Assembly: GCF_000701685.1 (NCBI RefSeq)
Contig: NZ_JNJO01000001.1
Span: forward strand, 124,001-188,000
Origin: Gemella sanguinis ATCC 700632
GTDB lineage: Bacteria > Bacillota > Bacilli > Staphylococcales > Gemellaceae
Length of the DNA stretch: 64,000 nt
Reading direction: 5' to 3'
Below, piece after piece: positions 1 to 64,000 of this stretch. Numbering within the stretch: position 1 is the first letter of the stretch; every line of letters starts with the position of its first letter. Made by a program: the position numbers and the translations under genes. The notes under the pieces were generated by a model, which saw only the letters and a list, made by a program, of their open reading frames with translations, had not been told where the DNA came from and made no database searches.

Positions 1-7
1 AAAAAAT

Positions 8-538
8 ATGACTAGTAAGAAACTACTAGTAGTAGTAGATTATCAAAAAGACTTTGTTGATGGTGCTCTAGGGGCCCCAGGGACTAAGGAACTTGAACCA
101 ATTATTGTTGAAAAGATTGAACAATATAAAAAAGATAATCAAGATGTTATATTTACAAAAGATACTCACTATACTAACTACTTAACAACACGTGAAGGAA
201 AACACCTACCAGTTGAGCATTGTATAATAGATTCTGAAGGACATGCTCTATACGGAAAAGTTGCTGACTATGAAAAAGATGCTAAAAAGGTATTTAATAA
301 AACAACTTTCGGAAGTAGAGAATTAGCAAAATATATTTCACGAAGTGATTATGAAGAAGTAGAATTCTGTGGTTTAGTATCAAATATTTGTGTGCTAAGT
401 AACATTATAATGACTCAAACTTTTAATGAAAAAGTAGAAATTTTTGTTGACTTAAAAGCAACAAAAGGTTTAAGTGAAGAGGTTGATTCAACATTTAAAA
501 CATATCTACAAAATATAACAGTAAATATTAAAGAATAA
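8..538 (+). CDS. pncA: Nicotinamidase/pyrazinamidase-type hydrolase (isochorismatase superfamily)
   Basis: The 176-residue protein has the complete catalytic set of the cysteine hydrolase family: Asp11 in VVVDYQKDF, Lys98 in FNKTTFGS and nucleophile Cys128 in GLVSNICVLSN. Metal-binding positions typical of nicotinamidases are also visible: Asp52 and His54 in TKDTHY, Glu63, and His71 in LPVEHC. In this family the enzyme deamidates nicotinamide to nicotinate for NAD salvage in the cytoplasm. Length matches compact Firmicute nicotinamidases of about 180-190 residues. The ATG at 8 is the first in frame, and its ribosome binding site falls outside the window. A strong terminator follows at once, so this is the last gene of its transcript. 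Another amidohydrolase of the family is possible, but the metal ligands favour nicotinamidase. Confidence 0.86.
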   Translation: MTSKKLLVVVDYQKDFVDGALGAPGTKELEPIIVEKIEQYKKDNQDVIFTKDTHYTNYLTTREGKHLPVEHCIIDSEGHALYGKVADYEKDAKKVFNKTTFGSRELAKYISRSDYEEVEFCGLVSNICVLSNIIMTQTFNEKVEIFVDLKATKGLSEEVDSTFKTYLQNITVNIKE

Positions 539-542
539 ACAA

Positions 543-582
543 GAGAGAATTAAAAGTAACTCAAACTTTTAATTCTCTTTTT
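543..582 (+). terminator. Rho-independent terminator of the nicotinamidase gene
   Basis: A perfect 13-bp stem (GAGAATTAAAAGT at 545-557 pairing with 565-577) with a short loop is followed by a run of five T. Confidence 0.85.
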
Positions 583-677
583 ACTATTAAAATAATTATT
601 TATTTTTCAGAAAATATTAGAAAAATATTTAAAATTATGATAAAATTGTAAGTAAATTGAAAAAGGATGGTGTAGTT

Positions 678-1844
678 ATGAATTATTTGTTAATTTCTCC
701 TAACTTTCCCAAGAGTCAAGAATATTTCGCAAAAAGACTTAGTGAAAAGGGAATAACTGTTTTAGGTATAGGTACGGAAAGCTATGATGAACTAAGTCCA
801 AGACTACAAGAAGTTATTACAGAGTATTTTAAAGTTAATAATTTAGAAGACTATAATGAAGTGCTAAAAGCCGTAGCTTTTTTAACATATAAACATGGAA
901 AAATAGATAGAGTTGAATCAAATAATGAATATTGGTTAGAATTAGATGCCAAAATCAGAGAAGACTTCAATATCGATGGAGTAAAACCTAATCAGCTATC
1001 ATTAACTAAATATAAATCAAGAATGAAAGATGTCTTTAGAAATGCAGGTGCTAGAGTAGTAGAAGGTCTTTCTATAAGTAATAAAGAAGAACTTGCTCCA
1101 ACTATAGAAATTTTAGGATTACCTGTAATAGCTAAACCAGATAATGGAGTAGGTGCAGCTAATACTTATAAACTATTTACACAAGAAGACGTTGAGAATT
1201 TTAGAAATACTTGGGATGAAAGTGTAAGTTATTTCCTTGAACAATATATTGATAATGCAGTACTTTGTACATATGATGGATTAATCGATAGTGAAGGAAA
1301 TGTAGCATTCGATACAAGTTTTACTTATAGTTTACCAACACTTGAATTAATAAATAATGCTAAAGATTATTATACAGATATAGAACCAAAAATTGATGAG
1401 AAATTAGTAGAGCTTGGTAAAAATATTGTTAAAGAGTTTGGTATGAAGGAAAGATTCTTCCATATTGAATTCTTTAAACTACCAGATGGAGAATATATAG
1501 CATTAGAATATAATAATCGTATCGCTGGTGGAATAACAATAGATTTATATAACTATGCTTATAACTGTGATTTATGTGAGTTATATGCAAAAGTAGTAGT
1601 AGGTGAAGAAGTACCAAAATATGAAACTGATAACTACACAGCTACAGTATCTAGACGAAATAAATATAATTATAAATATTCAGAAGATGATATTAATATC
1701 GAATACCATGAAAAAATCAGAATGGTGGAGTATGTACCAAAAGTTTTTGCAGAAGCTATGGGTGATGTAATATTTATAGTCACAGTAGGGTCAAAAGAAG
1801 AATTAATAGAAATCATAGACTTCATTCAAGAAAAAATTGATTAA
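678..1844 (+). CDS. ATP-grasp domain ligase of unknown substrate
   Basis: A 388-residue ATP-grasp enzyme. The ATG at 678 is preferred over an in-frame TTG at 657 because AAGGA lies about 9 bases upstream. The central part carries a glycine-rich nucleotide-binding stretch (IAKPDNGVGAANT). The C-terminal part has acidic Mg-binding residues (FHIEFF, then ALEYNNRIAGG), as in carboxylate-amine ligases of the carbamoyl-phosphate-synthase-like ATP-grasp group. Such enzymes join a carboxylate to an amine, thiol or similar nucleophile through an acyl phosphate. The substrate cannot be read from the sequence. An extended -10 element (TGATAAAAT, 638-646) lies just upstream. The gene runs with a 12-base gap into a membrane protein with an HEAGH motif, so the two form an operon. 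Confidence 0.75.
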   Translation: MNYLLISPNFPKSQEYFAKRLSEKGITVLGIGTESYDELSPRLQEVITEYFKVNNLEDYNEVLKAVAFLTYKHGKIDRVESNNEYWLELDAKIREDFNIDGVKPNQLSLTKYKSRMKDVFRNAGARVVEGLSISNKEELAPTIEILGLPVIAKPDNGVGAANTYKLFTQEDVENFRNTWDESVSYFLEQYIDNAVLCTYDGLIDSEGNVAFDTSFTYSLPTLELINNAKDYYTDIEPKIDEKLVELGKNIVKEFGMKERFFHIEFFKLPDGEYIALEYNNRIAGGITIDLYNYAYNCDLCELYAKVVVGEEVPKYETDNYTATVSRRNKYNYKYSEDDINIEYHEKIRMVEYVPKVFAEAMGDVIFIVTVGSKEELIEIIDFIQEKID

Positions 1845-1856
1845 ATAGGGGGAATT

Positions 1857-2942
1857 ATGAATAAAAAAAGTGGAAGAATATTAAAATTTTCAGCGTATAT
1901 TTTACTATGTGGAGTTGTTGGATTCTTTGGAGGAAGTTATGCTGGGAAATTAGCTCCAAAAGTAGAAGATTTTAGTGTAATTTTACTAATAATATCATGT
2001 GTTATAGGTGTAGTAATACAAATTATTGTCCATGAAGCTGGACACTTAGTATTTGGTTTGCTAACTGGATATAAATTCGTTAGTTTTAGAGTATTTGATT
2101 TTAAACTTGAAAAAGATGACAATAATAAATTTAAGTTAAGACTACATCATATGAGAGGTACTCTAGGTCAATGCTTAATGAAACCACCAAAATATATAGA
2201 AGGAAAGTTTCGATATAAACTGTATCTGGCTGGTGGAGTACTTGGCAACCTTATATTTTCTGTAGCTATTTGGTTTATATATCCTAGTATCTATACTTTA
2301 ATGATAGTAATGATAGGGATAATATTTGGAATATCTAATGCAATACCATCTGGTTTTAATGATGGTATGACATATAAACTTTCTACACAAGATGAAACTA
2401 ATAAATATGTTCTATACTTAACATTAGTAGTTAATTATTATGCGAGTATAGGTAAATCATATATTGAAGAACATCCAGAAGAATTAGAAAAAATTAAAAA
2501 TCTTAAAATAGAAAAACCAAATTATAATACAGATGCTTTAAAACTTATTGAGTACGATTACTATCAAGAACAATTTGAATTTGAAAAAGCATATCATGGA
2601 CTTTTACAATTTTATAAAGAAAATCCGGATATGATACTACCGTACAAAATAGAAGTTTCTAAGCTATTAATTTTCTTTATGTGTTTACTAGATAAAGAAA
2701 ATCCATTGTTAGAGGAATTGCTAAATGATTCATTTACAAAATCTAGTCTCAAAGCAAATGCACCTCAGAATAAGACGATAAATGCATTAATTGAGTGGAA
2801 AGTAAATAATAATCCTGAAAAAGCATTAGAACTTTTAGAAGAAGGCAGAAAGATACTGGATAAGTGTCCTAATCTTCGCGCGCAAATAATGGAAGAAAAG
2901 TATATAAGTTATATTAAAGATTTAATAATGAAAGAAAAATAA
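1857..2942 (+). CDS. Membrane protein with HEAGH zinc-protease motif (M50-like)
   Basis: A 361-residue protein with an N-terminal hydrophobic segment (about 8-30), a second hydrophobic helix (40-58) running into HEAGH at 59-63, and further hydrophobic helices up to about residue 165. The C-terminal 180 residues are hydrophilic, helical and perhaps TPR-like. HExxH at the end of a membrane helix is the site-2-protease (M50) or membrane-metallopeptidase signature. A second metal ligand typical of M50 (NxxPxxxxDG) may be represented by SNAIPSGFNDG at about residue 161. It is co-transcribed with the upstream ATP-grasp ligase. A joint role, such as making and processing a small peptide-like product, is speculation. 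Confidence 0.6.
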   Translation: MNKKSGRILKFSAYILLCGVVGFFGGSYAGKLAPKVEDFSVILLIISCVIGVVIQIIVHEAGHLVFGLLTGYKFVSFRVFDFKLEKDDNNKFKLRLHHMRGTLGQCLMKPPKYIEGKFRYKLYLAGGVLGNLIFSVAIWFIYPSIYTLMIVMIGIIFGISNAIPSGFNDGMTYKLSTQDETNKYVLYLTLVVNYYASIGKSYIEEHPEELEKIKNLKIEKPNYNTDALKLIEYDYYQEQFEFEKAYHGLLQFYKENPDMILPYKIEVSKLLIFFMCLLDKENPLLEELLNDSFTKSSLKANAPQNKTINALIEWKVNNNPEKALELLEEGRKILDKCPNLRAQIMEEKYISYIKDLIMKEK

Positions 2943-2944
2943 AA

Positions 2945-2974
2945 AAAGGAGGTGTAAAGTTACATCTCCTTTTT
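2945..2974. terminator. Bidirectional terminator between convergent genes
   Basis: GGAGGTGTAA pairs with TTACATCTCC (one wobble). It is preceded by seven A and followed by five T, so it can stop transcription from both sides. Confidence 0.8.
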
Positions 2975-2975
2975 G

Positions 2976-3488
2976 CTATTTAGGTTTCTTTGATATTAAA
3001 GCTGAGAAATCCAAGTCATCATACTTAGATTTATTTAGTCCTGTCATAGAGTCAAAATCGACATTTGGGAAAAGTGGATCAAAATCTTCATCGTTAGTTT
3101 GTTGATTAACTGTTTCTTCGACTAAGGGCTTTTTAGAAATAAGTGATTTAATGTCTAAGTTATCATATTTATTCTCTTCGGAATTTTTATTAGTCATATT
3201 TTGAGGATATTCTATTTCAATACCTTCCATATTGCTAGTCGTTTGTTCCATTTCATTTTTATTATAAAATAGAACACCATATTCTTCTAACAATTCTTCT
3301 TTTGAATAATTTTTAAGTGGATCCTCAATAGGATTTATAGTATTTTCATAAATTGCCTTAACTATCTCATCATCTGTAAGAAGCTGTGAAGATTTAATAT
3401 CCCAAGATGAAATAATACTATCTAGTATATCTATTTGTTTTTCAGATAGTAGGGGAAGGATATTTTTAATTTTATTTATTTTATCCAT
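2976..3488 (-). CDS. Acidic protein of unknown function, translationally coupled to an HxlR regulator
   Basis: A 170-residue soluble acidic protein. Residues 1-80 look helical. The rest is low complexity and probably disordered. A motif KYD(N/D)LDxxxLISKKP occurs twice, near residue 110 and again at the extreme C-terminus. Its ATG overlaps the stop codon of the upstream regulator gene as TAATG, so translation is probably coupled. I do not recognise the family. The N-terminal pattern (ILPLLSEKQIDILDSII, then DDEIVKAIYE) could be an adaptor or small helical domain. It may modulate the regulator or simply share its transcript. Confidence 0.6.
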   Translation of the reverse strand: MDKINKIKNILPLLSEKQIDILDSIISSWDIKSSQLLTDDEIVKAIYENTINPIEDPLKNYSKEELLEEYGVLFYNKNEMEQTTSNMEGIEIEYPQNMTNKNSEENKYDNLDIKSLISKKPLVEETVNQQTNDEDFDPLFPNVDFDSMTGLNKSKYDDLDFSALISKKPK

Positions 3489-3844
3489 TATTGTGCCACT
3501 AAGTCTTTTCTATCAGATTTTTCAAGAAAGTCTATATAGTCATTTCCCCAAACTTCAAGTTCATTAAGTACATTATGAAACTTTTGTCCAATTTCTGTTA
3601 AACTATATTCTACTTTAGGTGGTATTTGTGCGTAGACTTTTCTATTGATCAATCCATCTTTTTCTAGTTGTTTAAGTTGTTTTGTTAGAGTAGCTTGTGT
3701 AATTGTTCCTAACTCACGTTGAAGCTCATTAAATCTTACTGCTTTTCCCTCAAGTAAATGTAAAATTAAAATCGTCCATTTACCTGATAATATTTTCTGT
3801 GTTGTAAAGAAAGGACAAACCCCGAATAATTCTTTTTCTTTCAT
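3488..3844 (-). CDS. HxlR-family winged-helix transcriptional regulator
   Basis: This 118-residue protein has the classic HxlR layout: an N-terminal cysteine (Cys10 in FGVCPFFTTQKILSGKWT), then a winged helix (FNELQRELGTITQATLTKQLKQLEKDGLI) and a C-terminal dimer helix. Members respond to quinones, aldehydes or oxidants through that cysteine and commonly control a divergently transcribed oxidoreductase. Here the neighbour across the divergent promoter is a nitroreductase, as expected. Repeated TTGTATA elements in the intergenic region are candidate operators. The gene shares a TAATG overlap with the downstream unknown gene. Confidence 0.85.
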   Translation of the reverse strand: MKEKELFGVCPFFTTQKILSGKWTILILHLLEGKAVRFNELQRELGTITQATLTKQLKQLEKDGLINRKVYAQIPPKVEYSLTEIGQKFHNVLNELEVWGNDYIDFLEKSDRKDLVAQ

Positions 3845-3909
3845 TTTTTAAAAAAACTCCTAATTATTTTTTATTGATACAATCCATTTCTATCTTAAAA
3901 GATACTGAC

Positions 3910-3955
3910 TATACAAAAAAATCGTACTTGTATATTTATTTGTATATGATAATAT
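3910..3955 (+). promoter_or_regulatory. Divergent promoter with TTGTATA repeats, candidate HxlR operator
   Basis: TATACAA at 3910-3916 is inverted relative to TTGTATA at 3928-3934, and TTGTATA occurs again at 3940-3946. They overlap a plausible rightward promoter: TTGTAT at 3928-3933, 16-base spacer, extended -10 TGATAATAT ending at 3955. Placement between the regulator gene and the nitroreductase gene suggests repression of the latter. The operator role is inferred. Confidence 0.5.
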
Positions 3956-4020
3956 TAATATATATTAATTATAAAAGAAAAAGATCAATTTAGCAAGTAG
4001 CTAAAATGGAGGAATCTAAA

Positions 4021-4611
4021 ATGACAAACGCAAAAAATTTATATCAAAATAGAAGAAGCCAATATGCACTAGGTAAAAATTTACCCCTAGCAGAAAACGA
4101 AGTATTAGAAATCATTGATAATGCAGTTAAATATTCACCAAGTGCCTTTAACGCACAAACTGCTCATGCAGTAGTATTATTAGGTGATAACCACCAAAAA
4201 CTTTGGGATATTACTTTTGAAGAACTAGGTAAATTCTTACCTAATGAAGACGCAAAAGCAGCAACTAAAGCAAAACTTGATGGATTCGCTGCAGCTTATG
4301 GAACTATCTTATTCTTTGAAGATCATGATGTAGTAAAAGGATTACAAGAACAATTCCCATCATATGCTGATAACTTCCCATTATGGTCAGAACAATCAAC
4401 AGGTATTGCATCATTTGCTGTTTGGAATGCATTGGCGGAAGCAGGTGTAGGTGCAAATATTCAACACTATAACCCAGTAATTGATGAAAGAGTAGCTAAA
4501 GAATGGAATATTCCAACTAACTTAGTACTACGCGCTCAAATGCCATTTGGTGAAATAGTAGGTGAACCAGCTCCGATAGAGAGAAAATCTCGTGTAAGAG
4601 TAGTAAAATAA
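4021..4611 (+). CDS. Nitroreductase-family oxidoreductase
   Basis: A 196-residue FMN-dependent nitroreductase-fold protein. Visible family features are the N-terminal RRSQYALG (FMN phosphate contact), SPSAFNAQ in the first third, a glycine-rich AEAGVGANIQHY segment near residue 145, and a C-terminal PFGEIVGEPAPIERK. Enzymes of this group reduce nitroaromatics, quinones or similar electrophiles with NAD(P)H. The ATG at 4021 is chosen over one at 4006 because GGAGG (4008-4012) sits 8 bases before it. It is transcribed away from the HxlR regulator and is its likely target. Confidence 0.82.
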   Translation: MTNAKNLYQNRRSQYALGKNLPLAENEVLEIIDNAVKYSPSAFNAQTAHAVVLLGDNHQKLWDITFEELGKFLPNEDAKAATKAKLDGFAAAYGTILFFEDHDVVKGLQEQFPSYADNFPLWSEQSTGIASFAVWNALAEAGVGANIQHYNPVIDERVAKEWNIPTNLVLRAQMPFGEIVGEPAPIERKSRVRVVK

Positions 4612-4620
4612 TACAATGAT

Positions 4621-4666
4621 GAAAAGACTTTGAAATTACATTTATATTTTTAAAGTCTTTTCTTTA
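4621..4666 (+). terminator. Terminator after the nitroreductase gene
   Basis: GAAAAGACTTT (4621-4631) pairs perfectly with AAAGTCTTTTC (4652-4662) around a 20-base AT loop and is followed by T-rich sequence. Confidence 0.65.
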
Positions 4667-4912
4667 TATTCTGTTATATAGAAATTATAAAATTAACATT
4701 AAAATATACAAAAAATATTGATATATTATTTTTTATATTAAAGGGATTATAATGATAATAAGTTAACTTATGAATATATTTAAAAAGGGTTAACTTTAAT
4801 AAATTTTAAAATATTTGTCATATAGTTGTAAGCGTTTGAGCATAAATATTGAAGCGCATTTATAAATGTGTTAATATTTGAGAAAATAAGACGCATAAGG
4901 AGACGTAAAATT
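4667..4912 (+). other. AT-rich leader of the aldehyde dehydrogenase gene
   Basis: No coding sequence is seen. A -10-like TATAAT lies at 4748-4753. TGTAAGCGTTTGAG at 4827-4840 matches the first ten positions of a catabolite-responsive element but not the rest, so CcpA control is only a weak possibility. AAGGAG at 4897-4902 serves the dehydrogenase start. Confidence 0.3.
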
Positions 4913-6391
4913 ATGAGTAAATTAAATAAAGAAAATTACAAAATGTTTATTAATGGGGAGTGGGTTGATTCAGAAGATAAACTAGTATTAAAAGCATATA
5001 ACCCTGCAAACTCAGAATATTTAGCAAACTTCCCAGATGCAACTGAAGGAGACGTAAATCGCGCAGTTGAAGCAGCTCAAGAGGCATTCAAAACTTGGAA
5101 AAAAACAACAGTAAGTGAACGTGCAGCATTATTAAACAAAATTGCTGATATTATTGATGAAAATACTGATTTATTAGCTACTACAGAAAGTTTAGACAAC
5201 GGTAAACCAATACGTGAAACTAAAGCTGTAGACGTACCATTAAGTGCTAAACATTTTAGATATTTCGCAGGTTGTATTTTAGCTGATGAAGGGCAAGCAA
5301 CTGTATTAGAAGAAAAACTCTTAAGCTTAGTATTAAGAGAACCTATCGGGGTAGTAGGACAAATTATTCCTTGGAACTTCCCATTCTTAATGGCTGCTTG
5401 GAAAATTGCTCCAGCATTAGCTGCAGGTAATACAATCGTTATTAAACCATCAAGCTTAACTTCACTAAGCTTACTAACATTTGTTGAATTAATTAAAGAT
5501 GTACTTCCAAAAGGTGTATTAAACGTAGTAACTGGACGTGGAAGTAAATCTGGGGAATACCTAAAAAATCATGAAGGATTAAATAAACTAGCATTCACAG
5601 GTTCTACAGAAATTGGTAAGAAAATCGCTGTGGCAGCTGCAGAAAAATTAATTCCAGCTACATTAGAATTAGGAGGAAAATCAGCTAACATTATCTTAGA
5701 TGATGCTGATATCGAAAAAGCATTAGATGGTGCTCAACTTGGTATCTTATTCAACCAAGGACAAGTATGTTGTGCTGGTTCAAGAATCTTTGTTCAAGAA
5801 GGAATCTACGATGAGTTCGTATCTAAAGTAAAAGAAAGATTCAATAAAATTAAAATTGGTGATCCATTAGATCCAAATACTCAAATGGGTAGCCAAATCG
5901 ATGAAAAACAAGCAGAAAAAATTGTTAACTACGTAGAAATTGCTAAAAAAGAAGGTGGAGAAGTTCTTGTTGGTGGAGAACGTTACACTGAAAATGGATG
6001 TGATAAAGGTGCTTTCGTAAAACCTACATTAATTACTGGTGTTAACAATGGTTGCCGTATCTCTCAAGAAGAAGTATTCGGACCAGTTTCTGTAATTATT
6101 AAATTCAAAACTGATGAAGAAGTTATTGAACAAGCAAACGATAGTGAATATGGTCTAGCAGGAGCAGTGTTCTCTAAAAACATCACTAGAGCACTTAATA
6201 TTGCTCGTAGCGTAGAAACAGGAAGAATGTGGGTTAACACTTATAACCAAATTCCTGAACATGCTCCATTTGGAGGATACAAAAAATCAGGTATCGGACG
6301 TGAAACTCACAAAGTTATTTTAGAACACTACTCACAAATGAAAAATATCTTAATCGATCTTTCAGATGATGTATCAGGATTCTATAGCTAA
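4913..6391 (+). CDS. NAD(P)-dependent aldehyde dehydrogenase
   Basis: This 492-residue protein is a full-length ALDH-superfamily enzyme that oxidises an aldehyde to its acid. The cofactor domain shows PWNFP (153-157), KPSS (178-181) and FTGSTEIGK (228-236). General base Glu252 is in LELGGKSAN, and nucleophile Cys286 is in NQGQVCCAGSR. EEVFGPV and the C-terminal APFGGYKKSGIGRE complete the signature. The ATG at 4913 has AAGGAG 10 bases upstream; a GTG further upstream lacks support. It resembles broad-specificity acetaldehyde or betaine-aldehyde-like enzymes, but the substrate cannot be fixed. It is monocistronic, bounded by a strong terminator. Confidence 0.88.
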   Translation: MSKLNKENYKMFINGEWVDSEDKLVLKAYNPANSEYLANFPDATEGDVNRAVEAAQEAFKTWKKTTVSERAALLNKIADIIDENTDLLATTESLDNGKPIRETKAVDVPLSAKHFRYFAGCILADEGQATVLEEKLLSLVLREPIGVVGQIIPWNFPFLMAAWKIAPALAAGNTIVIKPSSLTSLSLLTFVELIKDVLPKGVLNVVTGRGSKSGEYLKNHEGLNKLAFTGSTEIGKKIAVAAAEKLIPATLELGGKSANIILDDADIEKALDGAQLGILFNQGQVCCAGSRIFVQEGIYDEFVSKVKERFNKIKIGDPLDPNTQMGSQIDEKQAEKIVNYVEIAKKEGGEVLVGGERYTENGCDKGAFVKPTLITGVNNGCRISQEEVFGPVSVIIKFKTDEEVIEQANDSEYGLAGAVFSKNITRALNIARSVETGRMWVNTYNQIPEHAPFGGYKKSGIGRETHKVILEHYSQMKNILIDLSDDVSGFYS

Positions 6392-6411
6392 TATGTAATT
6401 TAAAAGTAAGT

Positions 6412-6447
6412 AAAAAGGTTCTTAGTTTTAGACTAGGAACCTTTTTT
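6412..6447 (+). terminator. Terminator after the aldehyde dehydrogenase gene
   Basis: AAAAAGGTTCTTAGT pairs with CTAGGAACCTTTTTT, giving a long stem with a short TTTAGA loop and a T run. Confidence 0.85.
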
Positions 6448-6857
6448 ATATATTTATATAAGAAAAGTATCCATAAAAAAGTTTTTTTGAAAAAGAAAAA
6501 ATTATAAAAAGAAGATTAGCTTTATATTAGACTTGAATACTTATTTAAATAAATTTTATTAAATTATAAATTAATATACGTGTTTGCTAATTACTGAAAA
6601 TATGTTACAATATATTAAAATATATATTTTTAGTGAGGACAGTTTTTAGACTATGTATCTTTTTAAAAAGTAGTATTTGATTAAAATAATATTATATATA
6701 TTATTATTGTTATTATTATAATTTTATTTAAATTTTTGATTTTAATATCTTAATTTAAATATTAAGAAATTAGAATATTATTATGATTGAAGAAATTAAA
6801 TAAAGATATATAACCTAAAATCTCTTTACTAAAATAAAGAAAGTAGGTAAATAAGTT
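6448..6857 (+). promoter_or_regulatory. Promoter and long leader of the lipoprotein array
   Basis: A 410-base AT-rich gap without a gene. TTGCTA (6584-6589), a 16-base spacer and an extended -10 (TGTTACAAT, -10 hexamer 6606-6611) make a good sigma-A promoter. About 230 bases of untranslated leader would precede the first lipoprotein gene. I saw no second clear promoter inside the array, so it may be one long transcript. Confidence 0.55.
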
Positions 6858-7619
6858 ATGAAAAAACAAATCTTTGCCGTTATAGTGGGTTTAACGGTGG
6901 TACTAAGTGGTTGTGCTAAACAGGGTACAAAAAACACGGAGAGTACAGAAAGTATGTTACAAGAGGTAAAGAAAGATACTAAAGAAATTAAATCAGGAAA
7001 AGTATCGATATCTATGTTAGCAAAAGGTGAAAAATCAAACTCTGGTACTAACTTTGAGCTAAGCGGTGATGAAAAATTCGAACCAACAGAAGCTGCATTG
7101 AAAGGAAAATTTTCTAAAAATAGTAATGAAATTATTGTAGAAGATTACATCAAGGATGGTTATTATTACACTAAGAGTACTGTAGGTTCTAAATCAGTTT
7201 GGCAAAAGTCTAAGGCCCCAGGCAAAAATGAAAATGTATTTGATTTTAAAGATATGTCTCTAAATATGAATGATGAAATTCTAAGTTTACTAGATAATAA
7301 GGATAACTGGGATATATCTAAAGATGGAGATAAAGTAACGTTTAAATTGAAGAAAAATGATGATATGAAAGCACTAGTTCAACTAGCTTACGATCATGCA
7401 TTTGATAATAATGAAATATTTGCTGAATTCGACTACAATTTGGAATATGTATATAATACAAAATCTAGAAATGTTGAGAAATTAGTATATGAGTATAATA
7501 GAAAAAGGTATGGTTCAGGTGCAAGAGTTATAGCTAAAGGTACTTTAGAGGAAATTAATAAAGAGGTAAAAGTTGTATTACCTGAAGAAAGTAAAACTGC
7601 TAGAGAAGCTAGGGAGTAA
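6858..7619 (+). CDS. Array lipoprotein 1 of 9 (unknown family)
   Basis: A 253-residue lipoprotein: a short charged start, a hydrophobic stretch and lipobox VLSGC with Cys19. The mature part begins with a Thr/Ser-rich linker, then ESMLQEVKKDTKEIKSGK. Array-wide blocks follow: SGDEKFEP, YIKDGYYYTKS, LLDNKDNWDISKDGDKVTF and near the end GTLEEINKEVKVVLPEESK. It is the most divergent member together with number 9; both have FEP where most others have FDP, and both have an extra Asn/Thr/Ser linker after the lipobox. The gap to copy 2 is 135 bases, twice the usual, and contains an imperfect hairpin (CTAATAC/GTATTAG, 7643-7676). It should sit on the outer face of the membrane. Function unknown. Confidence 0.8.
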   Translation: MKKQIFAVIVGLTVVLSGCAKQGTKNTESTESMLQEVKKDTKEIKSGKVSISMLAKGEKSNSGTNFELSGDEKFEPTEAALKGKFSKNSNEIIVEDYIKDGYYYTKSTVGSKSVWQKSKAPGKNENVFDFKDMSLNMNDEILSLLDNKDNWDISKDGDKVTFKLKKNDDMKALVQLAYDHAFDNNEIFAEFDYNLEYVYNTKSRNVEKLVYEYNRKRYGSGARVIAKGTLEEINKEVKVVLPEESKTAREARE

Positions 7620-7754
7620 CATAGATAAATATCAAAAATATTCTAATACATGCTTAAGAAATATGTTTAGTATTAGCAGTAATTACTAGGGATATTATCC
7701 TAAAGAGCAATATAGTTAAGGAAAGTTACTATTAGGAAAGCAGGTAAATAATTT

Positions 7755-8504
7755 ATGAGAAAACAAATTTTAGCCGTTATGGTAGGTCTATCTGTAGCAT
7801 TAGCTGGGTGTAGTACGCAGAGTACAGAAAGTATGTTGCAAGAAGTAAAGAAGGATACAAAAGAAATTAAGTCAGGAAAGGCATCAATAGCATTAATATT
7901 AAAAAATGAGGATTCATCTAGCGGTGACGGATATGAGATGAGCGGTGATGAAAAGTTTGATCCACTTGAATTTAAGATGAGTGGTAAGTTTTTAGGGGTA
8001 GGTAAAGGCCTAGAAGTAGAAAGATATCGTAAAGATGGTGTCGATTATACTAAGTCTATTGTTAGTGTTAACCCTATCTGGACCAAAGAAAAAAGATCAA
8101 CAGATAATAAGCATGCTTTAAGTTTTAAAACAGAATCACTGAATACAGAAGATAGTATTTTAGAGTTGTTGGATAATAAAGATAACTGGGACGTTACAAA
8201 AGATGGAGATAAAGTAACATTTAAATTAAAGAAAAATGCTGAATTGGCAGATAAAGTTAAGAAGTCACAGATTAAGATAGCTAAAATAAAAGAGGAAGTA
8301 AAATTTTCTGAATTTGATTATACTATAGAATATGTATTTAATACTAAATCTAAAAATATAGAGAAGTTAGCATATGAAATAAATGGTAAAGTTGATGCTA
8401 CATCTTCAAATTTAATATCTAAAGGTTCATTAGAAGAAATTAATAAAGAAGTGAAAATTGAATTACCTGAAGAAAGTAAAACTGCAATCGAAATGGATAA
8501 ATAA
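7755..8504 (+). CDS. Array lipoprotein 2 of 9
   Basis: A 249-residue paralog with lipobox ALAGC (Cys19), the only copy with Ala-Leu-Ala before the Gly-Cys. The variable centre (about residues 43-135) is subtype A (LEVERYRKDGVDYTKS). It is unusual in having Arg in place of Asp in the conserved E-D-Y position and a longer lysine-rich stretch (KSQIKIAKIKEEVKFSEF) after the LKKNAEL block. The C-terminal EEINKEVKIELPEESK is conserved. The leader AGGAAAGCAGGTAAATAATTT before the ATG matches the array-wide leader in degenerate form. Confidence 0.8.
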   Translation: MRKQILAVMVGLSVALAGCSTQSTESMLQEVKKDTKEIKSGKASIALILKNEDSSSGDGYEMSGDEKFDPLEFKMSGKFLGVGKGLEVERYRKDGVDYTKSIVSVNPIWTKEKRSTDNKHALSFKTESLNTEDSILELLDNKDNWDVTKDGDKVTFKLKKNAELADKVKKSQIKIAKIKEEVKFSEFDYTIEYVFNTKSKNIEKLAYEINGKVDATSSNLISKGSLEEINKEVKIELPEESKTAIEMDK

Positions 8505-8574
8505 AAATACTATAAATAAAATGATAATAAAAGAGAAACAGTTTTAATTTAAAAAGAAAGTAGGTAAATAAATT

Positions 8575-9324
8575 ATGAGAAAGCAGATTATAGGTGTAAT
8601 GCTAGGTTTATCTGTAGTGTTAAGTGGATGTAGTACACAGAGTACAGAAAGTATGCTACAAGAAGTAAAGAAAGATGTTAAAGAAATAAAGTCTGGAAAG
8701 GTAGCAATATCGATGTCTTCGACAGATGAAGAAAATAGATCTATTGGTTATGAATTAAATGGGGATGAGAAGTTTGATCCAACAGAATATAAGTTAAAGG
8801 GAATATATAAACAAGTAGGAAAAGACTCTGATGTAGAACTATATCTTAAAGATGGAGTAAAATTTTTAAAGCTTAATGTTGGCGGTGAATCTCGTTGGGG
8901 TAAAAATAAACTTTCACCAGGGGATCGTGAGCTTTTTAATTTCAAAAATAATGCATTTAATATGCAAGATAGTATTTTGAATTTATTAGATAATAAGGAT
9001 AACTGGGAAGCTATAAAAGAAGGAGATAAAGTAACATTTAAGTTGAAGAAAAATGATGAAGCGAAGAAGAAGGTAGAGGAAGAGTACCTTAAAACAGTTG
9101 AAGATGATGATGGGGGAACAGTTAAATTTTCTGAATTTGAGTATAAAATAGAATATGTATTTAATACGAAAACTAAAAAGATAGAGAAGATACTTTATGA
9201 AATTAGTGGTACATCTGATGATACATCAAAAATAATTTCTAAAGGTTCAATAGAAGAAATCGATAAAGAAGTAAAAATTGAAGTACCAGAAGAAAGTAAA
9301 AAAGCAAAAGAAATGAGAAGTTAA
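8575..9324 (+). CDS. Array lipoprotein 3 of 9 (subtype B)
   Basis: A 249-residue paralog with lipobox VLSGC (Cys19) and signal type MRKQIIGVMLGLSVV. Its centre belongs to a second subtype shared only with copy 5: SSTDEENRSIGYELNGDEKF, GKDSDVELYLKDG, RWGKNKLSPG and FKNNAFNMQDSILNLLDNKDNW. The segment after the core is also subtype-specific (KKKVEEEYLKTVEDDDGG, then ISGTSDDTSKIISKGS). The ends are as in all other copies. The strong split between shared ends and a swapped middle points to recombination among copies. Confidence 0.8.
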   Translation: MRKQIIGVMLGLSVVLSGCSTQSTESMLQEVKKDVKEIKSGKVAISMSSTDEENRSIGYELNGDEKFDPTEYKLKGIYKQVGKDSDVELYLKDGVKFLKLNVGGESRWGKNKLSPGDRELFNFKNNAFNMQDSILNLLDNKDNWEAIKEGDKVTFKLKKNDEAKKKVEEEYLKTVEDDDGGTVKFSEFEYKIEYVFNTKTKKIEKILYEISGTSDDTSKIISKGSIEEIDKEVKIEVPEESKKAKEMRS

Positions 9325-9394
9325 AACTGTAATAATTTAAGTAATAAAAAAAAGAATACAGTGTTAATTTAAAAAGAACGTAGGTAAATAAATT

Positions 9395-10144
9395 ATGAGA
9401 AAACAAATTTTAGCCGTTATGGTAGGTCTATCAGTAGTGTTAAGTGGATGTAGTTCGCAGAGTACAGAAAGTATGCTACAAGAAGTAAAGAAGGATACTA
9501 AGGAAATTAAATCTGGGAAAGTAACATTGTCATTATCGTTAAGTGATGAAAAAGAAGGGTCAAAAGGGAATACTGGTTATGAGATGAGTGGTGATGAAAA
9601 GTTTGATCCACTAGAACTTAAAATGAATGGTAAGTTTTCAGGCTTAGGAAAAGGTCTAGAAGTAGAAGATTATATTAAAGATGGGGTTTATTATACTAAG
9701 AATGGTGTAGGTAGCAAAGCTATTTGGTTTAAGAAAAAAGTATCAACAGATAACAAGCATGCTTTAAGTTTTAAATCAGAATCATTAAATATGAATGATG
9801 ATATTTTAAATTTATTAGATAATAAAGATAATTGGGATGTTACAAAAGATGGAGATAAAGTAACATTTAAATTAAAGAAAACTGATGAATTAAAGAATAA
9901 GGTTAAGGAAATACACAATAAGGAACTAAAAAAAGACTTAAAATTTTCTGAGTTCGATTACAATATAGAATATGTATTTAATAAGAAAACTAATGATGTA
10001 GAAAAGTTATACTTTGAAATAAGCACTAAGACTGAAGGTACAACATCTAAAGCAACAAATAAAGGTTCTCTAGAAGAAATCAATAAAGAAGTTAATATTG
10101 AATTACCTGAAGAAAGTAAAAAAGCACTTGAGATGTTGGCTTAA
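9395..10144 (+). CDS. Array lipoprotein 4 of 9 (subtype A)
   Basis: A 249-residue paralog that serves as a good reference for the array. Lipobox VLSGC ends at Cys19; STESMLQEVKKDTKEIKSGK spans 23-42, SGDEKFDP 65-72, YIKDGVYY 93-100, the core LLDNKDNWDVTKDGDKVTF starts at 140, EFDYNIEYVFN covers 186-196, and KGSLEEINKEV with ELPEESK closes at 223-242. The first 34 bases after the ATG are essentially the same as in copy 2. The alternation of charged and hydrophobic residues suggests an all-beta mature domain, but I do not recognise a named family. Confidence 0.82.
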   Translation: MRKQILAVMVGLSVVLSGCSSQSTESMLQEVKKDTKEIKSGKVTLSLSLSDEKEGSKGNTGYEMSGDEKFDPLELKMNGKFSGLGKGLEVEDYIKDGVYYTKNGVGSKAIWFKKKVSTDNKHALSFKSESLNMNDDILNLLDNKDNWDVTKDGDKVTFKLKKTDELKNKVKEIHNKELKKDLKFSEFDYNIEYVFNKKTNDVEKLYFEISTKTEGTTSKATNKGSLEEINKEVNIELPEESKKALEMLA

Positions 10145-10214
10145 AATATTATAAATTAGGAAAAAATTAAAAATAACGCACTAATTATTAAAATAGAAAG
10201 AAGGTAAATAAGTT

Positions 10215-10955
10215 ATGAGAAAACAAATTTTAGTTGTAATGTTAGGGCTGTCTGTAGTGTTAAGTGGATGTAGTTCGCAGAGTACAGAAAGTATGCTACA
10301 AGAAGTAAAGAAAGATGCCAAAGAAATAAAGTCTGGTAAACTTACAACATCAATGTCTTCAACAGACAAAGTTAATAAGCCTATTGGTTATAATATTAGC
10401 GGTGATGAGAAATTTGATCAAATAGAATATAATCTAAAGGGTACATTTAAACAAGACGGTAAAGATTCTGATGTAGAAATATATATTAAAGATGGGGTAG
10501 AATATCTTAAATTTAGTGTTGGTTCAAGATATCGTTGGGCTAAAAGTAAACTTACACAAGGTAGCCGTGAGCCTTTCAATTTCAAAAAAAATGCATTTAA
10601 TATGCAAGATAGTATTTTAAACTTATTAGATAATAAAGATAACTGGGATGTTACAAAAGATGGTGATAAAGTAACATTTAAGTTGAAAAAAAATGATGAA
10701 ACGAAGAAGAAGGTAGAGGAAGAATACCTAAAGACAGTTAAAAATAATGATGGGAAAGCAGTGAAGTTTTCTGAGTTCGATTATACAATTGAATATGTAT
10801 TTAATACGAAGACTAAAGACATAGAGAAGTTAGCATATGAAATTAGTGGTGCATCTGATGATAATTCAAAAATAATATCAAAAGGTTCATTAGAAGAAAT
10901 TAATAAAGAAGTTAACATAGTATTACCAGAGGAAAGTAAAAATGCTGTTGAATAA
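10215..10955 (+). CDS. Array lipoprotein 5 of 9 (subtype B)
   Basis: A 246-residue paralog with Cys19 in VLSGC. The signal sequence MRKQILVVMLGLSVV looks hybrid: the start resembles the ILAVMVG type and the rest the IIGVMLG type. The centre is subtype B like copy 3 (SSTDKVNKPIGYNISGDEKF, GKDSDVEIYIKDG, FKKNAFNMQDSILNLLDNKDNW), and the post-core segment KKKVEEEYLKTVKNNDGK also matches copy 3. The tail ends shortly after LPEESKNAVE, without the basic C-terminal residues of its neighbours. Confidence 0.8.
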   Translation: MRKQILVVMLGLSVVLSGCSSQSTESMLQEVKKDAKEIKSGKLTTSMSSTDKVNKPIGYNISGDEKFDQIEYNLKGTFKQDGKDSDVEIYIKDGVEYLKFSVGSRYRWAKSKLTQGSREPFNFKKNAFNMQDSILNLLDNKDNWDVTKDGDKVTFKLKKNDETKKKVEEEYLKTVKNNDGKAVKFSEFDYTIEYVFNTKTKDIEKLAYEISGASDDNSKIISKGSLEEINKEVNIVLPEESKNAVE

Positions 10956-11033
10956 AAATATAATACTTAAGAAAGTTAGAAGATAAATAAAAATAAATAT
11001 TTCCAATAAAAAGAAAGTAGGTCAAATAAACTT

Positions 11034-11801
11034 ATGAAAAAACAAATATTAGCCGTAATGGTAGGTTTATCTATAGTCTTAAGTGGTTGTAGTTTTCAAA
11101 GTACAGAAAGTATGTTACAAGAAGTAAAGAAGGATACTAAAGAAGTAAAATCAGGCAAAGTAACAATGATGATGAAAATAGAAAATGAAAAAAATGGTTC
11201 ATCAGATATCTCTGGTTATGAGGAAAGTGGCGATGAAAAGTTTGATCCGCTAGAATTTAAGAGGATAGGTAAGACTTTTCGGGCAGATAAAAACCATGAA
11301 ACTGAAATATATATTAAGGATGGGATGTATTATAATGCGATTAATATAGGTCATAAAAAACTATTTTTTAAAGATAATGCGACTACAGATAAAAAACAAG
11401 CTTATAGTTTTAAAGACCGTGCATTAATTATGAAAGATGGTATTTTGAATTTATTAGATAATAAAGATAATTGGGATGTTACAAAAGATGGGGATAAAGT
11501 AACATTTAAATTAAAGAAAACTGATGAGTTGAAAAATAAGGTAATAGAGGCGCACTATGATAAAGTTGATGAGCAAAAAAAATCTTCTGAGTTTGATTAT
11601 ACGATTGAATATGTATATAATAAAAAAACTAAGGATATAGAGAAGTTGGTATATGAGTTAAAAACTAAAAGTGAGGGTTCAAATAAAAGAATAACAACTA
11701 AAGGTTCTTTAGAAGAAATCAATAAAGAAGTTAATATTGAATTACCTGAAGAAAGTAAAAGTGCAATTGAACTGAAGCAGAAAAACACAGTTCTTGTATA
11801 A
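11034..11801 (+). CDS. Array lipoprotein 6 of 9 (3' end fused to spacer)
   Basis: A 255-residue paralog with lipobox VLSGC (Cys19). The subtype A centre is divergent (RADKNHETEIYIKDGMYYNAINIGHKKLFFKDNATTDKKQAYSF, written here in part). After LPEESKSAIELKQ it ends in KNTVLV, which no other copy has. The bases encoding this tail (around 11775-11801) resemble the conserved spacer sequence found between other copies, so the stop was probably lost by a deletion that fused the coding end to the spacer. Only 23 bases separate it from copy 7, against 60-78 for most gaps. Confidence 0.78.
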   Translation: MKKQILAVMVGLSIVLSGCSFQSTESMLQEVKKDTKEVKSGKVTMMMKIENEKNGSSDISGYEESGDEKFDPLEFKRIGKTFRADKNHETEIYIKDGMYYNAINIGHKKLFFKDNATTDKKQAYSFKDRALIMKDGILNLLDNKDNWDVTKDGDKVTFKLKKTDELKNKVIEAHYDKVDEQKKSSEFDYTIEYVYNKKTKDIEKLVYELKTKSEGSNKRITTKGSLEEINKEVNIELPEESKSAIELKQKNTVLV

Positions 11802-11824
11802 AAAAGAAAGTAGGTAAATAAGGT

Positions 11825-12586
11825 ATGAAAAAACAAATTATAGGTGTAATGCTAGGTCTATCTGTAGTGTTAAGTGGGTGTAGTTCGCAGAGTACAGAAA
11901 GTATGCTACAAGAAGTTAAGAAGGATACTAAAGAAATCAAGTCTGGGAAGGTAACAATGGTACTATCAATAAGCGATGAAAATAGTAGTTCATTGGATAA
12001 TATAAATTATGTAATGAGTGGAGAAGAGAAATTTGATCCACTAGAGCTTAAAATGAATGGTCAATTTACAAGGTTAGGTAGAAGTCTTGAAATAGAAGAT
12101 TACATTAAAGATGGAGTACACTATTCTAAGACTAGAATTGGAGGTAAATCGACTTGGTCTAAGAAAAAAGGTCAGACGGATAATAATCATGCATTAAGCT
12201 TCAAATCAGAATCAATAAATATGCAAGAGGGAACTTTAAATTTATTAGATAATAAAGATAACTGGGATATAATAAAAGATGGTGACAAAGTAACATTCAA
12301 GTTAAAGAAAACTGATGAATTGAAGAATAAGGTTAAGGAAATACATCTTAATAGAATTAAGCAAGAAGCAAAATTTACTGAGTCCAACTATAATTTTGAC
12401 TATAATATAGAATATGTATTTAATACGAAAACTAAAGATGTTGAAAAATTAGCTTATGAGATAACTATTAAGACTGAAGGAACAGCTTCTAAAGCGACAA
12501 CTAAAGGTTCTTTAGAAGAAATTAATAAAGAAGTTAAAGTTGAACTGCCTGAAGAAAGTAAAAATGCCATTGAAGAGGGCAAATAA
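11825..12586 (+). CDS. Array lipoprotein 7 of 9 (subtype A)
   Basis: A 253-residue paralog. Its first 100 or so bases, including signal MKKQIIGVMLGLSVVLSGC, are nearly identical to those of copy 8. Distinctive points are SGEEKFDP instead of SGDEKFDP, and a longer C-terminal strand region (FTESNYNFDYNIEYVFN) that looks like a small internal duplication of the usual FDY element. The core LLDNKDNWDIIKDGDKVTF and the end EEINKEVKVELPEESK are retained. Confidence 0.8.
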   Translation: MKKQIIGVMLGLSVVLSGCSSQSTESMLQEVKKDTKEIKSGKVTMVLSISDENSSSLDNINYVMSGEEKFDPLELKMNGQFTRLGRSLEIEDYIKDGVHYSKTRIGGKSTWSKKKGQTDNNHALSFKSESINMQEGTLNLLDNKDNWDIIKDGDKVTFKLKKTDELKNKVKEIHLNRIKQEAKFTESNYNFDYNIEYVFNTKTKDVEKLAYEITIKTEGTASKATTKGSLEEINKEVKVELPEESKNAIEEGK

Positions 12587-12646
12587 AATAATTGAAGTGA
12601 TATTAATAAAATAGTATTAAATTAAAAGAAAGTAGGTAAACAAGGT

Positions 12647-13396
12647 ATGAAAAAACAAATTATAGGTGTAATGCTAGGTCTATCTGTAGTGTTAAGTGGG
12701 TGTAGTTCGCAGAGTACAGAAAGTATGCTACAAGAAGTTAAGAAGGATACTAAAGAGGTAAAATCTGGAAAAGCAACAATGATGTTATCAATAAAAAATG
12801 AAAATAACAGTTCCGCGGGTAGCTCGGGTTATGAAGTGAGTGGTGATGAAAAGTTTGATCCACTAGAGTTTAAGATGAATGGTAAGTTTTTCCAGGGAGA
12901 TAAAAGTAATGAAATAGAAGACTATATTAAAGATGGAGTTTACTATATTAAAAGTAATATAGCTTCTAAAACAGTTTGGTACAAAGAAAAAGTCCCTACA
13001 GATAACAAACATGCTTTGAACTTTAAGGATCAATCAATAAGTATGCAAGAGGGTATTTTAAATTTATTAGATAATAAAGATAACTGGGATGTAACAAAAG
13101 ATGGAGATAAAGTAACATTCAAGTTAAAGAAAACTGATGAGTTAAAGAATAAGGTAATAGAGGAACGAATTAAAAAAACTACGAAACAAGTTAAGTTTTC
13201 TGAGTTTGACTACACGATTGAATATGTATTTAATACGAAAACTAAGGATATAGAGAAAATTGTATCTGAATTAAACTTTAAAACAGAAGGTTCAACTACA
13301 AAAGGAACGATTAAAGGTTCATTAGAAGAAATTAATAAAGAAGTTAAAATTGAAGTACCAGAAGAAAGTAAAAGTGCAGTAGAATTAAAGAAATAA
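12647..13396 (+). CDS. Array lipoprotein 8 of 9 (subtype A)
   Basis: A 249-residue paralog with signal and lipobox as in copy 7 (Cys19). The centre is subtype A (KFFQGDKSNEIEDYIKDGV, VWYKEKVPTDNKHALNF), followed by the conserved core and a lysine-rich segment (EERIKKTTKQVKFSEFDY) that resembles copy 9. This suggests that the downstream half is related to copy 9 and the upstream end to copy 7. The end block is EEINKEVKIEVPEESK; the variant VPEESK is shared with copy 3. Confidence 0.8.
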   Translation: MKKQIIGVMLGLSVVLSGCSSQSTESMLQEVKKDTKEVKSGKATMMLSIKNENNSSAGSSGYEVSGDEKFDPLEFKMNGKFFQGDKSNEIEDYIKDGVYYIKSNIASKTVWYKEKVPTDNKHALNFKDQSISMQEGILNLLDNKDNWDVTKDGDKVTFKLKKTDELKNKVIEERIKKTTKQVKFSEFDYTIEYVFNTKTKDIEKIVSELNFKTEGSTTKGTIKGSLEEINKEVKIEVPEESKSAVELKK

Positions 13397-13464
13397 AAAG
13401 AATAGATTTTAGTAAAAACTGAAAATCACAGTATTTATTTAAATAGAAAGTAGGTCAAATTGTT

Positions 13465-14244
13465 ATGAGAAAGCAAATTTTAGCCGTCATGGTAGGTTTA
13501 ACGGTAATTTTAGGTGGTTGTAGCAAGCAGAGTTCACAAAATACAGAAAGTACCGATAGTAATCAAAATATTGAAAATATGTTACAAGAAGTAAAGAAAG
13601 ATACTAAAGAAATTAAGTCAGGTAAGGCGCATATAATGTTGTCTATTTCTAGTGATAATACAGATAAAGCATATGGTTATGAAATGAGCGGAGATGAAAA
13701 GTTTGAACCATTAGAACTTGCAATGAAGGGGAAAATTATAACTCCAAGTAAAAATACTGAAGTAGAAGATTATATAAAAGACGGTGTTTACTATATTAAG
13801 ACAAAACTTGATAACGGTTCTGCTTGGTTTAAAAAGAAAGGTCCAACTGATAACAAGCATGTACTTAGCTTCAAAACAGAATCATTAAATACTAAAGATG
13901 AAATTTTAAATTTATTAGATAACAAAGATAACTGGGATATAACAAAAGATGGTGATAAAGTAACATTCAGGTTAAAGAAAACTGATGAGCTGAAAAATAA
14001 GGTTAAAGAGGAACGCTCTAAAAAAACTGAGAAGAAAGTAAAGTATTCTGATTTTGATTATACTATAGAATATGTTTTTAATACGAAAACTAATGATGTA
14101 GAGAAGTTAGTATATGAGCTACATACTAAAACTGAGGGTTCAACTTCAAAATCACTAGATAAAGGTTCTTTAGAGGAAATCAATAAAGAAGTAAAAATAG
14201 AATTACCTGAGGAAAGTAAAAAGGCTATTGAAAGAAACGAATAA
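13465..14244 (+). CDS. Array lipoprotein 9 of 9
   Basis: A 259-residue paralog, the longest copy. Lipobox ILGGC has Cys19. An inserted polar linker (SSQNTESTDSNQNIENMLQE) follows it, comparable only to the linker in copy 1. It also shares FEP in the SGDEKFEP block with copy 1. The core reads LLDNKDNWDITKDGDKVTF, with Arg replacing Lys just after it. The tail KGSLEEINKEVKIELPEESK is standard. The outer copies 1 and 9 being alike suggests that the array grew by duplication between them. Confidence 0.8.
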   Translation: MRKQILAVMVGLTVILGGCSKQSSQNTESTDSNQNIENMLQEVKKDTKEIKSGKAHIMLSISSDNTDKAYGYEMSGDEKFEPLELAMKGKIITPSKNTEVEDYIKDGVYYIKTKLDNGSAWFKKKGPTDNKHVLSFKTESLNTKDEILNLLDNKDNWDITKDGDKVTFRLKKTDELKNKVKEERSKKTEKKVKYSDFDYTIEYVFNTKTNDVEKLVYELHTKTEGSTSKSLDKGSLEEINKEVKIELPEESKKAIERNE

Positions 14245-14270
14245 AATAAAAGAAAAATAAAATAATATTA

Positions 14271-14302
14271 AAAAAAGGTTTCACATATGTGAAGCCTTTT
14301 TT
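14271..14302 (+). terminator. Terminator of the lipoprotein array
   Basis: GGTTTCACAT (14277-14286) pairs with ATGTGAAGCC (14287-14296), with flanking A and T runs. It is the only strong terminator seen in the array region. Confidence 0.85.
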
Positions 14303-14905
14303 AAAAAACTGGAAAAGTAGAGTTTAGGGAATGAAAGACTTAAGATCTATATAAATATGCTATTAAATTATAATATATAAATTTAAAAATACTTATTATA
14401 TGTTAGAAACAGATATAAGTTTAATAAATACTGTGAAAATTTAAAAATAGTATTTATTAAATATTCTTTAATAATACAGATGACAACAGTTAATGATATA
14501 AACTATGTAATAGCATAATAATTAATAAATCAAAATATTTTTTTTAATAAACTAAAGTATTGAGTGATAACTAAAATTTATGATTTTCAAAAAAATAATA
14601 AGTTATTAAAATAATTGTAATAAAATTAATCAAAAGTTAAATAATTGTATATACATGATATTACATATAATATAGGGTGAATAGATAGTAAGTATAAAAA
14701 ATTTTACTAATATATGAAAAGAATATTTATTAAATTAGATGTAGAGTGATAAATTAAACATTTTAAAATATTATGGGGAATAGATATTTTATTATTAAAG
14801 TATAAAAATATATTATCTATGATAATCTTAAAATCTTGACAATTTATTAGTTTGCATTTATAATTAAGATATAAGTTAAGTGTTATATAACAAGGAGGTT
14901 AATAA
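14303..14905 (+). promoter_or_regulatory. Long AT-rich gap ending in a consensus promoter for the sulfur module
   Basis: About 600 bases hold no gene I can support. Near the right end TTGACA (14836-14841), a 17-base spacer and TATAAT (14859-14864) form a perfect consensus sigma-A promoter about 25 bases before the ribosome binding site AAGGAGG. No CsoR/CstR-like operator could be recognised. The rest is simple AT-rich sequence. Confidence 0.65.
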
Positions 14906-16180
14906 ATGAGTAAAAGAGTAGAAATGTATTTATCACTAATACTTATAGTATTAATTTTATTATTTGGTAGATTTTATTTATCAACAGATATGTTGTTTTT
15001 TAGATTGATAGTAGGAGTTAGCTTAGGGTATGTTTTAACAAGAGCATATATGGGTTTTGCAGGTAGTGTTAATAGGGCATATAACACTGGTTCTACTAGA
15101 TTAATGAGAACTTTGATGTTAATGTTTTTTTTAACATCACTATTTTCTACAGCAGTACTTTTTAACGATGATGCGACTAAGTTTGATTTATGGGTAAATC
15201 CAATTAATCTTGGATTAATTCTAGGTGGAATACTATTTGGTTTTGGAATGTCGTTTTCTTGTTGTTGTGCATCTGGAGTATTAACAGATTTAGCAAGCTC
15301 ATTTCCAAGAGCAATGATTACTTTATTATTTTTCTGCTTAGGAGTATTTATTGGATTTCCAATTCAAAATACACAAAGTTGGATTACAGAGAGTTGGTTT
15401 TCAACTGAAACTGGAACAAAAATTGGGACAAAAGGTGTATATTTTCCAGATTTATTTAAATTTGATGGGATGCAGGGTTATCTAGGAGCTGTTATCTTTA
15501 CAGGTATTTTATGTTTAATAGTCGTCTATATTTCTAATTTATATGAAAATAAACGTAAAACTAGTGGGACCTATGTTGGATTTTTAAGTGAGAAAGTCCA
15601 AGATTTTGAGAGTAAGAAAGAATTAGAAAGTAGAGAAAAAAATATTGAGTATACAGGGTATTATGATAGATTATTTGTTAAACCTTGGGATTTGAAAACT
15701 GGTGCGTTTATTATTTCAGGGATATTTGTATTGTTAATGGGTATAACAAAAGCTGGTTGGGGTGCCAGTACTCCTTATGGATTATGGTTCGGAAAACTCC
15801 TAATGGTGTTTGGTGTATCGACAGATTCAATATCAAGTTTCACAGAGATGTCAGCTAAACCATTTGTATTACCGTTTTTTGAACACCCAATTAATGTTCA
15901 AAATGTTGGAATATTTTTAGGAGCCTTATTATATTTATTAAGTGCAAAAATATTCAAAAAAACCGTATCATTAGAATGGAGAATCTCTCCTAAATTAGGG
16001 ATGTTTTATGCCTTAGGGGGGTTATGTATGGGATTTGGAACTCGTCTTGCTAATGGATGTAATGTTGGGGCACTATATACTCCAATAGCCAATTTTTCAT
16101 TGTCAGGATGGATATTCCTAATATTTTTAGTGCTAGGAGGTGTCATAGGCAATACTGTAGCAAAAAGAGCAAATATTTAA
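14906..16180 (+). CDS. YeeE/YedE-family sulfur-compound transporter (first of pair)
   Basis: A 424-residue polytopic membrane protein with about ten hydrophobic helices in two similar halves. Family cysteines are present: Cys119-Cys121 in FSCCCASGVL in the first half and Cys385 in LANGCNVGALYTP in the second. In the YeeE/YedE (TsuA) family such cysteines pass thiosulfate or related sulfane-sulfur compounds through the membrane. It is the first gene of an operon with a second paralog and a CoA-disulfide reductase/rhodanese fusion, which supports import of a sulfane-sulfur compound. The triple cysteine is unusual compared with the GGCASG of its paralog. Confidence 0.82.
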   Translation: MSKRVEMYLSLILIVLILLFGRFYLSTDMLFFRLIVGVSLGYVLTRAYMGFAGSVNRAYNTGSTRLMRTLMLMFFLTSLFSTAVLFNDDATKFDLWVNPINLGLILGGILFGFGMSFSCCCASGVLTDLASSFPRAMITLLFFCLGVFIGFPIQNTQSWITESWFSTETGTKIGTKGVYFPDLFKFDGMQGYLGAVIFTGILCLIVVYISNLYENKRKTSGTYVGFLSEKVQDFESKKELESREKNIEYTGYYDRLFVKPWDLKTGAFIISGIFVLLMGITKAGWGASTPYGLWFGKLLMVFGVSTDSISSFTEMSAKPFVLPFFEHPINVQNVGIFLGALLYLLSAKIFKKTVSLEWRISPKLGMFYALGGLCMGFGTRLANGCNVGALYTPIANFSLSGWIFLIFLVLGGVIGNTVAKRANI

Positions 16181-16233
16181 TCAAAAAAATAAGGGGAAAG
16201 TTAATGAAAATATTATAGAGGGAGATTGTAAAA

Positions 16234-17544
16234 ATGAATACTGGAGAATTTTCTAAAAAGTTTAATAAAGTTCAACCAATTATTGGGTTTGTGATATTAC
16301 TACTGATGGTATTATTTGCATATAAGTTACATACCCCAAAATTAATTTTCGGTCTTTTAGCAGGATTGGGATTTGGATATACGCTTACTAGATCAAGATT
16401 TGGTTTTGCTGGAGGGATAAAGAGAATTTACGTTAGAGGAGAAGGAAGTCTTACAAAAGCTCTACTTATTAGTTTTGCAGTAATAACATTAATTTATGGA
16501 GCTATTCAGTGGACTGCTAGTACAAAAGGTGCTCTACCAGCATTTTTAGCGAAAAATGGAGAAACGATAATACCAGGTACTCAGAATGTATTTATGACAA
16601 ATATAGGTACTGTTATAGGTGGATTCGTTTTTGGTATAGGTATGATTATAGCCGGAGGTTGTGCGTCAGGAACATTAGCTGATTTTGGTGAAGGTGAAGG
16701 GCATGCGTTAATTGCATTTCCATTCTTTATCTTGGGAACTATCCCTGGGCATTTTTTAAGAGAAGTTATTGATAGAAATCCTATAGGGAAAGTTGGAGTC
16801 CGTGGTCATTTACCTCAATATTTTGGTTATTTTGGAGCTATAGTAGTCACTTTATTAGGCCTACTATTATTATATATTCTTGCTAAAAAATATGAGAATA
16901 AACGAAAACAAGAAGGTACATATTTAAATCCAGAATCAGATTATGAAGATTTTGAAAAAGAACTTAGTGATAATTTAGATGTAAAACCATGGGGATGGGC
17001 TTTATATCATAAAATATTTGTGGAAAGATGGAGTTTTAAAACAGGAGCGTTTACTCTAGCTATCATATCTGGATGTTACTTGATTTTTAATAATAAAGCG
17101 TGGGGGGTAACGTCAGCTTTTACACATATTGCCGTTTGGTTTTTAGGCTTATTTGGAATTCATTTTAATGATAAAGCATTTGATTCTGTTTATAAAGCAA
17201 TCTCACATGGTATACTTACTGATGCTGGGGTGATTCTCGATATAGGAATAGTAGTAGGATCATTTTTAGCATTTTTATTAGCAGGAAGATTTAAATTAAG
17301 TCTACAATTTAATTCAACTAACGCCATGTTGTTTGGGCTAGGTGGTTTATTTATGGGATTTGGTTCTCGTCTTGCAAAAGGTTGTAATATAGGGGCTCTA
17401 TATTCTTCATTGCCTAACTTTTCGATTTCAGGTTGGGTGTTCTTGGTTGCTATTTCATTAGGAGCTGTTGCTGGATTAAAACTATTTAAAGGAAAATCTT
17501 GTTTAATTCCACCAAGACATAGAGATAGAAAAGATTTTAAATAA
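16234..17544 (+). CDS. YeeE/YedE-family sulfur-compound transporter (second of pair)
   Basis: A 436-residue paralog of the preceding gene with the same two-half architecture. Cys143 is in AGGCASGTLADFGEGEGHA and Cys384 in LAKGCNIGALYSSLPNFSISGW. A cytoplasmic charged loop (about 220-260) separates the halves. AGGGAG-like ribosome binding sequence precedes the ATG. The two proteins may form a heteromer, or each may prefer a different sulfur compound; the sequence does not decide. It is followed 33 bases later by the CoA-disulfide-reductase-like gene. Confidence 0.82.
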   Translation: MNTGEFSKKFNKVQPIIGFVILLLMVLFAYKLHTPKLIFGLLAGLGFGYTLTRSRFGFAGGIKRIYVRGEGSLTKALLISFAVITLIYGAIQWTASTKGALPAFLAKNGETIIPGTQNVFMTNIGTVIGGFVFGIGMIIAGGCASGTLADFGEGEGHALIAFPFFILGTIPGHFLREVIDRNPIGKVGVRGHLPQYFGYFGAIVVTLLGLLLLYILAKKYENKRKQEGTYLNPESDYEDFEKELSDNLDVKPWGWALYHKIFVERWSFKTGAFTLAIISGCYLIFNNKAWGVTSAFTHIAVWFLGLFGIHFNDKAFDSVYKAISHGILTDAGVILDIGIVVGSFLAFLLAGRFKLSLQFNSTNAMLFGLGGLFMGFGSRLAKGCNIGALYSSLPNFSISGWVFLVAISLGAVAGLKLFKGKSCLIPPRHRDRKDFK

Positions 17545-17577
17545 ATAATTGACTATTAATAAGAGGAGGACTTTAAA

Positions 17578-19281
17578 ATGAGTAAAAAATATTTAGTAGT
17601 AGGGGGAGTTGCAGGTGGAATGTCTGCAGCTGCAAGAATAAGAAGATTAGATCCGTTTGCAGATATTCAAGTTTTCGAAAAAGGACCACATGTAAGTTTT
17701 TCAAACTGCTGTCTACCTTTCTATTTATCAGGTGTAGTTCCTACAGCAGATGATTTAATTTTAATGACACCAGAGCTTTTAAAAAGTCAATATAATTTGG
17801 ATGTAAAAGTTGAGCATGAAGTAGTGAAAATTAATAAGGAAGAAAAAACAATTACTATAAGAAAAGTAGACTCTGGAGAAGAATATGAAGAAAGCTATGA
17901 TAAATTAATATTATCGCCTGGAGCAAGGGCGATTCGACCTTCTTCAATAATAGGTGTAGATAGGGATAATGTATTTACAGTAAAAAATGTTGTTGATATT
18001 GACAGATTGAAAAAATACATAGACGAGAATAATATTGAAGATGTAGCTGTAATCGGTGGCGGATTTATCGGGCTTGAAGTTATGGAAAGTTTAAGAGAAG
18101 CTGGTAAAAATGTAACTTTAGTAGAAGGAACAGATCAAATTTTAGCTCCACTTGACTATGATTTAGTTCAAGTATTAAATAAAGAAATATATGATAAGGG
18201 AGTGACTTTATTATATAATGAAAAATTAGCTGAAGTAGCAGAAGAGAAAATTATTTTAGAGTCTGGCAAAGAAGTAAAAGCAGGAGTAGTTGTGTTAGCA
18301 ATAGGCGTTCTCCCTGAAGCAGGATTAGCAAAGGATGCTGAATTAGAATTTGGTGAAACTGGTGGGATTTTAGTGAATCATCATTATCAAACTAGTGATC
18401 CTGACATTTATGCTGTTGGAGATGCAATAGAAGTAACACACTTTATTACTAATAAAAAAGTTCGTTTAACTCTTGCAGGACCAGCACAACGTCAGGCACG
18501 AGCAGTAGCAGATCATATTTATGGAAGAACGTATAGAAATACTGGGGTAATAGGTTCCTCAGTAGTGAAAGTATTTGATTATAATGCAGCAAGCACCGGA
18601 CTTAATGAAAAAGATTGTAAAAAATTAGGTATTGACTATGATGTAGCCTATATAATCCCTAAAGATAAAGTTGGATTAATACCATCTGCTAACCCGATTC
18701 ATTTTAAACTGATTTTCCAAGTTCCGACAGGTCAAATATTGGGAGCACAATCAGTAGGTAAAGGAGCGGTAGATAAAAGGATAGATGTCATAGCTGCAAT
18801 GATTATGAATAGAGCTAATATAGAGGATTTAAAAGAGCTTGAATTGTGTTATTCACCTTATTTTACAACTGCAAAAGATGCTACAAATATGGCAGCATTA
18901 GTAGCCTGTAACTTATTAAATGGAGAGTATAAGCAAGTTAGAACTTGTGAAGTAAGAAGATTGGTTGAAGAAGGAGCATGTATTATTGACTCTAGGGAGA
19001 AAGAAGAATATGAAGAAGGGCATATTAAAGGGGCTTTAAATATTCCATTAAGTGAATTTAGAGATAGACTAGATGAGATACCAAAAGACAAACCAGTGTA
19101 TATACATTGCTTATCTTCGCAAAGAAGCTATTATATGGTTAGAGAACTGAATTTAAGGGGATTCAAAAATGTGGTAAATATTTCAGGTTCTTTCCTAGGT
19201 ATATCAATGTATGAATATTTCAATGATGTTACAACAGGGCGTGAACCAATAGTAACAAATTATAGATTTAATTTACTATAG
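17578..19281 (+). CDS. CoA-disulfide/persulfide reductase with C-terminal rhodanese domain
   Basis: A 567-residue flavoprotein. FAD-binding GGVAGGMSAAARIRR is at 9-23, redox Cys44 lies in VSFSNCCLPFY (as in CoA-disulfide reductases), and a NADH-binding GGGFIGLEVMESL follows near 159. The pyridine-nucleotide-disulfide dimerisation domain runs to about 450. Residues from about 455 form a rhodanese domain with Cys511 in VYIHCLSSQRSY. Such fusions (CoADR-RHD, also described as NADH-dependent persulfide reductases) reduce CoA polysulfides or persulfides and release sulfide. Together with the two upstream transporters this suggests uptake and reduction of sulfane sulfur. RBS AGGAGG is close to the ATG. 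Confidence 0.87.
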   Translation: MSKKYLVVGGVAGGMSAAARIRRLDPFADIQVFEKGPHVSFSNCCLPFYLSGVVPTADDLILMTPELLKSQYNLDVKVEHEVVKINKEEKTITIRKVDSGEEYEESYDKLILSPGARAIRPSSIIGVDRDNVFTVKNVVDIDRLKKYIDENNIEDVAVIGGGFIGLEVMESLREAGKNVTLVEGTDQILAPLDYDLVQVLNKEIYDKGVTLLYNEKLAEVAEEKIILESGKEVKAGVVVLAIGVLPEAGLAKDAELEFGETGGILVNHHYQTSDPDIYAVGDAIEVTHFITNKKVRLTLAGPAQRQARAVADHIYGRTYRNTGVIGSSVVKVFDYNAASTGLNEKDCKKLGIDYDVAYIIPKDKVGLIPSANPIHFKLIFQVPTGQILGAQSVGKGAVDKRIDVIAAMIMNRANIEDLKELELCYSPYFTTAKDATNMAALVACNLLNGEYKQVRTCEVRRLVEEGACIIDSREKEEYEEGHIKGALNIPLSEFRDRLDEIPKDKPVYIHCLSSQRSYYMVRELNLRGFKNVVNISGSFLGISMYEYFNDVTTGREPIVTNYRFNLL

Positions 19282-19295
19282 ATAACAAAAAAGTT

Positions 19296-19330
19296 CTAGA
19301 AGTAGGGTATTTATTCTACTTCTAGGATTT
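19296..19330 (+). terminator. Hairpin after the sulfur operon (weak terminator or attenuator)
   Basis: CTAGAAGTAG (19296-19305) pairs perfectly with CTACTTCTAG (19316-19325). Only GATTTT follows, so termination may be partial and allow read-through to the permease gene 18 bases later. Confidence 0.5.
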
Positions 19331-19347
19331 TGAATAAGGAGCTATGT

Positions 19348-20661
19348 ATGAAAAAAAAATTAGGATATTTTGATGTATTTTCTCTAGTAATAGGGTCAAT
19401 AATTGGCTGGGGATCTTTTACTTTACCAGGTAAACAATTTTTAAGTAAGTCAGGAGTAATTAATACAACTCTAGGACTTTTTATAGGTGGAGCATTAGTA
19501 ATAATAATTCAATTTGCTTATCATATAATGCTTAAAAATAATATTGAAGAAGGTGGAGAATTTTCATATGCTTTAAATAATCTAGGAAGAGGGCATGGCT
19601 TTATTGTTGGTTGGTCACTTAGTTTATGTTATTTAAGTATGATACCGTTAAATGCTAGTGCGTATGTTTTATTGTTTAAAGTTATATTTAATGATAAATA
19701 TAGTTTTGGATATTTATATTCTATTGCAGGTTATCCAGTATGGATAAGTGATATAATTTTAATGAGTATAATTATTATCATTTTTTCTATTGTAAATATA
19801 AGAGGTTTGCACTTAAGTTCTCTTGTGCAAAATATAATGAGTACCTTACTTGTAATTGTAGTTCTTGTGCTAGTCGTTTTTGTTGGATATAAAAGTGATA
19901 TTTCGTATTTTAAGAAAAACTATATTGAGAATTATACTTTTTCTTTTAAAGAAATATCTTCTGTTATTGCAATTGTGCCTTTTTTATTTGTAGGGTTCGA
20001 TGTTATACCTCAAGTAGCAAAGGAATTGAAGTTTAAAGCTCAGAAGGCAACGGTTATTACAGTTATCTCAATAGTATTTGGAGCACTTATTTATTCTTTA
20101 TTAAATTTAATAGCTGGATTTTCTTTTTCGCCTATGGAAGCTAAAAATACGAATTGGGCTGTAGCAGATTCAGTAATTCTTACCACAGGATATATAGGAT
20201 TTATATTTATGTTGGTTGCATTATGGGCAGCTATAAATGGAGGAATAAATGGATTTATGTTAGCAAGTAGTAAACTGATAGCATCTTTATCTGAAAATAA
20301 GATAATGGATAAGAAATATAGTGAAAAAAATGATAGTGGGATGTACCCATATGCTATAGTATTTGTATCATGTATTAGCTTAATAGCTCCTTGGATAGGA
20401 AGAGAAGTAATACTTTACATAGTAGATATATCTAGTGTTTTAGCTGCAGTATCTTATGGATATGTTAGTTATGTTAGTTATATTTATTCAGTTAATAAAA
20501 TTGAAAAAATTTTATGCTTATTATCGTTGGGAGTATCTATAGGATTTATAGTTTTACTTTTATTCCCATTATCACCAGCAGTGTTAAAATTACCATCATT
20601 TATTATTCTATGTGCTTGGATTATAGTAGGGCTCGTAATATATAAAAAGAAAGAAATATAG
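19348..20661 (+). CDS. APC-family amino-acid permease
   Basis: A 437-residue integral membrane protein with about 12 helices. The first helix carries the APC signature (VIGSIIGWGSFTLPGKQFL), where the unwound GSIIGWGS binds the amino acid backbone. EGGEFSYALNNLGRGHGFIVGW in TM3 and PFLFVGFDVIPQVAKELKF near residue 215 are also typical of the superfamily. The ATG at 19348 has AAGGAG six bases upstream; an in-frame TTG at 19330 lacks that. The substrate is unknown. Its stop codon lies inside a bidirectional terminator shared with murF. Confidence 0.8.
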   Translation: MKKKLGYFDVFSLVIGSIIGWGSFTLPGKQFLSKSGVINTTLGLFIGGALVIIIQFAYHIMLKNNIEEGGEFSYALNNLGRGHGFIVGWSLSLCYLSMIPLNASAYVLLFKVIFNDKYSFGYLYSIAGYPVWISDIILMSIIIIIFSIVNIRGLHLSSLVQNIMSTLLVIVVLVLVVFVGYKSDISYFKKNYIENYTFSFKEISSVIAIVPFLFVGFDVIPQVAKELKFKAQKATVITVISIVFGALIYSLLNLIAGFSFSPMEAKNTNWAVADSVILTTGYIGFIFMLVALWAAINGGINGFMLASSKLIASLSENKIMDKKYSEKNDSGMYPYAIVFVSCISLIAPWIGREVILYIVDISSVLAAVSYGYVSYVSYIYSVNKIEKILCLLSLGVSIGFIVLLLFPLSPAVLKLPSFIILCAWIIVGLVIYKKKEI

Positions 20662-20684
20662 TTTTAAAACTATATTTCTTTTTA
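20650..20684. terminator. Bidirectional terminator between permease and murF
   Basis: AAGAAATATAGTTTT pairs perfectly with AAAACTATATTTCTT, with T runs on both strands. It contains the permease stop codon. Confidence 0.8.
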
Positions 20685-20690
20685 GTTTAT

Positions 20691-22052
20691 TTATTTGTTT
20701 ATCTCTTCAATAATACTTTCTAACTTCATTGAGCGACTAGCTTTAAATAAAATTACTTCATTAGCGTGTTTATTTTCTTTTAAGTAGTTACTTACTTCTT
20801 CGTTAGAAGAAAAGTGTAATTTTTTAATTTCTGAGTTAGTTATGCTATCAGTAATATTTTTAGCTAAGTCACCAACAGAAATAACTAAGTCGATATCTTT
20901 TGAATTATTAGAGATATATTCTCCAACTTCACTGTGGTACTGTACTTCTTTTGAACCAAGTTCAAACATACTACCAAGTACTAGAGTTTTATAATCAAAA
21001 TCATCAAAGCCACTAACTACATCAACACTAGCTTTCATAGAAGTAGGGCTTGCGTTATATGCATCATTAATAATTAGAGAGTCTTTTCCATAAGGAATAC
21101 TTTCTAAACGCATATGAGTAATTTCTGATGTTTTTTCTATTGCTTTACGGATTTCATCGATAGATAAACCTAGCTTTTCAGCAATAGCTGTAGCGAACAT
21201 TATATTAAATAGGTTATGTTTTCCTTTTAATTTTGTTGTGAATTTTTCATCGCTAAGGTTTAGTTTGAAATCTATATGATTACGAGTAATAGTGTAGTTT
21301 TCTAAAATTATATTGTTATAATCATTCTCACCGCATGAAGTAGCTCCTATATTAGATTTATCTACTAAATCTTTTAGCAATACTTCATCTCCGTTATAAA
21401 CGAAGAATCCATCTTTTTTCATACCATTAGTAATCTCAAATTTTGCTTTAGCAATACCTTCACGAGAACCGAAAAATTCGATATGACTTTCACCAATATT
21501 AGTGATTACAGTATAGTCTGGTTCTACTAGTTTTGATAGGAAGTCTAATTGACCAAAACCATCAGCTCCCATTTCTAAAACTAATATTTCACTATCTTCA
21601 GGTGCAGCTAAAATAGTTATAGGTACACCAAGTTCATTATTAAAATTTCCTTGTGTTTTATGAACTTTGAATTTTGTTTCTAATAGACCAGTAATAATAT
21701 CTTTAGTAGTAGTTTTACCATTACTACCAGTAATTGCAATGATTTTAGCGTTTAAACTATCTAAATAGTGTTTAGCTAAAGCTTGGATAGCTACATAACT
21801 ATCTTCTACATAAATTATATTATTATCGCTAGTAAAGTCTTCTTTTAAAGAAAGTGATGCAGCAGCACCTTTTTCAAAAGCACTCTCTATATAGTTATGA
21901 CCATCAACATTTTCTCCTAAGAAGGGAATAAATAAATCTCCTTCTTTAACTTTTCTACTATCAATTGCGATACCAGTGATTTCTTTGTTTTCAACTATAT
22001 TTACTTTTTTTGCGTTAAGTATTTGTTCTAAATCTTTTACTAAATATTTCAT
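20691..22052 (-). CDS. murF: UDP-MurNAc-tripeptide-D-alanyl-D-alanine ligase
   Basis: This 453-residue Mur ligase adds D-Ala-D-Ala to the UDP-MurNAc-tripeptide in the cytoplasm, the last soluble step of peptidoglycan precursor synthesis. The N-terminal domain has SRKVKEGDLFIPFLGENVDGH (MurF-type substrate binding). The ATP site GSNGKTTTK begins at residue 109. QGNFNNELGVPIT and VLEMGADGFGQLDFL follow, and the C-terminal domain has NDAYNASPTSMKAS. Length is normal. It follows ddl by eight bases, so the enzyme making D-Ala-D-Ala and the one using it are co-transcribed. Confidence 0.94.
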   Translation of the reverse strand: MKYLVKDLEQILNAKKVNIVENKEITGIAIDSRKVKEGDLFIPFLGENVDGHNYIESAFEKGAAASLSLKEDFTSDNNIIYVEDSYVAIQALAKHYLDSLNAKIIAITGSNGKTTTKDIITGLLETKFKVHKTQGNFNNELGVPITILAAPEDSEILVLEMGADGFGQLDFLSKLVEPDYTVITNIGESHIEFFGSREGIAKAKFEITNGMKKDGFFVYNGDEVLLKDLVDKSNIGATSCGENDYNNIILENYTITRNHIDFKLNLSDEKFTTKLKGKHNLFNIMFATAIAEKLGLSIDEIRKAIEKTSEITHMRLESIPYGKDSLIINDAYNASPTSMKASVDVVSGFDDFDYKTLVLGSMFELGSKEVQYHSEVGEYISNNSKDIDLVISVGDLAKNITDSITNSEIKKLHFSSNEEVSNYLKENKHANEVILFKASRSMKLESIIEEINK

Positions 22053-22060
22053 AGTTAATC

Positions 22061-23128
22061 CTATTCTTCTGTTAATAAGTTTTTACGGTCTTCGTAACGT
22101 TCTATAGCTAAACGGAATAATTCTTCGATTACTTCAGGATAGCTTACGTTCATATTTGCCCATAGTGATGGGAACATAGAGAATGGAGTGAATCCAGGCA
22201 TTGTGTTAACTTCGTTGATGAAGATTTCTCCTTCTTTTGTATAGAAGAAGTCAGCACGAACTAAACCAGATCCGCTAATTGCACGGAATGCTGTTGCAGC
22301 CATTTTTCTGAATTCTGGATAAAGATTTGGATCAATTGGTGCAGGGATATCCATACGTGATTGACCATCAGTGTATTTAGTTTCATAGTCATAGAATTCT
22401 GTAGTAGAAATATTAACTATTTCACCTGGATCTGTAGTTTTAACTTCGTTGTATCCAAGTACAGCTACTTCTATTTCTTTTGCCCCTACAGCACCTTGCT
22501 CAATAACGATTCTTTTATCGAATTTTAATGCTTCTTCGATACCTTTAACTAATTCCGCTTCATCGTTACAGCGACTAATACCTACAGAAGAACCAAGGTT
22601 CGCAGGTTTAACGAAAACAGGATATTTTAGATTATCATTAACTTCTTTAACAACCGCTTCTTTATTTTTTTTCCAAGTATATTCAATAAAGTGTGTATAT
22701 GGTAATTGAGGTAGGTCGTATGCCGCAAATAATTGCTTCATAACTACTTTATCCATACCAGAGGCACTAGAAAGTACGTTGTTTCCTACATAAGCAATAT
22801 CCATAATTTCTAAGAAACCTTGGATAGTACCATCTTCACCATTAGGACCGTGAAGAACAGGGAATACTAAATCAAATTTACGACCATCTTCGAATAATAA
22901 GCTACTAATATCACTATTAAAGTTAGTAAATCTTAGTTCATTTTGATCTTTGATTTCAGATTTAATTTGTTCACCTTTAGCCCAGTTTCCTTCTAATGAG
23001 ATAAAGATAGGAAAAACATTGTATTTTTCTTTATCGATTGCGTTAATAATTGATTTTGCAGTTAATAGTGAGATAGAATGCTCAGCACTCTTACCACCAT
23101 AAACGATTCCTATGTTTTGTTTTGTCAT
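22061..23128 (-). CDS. ddl: D-alanine-D-alanine ligase
   Basis: This 355-residue ATP-grasp enzyme joins two D-alanines. The N-terminus IGIVYGGKSAEHSISLLTA is the Ddl signature, HGPNGEDGTIQGFLE the first substrate loop, and the ATP-grasp centre has VKPANLGSSVGISRCND. The C-terminus has RADFFYTKEGEIFINEVNTMPGFT. Size and motifs agree with Gram-positive Ddl. The start is preceded by AGGAG on the minus strand, and an extended -10 promoter lies about 130 bases upstream. It is first in a two-gene operon with murF. Confidence 0.94.
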   Translation of the reverse strand: MTKQNIGIVYGGKSAEHSISLLTAKSIINAIDKEKYNVFPIFISLEGNWAKGEQIKSEIKDQNELRFTNFNSDISSLLFEDGRKFDLVFPVLHGPNGEDGTIQGFLEIMDIAYVGNNVLSSASGMDKVVMKQLFAAYDLPQLPYTHFIEYTWKKNKEAVVKEVNDNLKYPVFVKPANLGSSVGISRCNDEAELVKGIEEALKFDKRIVIEQGAVGAKEIEVAVLGYNEVKTTDPGEIVNISTTEFYDYETKYTDGQSRMDIPAPIDPNLYPEFRKMAATAFRAISGSGLVRADFFYTKEGEIFINEVNTMPGFTPFSMFPSLWANMNVSYPEVIEELFRLAIERYEDRKNLLTEE

Positions 23129-23223
23129 AAAAAATCTCCTAATAAAAATTTTTTTGTTATGTTTAAATGTTATTGTTATAGTTAATAGAAATATTTAAAT
23201 ATAAACTATTGCCTACGTACACA

Positions 23224-23263
23224 CTGAATATTAAATTCAGCAATTTGTCCTATAATTATACCA
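23224..23263 (-). promoter_or_regulatory. Promoter and leader hairpin of ddl-murF
   Basis: On the minus strand an extended -10 element TGGTATAAT (plus-strand 23255-23263) is visible, without a clear -35. A perfect small hairpin, CTGAAT/ATTCAG, occupies 23226-23241 in the leader. Its role is unknown. Confidence 0.45.
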
Positions 23264-23405
23264 CAAAAATATAAAGTAGAGTAGTTTTATATCTAATTTA
23301 AAAAGTTAATTTATTAATTTAATGCATGTTAATATTGTATTTTTGTAATATTAAATTTATAATAGAATATGTACAAAAATTGATATGAGTAGGAGGAAGA
23401 AAAGT

Positions 23406-24215
23406 TTGGATGAAAAATTAGAAGATAAATATGATTTTAAAACCTTGCAAAAAAGAAAAACTAGTCTAGTATATAATTTTATCCTTGTATATATTGTGTT
23501 TCTTTTTGCAGCGGGTTTCACTCAAATGACGCTAGGGTATAGTGATACGGTAGCTTTTATTATATTCGTAATAGTTTGCTTAATACTAGTTGTTTATTTT
23601 GCCACGAAAAGACAAAAAATTGAAAATTTAATTGCACTAAGGTTATTAAATGATTTAGAATTAGCTGATTTTATGGATTTTATGCATGAACAATATAAAA
23701 ATAAAAAATTAACTAGAAATAGCCTATATTATAACTATATGGCACTAGTTGAGCTTATCTATGGTAACTTTGATAAGAGTGAAGAATATTTATCAAAAGT
23801 AAAACTTACTCAATCAGGTTATATTAGAGGAGCCTTAAGAGGAACTGAAATATGGTATCACTATACTAGATTTATGTTAAATATTTTTACTGAAAAAGAA
23901 TTTGATTTAGAAGAATTAAAAAAACAACTTGTGAAAACAGTTAGTAAAAATCAAGAAGCTGTTCAAATGTATAATAATAAATTAGATAATATATATAAAG
24001 TTCTAGTTTTAAAAGAACCGGCTGATAACTTTAAAGAAGAATTAAATGATAATATAGTAGAGTGTTCAAAAGTATTTAATTATTACTTCTATCTTTGTAA
24101 TGAAGTACTAAAAGAAAATAAAGAAGAAGCAAATAAATATATTGATTTATTATTAAAATACAATGAAAATTATTATGTAGTAAGAAAAGCGAGAGAAATA
24201 AGAGAAAAAAATTAA
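23406..24215 (+). CDS. Membrane-anchored protein of unknown function
   Basis: A 269-residue protein if the TTG at 23406 is used. AGGAGG (23391-23396) is 9 bases before that TTG, whereas the in-frame ATG at 23385 lacks a ribosome binding site and would place the AGGAGG inside the gene. Residues about 20-70 hold two hydrophobic helices. The remaining 200 residues are soluble, helical and TPR-like in feel (YYNYMALVELIYGNFDKSEEYL, then NYYVVRKAREIREKN). I do not recognise the family. Its stop codon TAA lies inside what looks like the left arm of a terminator interrupted by an insertion sequence. Confidence 0.65.
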   Translation: MDEKLEDKYDFKTLQKRKTSLVYNFILVYIVFLFAAGFTQMTLGYSDTVAFIIFVIVCLILVVYFATKRQKIENLIALRLLNDLELADFMDFMHEQYKNKKLTRNSLYYNYMALVELIYGNFDKSEEYLSKVKLTQSGYIRGALRGTEIWYHYTRFMLNIFTEKEFDLEELKKQLVKTVSKNQEAVQMYNNKLDNIYKVLVLKEPADNFKEELNDNIVECSKVFNYYFYLCNEVLKENKEEANKYIDLLLKYNENYYVVRKAREIREKN

Positions 24216-24263
24216 GGGTTGACCAATAGTGATGTGTACCCAATAATCTGGACACATATATAT

Positions 24264-25151
24264 TTAGTTTAAACTTATGGATGTTATCCTGTAATTTACA
24301 GGAGGCATCCATTTTGTTTTTGATTGAATCCTTTTATTATTGTAATAATCTATATATTCCTCTACTGCTTCATTGAAACTTTCAAATGATAAATAATCTT
24401 TTTCACAACCATAATACAGTTCGGTTTTCATCCTTCCAAAGAATGTCTCCATTATACTATTATCATAACAGTTTCCTTTTCTAGACATTGACTGAATGAT
24501 TCCATGTTCTTTTAACTCATTTCTATAATAGAAATGTTGGTATTGCCACCCTTGATCTGAATGTAAGATTAGTCCCTCCGTTTTAGGAAATTTATTAAAT
24601 GCTTTCTCTAACATCCTTTTTATCTGATCTAAATTAGGATGTAAAGATAAATCATATGATATTATTTCATTTGTATTCATATCTAATATTGGAGAAAAAT
24701 AACACTTTCCCCATGAAAATTTAAATTGAGATACGTCTGTAGTCCACTTTTGTAATGGTGCTGTTGTACTGAAATCTCGATTTATTATATTATCAGCGAC
24801 TTTCCCAACAGTTCCTTTATAAGAATGATATTTTTCTTTAGGACATTTTCCTTTTAACCCTGCCTTGTTCATAAGTCGTTGAACACGTTTATGATTTATT
24901 TTAAAACCTCTATTAATTAATTCATTATAAACTCTACGAACTCCGTATATTCCCTTGTTCTCAGCGAAAATCGTTTTAATTTCTTTTAGTATTGGTTTAT
25001 TGCGAATAGCTATTACATCTACTTTATTCAACTCATAATAATATGTTGATCTAGCCATTCCTACTGCTTTTAAAAGATACTTTAGTTTATATTTTTTATC
25101 TACAAGTTCTTTGATGATCGCTGCTTTTTCGCCTCGAGTTGCGCAGCCCAT
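24264..25151 (-). CDS. IS3-family transposase OrfB (DDE integrase domain)
   Basis: A 295-residue integrase-like product. It has an HTH-like N-terminal part (KNKGIYGVRRVYNELINRG) typical of HTH_21. The rve catalytic core follows with Asp in WTTDVSQFKFSWGK, Asp in LILHSDQGWQYQ and Glu in SIMETFFGRMKTELYYG; the final YIDYYNNKRIQSKTKWMPP is the family C-terminal signature. It overlaps OrfA by 52 bases in the -1 frame, so the active OrfAB transposase would need a programmed frameshift. A candidate slippery run, G-AAA-AAG, lies at plus-strand 25124-25130. Confidence 0.9.
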   Translation of the reverse strand: MGCATRGEKAAIIKELVDKKYKLKYLLKAVGMARSTYYYELNKVDVIAIRNKPILKEIKTIFAENKGIYGVRRVYNELINRGFKINHKRVQRLMNKAGLKGKCPKEKYHSYKGTVGKVADNIINRDFSTTAPLQKWTTDVSQFKFSWGKCYFSPILDMNTNEIISYDLSLHPNLDQIKRMLEKAFNKFPKTEGLILHSDQGWQYQHFYYRNELKEHGIIQSMSRKGNCYDNSIMETFFGRMKTELYYGCEKDYLSFESFNEAVEEYIDYYNNKRIQSKTKWMPPVNYRITSISLN

Positions 25152-25651
25152 TTTTCTCTTCTCAAGGCAATAGATTTTTTTATTACTTCTATTTCTGTTT
25201 TAATATGTTCGTTTTCAGCTCGTAATCTTATAAGCTCTTCATATTCAGTTTCATTAAGTTTTGGTGCATGTGTTTTATTATTTTTTTTCATATTTTTATC
25301 CTTAGGAGGTCGACCTTTCTTAGATTCTTCGAGTCCATTATAACCTAAAGTTTTATATTTGTTAACCCATTGATACAACATTCCAGGTTGAATTCCGTTG
25401 CTTAACGCAACAAAAGTACATGATTCACCAGCTAAGACTTTAACAATTAATTCTAATTTCTCTTCTGGTTTCCATTTTCTATTTTGTGGTTTATGGTGTA
25501 AAGAGTCAATTCCTGATGAATCAACCATTCTTTTCCATTGTCTTATATTATCTCTGAATCTCTTTGTAGATACACCATCAGGTGTATCCGGAAATTCTCC
25601 TCTCTCATACATTTCTATACATTCTAATTTAAATTCAAAGCTATAACGCAT
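25100..25651 (-). CDS. IS3-family transposase OrfA (helix-turn-helix)
   Basis: This 183-residue DNA-binding protein starts at the ATG 25651, with an AAAGGGG sequence just upstream; an upstream in-frame extension to 25699 would run past the IS terminus. It has two HTH-like segments (FKLECIEMYERGEFPDTPDG and KLELIVKVLAGESCTFVALS) and a C-terminal leucine-zipper-like helix (LIRLRAENEHIKTEIEVIKK) used for multimerisation in IS150-type elements. It binds the IS ends and is fused to OrfB by frameshifting. Confidence 0.86.
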   Translation of the reverse strand: MRYSFEFKLECIEMYERGEFPDTPDGVSTKRFRDNIRQWKRMVDSSGIDSLHHKPQNRKWKPEEKLELIVKVLAGESCTFVALSNGIQPGMLYQWVNKYKTLGYNGLEESKKGRPPKDKNMKKNNKTHAPKLNETEYEELIRLRAENEHIKTEIEVIKKSIALRREKWAAQLEAKKQRSSKNL

Positions 25652-25700
25652 AATAATACCCCTTTCACCGGTTTGTCCAGTAAAAGGGGTACATATCATA

Positions 25701-25714
25701 GGTCAGCCCTTTTT
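25701..25714. terminator. Right half of a split terminator
   Basis: GGTCAGCCCTT followed by a T run is complementary (one wobble) to AAGGGTTGACC at 24214-24224. The halves would form an 11-bp stem, with A and T runs outside, if the insertion sequence were removed. The stop of uvrB lies at 25713. Confidence 0.5.
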
Positions 25715-27719
25715 ATAATTTATATTTTTCTTTTAATTCAGCTATAGTATCACGAAGTTTAGCAGCACGTTCAAATTCGAATTTTTCAGCCGCTGAGAAC
25801 ATTTCTTGTTCTAGTTCAGCTAAGTGTTCTTCGATATTATCATCGGTAATATTAGATACTTCTTCTAATTCTAATGTTTCATCTTCAATTACTTCTTTCT
25901 TAGCACTAATACTGTCACGAATATCTTTAATAATTGTTTGAGGTGTTATGCCGTGTTCCTCATTATATGCCATTTGTATTTCACGACGACGATTTGTTTC
26001 ATCGATAGCTTTTTTCATACTTCTAGTCATATTATCCGCATACATAATTACACGACCATTCGCATTACGTGCGGCACGCCCAATTGTTTGTAGTAAGGCT
26101 TTATCTCCACGTAAGAAACCTTCTTTATCCGCATCTAATATAGCAACTAATGAAACTTCTGGAATATCTAAACCTTCACGTAGTAGGTTAATCCCTACAA
26201 GAATATCAAATTTTCCAAGACGTAAGTTACGAATAATTTCTGTACGTTCTAAGGTTTTAATATCAGAGTGAAGATACTCAACTTTTAGACCATTTTCTTT
26301 TAAATAGGCGGTTAAAGATTCAGCCATTTTTTTAGTAAGAGTCGTGATTAAAACACGTTCACCTTTTTCAATAATTTTTTCAGCTTCTTTAGTAATATCA
26401 AATACTTGGTCGCTAACGGGACGAACATCTATTACTGGATCTAGTAGACCAGTAGGACGAATAATTTGTTCAGTAATTTTTGAACTATGTTCAAGTTCAT
26501 AGTCACCAGGTGTAGCTGAAACAAAAATTGCTTGGTTTAACTTATTTTCAAACTCTTGATAGTTAAGAGGTCTATTATCTAAAGCAGTAGGTAGTCTAAA
26601 ACCATAGTCAACTAGAACTTGCTTACGAGCTCTATCACCATTATACATACCTCTAACCTGTGGAAGGGTAACGTGTGATTCATCAACTACTAATAACCAA
26701 TCTTTTGGAAAGTAGTCTAGTAGAGTATAAGGTGTTGAACCAGGTTCGCGTAGAGTTAAGTGAAGAGAGTAGTTTTCAATACCTGAACAAAATCCCATCT
26801 CTTCCATCATTTCAAGGTCATAGTTAGTACGTTGTTCCAAACGTTGTGCTTCTAGTAATTTGTTTTTCATATTGAATACTTTTAGTCTATCTTCTAGTTC
26901 AGCACGTATTCTTTTTATTGCTTCTTTTGTTTTTTCTTCACCTGCGACGAAGTGGCTGGCAGGGTAAATCGCAATATGTTCTAATTCACTAAGTACTTCA
27001 CCAGTTAGTGAATTGATTTCACGTATTCTATCAATTTCATCCCCAAACATCTCTATACGAACAGAGTTTTCACTACGAGAAGCTGGGAAAATTTCTATAA
27101 CATCACCACGTACTCTAAAAGTACCACGTGTAAATTCTATATCATTACGCATATATTGGATGTCTATCAGTTTTGAAAGAATTTTATTTCTGCTTATTTC
27201 ATCTCCAACTCTAAGTGAAAGCACCAGAGAAGAATATTCTTCTGGAGAACCAAGACCATATATACAGCTGACACTAGATACGATAATTACATCATCACGA
27301 TCAAATAGAGAAGATGTAGCACTGTGGCGTAGTTTATCAATCTCATCATTGACAGAAGAATCTTTTTCTATATAGGTATCAGTCGATGGTACATATGCTT
27401 CTGGTTGGAAATAATCATAGTAAGAAACGAAATATTCGACCCTATTGTTAGGGAAGAATTCTTTTAACTCATTGTATAATTGTCCAGCTAATGTTTTATT
27501 GTGAGCTAATACTAGTGTTGGTTTTCCAACATTTTTTATAATATTAGCTATTGTGAAAGTTTTACCTGTACCAGTAGCACCAAGTAAGGTTTGGTATTTT
27601 TCTCCGTTATTAATACCTTCAGTTAGCTCATTAATAGCTCTAACTTGGTCTCCTTTAGGTTCAAATTTACTCTGTAAATCAAAATCAAAGTGTTGTCTAT
27701 TTACTTCCAAGAAATTCAC
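25713..27719 (-). CDS. uvrB: Excinuclease ABC subunit B
   Basis: A full-length 668-residue UvrB, the damage-verifying helicase-like subunit of nucleotide excision repair that loads with UvrA and recruits UvrC. Walker A GATGTGKT is at 47-54. The damage-probing beta-hairpin region has [20 protein letters not shown], and the DEAD-like box reads [13 protein letters not shown]. Motif VI is [12 protein letters not shown]. The C-terminus has a UVR motif ([21 protein letters not shown]) for UvrC interaction. No uvrA lies nearby in the window. The start has a ribosome binding site on the minus strand. Confidence 0.96.
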
Positions 27720-27907
27720 TCCTTTGCTAGTAATAAATAATATAAACTTAATAGTTTCTATTTAATTATATACTAGATAGGAAGATAGTAAAAGTGCTTT
27801 GATTAAATCAATAGTTTGTAGATAAATTGGTACTTCTTGAAAAGTTTATCAATATGAATTATAATGAAGAACAAAATAGTTTAAAATTTTGATGGAGTAA
27901 GCAGTAT

Positions 27908-28279
27908 ATGGATGATATACAATATTTGATTATTATTATAGTAGTTCTATATGGATATTTTCCAATTGAATTAACAATTTTTATAATATTTGTACGTAAG
28001 TTTTTAAATAATAAAAATAGTGAAGAAAAAATATGGTTAACAAAAAGTTGGAAAAGTTTTAATAGAATAAGTAAGTTGTTAGAAACTTTTATAGTATTCC
28101 CATGGGCAATGGTGGGACTTTGGGGAAGTATTTTTACGCTGGATGATGGATCTACCAGTTTCTTTTTCATATTAAATGTGATTTTATTTATACTGACAGT
28201 TCTAATGGAGTGTATAAGATTTATTTTCTCTATTAGATGGTGGTTTAAAAAGAGAGGATATTATAAAGATAATAGTTAA
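27908..28279 (+). CDS. Small membrane protein, perhaps a distant member of the 37-39 kb family
   Basis: A 123-residue protein with three or four hydrophobic helices. The plus strand is preferred over an overlapping minus-strand frame because GGAG lies 10 bases before the ATG and a perfect terminator follows the stop. The pattern LLETFIVFPWAMVGLWGSIF in the second half resembles VLDFTILPIWMFMGVFVG of the small membrane protein array at 37.2-39.8 kb. Relationship is inferred from pattern only, and function is unknown. Confidence 0.6.
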   Translation: MDDIQYLIIIIVVLYGYFPIELTIFIIFVRKFLNNKNSEEKIWLTKSWKSFNRISKLLETFIVFPWAMVGLWGSIFTLDDGSTSFFFILNVILFILTVLMECIRFIFSIRWWFKKRGYYKDNS

Positions 28280-28292
28280 ATAACAAAATTAT

Positions 28293-28327
28293 AAAAGCTA
28301 AGAAGTTACAGATTTCTTAGCTTTTTT
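28293..28327 (+). terminator. Terminator of the small membrane protein gene
   Basis: AAAAGCTAAGAA pairs perfectly with TTCTTAGCTTTT, followed by a T run. Confidence 0.85.
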
Positions 28328-28367
28328 AAATACGAAGAAATATATTACATTATAAAATTTTTACAAA

Positions 28368-28398
28368 TTAAAAAAGACGAGAAATTTTCTCGTCTTTT
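28368..28398 (-). terminator. Terminator of the minus-strand permease gene
   Basis: AAAAGACGAGAAA pairs with TTTCTCGTCTTTT; A-rich sequence on the plus side gives a T run for the minus-strand transcript. Confidence 0.8.
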
Positions 28399-28410
28399 GA
28401 GCTATAAACA

Positions 28411-29814
28411 TTATTTATTATTTTTTTTCGCAAGGTAAGGCATAATTAAACCAAGTGAAATAAGAATAATAGGTGTAACAATGTTCATTGTTGTTTGGAA
28501 TACACTTCCTGGTGTATACATACCTGTGATACAAGCAAATGCTGTTAGGAAGAAACACCAAGCTCCTAAACCAACACCGATATATTTATTCTTAACAAAT
28601 TTATAATCAGCTTGGAATTTACCAGCTGCTTTTTTCAAGAAGATATAAGCAGCGAATACCCATAGGTAACGAAGTGGCATACAAACAGCGTTTAATTTAA
28701 CTAACCATCTGAATAGTTCGTTTACTTCTTTGATTCCGAACATAGGAATAATTAAAAGGATAGATACGATAACACCAACTAATTTTAATCCGTTAGTGTA
28801 AACATCATTACTATTTTTAACTAATAATTTTTTCGGGATGTATTGTTCATCAGAACTTTCTAGTAACATACGTAATGGTGCATCAATTGAGATAATAACG
28901 ATAGATACTTGACCGATAAAGTCAACTACTGCATAAATAACTAAGAATAAGTTACCAACACCGTAGTAGTTACCTAATGTTTGGAATGCATAATAAGTAC
29001 CATTAGTTAATAAGTCTTTTGGAATGTTATTAGTATCAAACATTAATGCAAGTGCGAATGTTCCTAAAATAGCTGTTGTTACAACCATAAGAACTAAAGT
29101 CATCATTCCTTTAGGGAAATCAGTAGAAGGTTTTTTCATCTTATTAACATAAGGCGAAATCTTCTCACAACCACCAACTGCAAATACTAAAATCGCTATT
29201 GACGTAACATATTTAACATCGAATGTTGGCATAAATGTATCTAATGACCAGTCGATGCTGTATGTTTTAGCTCCTGTAATAGAAGGTGCTGTAATAGCCA
29301 TCAATATGAATAATAATGACATAATAAACATTGATGATCCTGCTAAAGTCGCAAGTTTTTTGATGAAGTTAACTCCTCTTGCTGCTAGGAATAACGCTAC
29401 TATGAATATAACAAGTGAAATAATTTGTACATAAGTTATATTCATTTTACTAATACGGTTATCTCTAAATAATGCCCAACTGAATGCTGCGATAATACGT
29501 GATGGTTTTTGAGAAATATAAGGCATATGTACTACCCAAATTGTCCATCCAGCATAATAAGCTAGTAATTTACTGTGTGTTTCTTTAATCCAAGAACTAA
29601 CACCTCCACCAGCATCTTTAAATGTAGATCCTAGTTCACCAACGATTAGTGAATATGGAATAAAGTAAATTACGAAGATTAAAACCCATGAGAAAATAGA
29701 TTTAAGTCCGCCAAATTCTGAATATCCGTTAACGATATTACCAAACGCCCAAACAGTAGAGAAGGCCATGAACGCTAACGTATACCAAAATATCTTTTTA
29801 GCTTCTTTCTCCAT
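28411..29814 (-). CDS. APC-family amino-acid permease/antiporter
   Basis: A 467-residue protein with 12 predicted helices. The first helix AFMAFSTVWAFGNIVNGYSEFGG and the following YFIPYSLIVGELGSTFKDAGGGVSSWIKE match the glutamate:GABA-antiporter/YjeM-like subgroup of APC transporters. VFAVGGCEKISPYVNKMKKPSTDFPKGM near residue 215 is the conserved cytoplasmic-side segment. The substrate is not determined. AGGAGGAAG precedes the start on the minus strand. It is monocistronic. Confidence 0.8.
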   Translation of the reverse strand: MEKEAKKIFWYTLAFMAFSTVWAFGNIVNGYSEFGGLKSIFSWVLIFVIYFIPYSLIVGELGSTFKDAGGGVSSWIKETHSKLLAYYAGWTIWVVHMPYISQKPSRIIAAFSWALFRDNRISKMNITYVQIISLVIFIVALFLAARGVNFIKKLATLAGSSMFIMSLLFILMAITAPSITGAKTYSIDWSLDTFMPTFDVKYVTSIAILVFAVGGCEKISPYVNKMKKPSTDFPKGMMTLVLMVVTTAILGTFALALMFDTNNIPKDLLTNGTYYAFQTLGNYYGVGNLFLVIYAVVDFIGQVSIVIISIDAPLRMLLESSDEQYIPKKLLVKNSNDVYTNGLKLVGVIVSILLIIPMFGIKEVNELFRWLVKLNAVCMPLRYLWVFAAYIFLKKAAGKFQADYKFVKNKYIGVGLGAWCFFLTAFACITGMYTPGSVFQTTMNIVTPIILISLGLIMPYLAKKNNK

Positions 29815-30437
29815 ATAATCTTCCTCCTAAAATATTTAATTTTTAATTCTGCACTAAGCATTAATAAAAATATTAGCATAGTACATACAATTATTCAAGT
29901 AATATTGGTATTTTTCTAATAAATTATTCTATAATTCCTACTAAGATTAAGAATTTTTAGAAAAATTATAGAAAATATGTTTGCAAAATTATTTTTTAGA
30001 ATAGTTATTTTACAGAAAACAAGTAATATAAGGACATTTAGAATCTCTGATAATGAAAAGGATAAACGATTTTCATTTAAAATAATAGTGTTAAAATACA
30101 TATTTTTCTAAGTATTATAGAGTATAGCATAGTTATATTTTAAATTATGAAAATTATTAGAAAATGAATATATACATAAAAACTAAAGAGTAATTTTTTA
30201 ATAAACATATATATTTTCAAAAAAGTGTATTTAAATTTATGTGAAATAGTTTAATAATAACACTAGATTCCAAAATTGATAATTCGTATACAAGAAGATT
30301 AAAAACTTGACAATGTTATAAATTAATCGTAATATATGTGTAGATAATAGATTGTAATTATTTATTATTAATTATTCATTTATAATTTTATATATTTATA
30401 TAAGATTATAGATAAAAGAAAGGAGAAAAGTATATTA
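29815..30437 (+). promoter_or_regulatory. AT-rich divergent gap with the promoter of the LPXTG gene
   Basis: No gene is supported in these 620 bases. Near the right end TTGACA (30307-30312), a 17-base spacer and TAATAT (30330-30335) form a strong promoter. AGGAGA precedes the coding start. Confidence 0.6.
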
Positions 30438-32090
30438 ATGAAAAAAATCACAAAAGTAATTAAAATGAGTGTTACCGCAATATTTACATTCATAGGATTA
30501 CTATTTGTATCTTCATTAACAGCTAACGCAGCTGAAGGTAAAGAACTTACAAAAGTTGTTACTGATATTTCTGTTACAGATGCAGGAAATAATGCAGTTA
30601 AACCTGACGCCAATGGCAATTATAATGTTACTACTGATAGAGCATACCGTTTTTCAGCAAACTTTGATTTAACGAATTACAACGGTAACTTATCAGAAGG
30701 AGATTATTTTAATTTAAAAATTCCTAATTCAGTAACTGTCCAAAAACATTCGGCTGATATTAAAGATACAAAAACACAAGTCGTTATTGCTGAATCAGAA
30801 GTAACACCAAATGCAAACGACCAAGGTGGTAATGCTAAAGTAACACTTAAAAATTTCTCTGAATATCTAACTACTACTAAAAGTAATGATATAAGAGATA
30901 TAACAGGTCATTTTACTATTGATTTTTTATTCAAAAAAGATCAAACTAAAACACCTGTGACTTTTGATAGCTTAGCTGTGAAAAATAAAATAACACATAC
31001 TTTTACATCAACAACTAAAGACGGAGAAAACAAAGGTTATGAAAACTTCGCTAAAAATGGTAATGATGTTGAGAATAAAGGATGGACTTCTGAAAAATTA
31101 GCAGCTGTAGGTTCTACTTCTAAAGGAAATATTTACTCACCATGGCGCGTTCGCGTTAATGCTGGAAAAAAAGACTATGGAAGCAACTTAGCATTAGTAG
31201 ATGAGATAGTAACTGATACTACACATGCAGCTATTCAATATATTCCTGAATCATTAACAGTATACAAAGCTACTATTAATGATGGTACTTCTGAAGTACC
31301 AGCAGGTGCTGTTAAACTAACTGAAGGTACTGACTACACAGTTGAGTGGAACAGCAATTATACTTCTTTAAAAGTAATTTTTAAAGATGGTTCACAATCA
31401 TACTATGTTACTTATAACACTACAACTCCTGGAGATGGAAGTTTAGTAGGAAATAAAGTTGCATTACTAAAAAATAATACTGAAGCACTTCCTCAACGCA
31501 ATAATCGCTTAATTTACGGATATGTAAGTGAGAGATTATCAGTATTAAATGAAGTGATTAATGCTAATCCAATTTACAAAATCAAAATTAATAAAACTGA
31601 TAAAGTAAAAGTAACACCTGTTCAAGGAGCTGTATACACAATTATAAATCCAGAAGGAGTTGTAGTTGAAGATGTTACTACAGATGAAAACGGAGTGGCA
31701 GTTTCTAAAGAATTATCAAAAGATTATTTAGGAAAAGTGTTCACAATAATGGAAAAATTAGCACCAAAAGGTTATAAACTAGATCCAACTGTTTATACAG
31801 TAACAATTGGTGAGAATAATTCAATTATCAATCTTCAAGATGAACCAGAAGATACACCTCCAACTCCGCCAACACCAACTCCAAACAAACCGGTTAAACC
31901 TAATGAACCAGGAAAACCTGAAAAACCAGGTAAACCAAATAAACCTGGTAAACCAACTACACCAGTAGTAAAAGAAAAAGCTAAAAAAGCTGTTCTTCCA
32001 AAAACAGGGGTAGAAACTAATAGCTTAGCTGTAGCAGGTTTAGTTATCGGATTAGGTGCGTTAGCTTTAAGACGTAAAGCAAATAAATAA
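30438..32090 (+). CDS. LPXTG-anchored surface adhesin with SpaA/Cna-type domain
   Basis: A 550-residue sortase substrate. Signal peptide 1-31 ends near TANA. Residues about 35-370 look like MSCRAMM/collagen-binding type Ig-like domains (LSEGDYFNLKIPNSVTVQ, DITGHFTIDFLFKKD). About 380-465 is a SpaA-like Cna-B fold (GAVYTIINPEGVVVEDVTTD, then FTIMEKLAPKGYKLDP), where the Glu may join an isopeptide bond. A Pro/Lys-rich wall-spanning stretch follows, then LPKTG at 520-524, a hydrophobic helix and a basic tail RRKANK. It is expected to be covalently attached to peptidoglycan. No sortase or pilin partners are adjacent, so it is probably a stand-alone adhesin. Confidence 0.88.
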   Translation: MKKITKVIKMSVTAIFTFIGLLFVSSLTANAAEGKELTKVVTDISVTDAGNNAVKPDANGNYNVTTDRAYRFSANFDLTNYNGNLSEGDYFNLKIPNSVTVQKHSADIKDTKTQVVIAESEVTPNANDQGGNAKVTLKNFSEYLTTTKSNDIRDITGHFTIDFLFKKDQTKTPVTFDSLAVKNKITHTFTSTTKDGENKGYENFAKNGNDVENKGWTSEKLAAVGSTSKGNIYSPWRVRVNAGKKDYGSNLALVDEIVTDTTHAAIQYIPESLTVYKATINDGTSEVPAGAVKLTEGTDYTVEWNSNYTSLKVIFKDGSQSYYVTYNTTTPGDGSLVGNKVALLKNNTEALPQRNNRLIYGYVSERLSVLNEVINANPIYKIKINKTDKVKVTPVQGAVYTIINPEGVVVEDVTTDENGVAVSKELSKDYLGKVFTIMEKLAPKGYKLDPTVYTVTIGENNSIINLQDEPEDTPPTPPTPTPNKPVKPNEPGKPEKPGKPNKPGKPTTPVVKEKAKKAVLPKTGVETNSLAVAGLVIGLGALALRRKANK

Positions 32091-32099
32091 TATAATAAG

Positions 32100-32137
32100 A
32101 CGAACTTAGGAAACTAGGTTCGTTTTTTTTTTTTTTT
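32100..32137 (+). terminator. Terminator with GAAA tetraloop and 15-T tract
   Basis: ACGAACTTAG pairs with CTAGGTTCGT around the loop GAAA. An unusually long run of about fifteen T follows. Confidence 0.9.
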
Positions 32138-32300
32138 GTCTTTTGATTAGTACAGAAAAGGGTAAAATATAGTAAATTAATATAATCTAAAAAAATTTGT
32201 ATCCATTATAATTTCATTAGTTATATTTTAAATAGATATTGTAATATTAAATTATTCCGATAATTTTCAAAAATTTTGATTAAATATATTAAATCCCCTC

Positions 32301-32329
32301 TTGAATTCGTTTTCGATATAAACTATAAT
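32301..32329 (+). promoter_or_regulatory. Promoter of the two-component system
   Basis: TTGAAT (32301-32306), a 17-base spacer and TATAAT (32324-32329) precede AAGGAG and the TTG start of the kinase gene. Confidence 0.6.
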
Positions 32330-32376
32330 GATTTTTATAAAAGTTTTTATAATTTATATAAGGAGTTGAGGGTACT

Positions 32377-33978
32377 TTGAAAAAGTGGAGAAGTACATTA
32401 GTAAAACTTATTATATTTATGATGGGGTTAGTAACAATCTCATTATTAGTAACAACAGTTTTTATGAGAGGATATATAAAAGATCGTGAAGAAGAGATTA
32501 TTCGTCAAAAAATTAGTGCTACAGCAAAGATAATTGCGATGGATAAAAGTATTCAAGAAGCGGTCAAAAATAAAAATCAAGAAAAGTTCATTCAACATTT
32601 TACATTGGCTGCGATGGAAGAAACACGAACGGATTTTATAGTAGTAACTGATAAAGATTTTGTAAGGTATTCACACCCAAAAGAAGAGTTGATAGGCTCT
32701 AAGTTTTCAAATATTGAAGATATTGAAGCAACATTTACTCAAGGTGATCATTATAGTAAGCAAACTGGTCCACTTGGGGAAGGGGTTAGATTTTTTACAG
32801 CTCTAAAAGATGAAAAAGGTAATAATATAGGAGTTGTCTGTGTAGGGTATACTAAAAGAACGGTAGAAAATCAAATCTTAGAAGCACAGAAAAATTTATT
32901 CTATTCATTAGTGATTGGGCTAACAGTGGCAGTAGGATTATCGTTTTTATTTAATAAAAGATTGAAAAAGATTCTTCTGAATTTAGATCCCGAAGAGATT
33001 GCACAACTTTATATAGAAAAAGAGTTAATAGCTGATCATGTTTCAGAAGGAATAATTGGGATAGATAAATACAAAAATATAATAGTTATAAATAGTTGTG
33101 CAAATAATTTATTAAAAAAAGCTAAACTATCTAGTGAAATAAAAATTAATGAAACTCTAAGTACTGAGATTTATAATTTATTATTTAGAGACATTTTGGA
33201 AACGAGAGAGAGTAGTCAAGATGAACAAATAGTAATTAATAATATGGATCTATTATTGAATAGAAATCCAATTTACTATAAAGCTAGATTATATGGTGCG
33301 GTAGTAACTTTACGGGATCAATCAGAAATGAAACAGCTTATTACAGAACTAAGTGGTACTGAAAAATATAACGATAGTTTACGTGAACAGAGTCATCATT
33401 TTATGAATAAATTACATGTTCTTCAAGGATTGATAGAATTGAAGTCTTATGAAGAAGTTGCGAAGTATATAACCTATTTAAAACAAGATTACCATGAAAA
33501 AATAGGTCATATTACTGAAAATATAAAAGTACCATCAATAGCTGGATTTTTACTTGCTAAAGCACGTGAAAGTCGAAACAAAGATATCCAGTTAGTGGTT
33601 GATTCAGATTCATTATTATATCAACATACTGGTTTAGAAACAATATATAATGAATTGTTAATTATATTAGGCGTGCTAATAGATAATTCAATAGATGCTT
33701 TGGAAAATAAAAATGATGGAAAAATAATTGTTTATCTTTATCTAAATCTAGAGGAAAAAGTTTTATTATGTTTAGTAGAAGATAATGGAGCAGGGATTAT
33801 GGAAGTAGATAAAGAAAGAGTATTCGAAAGAGGATATTCAACAAAAGGAGAAAATAGGGGGTACGGTTTAGAGGCCGTTGAAACGATTGTTAAGAAATAT
33901 AACGGCTTAATAGATGTAGACAGTAAAGAAAACAAGGGTACTAAGTTTAATATAGAAATACCCGTACTGGAGGATTAA
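32377..33978 (+). CDS. CitA/DcuS/MalK-type sensor histidine kinase
   Basis: A 533-residue membrane sensor. TM1 is at about 8-30; an extracellular PAS-like (sCache) sensor runs to about 165, with the citrate/malate-sensor pattern RTDFIVVTDKDFVRYSHPKEELIG. TM2 is at about 172-190, a cytoplasmic PAS at about 205-325, then the kinase core. The phosphoacceptor is His340 in SHHFMNKLHVLQGL. The N-box is NSIDAL and the G-boxes are EDNGAGI and GYSTKGENRGYGL. The start is TTG 32377, with AAGGAG 11 bases upstream. In this family the ligand is a C4-dicarboxylate, citrate or related acid. The response regulator follows two bases after the stop. Confidence 0.87.
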   Translation: MKKWRSTLVKLIIFMMGLVTISLLVTTVFMRGYIKDREEEIIRQKISATAKIIAMDKSIQEAVKNKNQEKFIQHFTLAAMEETRTDFIVVTDKDFVRYSHPKEELIGSKFSNIEDIEATFTQGDHYSKQTGPLGEGVRFFTALKDEKGNNIGVVCVGYTKRTVENQILEAQKNLFYSLVIGLTVAVGLSFLFNKRLKKILLNLDPEEIAQLYIEKELIADHVSEGIIGIDKYKNIIVINSCANNLLKKAKLSSEIKINETLSTEIYNLLFRDILETRESSQDEQIVINNMDLLLNRNPIYYKARLYGAVVTLRDQSEMKQLITELSGTEKYNDSLREQSHHFMNKLHVLQGLIELKSYEEVAKYITYLKQDYHEKIGHITENIKVPSIAGFLLAKARESRNKDIQLVVDSDSLLYQHTGLETIYNELLIILGVLIDNSIDALENKNDGKIIVYLYLNLEEKVLLCLVEDNGAGIMEVDKERVFERGYSTKGENRGYGLEAVETIVKKYNGLIDVDSKENKGTKFNIEIPVLED

Positions 33979-33980
33979 AA

Positions 33981-34661
33981 GTGAGAGTATTAATAATTGA
34001 AGATGATTCCATGGTAGCTATGATACATAAAGAATACTTTAATAGAAAAGAAATCGATTTTACGCTAGACCATGTGTCATCACTTAAAGAAGCAGAATTA
34101 TATTTAGAAAGTAATATACCAGATTTGGTAGTTTTGGATAACTATTTATCTGATGGAAAAGGGGTTAGTCTTTTATCTAAGTTAAAGAAATATCCTGTAG
34201 TTATGATTACAGCAGCTAACGATATTCAAACGGTAGAAGCGGCTTTGTCAAGTGGAGTAGTAGATTATTTAGTCAAACCTTTTACGTATGAAAGATTTTC
34301 TCAAGCTATTGATAAAGTATTAAACTTTAAGTCGTTGATGTCTAAAGAAAAAGTTAATCAAGAAATGTTAGATGATTATTTAAGTACTACTAAAGAACAT
34401 GAAGATGTTGATGAATTACCTAAAGGATTATCAAAAATAACGTTAAAGAAAATTGTTGAAAATTTATTAAGTAGAAATGAAGGATTTAATACACAACAAA
34501 TAGCTGATGACTTAGATATTTCTAGAATAACTATAAGAAAGTATCTAAACTATATGGTTAATATGAACGTGTTAAGTGAAGATGCTGAGTATAGTACTTC
34601 TGGTAGACCGGTATCAATTTTCAATGTAATCTGTAAGGAAAGATTAAAAAAATTGTTATAG
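33981..34661 (+). CDS. CitB/MalR-type response regulator
   Basis: A 226-residue regulator. The receiver domain has the acidic pair EDD (7-9), phosphoacceptor Asp53 in LVVLDNYLSDGKG and Lys in DYLVKPFTYERF. The C-terminal helix-turn-helix (TQQIADDLDISRITIRKYLNYM) belongs to the CitB/DcuR group. The start is GTG 33981, with GGAGG upstream, inside the stop region of the kinase gene, so expression is coupled. The likely targets are the permease and dehydrogenase genes downstream, by analogy with MalKR and MaeKR systems. Confidence 0.87.
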   Translation: MRVLIIEDDSMVAMIHKEYFNRKEIDFTLDHVSSLKEAELYLESNIPDLVVLDNYLSDGKGVSLLSKLKKYPVVMITAANDIQTVEAALSSGVVDYLVKPFTYERFSQAIDKVLNFKSLMSKEKVNQEMLDDYLSTTKEHEDVDELPKGLSKITLKKIVENLLSRNEGFNTQQIADDLDISRITIRKYLNYMVNMNVLSEDAEYSTSGRPVSIFNVICKERLKKLL

Positions 34662-34764
34662 AAATACCTATAGTTCTTTTATGATATACTACAAAAATAA
34701 ATCTTAAAAATTATAAATATTTTGAGCGAAACAACGTTTACAATATATAAAAATAATTAATAAT

Positions 34765-34810
34765 AAAAATAGCTGATTGATAGAAAATGACTCTAAATCA
34801 GCTATTTTTT
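34765..34810 (+). terminator. Terminator after the two-component operon
   Basis: AAAAATAGCTGATT pairs perfectly with AATCAGCTATTTTT around a 17-base loop, followed by T. Confidence 0.8.
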
Positions 34811-34895
34811 GTTTATTTACTTAAGTTACATAACTTATAATAGTTATTTATTGTTGGAATATTTTTTCATAAATGTTATAGTATAAAAATATTAT

Positions 34896-34911
34896 CGTGT
34901 ATTAGTACACG
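34896..34911 (+). promoter_or_regulatory. Small palindrome upstream of the AEC permease
   Basis: CGTGTATTAGTACACG is a 6-bp perfect inverted repeat just downstream of an AT-rich -10-like element and before the ribosome binding site. It could be an operator or leader hairpin; assignment to the nearby response regulator is a guess. Confidence 0.3.
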
Positions 34912-34940
34912 GAATTATAAAAGAGGAGAATATATATTTT

Positions 34941-36014
34941 ATGAATTTTTTAGATGTTTTTGTGAAAACACTAGCAGATCAAAAAATTAACACTGCTATT
35001 ATTTCAAGTATCGCAATTATATTATTAGGTTATTTTTGTCGTAAGAAAGATTTATTTAAAGATAATACTGCAAAAGTACTTACAAATGTTGTTTTAACAG
35101 TATCTTTGCCAGCATTAGCTTTCAAATCATTCTTAGTAGATATAGATGAGAAAAAATTAACTCAAGGTATTAACGTTCTTATTTGGGGAATTCTTGTATA
35201 TATTGTATTAATCATTTTAAGTAAACCTTTATTTATGAAGTTTAAAGGTGACCAACAAGATACGATGCGTGTATTAGCAATCTTCGGATCAACAACATTC
35301 TTCGGGATTCCAATTGTAACAGCAATCTATGGACCAACTGGTACATTATATGCTTCAATCTTTAACATTGGATATCGTATTTTCTTATATTCATACGGAT
35401 ACATTAAAATGAGTGGTCTTAAAATGACTATGAAAAATGTTAAGACTATGTTCTTAAATCCAATCGTTATTGCAACATTCTTAGGGTTATTCATCTGGTT
35501 ATTCCAAGCGCACTTACCACAAGTTAGTGTTAATGTAGTCGATGCTAAAACTGGTGCAAAAGCTGTAAAACAATTTGCATTCTTACGTTTTGACCAAACA
35601 TTACCACAGTTTAACCAAATCTTAACTTATCTTTCAGGACTATGTTCACCATTAGCATGGTTAGCTATCGGGTCTACATTAGGTTCTGTATCATTTAAAG
35701 AAGCATTATCAAATAAACCAACTTGGTACTATTCATTTGTTAAATTAATTGCTATTCCAGCCATTAACGTAGCAATCTTAGCAATTCTATCAGTTACTCA
35801 CATTTTACCAGTTGACCTAACTGCTTTAGGAACTATCGTAGTAATGATGGCGACACCACCAGCAACAGTAGCTGCAGCTTATGCAATTAGCTTTGATAAA
35901 GATGCAGTTCTTGCTTCTAATGCTTCACTTTTAGGTACTTTAGGAGCAGTTGTTCTTACTCCAATATGGATCGTTATTGTTCAAATTATTGGAGCATTAG
36001 GAATTTTCCATTAA
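34941..36014 (+). CDS. AEC-family permease (malate permease-like)
   Basis: A 357-residue protein with about ten hydrophobic helices in two halves, typical of the auxin-efflux-carrier family that includes bacterial MleP/MalP malate permeases. Family features are SIAIILLGYFCRKKDLF near the N-terminus, the TM4 loop FGSTTFFGIPIVTAIYG and the second-half MMATPPATVAAAYA. The adjacent CitA/CitB-type sensor and D-2-hydroxyacid dehydrogenase suggest transport of a hydroxy- or dicarboxylic acid such as malate, lactate or pyruvate. RBS GAGGAG is present. Confidence 0.8.
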   Translation: MNFLDVFVKTLADQKINTAIISSIAIILLGYFCRKKDLFKDNTAKVLTNVVLTVSLPALAFKSFLVDIDEKKLTQGINVLIWGILVYIVLIILSKPLFMKFKGDQQDTMRVLAIFGSTTFFGIPIVTAIYGPTGTLYASIFNIGYRIFLYSYGYIKMSGLKMTMKNVKTMFLNPIVIATFLGLFIWLFQAHLPQVSVNVVDAKTGAKAVKQFAFLRFDQTLPQFNQILTYLSGLCSPLAWLAIGSTLGSVSFKEALSNKPTWYYSFVKLIAIPAINVAILAILSVTHILPVDLTALGTIVVMMATPPATVAAAYAISFDKDAVLASNASLLGTLGAVVLTPIWIVIVQIIGALGIFH

Positions 36015-36054
36015 TAAATAGAAAAATTAATAAAATAAGCCAAAATGCAATTGT

Positions 36055-36085
36055 AGAGCGAGGTGACTAATGTAACTTCGCTTTA
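36055..36085 (+). terminator. Hairpin between permease and dehydrogenase genes (weak terminator or processing site)
   Basis: AGCGAGGT pairs with ACTTCGCT with one wobble. It is followed by TTACTAAAA and no clean T run, so partial read-through into the next gene is likely. Confidence 0.35.
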
Positions 36086-36119
36086 CTAAAATATATAAAA
36101 TGAAAGAAGGATTTTTAAA

Positions 36120-37136
36120 ATGACATTAAAAGTAGTATGTTATGGTGTAAGACCAAACGAAGTACCATTTTTTGAAAAACTAAACAAATATAACTTTGAA
36201 TTAAGATTAGTAGAAGAATTATTAACTCATGATAATATTAATACAGCAGAAGGAATGGACGCTGTTATTTTACGTGGTAACTGTGTAGCTGATAGACAAA
36301 ATATTGAGAAAATGTCAGAATATGGAATCAAGTATGCATTTACTCGTACAGTAGGATTTAACCATATTGATTTACAAGCTGCAGCTGACTACAATATGAG
36401 TGTAGCTCGTGTCCCTGGATATTCTCCTAATGCAATTGCAGAATTATCTTTAACATTAGCTATGTCATTATTACGTCACGTTTCTCACACAGTAAACAAA
36501 ACTTCTAAATATGACTTCCGTGTTGATGGAACAATGTTCAGTAAAGAAATTCGTAACTGTAAAGTTGGAATTATCGGAACTGGTAAAATTGGTTTAACAG
36601 AAGCAAAACTATTCAGAGGATTAGGTGCAGATGTTTATGGTTACGATGTGTTCAAAAGTGAAGAAGCAAAACACGTTGTTAAATTCGTTGAAATGGATGA
36701 CTTATTAGAAAAATGTGATATCGTAAGTTTACACGTTCCTTATTTCCCTGGTAAAAATGATAAGATGGTAAATGCTGAATTCATTTCAAAAATGAAAGAT
36801 GGAGCTATCTTAATCAACACAGCACGTGGTGAGTTACAAGATAACGAAGCTATTTTAGAAGCTATTAAATCTGGTAAACTTGATGGATTTGGTACTGATG
36901 TATTTGCGAATGAAGCAGCATTCTTCTTTAAAAACTTTGAAAATGGAGATGAAATCTCAGACCAAACAGTAAGAGAATTAGTTGATTTATATCCAAAAGT
37001 ATTAGTAACTCCACATATTGGATCAAATACTGATGAAGCTTTATCTAATATGATTGAAATCAGTTATGATAACTTAAACGATGTATTAACTACTGGTTCA
37101 ACTGCAAATACAATAGAACTACCAGCAGCAAAATAA
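36120..37136 (+). CDS. D-lactate dehydrogenase-like D-2-hydroxyacid dehydrogenase
   Basis: This 338-residue NAD-dependent enzyme interconverts a 2-keto acid and its D-2-hydroxy acid. The dinucleotide motif GTGKIG is at 153-158. Catalytic residues fit the family: Arg236 in NTARGELQD, Glu265 in DVFANEAAFF and His299 in VTPHIGSNTDEA. Length and the FANEAAFFF loop match fermentative D-lactate dehydrogenases, though D-2-hydroxyisocaproate or VanH-like specificity cannot be excluded. AAAGAAGGA precedes the ATG. It is followed by a terminator. Confidence 0.83.
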   Translation: MTLKVVCYGVRPNEVPFFEKLNKYNFELRLVEELLTHDNINTAEGMDAVILRGNCVADRQNIEKMSEYGIKYAFTRTVGFNHIDLQAAADYNMSVARVPGYSPNAIAELSLTLAMSLLRHVSHTVNKTSKYDFRVDGTMFSKEIRNCKVGIIGTGKIGLTEAKLFRGLGADVYGYDVFKSEEAKHVVKFVEMDDLLEKCDIVSLHVPYFPGKNDKMVNAEFISKMKDGAILINTARGELQDNEAILEAIKSGKLDGFGTDVFANEAAFFFKNFENGDEISDQTVRELVDLYPKVLVTPHIGSNTDEALSNMIEISYDNLNDVLTTGSTANTIELPAAK

Positions 37137-37148
37137 TACTAGCGCAAG

Positions 37149-37178
37149 AGACTAAGCATAAAAAGTTTAGTCTTTTTT
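37149..37178 (+). terminator. Terminator of the dehydrogenase gene
   Basis: AGACTAA pairs with TTAGTCT around an 11-base loop, followed by six T. Confidence 0.7.
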
Positions 37179-37189
37179 ATGTAAATATG

Positions 37190-37198
37190 TGATATAAT
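37190..37198 (+). promoter_or_regulatory. Extended -10 promoter, membrane-protein module 1
   Basis: TGATATAAT is an extended -10 element. The same string recurs before modules 3 and 4, and a TGTTATAAT variant before module 5. Confidence 0.5.
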
Positions 37199-37225
37199 TA
37201 AATCAATAGTAAGGAGGAATAACTA

Positions 37226-37672
37226 ATGAGCTTTATTGATAAATTAGTACTATTGTTTTTATTGGCTGGACATGTATTAGTTCCGTTAATATTTTTAATA
37301 ATAATATTTTTTATGAAAAGAAAAGAATCAAAAGGGGATAGTAAACCGATTCCTTGGACAGCGTTGCTTATTGTACAAGCTGTTTTAGATTTTACAATTT
37401 TGCCTATTTGGATGTTTATGGGAGTATTTGTTGGTGTGATGACTACTGATGCGCCAGGAAGTAGCACATTATTTGCGGATGCATCAATGTTTGGTTTATT
37501 TGCAACAATTATTTTAAATGTTATAGCACTTTTTATAACTACAAGGGGCTTAAATAAGCAAAGAAAAGAGGAATATAGAAATAGTTTATTTTGGCCTTAT
37601 ATCATAATAATTATCTACTTATTCGCAATTCCATTTAGATTTTTATCTGGAATGTTCCATTGCTTTTATTAA
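37226..37672 (+). CDS. Array membrane protein 1 (unknown family)
   Basis: A 148-residue protein with four hydrophobic helices and very little soluble mass. Helix 1 (LLAGHVLVPLIFLIIIFF) is followed by a basic loop and KPIPWTALLIVQAVLDFTILPIWMFMGVFVG, which recurs in varied form in the neighbours. Between helices 2 and 3 is TTDAPGSSTLF, and a basic stretch NKQRKEEYRNS precedes helix 4. Strong GGAGG ribosome binding site. Function not recognised; a holin-, immunity- or bacteriocin-resistance-like role is conceivable but unsupported. Confidence 0.68.
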   Translation: MSFIDKLVLLFLLAGHVLVPLIFLIIIFFMKRKESKGDSKPIPWTALLIVQAVLDFTILPIWMFMGVFVGVMTTDAPGSSTLFADASMFGLFATIILNVIALFITTRGLNKQRKEEYRNSLFWPYIIIIIYLFAIPFRFLSGMFHCFY

Positions 37673-37701
37673 AAATTCAGATATAAATAGGAGGAATATA
37701 T

Positions 37702-38079
37702 ATGAAAGAGGCTGATTATACAGGAGCGTTTTTAGTAATAGGTGGACATGTACTTGTACCTATTTTTGCTTTAGTGATAATTTCTATAATGGTAAGAAGC
37801 ATAAAAAGATATGGTGGAGATCCTTACGAAGAAATGCCGTGGGCTGGATTATTTATGTTGTCATTACTCGTAGGGTTGGTGATTTTACCAGCATGGATAT
37901 TTATAGGGTATCTTTATGGTTTAGAACTTAGATCTATGTACGGTTCTAGTGGTGCTATATTTATAAATGTTTCTCAAGGAACTAGCGTATTGACAATACT
38001 TTTGACTTTAATAGTTATAGGTGTTTGCAAAGCTAGTGCTGATGAAAAAGATAAAGCACGATTTAAAGACGTTGAATAA
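37702..38079 (+). CDS. Array membrane protein 2
   Basis: This 125-residue paralog starts VIGGHVLVPIFALVIISIM and has the family centre YEEMPWAGLFMLSLLVGLVILPAWIFIGYLYG. A third helix (FINVSQGTSVLTILLTLIVIGV) and a charged tail follow; the fourth helix of copy 1 is missing. No promoter is visible in the 29-base gap after copy 1, so both share a transcript ended by the hairpin at 38108. GGAGG ribosome binding site. Confidence 0.66.
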   Translation: MKEADYTGAFLVIGGHVLVPIFALVIISIMVRSIKRYGGDPYEEMPWAGLFMLSLLVGLVILPAWIFIGYLYGLELRSMYGSSGAIFINVSQGTSVLTILLTLIVIGVCKASADEKDKARFKDVE

Positions 38080-38107
38080 ACAGTTGTATTTGCATTTTTC
38101 AAATAGG

Positions 38108-38160
38108 AGAGATTATCGTGAAGATAATCTCTTTTTTAATAACTTGAGATATGATATAAT
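38108..38160 (+). promoter_or_regulatory. Module boundary: terminator followed by extended -10 promoter
   Basis: AGAGATTATC (38108-38117) pairs perfectly with GATAATCTCT (38123-38132) and a T run follows, forming a terminator. TGATATAAT (38152-38160) then starts the next module. The hairpin sequence is nearly repeated at 38741-38764. Confidence 0.6.
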
Positions 38161-38187
38161 ATACAAAATATTTAGGAGGAATTTCTA

Positions 38188-38702
38188 ATGGTATTGAGTG
38201 ATATATTAGGTGGATTATTAATTTTATTAATATTGTCAGGATATGTATTAATCCTCTTAACCTTTTTATTAATATTTTTATTAATATTGTCAGGATATGT
38301 ATTAATCCCCTTAACCTTTTTATTAATAATATTATTAATGAAAAGAAGTAGAAAAAGAAAAAAACAAAATGGATATAATATTAAACCTATGCCTTGGTCA
38401 ACGCTACTTGGAATACAATTTGCTATAGATATAACTGTTTCTCCTATATGGATGATTTTGGGATTATTTGTAGGAGCAATGTCTACAGACTCACCAGAAA
38501 GCACCCCGTTTTTTTTTATGAAACAGTAATATGTGCTATAGCAACTGTTATTTTAAACGTAATTTTACTAAGAATATGCATAGTAGGAATAAATAAACAA
38601 CGAGAAGAAGAAAGTATGCAACCTACATTATGGCCTTATGCTTTAATAATTATTTATATATTTGCAATTCCAAGTGGATTTATTTATGGAATTTTCTATT
38701 AG
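38188..38702 (+). pseudogene. Array membrane protein 3, frameshifted at a T9 homopolymer (possible phase-variable gene)
   Basis: The 5' frame (38188 to a stop at 38529) carries helix 1 and the centre KPMPWSTLLGIQFAIDITVSPIWMILGLFVGAMSTDSPEST, aligning with copy 1. It then meets nine T at 38509-38517 and stops soon after. The continuation of the family sequence (ICAIATVILNVILL, then LWPYALIIIYIFAIP) lies in another frame, to 38702. One extra T, or two fewer, would restore a full protein of about 170 residues. An in-frame 54-base tandem duplication (repeats starting near 38232 and 38286) doubles part of helix 1. RBS AGGAGG is intact. Confidence 0.7.
38232..38340 (+). repeat. 54-base in-frame tandem duplication
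   Basis: Two nearly identical 54-base units, starting with ATTGTCAGGATATGTATTAA near 38232 and 38286, encode a doubled 18-residue hydrophobic segment (ILSGYVLI...TFLLI). Confidence 0.75.
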
Positions 38703-38740
38703 TTTTATTGGAAATATGTGTTATTTAATAAATATATATG

Positions 38741-38789
38741 AGAGGTTATCACAAGATAATCTCTTTTTTATGTAAATATATGATATAAT
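38741..38789 (+). promoter_or_regulatory. Module boundary: terminator followed by extended -10 promoter
   Basis: AGAGGTTATC pairs with GATAATCTCT (one wobble) and a T run; TGATATAAT follows at 38781-38789. Same design and nearly the same bases as at 38108-38160. Confidence 0.6.
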
Positions 38790-38821
38790 AAAGGAAACAG
38801 TTCATAAGAGGGGGCTTTTGT

Positions 38822-39163
38822 ATGGGGTATTTTATTTTCTATGGGTACATAATAGTAGTCATTACTATTTCAATAGTATTTTTTCTTAAAATTTTAAGTA
38901 TAAAAGGATCAGGAGGAAATGTATATTTGGAAATGTCATGGAATAAATTTCTTGTAATATCTATAATTGTCGGATTAGTAATTTCACCGATATGGATATT
39001 TATGTGTTTATATCTTATTGCGCTTGCTGGTAGAGCTGATGTATGGGAATTTACCGTAATTTCAAGTTTTATAACGATATTCATATACATAATAATTATA
39101 GTTATTTGCGCAGTAGGTAACGATAGAAAGAATAGAATAATACGAAGAAATAATAAAAATTAG
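38822..39163 (+). CDS. Array membrane protein 4
   Basis: A 113-residue paralog with three hydrophobic helices. It starts almost directly with the hydrophobic helix (FYGYIIVVITISIVFFLKIL), has the family centre LEMSWNKFLVISIIVGLVISPIWIFMCLYL and ends in a basic tail (NDRKNRIIRRNNKN). It is closer to copy 2 (loop with Gly-Gly, then E-M-x-W) than to copy 1. An AGAGGGGGC ribosome binding sequence precedes the ATG. Confidence 0.63.
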   Translation: MGYFIFYGYIIVVITISIVFFLKILSIKGSGGNVYLEMSWNKFLVISIIVGLVISPIWIFMCLYLIALAGRADVWEFTVISSFITIFIYIIIIVICAVGNDRKNRIIRRNNKN

Positions 39164-39192
39164 TTATTATTACAGCTTTAAATAAACACTTC

Positions 39193-39251
39193 AAGAGGCT
39201 ATCAGTAAGATAGTCTTTTCTTTTTATACGAATATTAATGTATGTTATAAT
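39193..39251 (+). promoter_or_regulatory. Module boundary: terminator followed by extended -10 promoter
   Basis: AAGAGGCTATC pairs with GATAGTCTTTT (wobbles) and a T-rich tail; TGTTATAAT at 39243-39251 starts the last module. Confidence 0.5.
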
Positions 39252-39286
39252 TATAGTAAATAATTTATAGGGAGGATAAGTAAATA

Positions 39287-39790
39287 ATGACGGACAATAG
39301 AATGAATTTGATATTTTATTATGGCCATATATCCGTACCTATATTTTTTATATTATTAATACTCTTTATGAGATATAGAAGAAAACGTAAGGGGTTAGAT
39401 GTAGATTTAACTATGCCATGGAAACCGCTACTTATAATTCAAGTAGTTTTAACCTGTACACTTTTAGCAATTTGGATTTCTATAGGCTTGTTATTAGCTG
39501 TTGGTTCTGCAATATTAGGTCTTATTGCTTCAGTAAGTGATTTAACATTGTTTGAAAAGTATACAGAATATGTATGGGGTATGCTTTTAAGTGATTTGTT
39601 TACGGTAATCTTAAACTATGGTTCTATTTTGATGTGTACTATAGGTTATAATAAAATAAGAATAAGTAACAATAAAGAACCATTAAAAACATTATATTAT
39701 ATTTTCGCAATATTTTTCTTAGTATTACCATTGTTATTATTCATACCACCACTATTTAGTTATTTACTTTATAAGCTGCATTATATTTAA
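39287..39790 (+). CDS. Array membrane protein 5
   Basis: This 167-residue paralog is the longest intact copy, with four helices. Helix 1 (FYYGHISVPIFFILLILFM) and the centre DLTMPWKPLLIIQVVLTCTLLAIWISIGLLLAVG follow the family pattern. An inserted segment of about 30 residues (LGLIASVSDLTLFEKYTEYVWGML) precedes helix 3. A GGAGG ribosome binding site lies 11 bases before the ATG. It is followed by a bidirectional terminator facing prmA. Confidence 0.66.
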   Translation: MTDNRMNLIFYYGHISVPIFFILLILFMRYRRKRKGLDVDLTMPWKPLLIIQVVLTCTLLAIWISIGLLLAVGSAILGLIASVSDLTLFEKYTEYVWGMLLSDLFTVILNYGSILMCTIGYNKIRISNNKEPLKTLYYIFAIFFLVLPLLLFIPPLFSYLLYKLHYI

Positions 39791-39799
39791 TATAAAAAC

Positions 39800-39842
39800 A
39801 AGGATAGATATAAACAATTAAGTTATATATCTATCCTTATTT
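39800..39842. terminator. Bidirectional terminator between the membrane array and prmA
   Basis: AAGGATAGATATA (39800-39812) pairs perfectly with TATATCTATCCTT (39826-39838), with A and T runs outside. Confidence 0.8.
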
Positions 39843-39845
39843 TAT

Positions 39846-40781
39846 TTATTTTGTTACAACGAATGAATACCATTCATTATCTGAAGTTTCTTCTACTAGT
39901 TTGAATCCACGTTCTAACATTTTTTCAAGAAGTTCATCTTTTTTATCTTTAATAATACCAGAAGTAATATAGTATCCACCATCTTCAAGTAACTTATATG
40001 CATCATCTAACATTAATTCAATAATATGAGCTAGTATGTTAGCAACGATAACATTATATTTTTTTGTTTCTTTTGTAAGAAGGCTAGCTTCTTCAACAGT
40101 TATTCTATTTTCTAAGTTATTAAGTGCAAAGTTTTCACGTGATACATCAACAGCTAGTTTATCTAAGTCAACAGCTTTTATTTCACCATCTGTTAAATAA
40201 CTTGCAGCGATACTAAGAATACCACTTCCACAACCAACATCGATAATATTGTCATGAGGTTTTACGTATTTTTCTAAGTTTTTAATACAAAGTGAAGTAG
40301 TTTCATGTCCACCAGTACCAAAAGCCATACCAGGATCAATATTGATTACATATTTATTTTCTTCATTCTCATATTCACGCCATGTAGGAACTATAACAAA
40401 CTTCTCACCAATATTAAGAATATCGAAGTAATCTTTCCAAGAATTTTCCCAGTCGCTATCTTTAATGGTAGTAGTTTCAATTTTGAAAAATTCTCCAATG
40501 TTAATATTTTGTCCTAGTTGTTCTAATTCACCTTTAAAACGAGTAAAAGTCTCATCATCAAAGTTAAGTTCATTTATATATCCTTTTACAATAACTCCAA
40601 CATCAGGGAAGTCAGTAGGACTAAGTTCAACGATAGTCCCAAAATCATCGTGTAAGTTTTCTTCTAGAGTAGTAGGGTCTTCAATAGCGACCCCTGTAGA
40701 ACCATAATCTAAAAGAATAGATTCAACTATTTCACTAGCTTCATTAGTAGTATGAATAGTAATTTCAATCCAATTTTCCAT
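39846..40781 (-). CDS. prmA: Ribosomal protein L11 methyltransferase
   Basis: A 311-residue SAM-dependent enzyme that methylates ribosomal protein L11. The N-terminal substrate domain (WIEITIHTTNEASEIVESIL, GSTGVAIED) is followed by PGMAFGTGGHETTSLCI and the SAM-binding IDVGCGSGILSIAA; VANILAHIIELML is the active-site region. Start ATG 40781 is preferred because GTGAGG lies about six bases upstream on the minus strand; the GTG at 40793 is part of that ribosome binding site. Length is normal. Confidence 0.93.
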   Translation of the reverse strand: MENWIEITIHTTNEASEIVESILLDYGSTGVAIEDPTTLEENLHDDFGTIVELSPTDFPDVGVIVKGYINELNFDDETFTRFKGELEQLGQNINIGEFFKIETTTIKDSDWENSWKDYFDILNIGEKFVIVPTWREYENEENKYVINIDPGMAFGTGGHETTSLCIKNLEKYVKPHDNIIDVGCGSGILSIAASYLTDGEIKAVDLDKLAVDVSRENFALNNLENRITVEEASLLTKETKKYNVIVANILAHIIELMLDDAYKLLEDGGYYITSGIIKDKKDELLEKMLERGFKLVEETSDNEWYSFVVTK

Positions 40782-41022
40782 TTTATACCTCACAATTATT
40801 TATATTTTATTTACAAGTACTAAAATTATTAAAATTTCAGTGATTAATATCCTTAAACATCTTATAATATTTTATCGTTATTATCAAATGAAAAGGGTAT
40901 TATATAGTTAGTTGAAAATTATAAAATATAATTTTATAAACTACTTTTATATATGTAGTAGAGTAACTTATATACTAGTATTATGTTGTTTTATTGAAAA
41001 TCTTTAATTATATTAAAAATTC

Positions 41023-41051
41023 TTGACAATGATAGTGGTTTAGTATAATAT
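41023..41051 (+). promoter_or_regulatory. Promoter of the T-box/gatCAB operon
   Basis: TTGACA (41023-41028), a 17-base spacer and TAATAT (41046-41051) precede the T-box leader. Confidence 0.7.
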
Positions 41052-41070
41052 AGATAAATAAACCATAAAA

Positions 41071-41287
41071 AATAAAGAGTAAGAAGACTTTTATTTCATG
41101 TTTTTTTAGAAGAGAGTTTAATCCATAGGCTGAGAGGTTAAATATTAATGATTGAAATGAGCAACACTTCTTATAGAACCGAATATAATTTATAGAGGTA
41201 TCAGTATTCTGATATAAATTAGGGTGGCACCACGAAATTAGCATTCGTCCCATGTAGTTTTTAAACTATGTGGGGCGCTTTTTTATT
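41071..41287 (+). promoter_or_regulatory. T-box riboswitch, asparagine specifier (AAC)
   Basis: Stem I base pairs TAAGAAG with CTTCTTA. The specifier loop on its 3' side reads GCAACA, giving codon AAC (41163-41165). The conserved antiterminator T-box AGGGTGGCACCACG is at 41221-41234; its UGGC would pair with a GCCA acceptor end, fitting a G discriminator as in tRNA-Asn. A terminator (CCCATGTAGTTT pairing with AAACTATGTGGG, then a T run) ends the leader. Uncharged tRNA-Asn should stabilise the antiterminator and turn on gatCAB. Confidence 0.9.
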
Positions 41288-41367
41288 ATAAAGCATTATA
41301 ACCCTTGATAAATAATCGGTTATGTACTAGTATGGAATAGAATAATATATATAAATTGGAGGAACTT

Positions 41368-41658
41368 ATGTCAACTATTACAAAAGAACAAGTAAATCAC
41401 ATTGCACATCTTTCAAGATTAGAAATCCAAGAAGATGAAGTTGATGGTTATATTGAAAAATTAGAGAAAGTTGTAGATTTATTTAATGAGCTAAATAGTG
41501 TTGATACAGAAAATATCAAACCAACTTACCACGTTCTAGATTTAGTTAATGTATTTAGAGAAGACGTAGCTCAAGAAGGTATGGATAGAGAAGAAGTTCT
41601 TAAAAACTCTAAAGAAACTGAAGCAGGACAATTTAAAGTACCTACTATCTTAGAATAA
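41368..41658 (+). CDS. gatC: Asp-tRNA(Asn)/Glu-tRNA(Gln) amidotransferase subunit C
   Basis: This 96-residue subunit stabilises GatA-GatB. The N-terminus ITKEQVNHIAHLSRLEIQEDEV, the centre LFNELNSVDTENIKPTYH and the FREDVAQEG segment are family features. Start ATG 41368 has GGAGG upstream (a TTG at 41356 would include it). It lies immediately downstream of the T-box leader as the first gene of gatCAB. Confidence 0.93.
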   Translation: MSTITKEQVNHIAHLSRLEIQEDEVDGYIEKLEKVVDLFNELNSVDTENIKPTYHVLDLVNVFREDVAQEGMDREEVLKNSKETEAGQFKVPTILE

Positions 41659-41679
41659 AATTAGTAAGGAGATAATTTG

Positions 41680-43137
41680 ATGAGTTTATTACATGAATCA
41701 ATCGAAAGTTTAGAAAGTAAACTTAAAAATAAAGAAATTAAACCTAGTGATCTTGTTAAAGAATCATTAGATAGAATTAAAGCTACTGAAGATAAAATCG
41801 GTTCATTTATTACAGTAACTGAAGAAGTAGCACTAAAACAAGCTGAAGAATTAGATTGTCGCCAAGAAGTGGGAGATGTAGAAGGAAAATTATTCGGTAT
41901 TCCAATGGGAATCAAAGATAATATCGTAACTAAAGATATCCAAACTACATGTGCTTCTAAAATCTTAGAAGGATTCAATCCAATCTATAGTGCGACAGTA
42001 ATGGATAAATTAAATGCTGAAAATCCAATTTTAATGGGTAAATTAAACATGGATGAATTCGCAATGGGTGGTTCTACTGAAACATCTTACTACAAACTTA
42101 CACGTAACCCACATGATTTAGACGCAGTACCTGGAGGATCAAGTGGTGGTTCAGCAACATCTGTAGCCGCTGGACAAGTAAGCTTCGCTTTAGGAAGTGA
42201 TACTGGTGGTTCTGTACGTCAACCAGCTTCATACTGTGGTATCGTAGGATTAAAACCTACTTACGGACGTGTATCACGTTTTGGATTAGTAGCATTCGCT
42301 TCATCATTAGACCAAATTGGGCCAATGACACGTACAGTAAAAGATAATGCACGTGTATTAGAAATCATCTCAGGATTAGATGCCCACGATATGACTAGTG
42401 CTCCTGTAGAAGTGCCAGAGTTCAGTAAAATTATTACTGGAGACATCAAAGGTAAGAAAATTGCTCTTCCTAAAGAATACTTCGGTGCTGGTATCGATGA
42501 AGATGTTAAAAAAGCAGTTCTTGATGGAGTAAAATACTTAGAAAGTCAAGGAGCTATTGTAGAAGAAGTAAGTCTTCCAAGTACGGACCACGTTATTTCT
42601 ACATACTACGTAATAGCGTCAGCTGAAGCAAGTTCAAACCTTTCACGTTTTGACGGAATTCGTTACGGATATAGAAGTCCAAACGCAACAAACTTAGAAG
42701 AAATTTACAAAAAAACTCGTGGAGAAGGATTTGGTGCTGAGGTTAAACGTCGTATTATGTTAGGAACTTACGTATTATCTTCAGGATACTACGATGCTTA
42801 CTACAAAAAAGCACAACAAGTTCGTACATTAATTAAACAAGACTTCGATAGTGTATTTGAAGAATACGATGTAATTATTGGGCCAACTGCTCCAACAGTA
42901 GCATTCAACATTGGAGAAGAAATCGATGATCCAGTAACTATGTACGCAAATGATATTTTAACAATTCCAGTGAATATGGCTGGTTTACCAGGTATTAGTA
43001 TCCCATGTGGATTCAAAGGTAAACGTCCAATCGGTATGCAAATTATTGCTAAACCATTCGCAGAGTCAACACTTTATGATGTAGCGTATAACTTTGAACA
43101 ACACTACAACTTACACGATAAAAAAATAGAATTATAA
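41680..43137 (+). CDS. gatA: Asp-tRNA(Asn)/Glu-tRNA(Gln) amidotransferase subunit A
   Basis: A 485-residue amidase-signature enzyme that hydrolyses glutamine or asparagine to provide ammonia for GatB. The catalytic region [21 protein letters not shown] (Lys of the Ser-cisSer-Lys triad) and the glycine-serine loop [36 protein letters not shown] are intact. Start ATG 41680 has AAGGAG eight bases upstream; a TTG at 41677 is too close. Gap to gatB is 13 bases. Length is standard. Confidence 0.95.
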
Positions 43138-43150
43138 TAGGAGAAACAAG

Positions 43151-44578
43151 ATGCATTTTGAAACAGTAATTGGACTAGAAGTCCATGTAGAATTAAAAAC
43201 AGATTCAAAAATATTTTCACCATCTCCAGCTCACTTTGGTGCAGAACCAAACACTAACACTAACGTAATCGACCTAGGATATCCTGGGGTACTTCCAGTA
43301 GTAAACAAAAGAGCAGTAGAATGGGGAATGAAAGCAGCTATGGCTCTTAATATGACAGTAGCTCGCGAATCAAAATTTGATAGAAAAAACTACTTCTATC
43401 CAGATAACCCGAAAGCATACCAAATTTCTCAATTTGATCAACCAATTGGGGAAAATGGTTGGATAGATATCGAAGTAAATGGTGAAACTAAACGTATCGG
43501 TATTACACGTGCTCACCTTGAAGAAGATGCTGGTAAATTAACTCACAAAAATGGTTATTCACTAGTTGACCTTAACCGTCAAGGAACACCACTTATCGAA
43601 ATCGTTTCTGAGCCAGATATTAGAACACCAGAAGAAGCATATGCTTACTTAGAAAAACTACGCTCAATTATTCAATATATCGAAGTATCTGACGTTAAGA
43701 TGGAAGAAGGTTCAATGCGTTGTGACGCGAACATTTCTATTCGTCCATATGGTCAAGATGAATTCGGTACAAAAACTGAGCTTAAAAACTTAAACTCATT
43801 CACTTTTGTTAAAAAAGGATTAGAGTACGAAGAAAAACGTCAAGAGCAAGTTATTCTATCTGGAGGAGTAATCGAACAAGAAACACGTCGTTTTGATGAA
43901 ACTACTGGTGCAACAAAACTAATGCGTGTTAAAGAAGGTTCAGACGATTACCGTTACTTCCCAGAGCCAGATATCGTACCTATGATTATCTCAGATGAGT
44001 GGATGGAAGAAGTAAGAAAAACTATTCCAGAACTTCCAGATGCTCGTCAAAAACGATATCAAGAAGAACTTGGATTACCAGCATATGATGCACATGTACT
44101 AACATTAACTAAAGAAATGTCAGATATGTTTGAAAAAACTGTATCATTAGGAGCTGATCCAAAATTAGCATCTAACTACTTAATGGTTGATGTGAATGCA
44201 TACTTAAATAAAGTTCAAAAAGAACTTAGCGAAACTAAACTTACTGCGGAAGGTTTAGCAGGAATGATTAAATTAATCACTGATGGAACTATCTCAAGTA
44301 AAATCGCTAAAAAAGTATTCGCTGAATTAATCGAACACGGTGGAGATGCAGAGAAGATCGTTAAAGAAAAAGGTCTAGTACAAGTATCTGACAGTGGACA
44401 ATTATTAGCTTGGGTTAACGAAGCATTAGATAACAATCCAAAATCTATTGAAGACTACAAAAACGGTCGTGACCGTGCTATAGGATTCTTAGTAGGGCAA
44501 ATTATGAAAGCTTCTAAAGGACAAGCCAACCCACAAATGATTAACAAAATGTTATTAGAAGAAATAGCGAAAAGATAA
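43151..44578 (+). CDS. gatB: Asp-tRNA(Asn)/Glu-tRNA(Gln) amidotransferase subunit B
   Basis: A 475-residue kinase-transamidase subunit that phosphorylates the misacylated Asp or Glu on tRNA and amidates it. [21 protein letters not shown] at the start, the metal and ATP loop [36 protein letters not shown] and DYRYFPEPD are signatures. The C-terminal YqeY-like tRNA-binding tail is present ([17 protein letters not shown]). Control by an Asn T-box suggests its main job here is Asn-tRNA formation. Confidence 0.95.
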
Positions 44579-44590
44579 TAGAATACAATA

Positions 44591-44628
44591 AAAACTCGAA
44601 ACAAGGAGAAATCTTTGTTTCGGGTTTT
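44591..44628 (+). terminator. Terminator of gatCAB
   Basis: AAAACTCGAAACAA pairs with TTGTTTCGGGTTTT (one wobble). Confidence 0.8.
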
Positions 44629-44654
44629 AATTATAAAAAAGTATAATAAATTTA

Positions 44655-44683
44655 TTGACATACGTATTAATACGTAGTAATAT
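44655..44683 (+). promoter_or_regulatory. hicAB promoter with palindromic operator in the spacer
   Basis: TTGACA (44655-44660) and TAATAT (44678-44683) are 17 bases apart. The spacer is almost entirely the perfect 16-base palindrome TACGTATTAATACGTA (44661-44676), an obvious operator for the ribbon-helix-helix domain of HicB. Confidence 0.75.
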
Positions 44684-44706
44684 AAAAGTGTCAGGAGGTT
44701 GTTTTT

Positions 44707-44892
44707 ATGCCGATGACACAAGATGAAATGGTTAAACTGTTGAAAAAGCATGGCTTTATTTTACAAAAAGGCGGCAAAGGTTCTCATGTAAAGATGACAA
44801 AACCTGGACAGTTTAGACCAATCATAATTCCTAAAGGTGAATTGAATAAATTTACTGAAAAGGGGATATTAAAGGATGCAGGGTTATTATAA
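44707..44892 (+). CDS. hicA: HicA-family mRNA interferase toxin
   Basis: A 61-residue toxin with a double-stranded-RNA-binding-like fold. Catalytic His27 lies in GGKGSHVKMTKPG, with the family pattern MVKLLKKHGF before it and PIIIPKGELNKFTEKGILKDAGL after it. It cleaves mRNA when free. AGGAGG is seven bases before ATG 44707. It is the first gene of a two-gene operon with hicB, and the promoter carries a palindromic operator. Confidence 0.9.
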   Translation: MPMTQDEMVKLLKKHGFILQKGGKGSHVKMTKPGQFRPIIIPKGELNKFTEKGILKDAGLL

Positions 44893-44920
44893 CCCTCATC
44901 CACTATAAAGAGGTGATTGT

Positions 44921-45376
44921 ATGTTAATTAGCTATCCTGCGATTTTCTATTTTAATAATGAAGGCGAAAAAATCTCATCATATAATGTATATTTTCCAGA
45001 TATTAATGGTTCTGGTACTCAAGGAAAAGATATACCTGAAGCTATGAGTATGGCTTCCGATTACTTAGGGCTAATGCTTGCTAGTTATATTGAAAATGGA
45101 GAAAAACTGCCAGAGGTAAGTGATATAAATAAATTATCTATTAAGGATGATTATCCATTTAAAGATGATCCTGAATTAAAAGATTATTATGTATTTGAAA
45201 AATCTTTTGTTTCAATGGTTGTTGTTGATTTGGAACAGTATTTAGATAGTTCTACTTTAGTAAAAAAAACATTGTCTATTCCTAAGTGGGCTAATGATGT
45301 AGCGATAAAGTATAATATTAATTTTTCTCAATTGTTAACAAATGCAATAGCGGAAGAAACTATTAAATATGATTAA
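44921..45376 (+). CDS. hicB: HicB-family antitoxin with ribbon-helix-helix domain
   Basis: A 151-residue antitoxin. The N-terminal RNase-H-like HicB fold shows PAIFYFNN, YNVYFPDINGSGTQGKDIPEAMSMASDYL and a partner-binding surface. The C-terminal ribbon-helix-helix segment (KTLSIPKWANDVAIKYNINFS) should bind the palindrome in the hicA promoter. The 28-base gap to hicA and the order toxin-antitoxin are typical for this group. Confidence 0.88.
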   Translation: MLISYPAIFYFNNEGEKISSYNVYFPDINGSGTQGKDIPEAMSMASDYLGLMLASYIENGEKLPEVSDINKLSIKDDYPFKDDPELKDYYVFEKSFVSMVVVDLEQYLDSSTLVKKTLSIPKWANDVAIKYNINFSQLLTNAIAEETIKYD

Positions 45377-45431
45377 AATGTATGAATATCTCTAAGGCTA
45401 AATGTTTTAGAGATTTTATACTTAATATAAT

Positions 45432-45483
45432 AAAGTGCACCTTATAAATTTAGTTTTCACTAAAATTTAAGATGCACTTTTTT
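45432..45483. terminator. Bidirectional terminator between hicB and the SOS-type cassette
   Basis: AAAGTGCA and the following CTTATAAATTTAG pair with CTAAAATTTAAG and TGCACTTT, giving a long imperfect hairpin with A and T runs on both sides. Confidence 0.75.
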
Positions 45484-45772
45484 ATTTTTGTAGTTGATAT
45501 TTATGTCCAATATATTTAAAAATCCTTACTGTATTATTTTCTTGTGGAGTATTTACTTTGAAGAAAAAGTAATGATCTCTTTTATCTTTTGATTTATTCG
45601 CAGCTAATCTGAAAAAGTTACTATTGTTATTCATCATTAAACTCAAAATATCATCCGTTAGAAAAGTTAAGGGAATGTTTAAGGCAGAATACTTATAGAA
45701 ATCTTTTTCAAATTTATCATAGTTACTACTGAAATAATCAAATTGGACTTCATGTTGATTTAATTTATTCAT
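45482..45772 (-). CDS. Small protein of the umuC cassette, unknown function
   Basis: A 96-residue soluble protein (FDYFSSNYDKFEKDFYKYSALNIPLTFL, then DHYFFFKVNTPQENNTVRIFKY). It overlaps the preceding gene by eight bases and is last in the four-gene cassette. Similar small genes of unknown function accompany umuC-like genes in streptococci (possibly DUF5960, from memory). Translational overlap indicates that it belongs to the same transcript. Function unknown. Confidence 0.65.
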   Translation of the reverse strand: MNKLNQHEVQFDYFSSNYDKFEKDFYKYSALNIPLTFLTDDILSLMMNNNSNFFRLAANKSKDKRDHYFFFKVNTPQENNTVRIFKYIGHKYQLQK

Positions 45773-46121
45773 AGTCTAATTCCTCTGCGATTGAAACTTT
45801 TAATATGTCTTTTATATCTATTTGAATAATAGTATCTTTTGTTGTGAAGTAAATATAGTCATTTTGGCAGTCGGTTACTTTTCCTAAAAACGGAGCTATT
45901 TGTTTAGTAGTATATAAACAAGCTAAACCTTTAAAAAAAAATAGCTGATTTAATAATAAACGTTTTTCAGCTATATCCATATTTATAGAAAAGTCTATAG
46001 TGTTACCTTGAGTATTAATAGCTGTAGTATGTTCCGAAATAAAAAATCCCATCCATTTTGCCATACCGCGATCTACATATTGCCTAGCTGATTTATAGGG
46101 TAGGTAGCTTCTATTAATCAT
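45765..46121 (-). CDS. YolD-like protein
   Basis: A 118-residue protein opening INRSYLPYKSARQYVDRGMAKWMGFFISEHT, the typical beginning of YolD-like proteins encoded next to UmuC-type polymerases in Firmicutes. The C-terminal strand-rich part (FLGKVTDCQNDYIYFTTKDTIIQIDIKDILKV) matches the family's second half. A role as a UmuD-substitute partner of the polymerase is a known suggestion. It overlaps the polymerase gene by four bases (ATGA). Confidence 0.78.
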   Translation of the reverse strand: MINRSYLPYKSARQYVDRGMAKWMGFFISEHTTAINTQGNTIDFSINMDIAEKRLLLNQLFFFKGLACLYTTKQIAPFLGKVTDCQNDYIYFTTKDTIIQIDIKDILKVSIAEELDYE

Positions 46122-47530
46122 GATATACCATCCATACCACCAGCATGACCACCAACTAGTTTACTTCGCTCTTTAACACGAGAGCCTTCCATTAAGATAC
46201 TACCATTTTGAACAGCTAAAAAGCCATATTTATCACGAATAGAATCAAGAGTTTTATCGATTTTCTCCTGTTTTTCTATTGCCTCAATATCATCAAATAG
46301 CGAAATTATAGTAATATTATCATCGACTAAATTATCATACCTTACAGCGATAGACCGAACAGCGCCGCCAGTATATTTCTTTCTGAATAGTGCTAATACA
46401 TAGTCTGTTAGTTCTTTTGTATTTTGAGTAGGTTTAATTTTTTGAGATGCAACAAGAGGTCTTTTCTCTTCTATGCGACTATAACTAATTGTTATATGAA
46501 CTGACTTAGCTTTCTTTTTAGCTCGTCTTAATCTTATAGCTACTTGTTCAGCCATTTCTGATAATACTAGTTCTATTTGCGACTTGATGGTGTAGTCTTT
46601 AGGTAAAACTTGTGAATTTCCAAGACCTTTTGATTTTGGTTTATAAGGAACAGAAGGCTTGCTTTCATCAACACCATTTGCGTGAAACCAAAGTTGTACA
46701 CCAATAATACCAAATTCCTTTTTTAGTATATCCGGATTAGCATTTGCTAAATCACGTATAGAATATATTTTTAATTTATTCAATCTTTTTTCAGTTCTTG
46801 AACCAATTCCCCAAAAATCAGTAAGAGATTTTATATTCCAAACTTTAGTTTCAACATCTTCATAAGACCAATTAGCTCGCATAGTCTTAGTTTTTTTAGC
46901 TTCATTATCAAGTGCCAACTTAGCGAGTAAAGGATTAGCATTGCTCATGCCAATAGTAGAGAAAACACCAGTTTTTTTCCAAATATCACGCTGAATCTTC
47001 GCACAAATAATATCTAACTTTTCACGTCTAGACTTAGTACTATCTTTTACAAAATAGTTTAACGACTGTGTTAAATCGATAAACCCTTCATCGATAGAGT
47101 AGGGATGAATATCCTCATCAGGGACATAGTTTTTTAGAACATTTAATATCTGAATGTTCTTTTCAATATACAAGTTCATTCTAGGAGGAACTATAAGTGT
47201 TTTTTTCGCCCAAGACTCTACGTGTCGGATATATTCAGGGGTAATTTTCATACCAAAACGTCTAGCGTTATAATAAGAAAAACTTCTATCATTAATATTA
47301 AAAGGGAGGTCGTAACTACGACCAACGTTATTTTTACCAAATACTTCTTTGAAAACAGGTGAACTCGCAAGTATTAAACCGTTGCAGTTATCAGCACGAC
47401 TCATAACACAAAGTGAAGTAGTTAGGGGATTTAAGCCACGTTCTACACACTCAACACTGGCGTAAAAAGACTTCATATCGATAAAAGCAATATCAGAATG
47501 AGGTTCTAATGTGTAATCGATAATTCCCAT
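46118..47530 (-). CDS. umuC: Y-family translesion DNA polymerase (UmuC/ImpB/MucB type)
   Basis: A 470-residue polymerase. Catalytic acidic residues are in IAFIDMKSFYASVECVERG (first Asp) and YSIDEGFIDL (Asp-Glu). Helix-hairpin-helix segments include FWGIGSRTEKRLNKLKIYSIRDLAN, and the little-finger domain has VRSIAVRYDNLVDD. It copies past UV-type lesions with low fidelity. The S24 repressor gene is three bases upstream and the YolD-like gene follows with overlap, so damage-induced expression is expected. Confidence 0.9.
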   Translation of the reverse strand: MGIIDYTLEPHSDIAFIDMKSFYASVECVERGLNPLTTSLCVMSRADNCNGLILASSPVFKEVFGKNNVGRSYDLPFNINDRSFSYYNARRFGMKITPEYIRHVESWAKKTLIVPPRMNLYIEKNIQILNVLKNYVPDEDIHPYSIDEGFIDLTQSLNYFVKDSTKSRREKLDIICAKIQRDIWKKTGVFSTIGMSNANPLLAKLALDNEAKKTKTMRANWSYEDVETKVWNIKSLTDFWGIGSRTEKRLNKLKIYSIRDLANANPDILKKEFGIIGVQLWFHANGVDESKPSVPYKPKSKGLGNSQVLPKDYTIKSQIELVLSEMAEQVAIRLRRAKKKAKSVHITISYSRIEEKRPLVASQKIKPTQNTKELTDYVLALFRKKYTGGAVRSIAVRYDNLVDDNITIISLFDDIEAIEKQEKIDKTLDSIRDKYGFLAVQNGSILMEGSRVKERSKLVGGHAGGMDGIS

Positions 47531-47533
47531 AGC

Positions 47534-48190
47534 CTACACCTCACTAATAGGTCTAAAGCTCTTAGTGACTAATCCTACTATTCTTACTTCATCAATAGGG
47601 GCGATAATATCATCGTATTTATCATTTAATGAAACTAAGCGTACTTTATCTTCTTCGATATAGACTTTTTTAATATAAGTTTCTTCATTATACACTACGG
47701 CATATATTAAGCCATCATAGTCAAAACCAGTTTTCTTAATAAGAGCTACATCGCCATTATGATACTTAGGTTCCATAGAATCCCCGTCTATCCAAGAGGC
47801 GATATCATAGTCGTATTCATTATTAAAATAAACAGTATCGAATTCATAATTCTCATCATAGTAGTTACCTAGACCGGCAGATAATTTCGCATGAACACGG
47901 TATTTATATAACTGAGAAAAATATAACTCATTGGCTACTTTTAGAAGTTTTTTCTTGTTAATATCATTTAGCTGTAAGTATCTGTTGACTATTTCGTATT
48001 CTGATTCAAAGTAACTAGTCTCAACATTAAAATAGTCGGCTAACTCTTCTAAGTTCTTTTTATTAGGTATAAATTTACCTTTTTCCCAACCGTTATATGC
48101 TGAACGAGTAACACCAAGATGCTGGGCAATAGCTGTTTGTGATATATTATGCTTTTTTCTAAGTGACTGTAATCTATCTTTTGAGAACAT
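47534..48190 (-). CDS. XRE-S24 repressor with LexA-like autocleavage (HdiR-like)
   Basis: A 218-residue repressor. The N-terminal helix-turn-helix (ISQTAIAQHLGVTRSAYNGWEKGKF) is followed by a linker with the Ala105-Gly106 cleavage site (LSAGLGNYY). The S24 peptidase has nucleophile Ser138 in DGDSMEPKYHNGD and general base Lys174 in TYIKKVY. By analogy with LexA and HdiR it would cleave itself with activated RecA after DNA damage and release the umuC cassette. A 22-base palindrome sits between its own -10 and the start, consistent with autorepression. Confidence 0.88.
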   Translation of the reverse strand: MFSKDRLQSLRKKHNISQTAIAQHLGVTRSAYNGWEKGKFIPNKKNLEELADYFNVETSYFESEYEIVNRYLQLNDINKKKLLKVANELYFSQLYKYRVHAKLSAGLGNYYDENYEFDTVYFNNEYDYDIASWIDGDSMEPKYHNGDVALIKKTGFDYDGLIYAVVYNEETYIKKVYIEEDKVRLVSLNDKYDDIIAPIDEVRIVGLVTKSFRPISEV

Positions 48191-48211
48191 ATTAGACCTC
48201 CTTTCTGAATA

Positions 48212-48266
48212 TTGTCAAGTTATAACTTTACAAATTAATTATAAAATAAAATAAATATAGTGTCAA
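48212..48266 (-). promoter_or_regulatory. Consensus promoter and operator of the SOS-type cassette
   Basis: On the minus strand TTGACA (plus 48261-48266), a 17-base spacer and TATAAT (plus 48238-48243) are perfect. Just downstream, 48212-48233 is a near-perfect 22-base inverted repeat with centre AAGTTATAACTT and one mismatched pair; its outer parts read TTGTC and TTACAA. This is the expected operator of the adjacent repressor. Confidence 0.75.
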
Positions 48267-48309
48267 GGTAGAGAAAGAAGATAAATAAAGAAATATTGAA
48301 TATAAGATA

Positions 48310-48338
48310 TTGCTAGCGAAAGTATAATAATATATAAT
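48310..48338 (+). promoter_or_regulatory. Promoter of the duplicated-domain gene
   Basis: TTGCTA (48310-48315), a 17-base spacer and TATAAT (48333-48338). Confidence 0.6.
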
Positions 48339-48397
48339 GATAGAAGTGATTATTAAGAAGGTATAAATAGGTTTTTATCTAAAGACAAGGAGACATT

Positions 48398-48895
48398 ATG
48401 AAAGAGGAATTACTTAAAAAAGCGATACAAGGTGATGATAGTGAAGTGTTGGATCCAGTTACGAAAAGTGTATGGGACTTACGAGGTGTAAGTGAAGAAG
48501 AACTCATAGCAACAGCAAAAGAAATAAATGAAAAATTAGGATATGAGTTATTCGATGATTTAGACTACAAAACACTAATAAGTGATTTTTCAAGAGTATC
48601 TCGTGAACGATTTAAATATACGCTTGAACAATCAGAGTTTCGTAATGATCTATTAGAAAAAGCAGTTAGAGAGCATAGTGATGACATATTAGTAGATGTA
48701 ATAAAAGCACATGAGAACTTTGATTCGATGGATATATATGAACTATACGAACTTGCCTTTGCGGTAAATAAAAAACTAGGTTATAGATTATTTAGAGATA
48801 TATATTCATATAGCTTAAAACGAGACTTTGAAAGAGTAGCTATTGCAGTGAAAGTATATAAAGAAGAAGGAAAAATAGTTAAGTTTATGAAATAG
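48398..48895 (+). CDS. Unknown protein made of two duplicated halves
   Basis: A 165-residue soluble helical protein. Residues about 4-68 and 84-148 align as an internal duplication with a period of 80: ELLKKAI against DLLEKAV, EINEKLGYELFDDLDY against AVNKKLGYRLFRDIYS, and SDFSRVS against RDFERVA. I do not recognise the family. AAGGAG precedes the ATG. It has its own promoter and terminator and is transcribed divergently from the S24 repressor. Confidence 0.65.
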   Translation: MKEELLKKAIQGDDSEVLDPVTKSVWDLRGVSEEELIATAKEINEKLGYELFDDLDYKTLISDFSRVSRERFKYTLEQSEFRNDLLEKAVREHSDDILVDVIKAHENFDSMDIYELYELAFAVNKKLGYRLFRDIYSYSLKRDFERVAIAVKVYKEEGKIVKFMK

Positions 48896-48947
48896 AAATC
48901 AGCAAAAAAGATGATTTTATAGCAATATAAATAAGAAGTAAGAAAAA

Positions 48948-49297
48948 TAAAAGAATAATAAAAAAAAGAAGACTTAGTTTAAATGGGGAACTAAGTCTTC
49001 TTGCTAATAGGAATAATACTTTGAAGATTACCCTTAAAATTATATATTATATTCCTGTAATTATTATAACACAAATGTGAGAATTTTTAAATATAAAAAA
49101 CAAAATATTGAAAAGGTATTCAATATTTTATATAATTATTAGTAGTATTTAATAAATATAGAAAGATAAAAGAATAATAAAAAAAAGGCTTAGTTTAATG
49201 AAAACTAAGTTTTTTCTATAGGAATAGTACTTTGAAGATTATTTTTAAAATAATTTATGATATCCCTATAATTATTATAACATAAATATGGAGCTTT
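48948..49297. repeat. Two degenerate direct copies of a roughly 140-base intergenic element
   Basis: Copy A (about 48948-49090) and copy B (about 49163-49297) share, in order: AAGAATAATAAAAAAAAG, an ACTTAGTTT/AACTAAGT hairpin, GGAATA.TACTTTGAAGATTA and TAATTATTATAACA.AAAT. The stem is perfect in A and partly decayed in B. No coding potential is evident. It may be a mobile or regulatory intergenic element or a local duplication. Confidence 0.55.
48966..49002 (+). terminator. Terminator inside the first copy of an intergenic repeat
   Basis: AAGAAGACTTAGTT pairs perfectly with AACTAAGTCTTCTT around a short loop. No long T run follows on the plus strand; on the minus strand the preceding A run would serve. 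Confidence 0.55.
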
Positions 49298-49607
49298 AGG
49301 TATAATAAATAGATAGCATTTAGAAAATAAAATTTAATAACTAATGTAAATTTGTATATAAAGCGAGATACAATAGTAATAATATTACGGTTTAGAGTAC
49401 ATTGTAAGATAACTAATTCTTTAAAATAATATATAATAGAAAATTTCAGAAGAGGTACTGAAAGTAAATAAAGATTATTTGAAATATTATAGCTAATGAA
49501 TGATATTTGAATATTTTTTTTAAGTGTAAAATAAATTTTATGAATTTAAACTACTAATAAATTATTGTTAATATTCCTTTGACCTTTTTTAACCTTTATG
49601 ATATAAT
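49298..49607 (+). promoter_or_regulatory. Gap with promoter and CtsR-like operator before the repeat-protein gene
   Basis: The gap is non-coding. TTGACC (49579-49584), 17 bases and TATAAT (49602-49607) form the promoter. Overlapping its -35, TTTGACCTTTTTTAACC (49578-49594) is the complement of a CtsR heptad pair (GGTCAAA-3-GGTCAAA) with one mismatch. The perfect version occurs before clpB in this window. Confidence 0.6.
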
Positions 49608-49681
49608 ATATTTGAATATTTCCGGGAAATTTATTTTTTATATGTTTTACTGAGAATAAAATTTTAAAAACGAGGTGACAA

Positions 49682-50566
49682 ATGAATATTAATCAGAAAA
49701 TATATACTTCTTCACTTAACTCAGCTAAACAAATGATAGAAGAATTAAGTAATGAATATAATAATAAAAAGAACTTATTTAATATGTTAGCAGAAAGTTT
49801 AAAAAATCAACAGTGGTTAAGTGATTCGCTAAACTTAGAGATAAAAAGAATAAATGAGTATCCTTTAAATTCGCTCTCATCTACGGTAACAGCAATTAAA
49901 AAATCGAGTAATTTTTTATTAGTGGATAATCTAAGAAATCAACAGTGGTTGAGTGGTGCACTAAACTTAGCTATAAAAAGAGTAAATGAACATCCTTTAA
50001 ATTCGCTTTCTTCTTCAGTAAAAGCATTCCAAAAATCGAGTTTTATTTCATTAGCAGAAAATCTAAAAAATCAACAATCGTTAAGTGATACACTAAATTT
50101 AGCTATAAAAAGAGTAAATGAGTACCCTTTAAATTCATTCTCATCAACTGTAAAAGCAATCCAAAAATCAAGTGGTTTTTCCTTTTCTATGCGTAGCTAT
50201 AATAAAATGATTTCTGAAGCTTTGAAATATGATAATATAAAAATTCCATTGGAATCAATAACTCTTGAACTTCCAAAGATAGAAGATGTAATACTAGTTT
50301 CTAAACCCCATATGCCAGAAAAAGTTCAAGAAGAAATTGAATTAGAATTTGATGAGTATTTTAAAGAAAATAATGAGATTATTAATAATTCTATATTGGA
50401 TATGGAAAGTATACGTAAGATTATTTTGAATCGTTATTTAAATTTTTTACTATCAATTTTAGTCTTGATGATTCAATTTTATTCTGATGATAAGGTTTAT
50501 CATCTTTTAATTAATGCAGTTTTTCTTATACACTCATTTTTTCTTTCATCAGATAAGTCAAAATAA
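49682..50566 (+). CDS. Protein with three 44-residue repeats and C-terminal membrane segments
   Basis: A 294-residue protein of unknown family. Residues 38-169 are three tandem repeats of 44 residues (132 bases) of the form (E/D)(S/N)L(K/R)NQQ(W/S)LS, then LNLxIKR(I/V)NE(Y/H)PLNS. The repeats look amphipathic and helical. About residues 195-245 are acidic. The end has two hydrophobic helices (FLLSILVLMIQFY and LLINAVFLIHSFFL). GAGGTGA precedes the ATG. A CtsR-like operator overlaps its promoter, suggesting stress induction. A DUF2513-like gene follows and a restriction-modification pair lies beyond; a defence role is possible but not shown. Confidence 0.65.
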   Translation: MNINQKIYTSSLNSAKQMIEELSNEYNNKKNLFNMLAESLKNQQWLSDSLNLEIKRINEYPLNSLSSTVTAIKKSSNFLLVDNLRNQQWLSGALNLAIKRVNEHPLNSLSSSVKAFQKSSFISLAENLKNQQSLSDTLNLAIKRVNEYPLNSFSSTVKAIQKSSGFSFSMRSYNKMISEALKYDNIKIPLESITLELPKIEDVILVSKPHMPEKVQEEIELEFDEYFKENNEIINNSILDMESIRKIILNRYLNFLLSILVLMIQFYSDDKVYHLLINAVFLIHSFFLSSDKSK

Positions 50567-50607
50567 ATTCATAGTATAAATATACATATAAGAGAGGAAA
50601 AAATTAT

Positions 50608-50997
50608 ATGAAATTAAATTATAATTTAATTAGAAATCTATTGCTAAAAGCAGAAAATCAAAAATACGACAGTTCTTTATCTCAATCAGAATTAGATAAG
50701 TTTATTAAGAAATATGGATATAATATTGAAGAGTTAATCTATCATCTTAAAAGATTAAAAGAAGCAAATTATATTGATGTTACGATTCAATATGCTTCAA
50801 ACAAAGTGTATATTTATAAATTTAATAATATAACTTGGGAAGGGCATCAATTTTTAGATACTATTCGTTCAAACAAAGTTTGGAATGTTTCTAAAAAAGT
50901 AGCCAATGAATTAAAAATTAAATCAGTTTCCGCTTTTTCTCAAATTGCTATTCAAGTATCGTCTAATTTGATTAATCAATATTTATCATTAAAATAA
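50608..50997 (+). CDS. DUF2513-like protein
   Basis: A 129-residue protein starting MKLNYNLIRNLLLKAENQKYDSS and containing IEELIYHLKRLKEANYIDV, ITWEGHQFLDTIRSNKVWN and a C-terminal KKVANELKIKSVSAFSQIA. These match the winged-helix-like DUF2513 family found in phages and mobile islands, recalled from general knowledge. Only 41 bases separate it from the repeat protein, so both are probably co-expressed. AGAGAGG precedes the ATG. Function unknown. Confidence 0.72.
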   Translation: MKLNYNLIRNLLLKAENQKYDSSLSQSELDKFIKKYGYNIEELIYHLKRLKEANYIDVTIQYASNKVYIYKFNNITWEGHQFLDTIRSNKVWNVSKKVANELKIKSVSAFSQIAIQVSSNLINQYLSLK

Positions 50998-50999
50998 TT

Positions 51000-51296
51000 T
51001 TTAAAAAAACTTTTGGGTGTTATTTAATATAATTGTTAGCTTTTCAAGGGTTATTAATTTTTAGAATAAGTATTTTAATATTTAATTTATTTTGATTATA
51101 CTAGTAACTATTTGCATAACTACTTCATATTTGATTGCGTGGATAAATTTTCTGTAACTACTAAGTTAATTATTTGCATATATTTAGATTAAGATTTAAG
51201 CATCATATTAAATTAAAAATAAACACTATAAAAAACATTATCTATAATTTTATGTTATAATAAAGTGTTAATAAATTTATAAAGGAGTAGTTATAC
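51000..51296 (+). promoter_or_regulatory. Gap before the restriction-modification genes
   Basis: No gene is seen. An extended -10 (TGTTATAAT, 51253-51261) without a clear -35 precedes AAAGGAG. TATTTGCATA occurs twice (about 51110 and 51171), of unknown meaning. Confidence 0.4.
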
Positions 51297-52517
51297 ATGA
51301 CAAATTCTGTAAGTTCTACAAGATATAATGTTGCCGCTTTTTTTAGCGGAGTTGGTGGAATTGAATTAGGTTTTGAAAAAACTAATAAGTTCAGAGTGGT
51401 GTATGCCAATGAAATAGATAAACATGCTAGAATAACATATAAATTAAATTTTCCTAATGTTTTTCTAGATCCTAGAGATATTCATGAAGTAAAACCAGAA
51501 GAAATAAAGGAAGAAAAATTAGATGTTATTGTGGGAGGATTCCCGTGTCAAGCATTTAGTATAGCTGGTTATAGAAAAGGGTTTGAGGATGAGAGAGGCG
51601 ATTTGTTTTTTGAATTGTTAAGAATAATAAAAAACAAGAAACCTAGAGCTATTTTCTTAGAAAATGTAAAAAATATGGTTACTCATGATCATGGTAATAC
51701 TTTTAAAGTTATAAAAGAAGCTCTAACTGAAAATAACTATTATATAAAATGGAAAGTATTAAATGGGAAAGATTATGGAAATATACCTCAAAATAGAGAA
51801 CGTATATATATAGTTGGTTTTTTAGAAAAAGAATCATATGATAAATTTGAATTTCCAAATGAGATTAAGTTGGAAACAAAATTGTCAGATATTATTGATT
51901 TTGATGTAAAAGAAAAAGAAATATATTATTATAGAGATGGGAAACAACCATTTTATGATAAATTGAAAGATGAAATAACTAGTCAGAATACAGTATATCA
52001 ATGGAGAAGACAGTATGTTAGAGAAAATAAAAGTGGAGTAGTTCCCGCGCTAACAGCTAATATGGGAACTGGTGGTCATAATGTTCCGTTAATATGTACA
52101 TCATCAGGAGAAATAAGAAAATTAACTCCAAAAGAAACTTTTAATGTTCAAGGATATCCTAAAGATTATAAACTACCTGAGGATGTTTCTAATGGTCAGT
52201 TATATAAACAAGCTGGAAATAGTGTGGTAGTACCAGTGATTACTAGAATTGCTGAAAATATTTCTTTAGCATTAGATGGAGTATACATACAAAGAAATGA
52301 AACAAAAATGTTCTCTGGATACTCTATAATATATACAAAAATGCAAAGTCGTTTTGAAGGAGAATCATACGTTAAAGAAGTAGTTGAAACCTTTGAACAA
52401 GCTAAGAATTGTATAAAAAATTATGATATTAAATTACCTATTTTAACTAGTGAAGAATACCTGAAATTAGTAAAAAAAGGTGGAAACTTAGAATTTTATA
52501 GCATAGTAGAGATTTAA
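51297..52517 (+). CDS. DNA (cytosine-5) methyltransferase of a type II R-M system
   Basis: A 406-residue m5C methyltransferase. Motif I FSGVGGIELGFE binds SAM, motif IV VGGFPCQAFSIAG has catalytic Cys84, motif VI is IFLENVKN, motif VIII is PQNRERIYIVGF, and motifs IX-X are RKLTPKETFNVQGYP and QAGNSVVVPVI. An extra tail of about 70 residues follows motif X. The variable target region (about 215-265) sets the specificity, which cannot be read by eye. The downstream gene is a nuclease-like partner 18 bases away. Confidence 0.92.
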   Translation: MTNSVSSTRYNVAAFFSGVGGIELGFEKTNKFRVVYANEIDKHARITYKLNFPNVFLDPRDIHEVKPEEIKEEKLDVIVGGFPCQAFSIAGYRKGFEDERGDLFFELLRIIKNKKPRAIFLENVKNMVTHDHGNTFKVIKEALTENNYYIKWKVLNGKDYGNIPQNRERIYIVGFLEKESYDKFEFPNEIKLETKLSDIIDFDVKEKEIYYYRDGKQPFYDKLKDEITSQNTVYQWRRQYVRENKSGVVPALTANMGTGGHNVPLICTSSGEIRKLTPKETFNVQGYPKDYKLPEDVSNGQLYKQAGNSVVVPVITRIAENISLALDGVYIQRNETKMFSGYSIIYTKMQSRFEGESYVKEVVETFEQAKNCIKNYDIKLPILTSEEYLKLVKKGGNLEFYSIVEI

Positions 52518-52535
52518 TAATAAAAGGGATAAGTC

Positions 52536-54200
52536 ATGTGGTTTAATTTAAATAAAGAAGATAAACAGAATTACAAACTATTAATAACAAACTTTGCGAG
52601 CTTAAGTGAAGCTTTTTCTCAAAAAAAGGAAGATGAAGAAAGTGAAGATTTTGTAACACCTATTATTAATTCTAAATTTCAAGAAACAGTATTTCAAAAA
52701 TCATTCAATGCATTTGGTGAAGATATATCAAATACATCATTTGATGCTTCTATAATTTTAGATGAAAAAAATAAATACTTAGTAGGAATAAAATCATTTG
52801 GAATTTCTTCTGGAGATCAAAAAATAGCTCAATTTAAAAGTGATAGTCAATCAAAAGGTTGGATAGATAAATTCAACATTATAAGAGACAATTCTCAAAA
52901 TGTAAAAACAAAAGAAGAAAATGATAATATAAATAACAATTACTATTATGAATTAGCTAAAGAAATATCATTACTTAGAAATAAACGTATTGCTTCTTCG
53001 AAAGAGCAATTAAAAGGATTTGTATATGATGATGTGACTGTTAAATCAGTCTATCATGTTTTAATGCCGTCAAAAAAAGGTGAAAATCCTAAAATTTATG
53101 TTGGAGAAATTGATTATTTGCCGATTGATATAGAAAATATTGAAATAGAAGGGGCTACGTCATTAAAAACACCTACAAATTTCAAATTTAATGATGGGAA
53201 ACACTTTTATAAATATACGTCAGCTGATAGTCAATTATATATGAATTTTAAAAATAAAGATATAGTATTAGAAGAATGGGAATTGGAGTATGTAAAAGAC
53301 CCATTTTATATATTTGAAAATCTACATTTACTTTCTAGAAAATCTGAAGAAAACAAAATATTACAAACAGTATCGTGGATGATAGCTAATAAAGATGGAA
53401 AAGTAGAGGAAAGTTCAGGTTTTAATGCATTTGATGGTTCAAGTAAAATCGGGAAAAGTAGTAGAGAAAAGAGAATAAAAAAAATAGAAAGATATCTTAG
53501 AGATAATTTTCGTATTGAGGATATCAATTTTATAATTGATATGTTAAAAAAAATATTGATTGAAAATACTAAAACGGCAGAGAAAAAACAACTAAGATCT
53601 AAGCTAATAAATTTTATCGAAAATCTAAATGATGATTATTTAGCAAATGAAATTAAAAAAATGGTGTATAGACCTGTAGGAGAAGTATATATTCCTATAC
53701 CGGATTCTAAAAATTTTCATAAGAATTTCCCAGATTTTTTTGCAAAGGATGCAGGAAAATTAGAAGAAGGAAAATCATCATTAATTTTACCAAAGGAAGA
53801 TAGGACATTTAAACTTAAGTTTATATCTTCAGGAAATGTTATAGATGCATATATTAATCAGGATTCTGGAAAAGCTATTCAATCAATTGATAGACAAGAT
53901 ATTCTAGGTGAATGGTTATTAAGAGGTGTATTTCAATTAAAAGAAAGGGAATTATTAACAGCAGAACGATTAGCTGAATTACATATAAATGCAATTAGAT
54001 TTACGAAATACAAAAATATAGAAGAAATTGGAATTGAGTTTATTTGGATTGATGAAAATAATCCTCCAGAAGATGCAATAGGATGGGTTGCAAAAAATAA
54101 GATATTAGATATAAAAGAAATATCAGCTAACAAAAAATCAAATAATAATAAACATCTAAAAATTGCCGAAAATACTGATGATAGTGATTATTTTTGTTAG
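52536..54200 (+). CDS. Probable type II restriction endonuclease (NgoFVII-like C-terminal domain)
   Basis: A 554-residue protein paired with the methyltransferase. The N-terminal part resembles a PD-(D/E)XK nuclease variant: a helix with EDFVTPIINSKFQETVFQKSF, Asp70 in NTSFDASIIL, then VGIKSFG with Lys86; the usual acidic residue two before Lys is Gly84, so the active site is atypical. The C-terminal part (about 375-530; VYIPIPDSKNFHKNFPDFFA, DSGKAIQ, ILGEWLLRG, RFTKYKNIEEIGIEFIWID) resembles the DNA-binding domain of NgoFVII/BfiI-like enzymes, which normally follows a PLD nuclease domain. I see no HKD motif here. Recognition site unknown. Confidence 0.72.
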   Translation: MWFNLNKEDKQNYKLLITNFASLSEAFSQKKEDEESEDFVTPIINSKFQETVFQKSFNAFGEDISNTSFDASIILDEKNKYLVGIKSFGISSGDQKIAQFKSDSQSKGWIDKFNIIRDNSQNVKTKEENDNINNNYYYELAKEISLLRNKRIASSKEQLKGFVYDDVTVKSVYHVLMPSKKGENPKIYVGEIDYLPIDIENIEIEGATSLKTPTNFKFNDGKHFYKYTSADSQLYMNFKNKDIVLEEWELEYVKDPFYIFENLHLLSRKSEENKILQTVSWMIANKDGKVEESSGFNAFDGSSKIGKSSREKRIKKIERYLRDNFRIEDINFIIDMLKKILIENTKTAEKKQLRSKLINFIENLNDDYLANEIKKMVYRPVGEVYIPIPDSKNFHKNFPDFFAKDAGKLEEGKSSLILPKEDRTFKLKFISSGNVIDAYINQDSGKAIQSIDRQDILGEWLLRGVFQLKERELLTAERLAELHINAIRFTKYKNIEEIGIEFIWIDENNPPEDAIGWVAKNKILDIKEISANKKSNNNKHLKIAENTDDSDYFC

Positions 54201-54278
54201 TTCTTATTCTCTAAAATATATTTATTTTTATAACGTATTTTCTAAAGAAGTTGAAATTGGAAGTTTGAGGAAAAAAGA

Positions 54279-54746
54279 ATGAGCATAGTATTATTGAAAG
54301 CAACTGAATCTGACATGAAAGAAATATGGAAAATGCAAGTAGAGGCATTTAAAGATTTATTAGAAAAATATAAAGACTATGATATGAGTCCAGCGACGGA
54401 AAGTTATGAAAATATATTGAATAAATATAACCAACCATGGACGAAGTATTTCTTTATTATAAAAGATAATAACAAGGTTGGGGCAGTAAGAGTTGTTGAT
54501 AAAGAAGATGGAAGTAGAAAAAGAATCGCTCCTTTATGGATTATGCCATCATATAGAAATCGAGGATTAGCTCAGTTAGCTATAAAAGAATTAGAAAAAT
54601 TATATGGTTCTAATCATTGGGAATTAGATACTATTCTACAAGAGAAAGGTAATATCTATTTATATGAGAAATTAGGTTATAGAAGAATAGATAAGATAGA
54701 GCATATTAAAGATGGAATGGATATTGTATTCTTTCAAAAAGATTAG
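54279..54746 (+). CDS. GNAT-family N-acetyltransferase
   Basis: A 155-residue single-domain acetyltransferase. The acetyl-CoA site is IMPSYRNRGLAQLAIKELEKLYG, preceded by the beta-4 strand RKRIAPLWI, with the C-terminal YLYEKLGYRRIDKIEHI. The N-terminus LLKATESDMKEIWKMQVEAFK is typical for GNATs with small-molecule or peptide substrates. It has no close partner gene, and the acceptor is unknown. Confidence 0.82.
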   Translation: MSIVLLKATESDMKEIWKMQVEAFKDLLEKYKDYDMSPATESYENILNKYNQPWTKYFFIIKDNNKVGAVRVVDKEDGSRKRIAPLWIMPSYRNRGLAQLAIKELEKLYGSNHWELDTILQEKGNIYLYEKLGYRRIDKIEHIKDGMDIVFFQKD

Positions 54747-54852
54747 TGGAATTCTATAAAGTAAATACTATTTCCCTTTTCAACCTCAATCTTTCGCGTT
54801 ATAATATAACTATCAACACAACAAATAATTCATTTAACCATTGAGGTAAAGT

Positions 54853-55611
54853 ATGAACAAAGTAATAGAAACAATGATGAACCATCGTACAAGAAGAAGT
54901 TTTGTAAAAGGTAATGAACTACCAAAAGAACATTTAGATCAAATTATCGAATGTTCTAAACAAGCATCTAGCTGGATGAATGGTCAACACTACAGCATTA
55001 TTGCTACAACAGGGGAAACAAAACAAAAAATTGCTGATTTAATTAGAGAACAAGCTCCAGGTAATGCAGCTCACATCGAAAGTTCTGCAGCATTCTTAAT
55101 ATACTGCCTAGACTACAGCAATATTAAATTATCATTTGAAATTGAAGGTGGAGAGTTTGATATTTCTAATCAATATGAACCTCTATTAATTGGTTCTATG
55201 GATGTTGGTATTGCGATGCAAAATGCTGCATTAGCTGCTGAATCATTAGGATATGGTATAGTATTTTGTGGTGGAGTGAGAGGATTTGCTAAAGGTATTT
55301 CTGAATTATTAAATATTCCAGAAAATGCATTGTTCTTATGTGGATTAAGTATTGGTGTAATTGATGAAGAAAAATCTACAGAAAAAGTTAAACCAAGACT
55401 ACCACACGAAGCTAACGTTGGATACAATGAGTTTCCAAAATCTAATGAAGAAGTATTAAAAGCATATCGTCAAACTATGATAGACTTTGCAGAAGCTCGT
55501 GAAACTAAAACATGGACTAAGAAATTCGCAGACTTCTATGCTAAACCTTCAGGAATAGAAGCTGTAACAAAAGAATTATTAGAAAAAAATGGATTTGTTA
55601 ATAAAAAATAA
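54853..55611 (+). CDS. NADPH-dependent nitroreductase (NfsA-like)
   Basis: A 252-residue FMN oxidoreductase. MMNHRTRRSFVKGNELP binds the FMN phosphate, QASSWMNGQHYSII and the conserved AAESLGYGIVFCGGVRG follow, and LFLCGLSIGVIDEE precedes the C-terminal PRLPHEANVGYNEF typical of the NfsA/FRP group, which is larger than the other nitroreductase in this window (196 residues). It likely reduces quinones, nitro compounds or flavins. A GAGG ribosome binding site precedes the ATG. Confidence 0.84.
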   Translation: MNKVIETMMNHRTRRSFVKGNELPKEHLDQIIECSKQASSWMNGQHYSIIATTGETKQKIADLIREQAPGNAAHIESSAAFLIYCLDYSNIKLSFEIEGGEFDISNQYEPLLIGSMDVGIAMQNAALAAESLGYGIVFCGGVRGFAKGISELLNIPENALFLCGLSIGVIDEEKSTEKVKPRLPHEANVGYNEFPKSNEEVLKAYRQTMIDFAEARETKTWTKKFADFYAKPSGIEAVTKELLEKNGFVNKK

Positions 55612-55623
55612 TTAAGACAAAAA

Positions 55624-55673
55624 AATATAAGCACTGTTTATGTACGCTATAGTATATAGACGGTGCTTATATT
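55624..55673 (+). terminator. Terminator after the nitroreductase gene
   Basis: AATATAAGCACTGT pairs with ACGGTGCTTATATT (one wobble) around a 22-base loop; the T run is weak. Confidence 0.55.
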
Positions 55674-55701
55674 AATTTAAGGGATAAAATGTAAAATCAA
55701 A

Positions 55702-55733
55702 AATAACCATCCTTTTTAGGGATGGTTATTGTT
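55702..55733 (-). terminator. Terminator of the SemiSWEET gene
   Basis: AATAACCATCC pairs perfectly with GGATGGTTATT; the plus-strand A run gives T residues for the minus-strand transcript. Confidence 0.75.
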
Positions 55734-55743
55734 AGTTTTATTA

Positions 55744-56007
55744 TTATAGAGAAGTTAGGAACGTTAGTCCACCTAATACAACACCTGCTGCATTAGGAAT
55801 AATTAAAATCCAGTCTTTTTTAGGTTCTTTTGTCCAACCATAGATAACCCAAATTAGGCAAGAAACTGCCGCAAATAATGGTTGGAAAGGCTGAGCTTTA
55901 ACACCATGTAAGTTCGAAATAATTTGTGGGATGTAAGCAATAAATACAAAAATCCCAATAAATGCTCCAATTGAGCCTACTATACGATTAATTTTTTGTT
56001 TTGTCAT
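55744..56007 (-). CDS. SemiSWEET-type (PQ-loop) small transporter
   Basis: An 87-residue protein with three helices and the PQ motif (FIAYIPQIISNLHG). PFQPLFAAVSCLIWVIYGW is the second helix, and NAAGVVLGGLTFL the third. SemiSWEETs act as dimers that move small sugars across the membrane. Start ATG 56007 is chosen because AGGAGG lies six bases upstream on the minus strand; upstream extension is AT-rich and unsupported. It is monocistronic. Confidence 0.83.
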   Translation of the reverse strand: MTKQKINRIVGSIGAFIGIFVFIAYIPQIISNLHGVKAQPFQPLFAAVSCLIWVIYGWTKEPKKDWILIIPNAAGVVLGGLTFLTSL

Positions 56008-56359
56008 AAGGTACCTCCTATGTTTACAATACAACATATTGAAATAAGATTCAAGAGTTTTGCATTTAGTTTTCATGAAATTATAATTATAGGTAGTTTT
56101 TATAATAAAGTTCATATCCCTGTTAGAATCTATAATTACTTATATAGATACAATTGGAGCAGGTGCGATTTAGTATATACTAAGTTAATATTTATTTGAA
56201 AAGTAGTGTAAACTAATAAAAATTTTCACGTATGTATATTTTAAATAATATATAGTTAAATAAAATTAGAGTATTTCTATTAATCTAAGTTAACATATAT
56301 ATTATAGTTATTGATATAATAGCTATTTTATTTTTTTTTAATTTTTTTTAAAAAAACTA
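56008..56359. other. Non-coding AT-rich gap upstream of clpB
   Basis: No gene or clear structure is seen in this stretch. The clpB control region begins at its right end. Confidence 0.4.
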
Positions 56360-56413
56360 TTGTCAAAAAAGGTCAAACATGCTATAATTTATTTAAGGTC
56401 AAAAAAGGTCAAA
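56360..56413 (+). promoter_or_regulatory. clpB promoter with two CtsR operators
   Basis: TTGTCA (56360-56365), a 17-base spacer and TATAAT (56383-56388) form the promoter. CtsR heptad pairs TGTCAAA-AAA-GGTCAAA (56361-56377) and GGTCAAA-AAA-GGTCAAA (56397-56413) overlap the -35/spacer and the expected start of transcription. This is textbook CtsR repression of a heat-shock gene. Confidence 0.88.
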
Positions 56414-56481
56414 GATAATTTGACATTAAAAAATAAATTTGACGGGCAAAGACCTACTAAAAAATAAAAAGGAGATTTACA

Positions 56482-59064
56482 ATGGATATTAATAGTTTTA
56501 CAAATAGTGTGAAAGAAATCTTAGCGAAATCTTCCGAATTTGCAATTGAGAAAAAAAGTCAAAGTATTACGAGTGAGATGTTTATAAAAGCAGCACTTAC
56601 TGGTAGTAACTTATATAGTGATATTTTAGGAAGAATTAATATTGATAAGGAAAATTTACTTCGTGAATTAGATCACGAAATATCAAAAGTAAGTGGGGTA
56701 GAAGGGGAGAATATAAATTATGCTAGCTATCTTAGTAACGATTTAAATGCCTTATTAATAGAAGCTAACAAATACAAAGATAAATATGAAGATAAATTTA
56801 TATCTTGTGAACATATAGTTCTAGCAAGTTATGTAAAAAATAGTATAGTAAAAAAATATGTCGATAAAGTTGCTACACTTAAACAAGTAACTGAAGTTAT
56901 CGATGGTATAAGAGGAGGTAAGAAAGTTATGAATGAAAATCCAGAAAACAACTACGAAGTATTAGAAAAATATGGACGTGACTTAGTAGAAGCTGCACGT
57001 AGTGGTAAAATCGATCCAGTAATTGGTCGTGATGAAGAAATAAGAAATGTGATTAGAATATTATCTAGAAAAACAAAAAATAACCCAGTATTAATCGGGG
57101 AACCTGGTGTAGGTAAAACTGCGATTGTTGAAGCTTTAGCTCAACGTATCGTTCGTGGTGACGTACCAGAAAGCTTAAAAGATAAAACAGTATTCGAATT
57201 AGACCTAACTAGTTTAGTCGCAGGTGCTAAATATCGTGGTGAATTCGAAGAAAGATTAAAAGCTGTATTAAAAGAAGTTAAAGAACAAGAAGGTAAAATA
57301 ATCCTATTTATTGACGAAATCCACATGTTAGTTGGTGCAGGTAAAACTGACGGTGCTATGGATGCAGGTAACATTTTAAAACCAATGCTTGCTCGTGGTG
57401 AATTACACTGTATTGGTGCTACAACACTTAACGAATATCGTCAATATATCGAAAAAGACTCTGCATTAGAACGTCGTTTCCAAAAAGTTCTAGTTAAAGA
57501 ACCAACTGTAGAAGATACAATATCTATTCTACGTGGTCTTAAAGAAAGATTCGAAGTTTATCACGGTGTTAAAATTTCTGACCGTGCTATCGTAGAAGCT
57601 GCAGAATTATCTAACAGATATATTACTGACAGATTCTTACCAGACAAAGCTATAGATTTAATCGACCAAGCTTGTGCTACTATTAAAACTGAAAACTCAT
57701 CTAACCCAGCAGAGTTAGATACAATCAATCGTAAAGTAATGCAACTTGAAATCGAAGAAAAAGCTTTAAGTAGTGAAGATGACGAAGTATCACAACGTCG
57801 TTTAGAAAACTTAAAAGAAGAATTAGCAAATCTTAAAGAAGAACAAAATAAACTTCAATTACAAGTAGATAGTGAAAAAGAAAAATTATCTGCGGTAAAA
57901 GATCTTCGTGAAAAAATCGATAGAGTTAAATTAGAGTTAGAACAAGCTCAAAATAACTATAACTTAGAAAAAGCTTCAGAATTACAATACTCAACTTTAC
58001 CAAAATTAAAACGTGAGTTAGAAGAATTAGAAGAAAAATCTAAACATGAAGATTATAAATTATTAAAACAAGAAGTAACTGAAGATGAAATTGGCTTTAT
58101 CGTAAGTCAAATGACAGGTATTCCAGTTACTAGATTAGTAGAAACAGAAAAAGAAAAACTTCTTAACTTAGCTGATACTATTCATGAAAAAGTAATAGGT
58201 CAAGATGAAGCTGTTGAGAGTGTAACTAATGCAATATTACGTTCTCGTGCAGGTATTGCTGATCCAAATAGACCAATCGGTAGCTTCCTATTCTTAGGAC
58301 CTACTGGTGTAGGTAAAACTGAGCTTGCTAAAGCTTTAGCTCTTAACTTATTTGATGATGAACGCAATATCGTTAGAATAGATATGAGTGAATATATGGA
58401 AAAACACTCAGTCAGCCGTTTAATTGGTGCCCCTCCAGGATACATCGGTTATGAAGAAGGTGGACAACTTACTGAAAGTGTAAGACGTAATCCATATAGT
58501 ATTATCTTAATGGACGAAATAGAAAAAGCTCACCCAGATGTATTTAACATCTTATTACAACTATTAGATGAAGGTACTTTAACTGATTCTAAAGGTGTAG
58601 TAGTAGACTTCAAAAATACAATTATCATTATGACTTCTAACATCGGTTCATTAGAACTATTAGAAGAAGTAAAAGACGGTGTTATTTCTGAAGAAACTCG
58701 TAAAAATGTTACTAACCAACTTTACGGATACTTCAAACCAGAAATTCTTAACCGTATGGATGACATAATTATCTTTAAACCATTAACTGAAGATAATATT
58801 AAAGGAATTGCTAATAAACTTCTTGATGAATTAGTAAGACGTGTTGCAAGTAGAAATATTGAATTAACATATGATGAAAAAGTTTCTGCTTGGGTGGCAA
58901 CTGCAGGATTCGATATGAAATTTGGTGCTCGTCCACTTAAACGATTTATCCAAAGTCAAATCGAAAATAAATTATCAGTTGAATTAATACGTCACGGTAT
59001 AGAAGATGGAATGAAAATACATCTTGATTACGTAGATGATCAACTGAAAATTGATATAAAATAA
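56482..59064 (+). CDS. clpB: ClpB disaggregase (Hsp100)
   Basis: This 860-residue AAA+ disaggregase extracts polypeptides from aggregates together with DnaK. It has a divergent N-domain (1-145), NBD1 with Walker A GEPGVGKT (206-213), a coiled-coil middle domain of about 120 residues (about 400-525) that distinguishes ClpB from ClpC, and NBD2 with GPTGVGKT near 605. [18 protein letters not shown] contains the pore loop. No ClpP-binding loop was noticed. AAGGAG precedes the ATG. Two CtsR sites control it. Confidence 0.92.
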
Positions 59065-59075
59065 TATATATAATT

Positions 59076-59109
59076 CAAACCTCAAGTTAATCTTGGGGTT
59101 TGTTTTTTT
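59076..59109 (+). terminator. Terminator of clpB
   Basis: CAAACCTCAAG pairs with CTTGGGGTTTG (one wobble), followed by seven T. Confidence 0.85.
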
Positions 59110-59191
59110 ATGTACTTTTTTATAAATATATTTTGTAGTATAATTAAAAAGAATAGTAATAAAAGTAAATTTATTAAATGGAGGAGCAAGT

Positions 59192-59836
59192 ATGAAAATT
59201 GCGGTTATGGCTGGAACGCCTATTGATTCTAAATTAGGTGAGAACTTATTAAATTCATATGGTTATAATGATATTGTGTTAGTACCTATATCTAATAATC
59301 CAGTTGAACAAACAACATTTCAATCATTAAATGATAGTGAAAGAGAAAAAATAATAGTAGAAATAATAGAACAATTAAAAGAAAAAAATTGTGAAGTTAT
59401 CTTTGTATATTGTAACTCACTAAGTTCAGTAGTAGACTTTGATAGATTAGCTACTGAGCATAATATAAAAATAGTAACACCTATGCAGATGTATAGAAAT
59501 CTTGGACTAGAGTATAAGTATTTAGCTGTAATGGCAGCAAACTCACATGGTTTAACAGGTGTTGAGAATAATCTATATGTATCAAATCCAAGTTTACGTG
59601 TTTTAGGGTTATCAATGTTAGAACTGGTAAAAGCTATAGAAGAAGAAAATTGCCCAGAGAAAATAGTTAAAGACTTTAACTTTGAAGTGTTATTTAACTA
59701 TTTTGAACAAACTAAAGTAGAAGCTGTCGTATTAGGATGTACGCATTTTCCATATATAAAAAAAGAACTAGAAAAAATTTCAAAACTACCAATTATAGAT
59801 GTTGGTGTATTTATGATTAATAGTATGAAGAAGTAG
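59192..59836 (+). CDS. Aspartate/glutamate racemase-family protein
   Basis: A 214-residue protein with the two-cysteine active site of cofactor-independent Asp/Glu racemases: Cys74 in VIFVYCNSLSSV and Cys183 in VVLGCTHFPYI. The N-terminus KIAVMAGTPIDSKLG is family-typical. D-Asp or D-Glu production for the cell wall is a plausible role, but related members act on other substrates. GGAGGAGC precedes the ATG. It stands between clpB and the toxin locus. Confidence 0.78.
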   Translation: MKIAVMAGTPIDSKLGENLLNSYGYNDIVLVPISNNPVEQTTFQSLNDSEREKIIVEIIEQLKEKNCEVIFVYCNSLSSVVDFDRLATEHNIKIVTPMQMYRNLGLEYKYLAVMAANSHGLTGVENNLYVSNPSLRVLGLSMLELVKAIEEENCPEKIVKDFNFEVLFNYFEQTKVEAVVLGCTHFPYIKKELEKISKLPIIDVGVFMINSMKK

Positions 59837-59925
59837 TTAGGTTGTTATTGGAAAAGGGTGAGTAAATTAGCTTATACCCAGAGAATATACAGTTTAACGA
59901 ATATTTAAAAGGAGTTAAAGTAATT

Positions 59926-60498
59926 ATGGACTTTGAAAAATTTAAATACCACTCTATAATTAATGATGAGCTTGGCCTTCGTATAGTATGGAATAGAGGT
60001 AAAGAATTTTTTGATTTTGATGTAACACAAAGTTTGGCTGAGAAATCAAGAAAATCAGATAAAGATGCATTAGAAGTAATGTTTTATCTAGAGAATAAAA
60101 GATGGCCACAAGAAGGAGAATTAGAAAACTACAATAAAACAGATGTAAAAGAGTATATAGGGGACCATTTTATAGTTTATGAAGAAAATGGGAAGTATGA
60201 AATAAGAATAGAAAAAGATTACGGAGGCCCAGTATTTTACCCAATAACAAAAGAACTCAAAGAAAAAGTGTTTAAATCTCCTGATGATGCGAATAAGGTT
60301 ATAAGTTATCTTGAATCTGGGGTTTGGCCATCAGATGATCCAAATAAATCCACAAGAGAGTTTTTAAGAAAACGTCCAGAATTTATATTTTATAATTATG
60401 AAGAAAATAAAAAGATATTTTCAGAAGAAGAATTTACTCGCTTAGTAGAACTAGGAAAAGAGAGAAAAAAACAAAAAGAACAAGAAGAAAATAAATAA
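59926..60498 (+). CDS. Immunity-like protein with internal repeats, paralog 1
   Basis: A 190-residue soluble, charged protein closely related to the gene at 61059. The shared block is SLAEKSRKSDKDALEVMFYL, then WPxEGELxxYNKTDVK and IYEENGKYEI. A second half-copy appears within the same protein: SDKDALEVMFYLENKRWP resembles SPDDANKVISYLESGVWP, so it is built from two related units. The C-terminus is a charged helix (SEEEFTRLVELGKERKK). No signal peptide is present. Position upstream of an LXG toxin operon suggests an immunity or orphan-immunity protein; this is inference. Confidence 0.65.
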   Translation: MDFEKFKYHSIINDELGLRIVWNRGKEFFDFDVTQSLAEKSRKSDKDALEVMFYLENKRWPQEGELENYNKTDVKEYIGDHFIVYEENGKYEIRIEKDYGGPVFYPITKELKEKVFKSPDDANKVISYLESGVWPSDDPNKSTREFLRKRPEFIFYNYEENKKIFSEEEFTRLVELGKERKKQKEQEENK

Positions 60499-60626
60499 TG
60501 CTAGTTTAAAGCTATTCTTTAAAAGAAAAGATAAGTTTTAGCTTTCCGTTTAAGTCATATCTTCTATTTCTAAATAAAGTGAAAAATAATTTAATTTAAT
60601 GGAATAACTCATAGGTGATTATAAAA

Positions 60627-60953
60627 ATGAAAGATTGTTACGATAAAAAATATTTACGAAAATTATTATTAAATTATAAAATAAGAACTGAAATAAAAAC
60701 AAGAATGGGAAGAGTAATTTTGTTAGCTATTCCTTTTTCAGACACGATGATAGATAATATATATTTATTATCCGATGATGAAAACATAATATGGAGAGTT
60801 GAAACTAATAAAACAGTTCCCGATAAATTACCTTACGAAAATATGTCTATTTCAAAAGATAAAAGTAAGATTTATGCTACTGACTTTTACGGTAGACGAA
60901 GTATAATAGATATTCAAACAGGGTATATAGAAGATACTGATTGTGTTAAATAG
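60627..60953 (+). CDS. Small unknown protein between the two paralogs
   Basis: A 108-residue protein (MKDCYDKKYLRKLLLNYKIRT, then VILLAIPFSDTMIDNIYLLSDDENIIWRVET). Start ATG 60627 is chosen because AGGTGA lies eight bases upstream; the GTG at 60615 overlaps that site. The second half (MSISKDKSKIYATDFYGRRSIIDIQTGYI) has a beta-propeller-blade-like feel typical of small immunity proteins. Function unknown. Confidence 0.55.
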   Translation: MKDCYDKKYLRKLLLNYKIRTEIKTRMGRVILLAIPFSDTMIDNIYLLSDDENIIWRVETNKTVPDKLPYENMSISKDKSKIYATDFYGRRSIIDIQTGYIEDTDCVK

Positions 60954-61058
60954 AAGTAGGCTATAGTCATATGCTTTTACATCAGAAGTGTGATAATAAA
61001 TCAATTATACAAAGGTAACTATACAGATAGAAATGTATACAAAGGAGTATTGGATAAC

Positions 61059-61637
61059 ATGAGAGAAATAGAAAACTATAAAAATCATAATATAATAATA
61101 GATGATAATGAATATACTATTTCATGGTTTAGAGGGAAAGAGTTTTTTAGTTACGAAGTTATGAAAAGCTTGGCAGAGAAATCAAGAAAATCGGATAAAG
61201 ATGCTTTAGAGGTAATGTTTTATTTAGAAAACAATAGATGGCCAAAGGAAGGTGAATTAAAAGATTATAATAAAACTGATGTTAAAACATATGTAGGAAG
61301 TGATTTTACAATTTATGAAGAAAATGGCAAATATGAAATAGGTATTGAAAAAGATATAGGGGGAGTAGGAATAGGAGAAGTATATTATCCAATAACAAAA
61401 GAATTAATGAAAAAAGCATTTAAATCAGACAGGGATGCTTATGAAGTAATAATATATGCGGAAACAGGAAGTTGGCCAACAAATAATCAGGATGAAACAG
61501 ATAGAGATTTTATACGAGAATTTCCAGAATTAGTTTTAAAAAATCCTGAAAGATGTAAAAAACTATTTTCTGAAGAAGAATATGAACACTTAGTAAAAAT
61601 TGCAAAAGAAGAACAAGAAAAAGAAAAAAATAAATAG
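61059..61637 (+). CDS. Immunity-like protein with internal repeats, paralog 2
   Basis: A 192-residue paralog of the gene at 59926, about half identical with an almost invariant first block. Start ATG 61059 gives the same length as its paralog; AAAGGAG is 11 bases upstream. Differences cluster in the first 25 residues and in the GVGIGEVYYPITKELMKKAFKS segment, which carries a five-residue insertion. The internal half-repeat is present as in paralog 1 (SDRDAYEVIIYAETGSWP). Likely role as for paralog 1. Confidence 0.65.
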   Translation: MREIENYKNHNIIIDDNEYTISWFRGKEFFSYEVMKSLAEKSRKSDKDALEVMFYLENNRWPKEGELKDYNKTDVKTYVGSDFTIYEENGKYEIGIEKDIGGVGIGEVYYPITKELMKKAFKSDRDAYEVIIYAETGSWPTNNQDETDRDFIREFPELVLKNPERCKKLFSEEEYEHLVKIAKEEQEKEKNK

Positions 61638-61727
61638 TATTTTTTAACTTGTACCTTTTCTTTGTTTATATATCAGATAGATGATAAAACATAGATTTAA
61701 TTTTAGATGTGAAAATAAAATCAAATT

Positions 61728-61756
61728 TTGATAAATAGTATAATATATAGTATAAT
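61728..61756 (+). promoter_or_regulatory. Promoter of the LXG toxin operon
   Basis: TTGATA (61728-61733), a 17-base spacer and TATAAT (61751-61756) precede AAAAGGAG. Confidence 0.65.
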
Positions 61757-61786
61757 ATAAAAAAGTAAAAGATAAAAGGAGCTAAT

Positions 61787-62071
61787 ATGGATTTATTGCA
61801 AAGTAGTAAAGAACAAGCTTCAGGAGCAGCGACACAATTAATGGGAGCTAGTAATGGTTTAAATGATGTAGGAACAGTCACAAAAGATACAGAAACTACT
61901 GTAGCTGGAAATGCCAATGCACAAAGCAGTGCTGATACAGCGATAACTAATGGTCAAAAAGTTCAACAAGTAATTCAAAATATGTGTAAAAACATTAATA
62001 GTGTTGCAACTGAATTCGAAGCTATGGATAAGGAGATAAGTAAAGAATTACAACCTAAAAATAAACGTTAA
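61787..62071 (+). CDS. LXG-associated small helical protein, DUF3130/TIGR04197-like (Lap1-type)
   Basis: A 94-residue helical hairpin protein (LLQSSKEQASGAATQLMGAS, then ADTAITNGQKVQQVIQNMCKNINSVATEFEAMDKEI). It matches the pattern of small WXG100-like partners encoded just before LXG toxins, which bind the LXG domain and guide it to the type VII secretion machinery. It is first in a three-gene operon. The family name is recalled, not searched. Confidence 0.78.
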   Translation: MDLLQSSKEQASGAATQLMGASNGLNDVGTVTKDTETTVAGNANAQSSADTAITNGQKVQQVIQNMCKNINSVATEFEAMDKEISKELQPKNKR

Positions 62072-62097
62072 TTAATAAATACTAAAAGGATTAATAA

Positions 62098-62391
62098 ATG
62101 GAAAATAAAGACGAATATATTAAAAGGCAACTGTTAGAAGAACAGTTAGATGACAACAAAAAGAAGTTGAAAGAATTTGAACAATTAGAAGATTTAAATA
62201 ATAAAGAACAATCTCAAAGTCATAGATTAAAACAACAGTTACATCACTTGTTCGGAAGAGAGTATAGTAGACACATTGAACATATAGATTATTGTGAAGA
62301 ACAAAGTAGAAAAAATTTAGCAAAAACAAAAAATACTCTTCTAGATGAAGAGGCAGATCTTAAAATTAAGTATCAAAAACTAGAGAAATAG
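62098..62391 (+). CDS. LXG-associated coiled-coil protein, DUF3958-like (Lap2-type)
   Basis: A 97-residue, highly charged and probably entirely helical protein (RQLLEEQLDDNKKKLKEFEQLEDL, with LFGREYSRHIEHIDYCEEQSRK). Position as the second small gene before an LXG toxin and the overall character fit DUF3958 partners that complete the toxin-targeting complex. AAAAGGA precedes the ATG, and the toxin starts 11 bases after the stop. Confidence 0.75.
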   Translation: MENKDEYIKRQLLEEQLDDNKKKLKEFEQLEDLNNKEQSQSHRLKQQLHHLFGREYSRHIEHIDYCEEQSRKNLAKTKNTLLDEEADLKIKYQKLEK

Positions 62392-62402
62392 TAGGTGATA
62401 GT

Positions 62403-64000
62403 ATGAGTATAGATATGATATTAGGCTCGGCACGAAGCCAAACCAATAGTATAAAAAGTCTTACGACAAAGCAAATAGCAAGTTATGAAGAAATAGAAAG
62501 AGCCTTGTCTAATTTTGTTTTACAAACGAATAGTTTAAAAGGTGTAACATACGATAGTGCAAAAGCATATTGCAGTAGTGTATTAACTCCAGTGATTAGA
62601 GGTAGTATATTGCTAGATCAAGCAATAGCAAGATCTAATGAACAATATATAAATACATATATAGGTGAAGTGCATAGTGATTCGCTAAAACAAAGTGAAT
62701 TAGAAAGGTCAATAGAAGATACAAAAAGCCAAATAACTTTAAATGAGAATTTATTAAAAGAGAATCTATCACTAAATCCTCCCAATTTAAGTGAAGTAAG
62801 CAACCTACAAGACAAAATATCAAGTTATAGAAAAATTCAGCATGATCTTGAAGAAAAACTAAGAAAGTTATTAGCATTTAATGCGAAGTCACCAAGCTTC
62901 TTCCAAGAAATAGAATCTTTAAAGAATGCGGTTGATCAGGGGATGGAGCTAGCTAATAAGAGTTGGAGTCCAACGTCAAAATCCTTCTTACTACCTAGTA
63001 GAGAAGAAATGGGGTGGGCTGGTATAATAGAAGGTAAATGGGAAGAAAGAGACTATAGCCAAAATGAGCTTAACTATAAGGAATCTTTAAAAGGTCAATA
63101 TGGTTTTGATGATAAAACAGCAAGAATAATTATAAAACTTAGAAGAAATATATATAAAGATCCTAGAATAAAAGATGATAGAAAAGATTATGTATTTACA
63201 AGGTTGCTTGGTGGGTTGAGTTATGGTCATGAAGAAAATAGTTTATTGAATCAGACTATGTGGAATAATACAGCTGGTCTTGGTCAGCTGGAAAGTCAAG
63301 TTCCGGAATTTGCCTTTACTATAAAAGGTCAGTTAAAAGTATATGGTGGTTTAACAGATTCAGAGTATAATTATTTAAAATATAAAGTTAGAATACAACA
63401 TGGTGATTATAGTCCGCTCTCAGATGATAATAGAACAAACTATAAAAAAAATATGGAAGTTGCAATTGGATATACCCTAACAGAGGAAGAATTTAACAAG
63501 TTATGGAATAGTCAGGTAGATTCATTTAAAGATAAAACAGATTTTACGCACCAATATATCACAATGTCTACTCATTTGTATGGACAACTACGCCTCGCTG
63601 ATTTTATAGGGGGACATGAAAAAACTAATTATATATCAGGTTGGTTAGGTGATACAACAAATGCAGCTGGTGATCCCCCAAGCATAGGTAATGAGGACTA
63701 TAAGGCAGATTTAGATTCTGTTAATATAACAAGCTTAATGAAAAAAAATAACATTAGCTTTATTGAAGCAAGTAATAAATATTATAATAATTTAGGAAAT
63801 GGTATTTATAACCGAGCTGAAGAATTTAAAAAGAATATACCACTTAACAAAGTAGAAGATACAATATTCGAACAACTACGTGTATATTATGTAGATAAAG
63901 ATAATCAGCCAGTTAGTAAGCCTAGTACTATAGATGATATACAAAAAAATTATCCACAAACATATAACTTTATTAAGAGTTTAGAAAATAATCAAAATGA
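62403..64000 (+). CDS. LXG-domain type VII secretion toxin (3' end beyond the window)
   Basis: An open frame from ATG 62403 (AGGTGA upstream) to the window edge, at least 532 residues. Residues 1-200 are a typical LXG targeting domain: SLKGVTYDSAKAYCSSVLTPVIRGSILLDQA and a long coiled coil. The C-terminal toxin part has an acidic, aromatic cluster around Asp400 (RLADFIGGHEKT), Asp417 (SGWLGDTTN) and Asp432/436/438 (NEDYKADLDSVNI), plus His383 in DFTHQYITMSTHLYG. Length and an Asp-rich motif recall TelC, a lipid II phosphatase toxin of Streptococcus intermedius; this is from memory and unverified. An immunity gene is expected just past the edge. Confidence 0.82.
   Translation, partial: MSIDMILGSARSQTNSIKSLTTKQIASYEEIERALSNFVLQTNSLKGVTYDSAKAYCSSVLTPVIRGSILLDQAIARSNEQYINTYIGEVHSDSLKQSELERSIEDTKSQITLNENLLKENLSLNPPNLSEVSNLQDKISSYRKIQHDLEEKLRKLLAFNAKSPSFFQEIESLKNAVDQGMELANKSWSPTSKSFLLPSREEMGWAGIIEGKWEERDYSQNELNYKESLKGQYGFDDKTARIIIKLRRNIYKDPRIKDDRKDYVFTRLLGGLSYGHEENSLLNQTMWNNTAGLGQLESQVPEFAFTIKGQLKVYGGLTDSEYNYLKYKVRIQHGDYSPLSDDNRTNYKKNMEVAIGYTLTEEEFNKLWNSQVDSFKDKTDFTHQYITMSTHLYGQLRLADFIGGHEKTNYISGWLGDTTNAAGDPPSIGNEDYKADLDSVNITSLMKKNNISFIEASNKYYNNLGNGIYNRAEEFKKNIPLNKVEDTIFEQLRVYYVDKDNQPVSKPSTIDDIQKNYPQTYNFIKSLENNQN

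Follow-up and report, generated by a model that had tools for sequence, protein, structure and literature searches.

The described systems closest to the locus reported here include the staphylococcal Lpl/Csa1 lipoproteins (DUF576, PF04507) and the lipid-carrying lipoproteins of mycobacteria. A 2016 review (PMC5020093) states that it is unknown what staphylococcal Lpl and similar tandem lipoproteins exactly do, and that the Csa1A structure represents a new structure family. Proteins with the LolA fold accommodate hydrophobic ligands, triacylglyceride in the case of LprG, according to PMC6363788 and PMC4709180.

Here we describe a tandem lipoprotein array in a 64,000-nucleotide stretch of a Gemella genome (the window, to which all positions refer). 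The array resembles the Lpl/Csa1 system in being a tandem run of surface lipoproteins that are paralogous and keep a conserved core; fold comparison gave weak matches, and no sequence relation between the two was found. We found nothing on such an array in the literature searched, the accessible parts of PMC7136413 and PMC7530257 being silent on it.

Anatomy and surroundings of the array

Nine intact lipoprotein genes, all on the same strand and uninterrupted in the ORF list (9/9), occupy positions 6858–14244 (Table 1). The copies are in register, with start-to-start spacings of ∼790–900 nt, and encode proteins of 246–259 aa, each with a lipobox in which Cys19 is preceded by L-[SAG]-G (9/9). 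A tandem array of this kind cannot be attributed to chance. The first-pass annotation had described exactly such genes of 246–259 codons in one direction, with a lipobox at Cys19; the motifs it proposed as common to all nine hold with exceptions. The ESMLQEVKK start is present in eight copies, gene 9 reading ENMLQEVKK after its longer linker; the near-invariant LLDNKDNWD core is likewise found in eight, the gene 3 version ending in E; and the LPEESK end is shared by seven, with VPEESK in genes 3 and 8. The profile match of gene 5 runs beyond its own stop codon because this copy terminates a few residues early.

Table 1. Features of the array and its flanks, by position in the window
Feature	Position	Strand	Remark
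Aldehyde dehydrogenase	4868–6391		One boundary of the ∼14-kb stretch
Stretch between aldehyde dehydrogenase and murF	6392–20690		∼14 kb; contents identified by family matches
Candidate promoter	6584–6611	+	TTGCTA-16-TACAAT, TG before −10; 9/12 consensus match
Lipoprotein gene 1	6858–7619	+	253 aa; most divergent copy
Lipoprotein gene 2	7755–8504	+	249 aa
Lipoprotein gene 3	8575–9324	+	249 aa
Lipoprotein gene 4	9395–10144	+	249 aa; query in BLAST-type searches
Lipoprotein gene 5	10215–10955	+	246 aa
Lipoprotein gene 6	11034–11801	+	255 aa
Lipoprotein gene 7	11825–12586	+	253 aa; ∼108 nt at start same as gene 8
Lipoprotein gene 8	12647–13396	+	249 aa; ∼108 nt at start same as gene 7
Lipoprotein gene 9	13465–14244	+	259 aa; linker after Cys longer
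Terminator-like hairpin closing the array	14271–14302	+	14 pairs, −17 kcal/mol, z −7.3
murF	20691–22052	-	Other boundary of the ∼14-kb stretch

The array had also been described as framed by one promoter and one terminator. The stable hairpin supports the terminator. The promoter is plausible but unproven: set against its consensus match and upstream TG are the 57 such sites found by the consensus scan versus 51.2 expected from shuffled sequence, a number not above expectation. No terminator-like sites were listed between the array genes, an absence that is weak evidence because the same scan overlooked the hairpin at 14271 too. The nine genes are probably transcribed jointly.

The ∼14-kb stretch that holds the array also carries two YeeE-like sulfur transporters, a pyridine-nucleotide disulfide oxidoreductase with a rhodanese domain, and an amino-acid permease. 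In a relative (G007), murF (84% identical) directly follows the aldehyde dehydrogenase and the stretch is absent from that place. Among nine Gemella genomes including this one, with one genome per species, the array was absent from all eight other species, and lipoproteins of the DUF6612 family were present in all nine. The other species have one to four DUF6612 copies each; this genome has eight besides the array, six of them clustered 25 kb beyond the window, giving 17 related genes in 1.8 Mb. The genus agrees with the oral or mucosal bacterium that had been proposed, mucosae being the habitat of Gemella. A genome-contig search, from which the genome itself was possibly left out, returned no relatives with query A1. 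Viral contigs gave no match with the same query, and plasmids and phages gave none with gene 4; nothing therefore suggests that a known phage or plasmid carries the array.

Relation to DUF6612 and predicted fold

The family had been called unrecognized, which is correct insofar as none of the nine proteins reached a Pfam or NCBIfam cut-off; a match to a housekeeping family, which would have spoken against a variable surface role, did not appear in that search. Rows such as DUF7537, ComGF and cytochrome c551 were weak, many of them lying over the signal peptide, and were rejected. The DUF6612 profile itself (PF20316, curated cut-off 23.7 bits) was listed for none of the nine proteins at E ≤ 10, and its search of the whole genome at E ≤ 1 gave no match at the array. 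The label nevertheless fails in part, as the array does have kin. A profile of its mature domains aligned with a profile of 14 DUF6612 lipoproteins from Gemella and its family over 224 columns at probability 98.1 (E = 1.1e-13, valid for this one pair of profiles). The score was 92.8, whereas the best of 200 column shuffles reached 26.6 and the reversed comparison 15.0. In a BLAST-type search of 40 genomes with gene 4, all 14 match places outside the array were also PF20316 match places.

The mature domains are thus homologous to DUF6612 members, and the array family stands beside DUF6612 as a lineage-specific branch that has diverged far from it. Both groups have a lipoprotein signal, ∼260 aa, corresponding secondary-structure elements, a ‘YIKDG’-like motif and a C-terminal N...LP.E.KNA.E motif, and the profile match is full-length; identity is only 24%–26%, however, and a long branch separates them in the tree (2.41 + 0.91 on either side of the midpoint root, 100/100 support). 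The best NCBIfam match of gene 9 was the SCO4651 family lipoprotein (NF053532, E = 8.9e-6). It covers the first half of the protein, but its 25.5 bits fall short of the cut-off of 65; one of the DUF6612 proteins of this genome matches the same family (E = 4.1e-8). We found no mention of DUF6612 in the literature searched.

Structure prediction, a check that the first-pass annotation had suggested, gave a “clam” of the LolA/LprG type, in which helices accompany a curved antiparallel sheet. The model of the array protein (pLDDT 81, pTM 0.76) was based on the nine paralogues, which are close to one another, and the remaining four of the five models reached a pLDDT of only 50–63. Foldseek matched it to LprG (3mh8, E = 1.3e-7) with moderate TM-scores of 0.42–0.56, and the best solved matches in VIA were LprG (Z 11.0, 186 aligned, 4.3 Å), LprF (Z 10.5) and LppX (Z 9.5). 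By sheet shape and best structural neighbors, this predicted (not solved) structure falls in the LolA/LprG-like fold superfamily. A model of a Gemella cuniculi DUF6612 protein, whose alignment includes five proteins of the window, had the same solved neighbors (LprG Z 13.7), and its elements correspond to those of the array model except for one extra helix (181–189) and the signal-peptide helix.

Like the array proteins, mycobacterial LprG, LprF and LppX are lipid-anchored outside the cytoplasmic membrane, but their identity to the array is 10%–18%. Gemella is a bacterium without an outer membrane, unlike the hosts of the mycobacterial proteins. No LprG-type partner transporter was recognized among the genes neighboring the array. 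The LppX_LprAFG profile, which we take to be PF07161, was listed for none of the nine proteins at E ≤ 10, a search in which HMMER filters drop most matches above ∼0.1. Sequence searches of solved structures gave nothing useful (A1, E of at least 0.29; A2, E = 0.15; A6, E of at least 0.34); neurotoxin fragments among the A1 rows were at chance level (E = 0.29 or worse), and the best BFVD fold match (E = 6.6e-4 at TM 0.23) was judged meaningless. Function does not follow from a common fold; RseB, MucB and VioE have this one and play other roles.

Possible roles

The reading we favor, and to which we give about an even chance, is that the array supplies surface lipoproteins, specific to this lineage, that bind lipids in pockets diversified between copies. 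The acylated Cys19 would tether the nine proteins to the outside of the cell membrane, and each mature domain would form a clam of the LolA/LprG type, its helices closing a hydrophobic cavity against the curved antiparallel sheet. Tandem duplication, with some gene conversion between neighbors, would have produced a probably co-transcribed set. The proteins would most likely bind lipids or other hydrophobic compounds on the surface of the cell, serving uptake, transfer or buffering, with separate copies preferring separate ligands. Both lipid binding and the diversification of pockets are what we infer from the model and the copies.

The array may instead face the host as in staphylococcal Lpl/Csa1, stimulating TLR2 or binding host proteins, with recombination altering copy number and so varying dose and antigenicity; this we regard as a rather unlikely alternative that still deserves weight. 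The layout is similar to that of the nine lpl genes in USA300, as given in part of PMC5020093, and staphylococcal lpp genes are 46%–82% identical to one another according to the text available of PMC7360770. The absence of the array from the other Gemella species and the conversion tract between genes 7 and 8 (below) fit as well. Csa1B (4big) gave weak fold matches with both the array model (E = 4.2e-3, TM 0.24–0.28) and the DUF6612 model (E = 5.3e-4, TM 0.31–0.37); no Csa1 chain was among the best 50 VIA rows of either. Against this reading, PF04507 matched none of the nine proteins at E ≤ 10, in support of the earlier remark that the array is not Lpl-like, and the copies are old and constrained, unlike a recent amplification. 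DUF576 was found in none of the nine Gemella genomes, a set holding no positive control for the search; as a control, the profile matched in three of 10 other genomes of the same order, with 12 matches in one of them (G031).

The array adds a case of lineage-specific lipoprotein expansion in the same order as the DUF576 arrays, and the predicted lipid-carrier fold together with the weak Csa1 link suggests bound lipid as a question for tandem lipoproteins. A wider conjecture, which we consider doubtful, is that tandem arrays of LolA/LprG-fold lipoproteins recur in Gram-positive cocci as a surface repertoire for lipid binding: Gemella (with the present array and its DUF6612 cluster) and Staphylococcus (with Csa1/Lpl) would have independently expanded different families of one clam fold, in both of which copies would differ in hydrophobic ligand and array size would shift by recombination.

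It is improbable that the copies sense envelope stress or act in its regulation, signaling damaged lipids or lipoproteins to a partner in the membrane in the manner of the LolA-fold regulators RseB and MucB. RseB is among the fold matches of the array model (Z 6.8) and the DUF6612 model (Z 9.2), MucB matches the latter (Z 8.1), and a partner could be contacted through the charged segments that are invariant among the copies. However, lipid carriers are the best fold matches, no anti-sigma factor or sensor lies among the nearest genes, and nine copies would be difficult to account for.

Divergence and gene conversion among the copies

The array proteins are 52%–76% identical in pairwise comparison. 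Synonymous divergence is high (dS 0.54–1.75 over 36 pairs) and dN is below dS in every pair; the paralogues are old and under purifying selection, and positive selection is not supported. Uniform purifying selection and an invariant core would suit near-equivalent copies kept simply to boost the amount of one lipid-binding lipoprotein, but identities this low, with variation concentrated in certain segments, exceed what selection for dosage would be expected to leave and make this very improbable.

All copies keep helix 1, the LLDNKDNWD...KLKK core and the C-terminal tail unchanged, whereas divergence has accumulated in strands 1–6 and in other segments. For the favored reading, pocket diversification, the relevant result is weak. 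Variability in strand columns increases with hydropathy (rho 0.31, 107 columns), and the more hydrophobic face, from which the cavity-facing side was guessed rather than taken from coordinates, is the more variable in seven of 11 strands by entropy (P = 0.036) and six of 11 by BLOSUM dissimilarity (P = 0.077). For strands 1–6, a subset picked post hoc, the corresponding counts are five of six (sign-flip P = 0.031) and four of six (P = 0.094).

One conversion tract was detected, between genes 7 and 8, which differ at 0 of 104 sites versus at least 10 in each of the other 35 pairs (P = 0.001, the floor for 1000 permutations; ∼0.04 corrected for 36 pairs). A candidate tract linking genes 4 and 5 (P = 0.001) was dropped after a same-interval control, in which pair 7–8 showed no difference over the 54 sites and six further pairs showed only two each. 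Pairs 4–6, 4–7 and 3–6 had conversion-test P-values below 0.05.

Array anatomy and kinship with DUF6612

The first-pass annotation described nine tandem paralogous lipoprotein genes in one direction, and we recovered nine intact open reading frames (ORFs) on the forward strand, all with a lipobox ending in Cys19 (9/9) and with pairwise amino acid identities of 52%–76% in a full-length alignment. The genes are spaced about 790–900 nt from start to start, with a similar leader upstream of each ATG. The terminator proposed to close the array also held up, as a strong hairpin at the array end, although a consensus scan missed it. The proposed promoter fared less well: A weak consensus match exists, but such sites are not commoner than in shuffled sequence. 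Counting invariant columns in the nine-protein alignment delineated conserved blocks at helix 1 (15/18 columns), residues 142–166 with LLDNKDNWD...KLKK (19/25), and the tail (227–246; 13/20). Conservation was intermediate in the signal peptide (9/18) and residues 188–204 (7/17), and low in the variable blocks 49–123 (12/75), 124–141 (2/18), 167–187 (1/21), and 205–226 (3/22).

Features of the window (window coordinates)
Feature	Position	Strand	Remarks
ORF (170 aa)	2976–3488	-	
Aldehyde dehydrogenase	4868–6391		
Nine lipoprotein ORFs, head to tail	6858–14244	+	all intact, 246–259 aa
Sigma-70 consensus, TTGACA-17-TATAAT	14836–14864		perfect
Two YeeE-type sulphur transporters and disulphide oxidoreductase with rhodanese domain	14906–19281		family matches
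murF	20691–22052	-	
ORF (276 aa)	23385–24215	+	
LPXTG-anchored protein	30438–32090		SpaA/prealbumin-like and Big_8 domains

The family had been called unrecognised, which stands insofar as no Pfam or NCBIfam model reached its cut-off in any of the nine proteins; profile comparison nevertheless found kin in DUF6612 (PF20316). The mature parts of the array proteins aligned with DUF6612 over 224 columns (probability 98.1; single-comparison E 1.1e-13) with a score of 92.8, compared with at most 26.6 in 200 column shuffles and 15.0 with the reversed template. A search of 40 genomes with gene 4 gave matches in 12, own genome counted, and all 14 match places outside the array (24%–30% identical) coincide with PF20316 match places. 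All seven proteins scanned against Pfam, five from gene 4 match places plus two of their tandem neighbours, scored over the DUF6612 cut-off. A tree with 32 rows, of which 31 are distinct, separates the nine array proteins from the rest by a long branch (support 100/100). Because the profile–profile score far exceeds the shuffles and the match places are shared, sequence comparison places this real and intact array, which is outside any named family, as a divergent sister branch beside DUF6612 and not as a member by the Pfam cut-off.

Predicted fold and divergence of the copies

An AlphaFold model of the gene 1 protein, built from the nine-row alignment, had a pLDDT of 81 and a pTM of 0.76; the four alternative models scored lower (pLDDT 50–63). 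Foldseek ranked LprG chains first to seventh (E 1.3e-7 to 1.5e-5), followed by LolA proteins, LprF (rank 10), Staphylococcus aureus SAOUHSC_02783 (rank 16), and Csa1B (rank 23), and the structure-comparison search VIA returned LprG (Z 11.0), LprF (10.5), and LppX (9.5). The model of a Gemella cuniculi DUF6612 protein (pLDDT 80), for which the alignment also contained three relatives from Gemella and five proteins of the window, had the same neighbours (LprG Z 13.7), with weak Foldseek matches to Csa1B (E 5.3e-4) and Csa1A (E 6.3e-3). By our own estimate, these models make a lipid-binding-type (LolA/LprG-like) fold very probable. A hydrophobic-ligand pocket is described as common to LolA-fold proteins (PMC6363788), and LprG is reported to bind and transfer triacylglyceride (PMC4709180).

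The array genes are old duplicates, given a dS of 0.54–1.75 among pairs; dN was below dS in all 36. Genes 7 and 8 do not differ over 104 compared sites at the gene start (each of the remaining 35 pairs has at least 10 differences there), and same-residue codons in this tract are identical (35/35; permutation p 0.001, about 0.04 corrected for 36 pairs), which suggests one conversion or recombination event between them. Variability increased with hydropathy in strand columns (rho 0.31, p 0.001, 107 columns). The more hydrophobic face was the more variable in five of strands 1–6 by entropy (p 0.031) and four by BLOSUM (p 0.094), and across all 11 strands in seven (p 0.036) and six (p 0.077), respectively, a hint but not proof of pocket diversification among the copies. 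Lipid binding with diversified pockets is our best working mechanism, with about an even chance of being right.

The main rival is host interaction. Staphylococcal lpl arrays are reported to play a part in stimulating the immune system and in invasion (PMC4470592), and their layout is similar: USA300 carries nine lpl genes (PMC5020093), staphylococcal lpp genes are 46%–82% identical, and csa1 copy number changes through recombination (both PMC7360770). By sequence, however, the Gemella array is not a member of Lpl/Csa1 (DUF576, PF04507), bearing out the earlier judgement that it is not Lpl-like: DUF576 matched in none of nine Gemella genomes, whereas the same search, as a positive control, matched in three of 10 further genomes from the order. 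Because DUF576 matches are absent, the fold link to Csa1 is weak, and a review places Csa1A in a new structure family (PMC5020093), the two groups resemble each other in layout and possibly in fold.

Distribution and genomic site

The array was present in one of nine Gemella species examined. A profile of its lipoproteins gave nine strong matches in the own genome only and one or two weak matches in each of the other eight Gemella genomes (E 8.8e-14 to 1.7e-6). Across a class-wide sample, it matched five of 398 genomes, own included, with no other Gemella among them; the other four matches were weak (E 2.2e-6 to 6.6e-5). Within the order, 54 of 157 genomes had a PF20316 match at E ≤ 0.001, and 48 of these exceeded the cut-off; the highest count outside the own genome was four (G005, another Gemella, and G012). 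Class-wide, PF20316 matched 174/398, with at most five copies outside the own genome, which shows at least six there (counts from six scored candidates per genome). The own genome has nine matches in eight ORFs, one with two domains; among other Gemella, G005 has four, G001 and G006 two each, and the remaining five one each.

Six of the eight own-genome ORFs, encoding DUF6612 lipoproteins, form a second cluster about 25 kb beyond the window (C1:213.5–220.8 kb; L039:8522–15822), in which one ORF product, 527 aa long, contains the DUF6612 domain twice. G005 has a smaller array, with four DUF6612 lipoproteins encoded in tandem (L003, C1:42.9–46.6 kb). Another own-genome ORF lies on C19 between a PadR-like gene and glmS (named by eye), and parts of this neighbourhood recur elsewhere, with PadR-like or glmS at some loci and size-matching ORFs at others; this is probably the ancestral DUF6612 locus.

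The aldehyde dehydrogenase gene is found at E ≤ 1e-100 in six of nine Gemella genomes, and the site downstream of it varies within the genus. Since in G007 it adjoins murF, 84% identical to the window murF, the array lies within a ∼14-kb stretch (6392–20690) absent from G007 at that place. By eye, the gene at the downstream position is Cas9-like in G. cuniculi and G005 (L078, L077) and ClpX-like in G001 and G006 (L079, L080). Sulphur-transport genes share the ∼14-kb stretch with the array, and the sigma-70 consensus lies just 5' of the YeeE-like genes. Among eight other Gemella, the first YeeE-like transporter has an 80% relative in G. cuniculi only, at another place, and 37%–38% matches as well in G001, G006, and G. 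cuniculi. Elsewhere in the window, the 170-aa and 276-aa ORFs had no Pfam match at E ≤ 0.001, and the LPXTG-anchored protein is of pilin or adhesin type.
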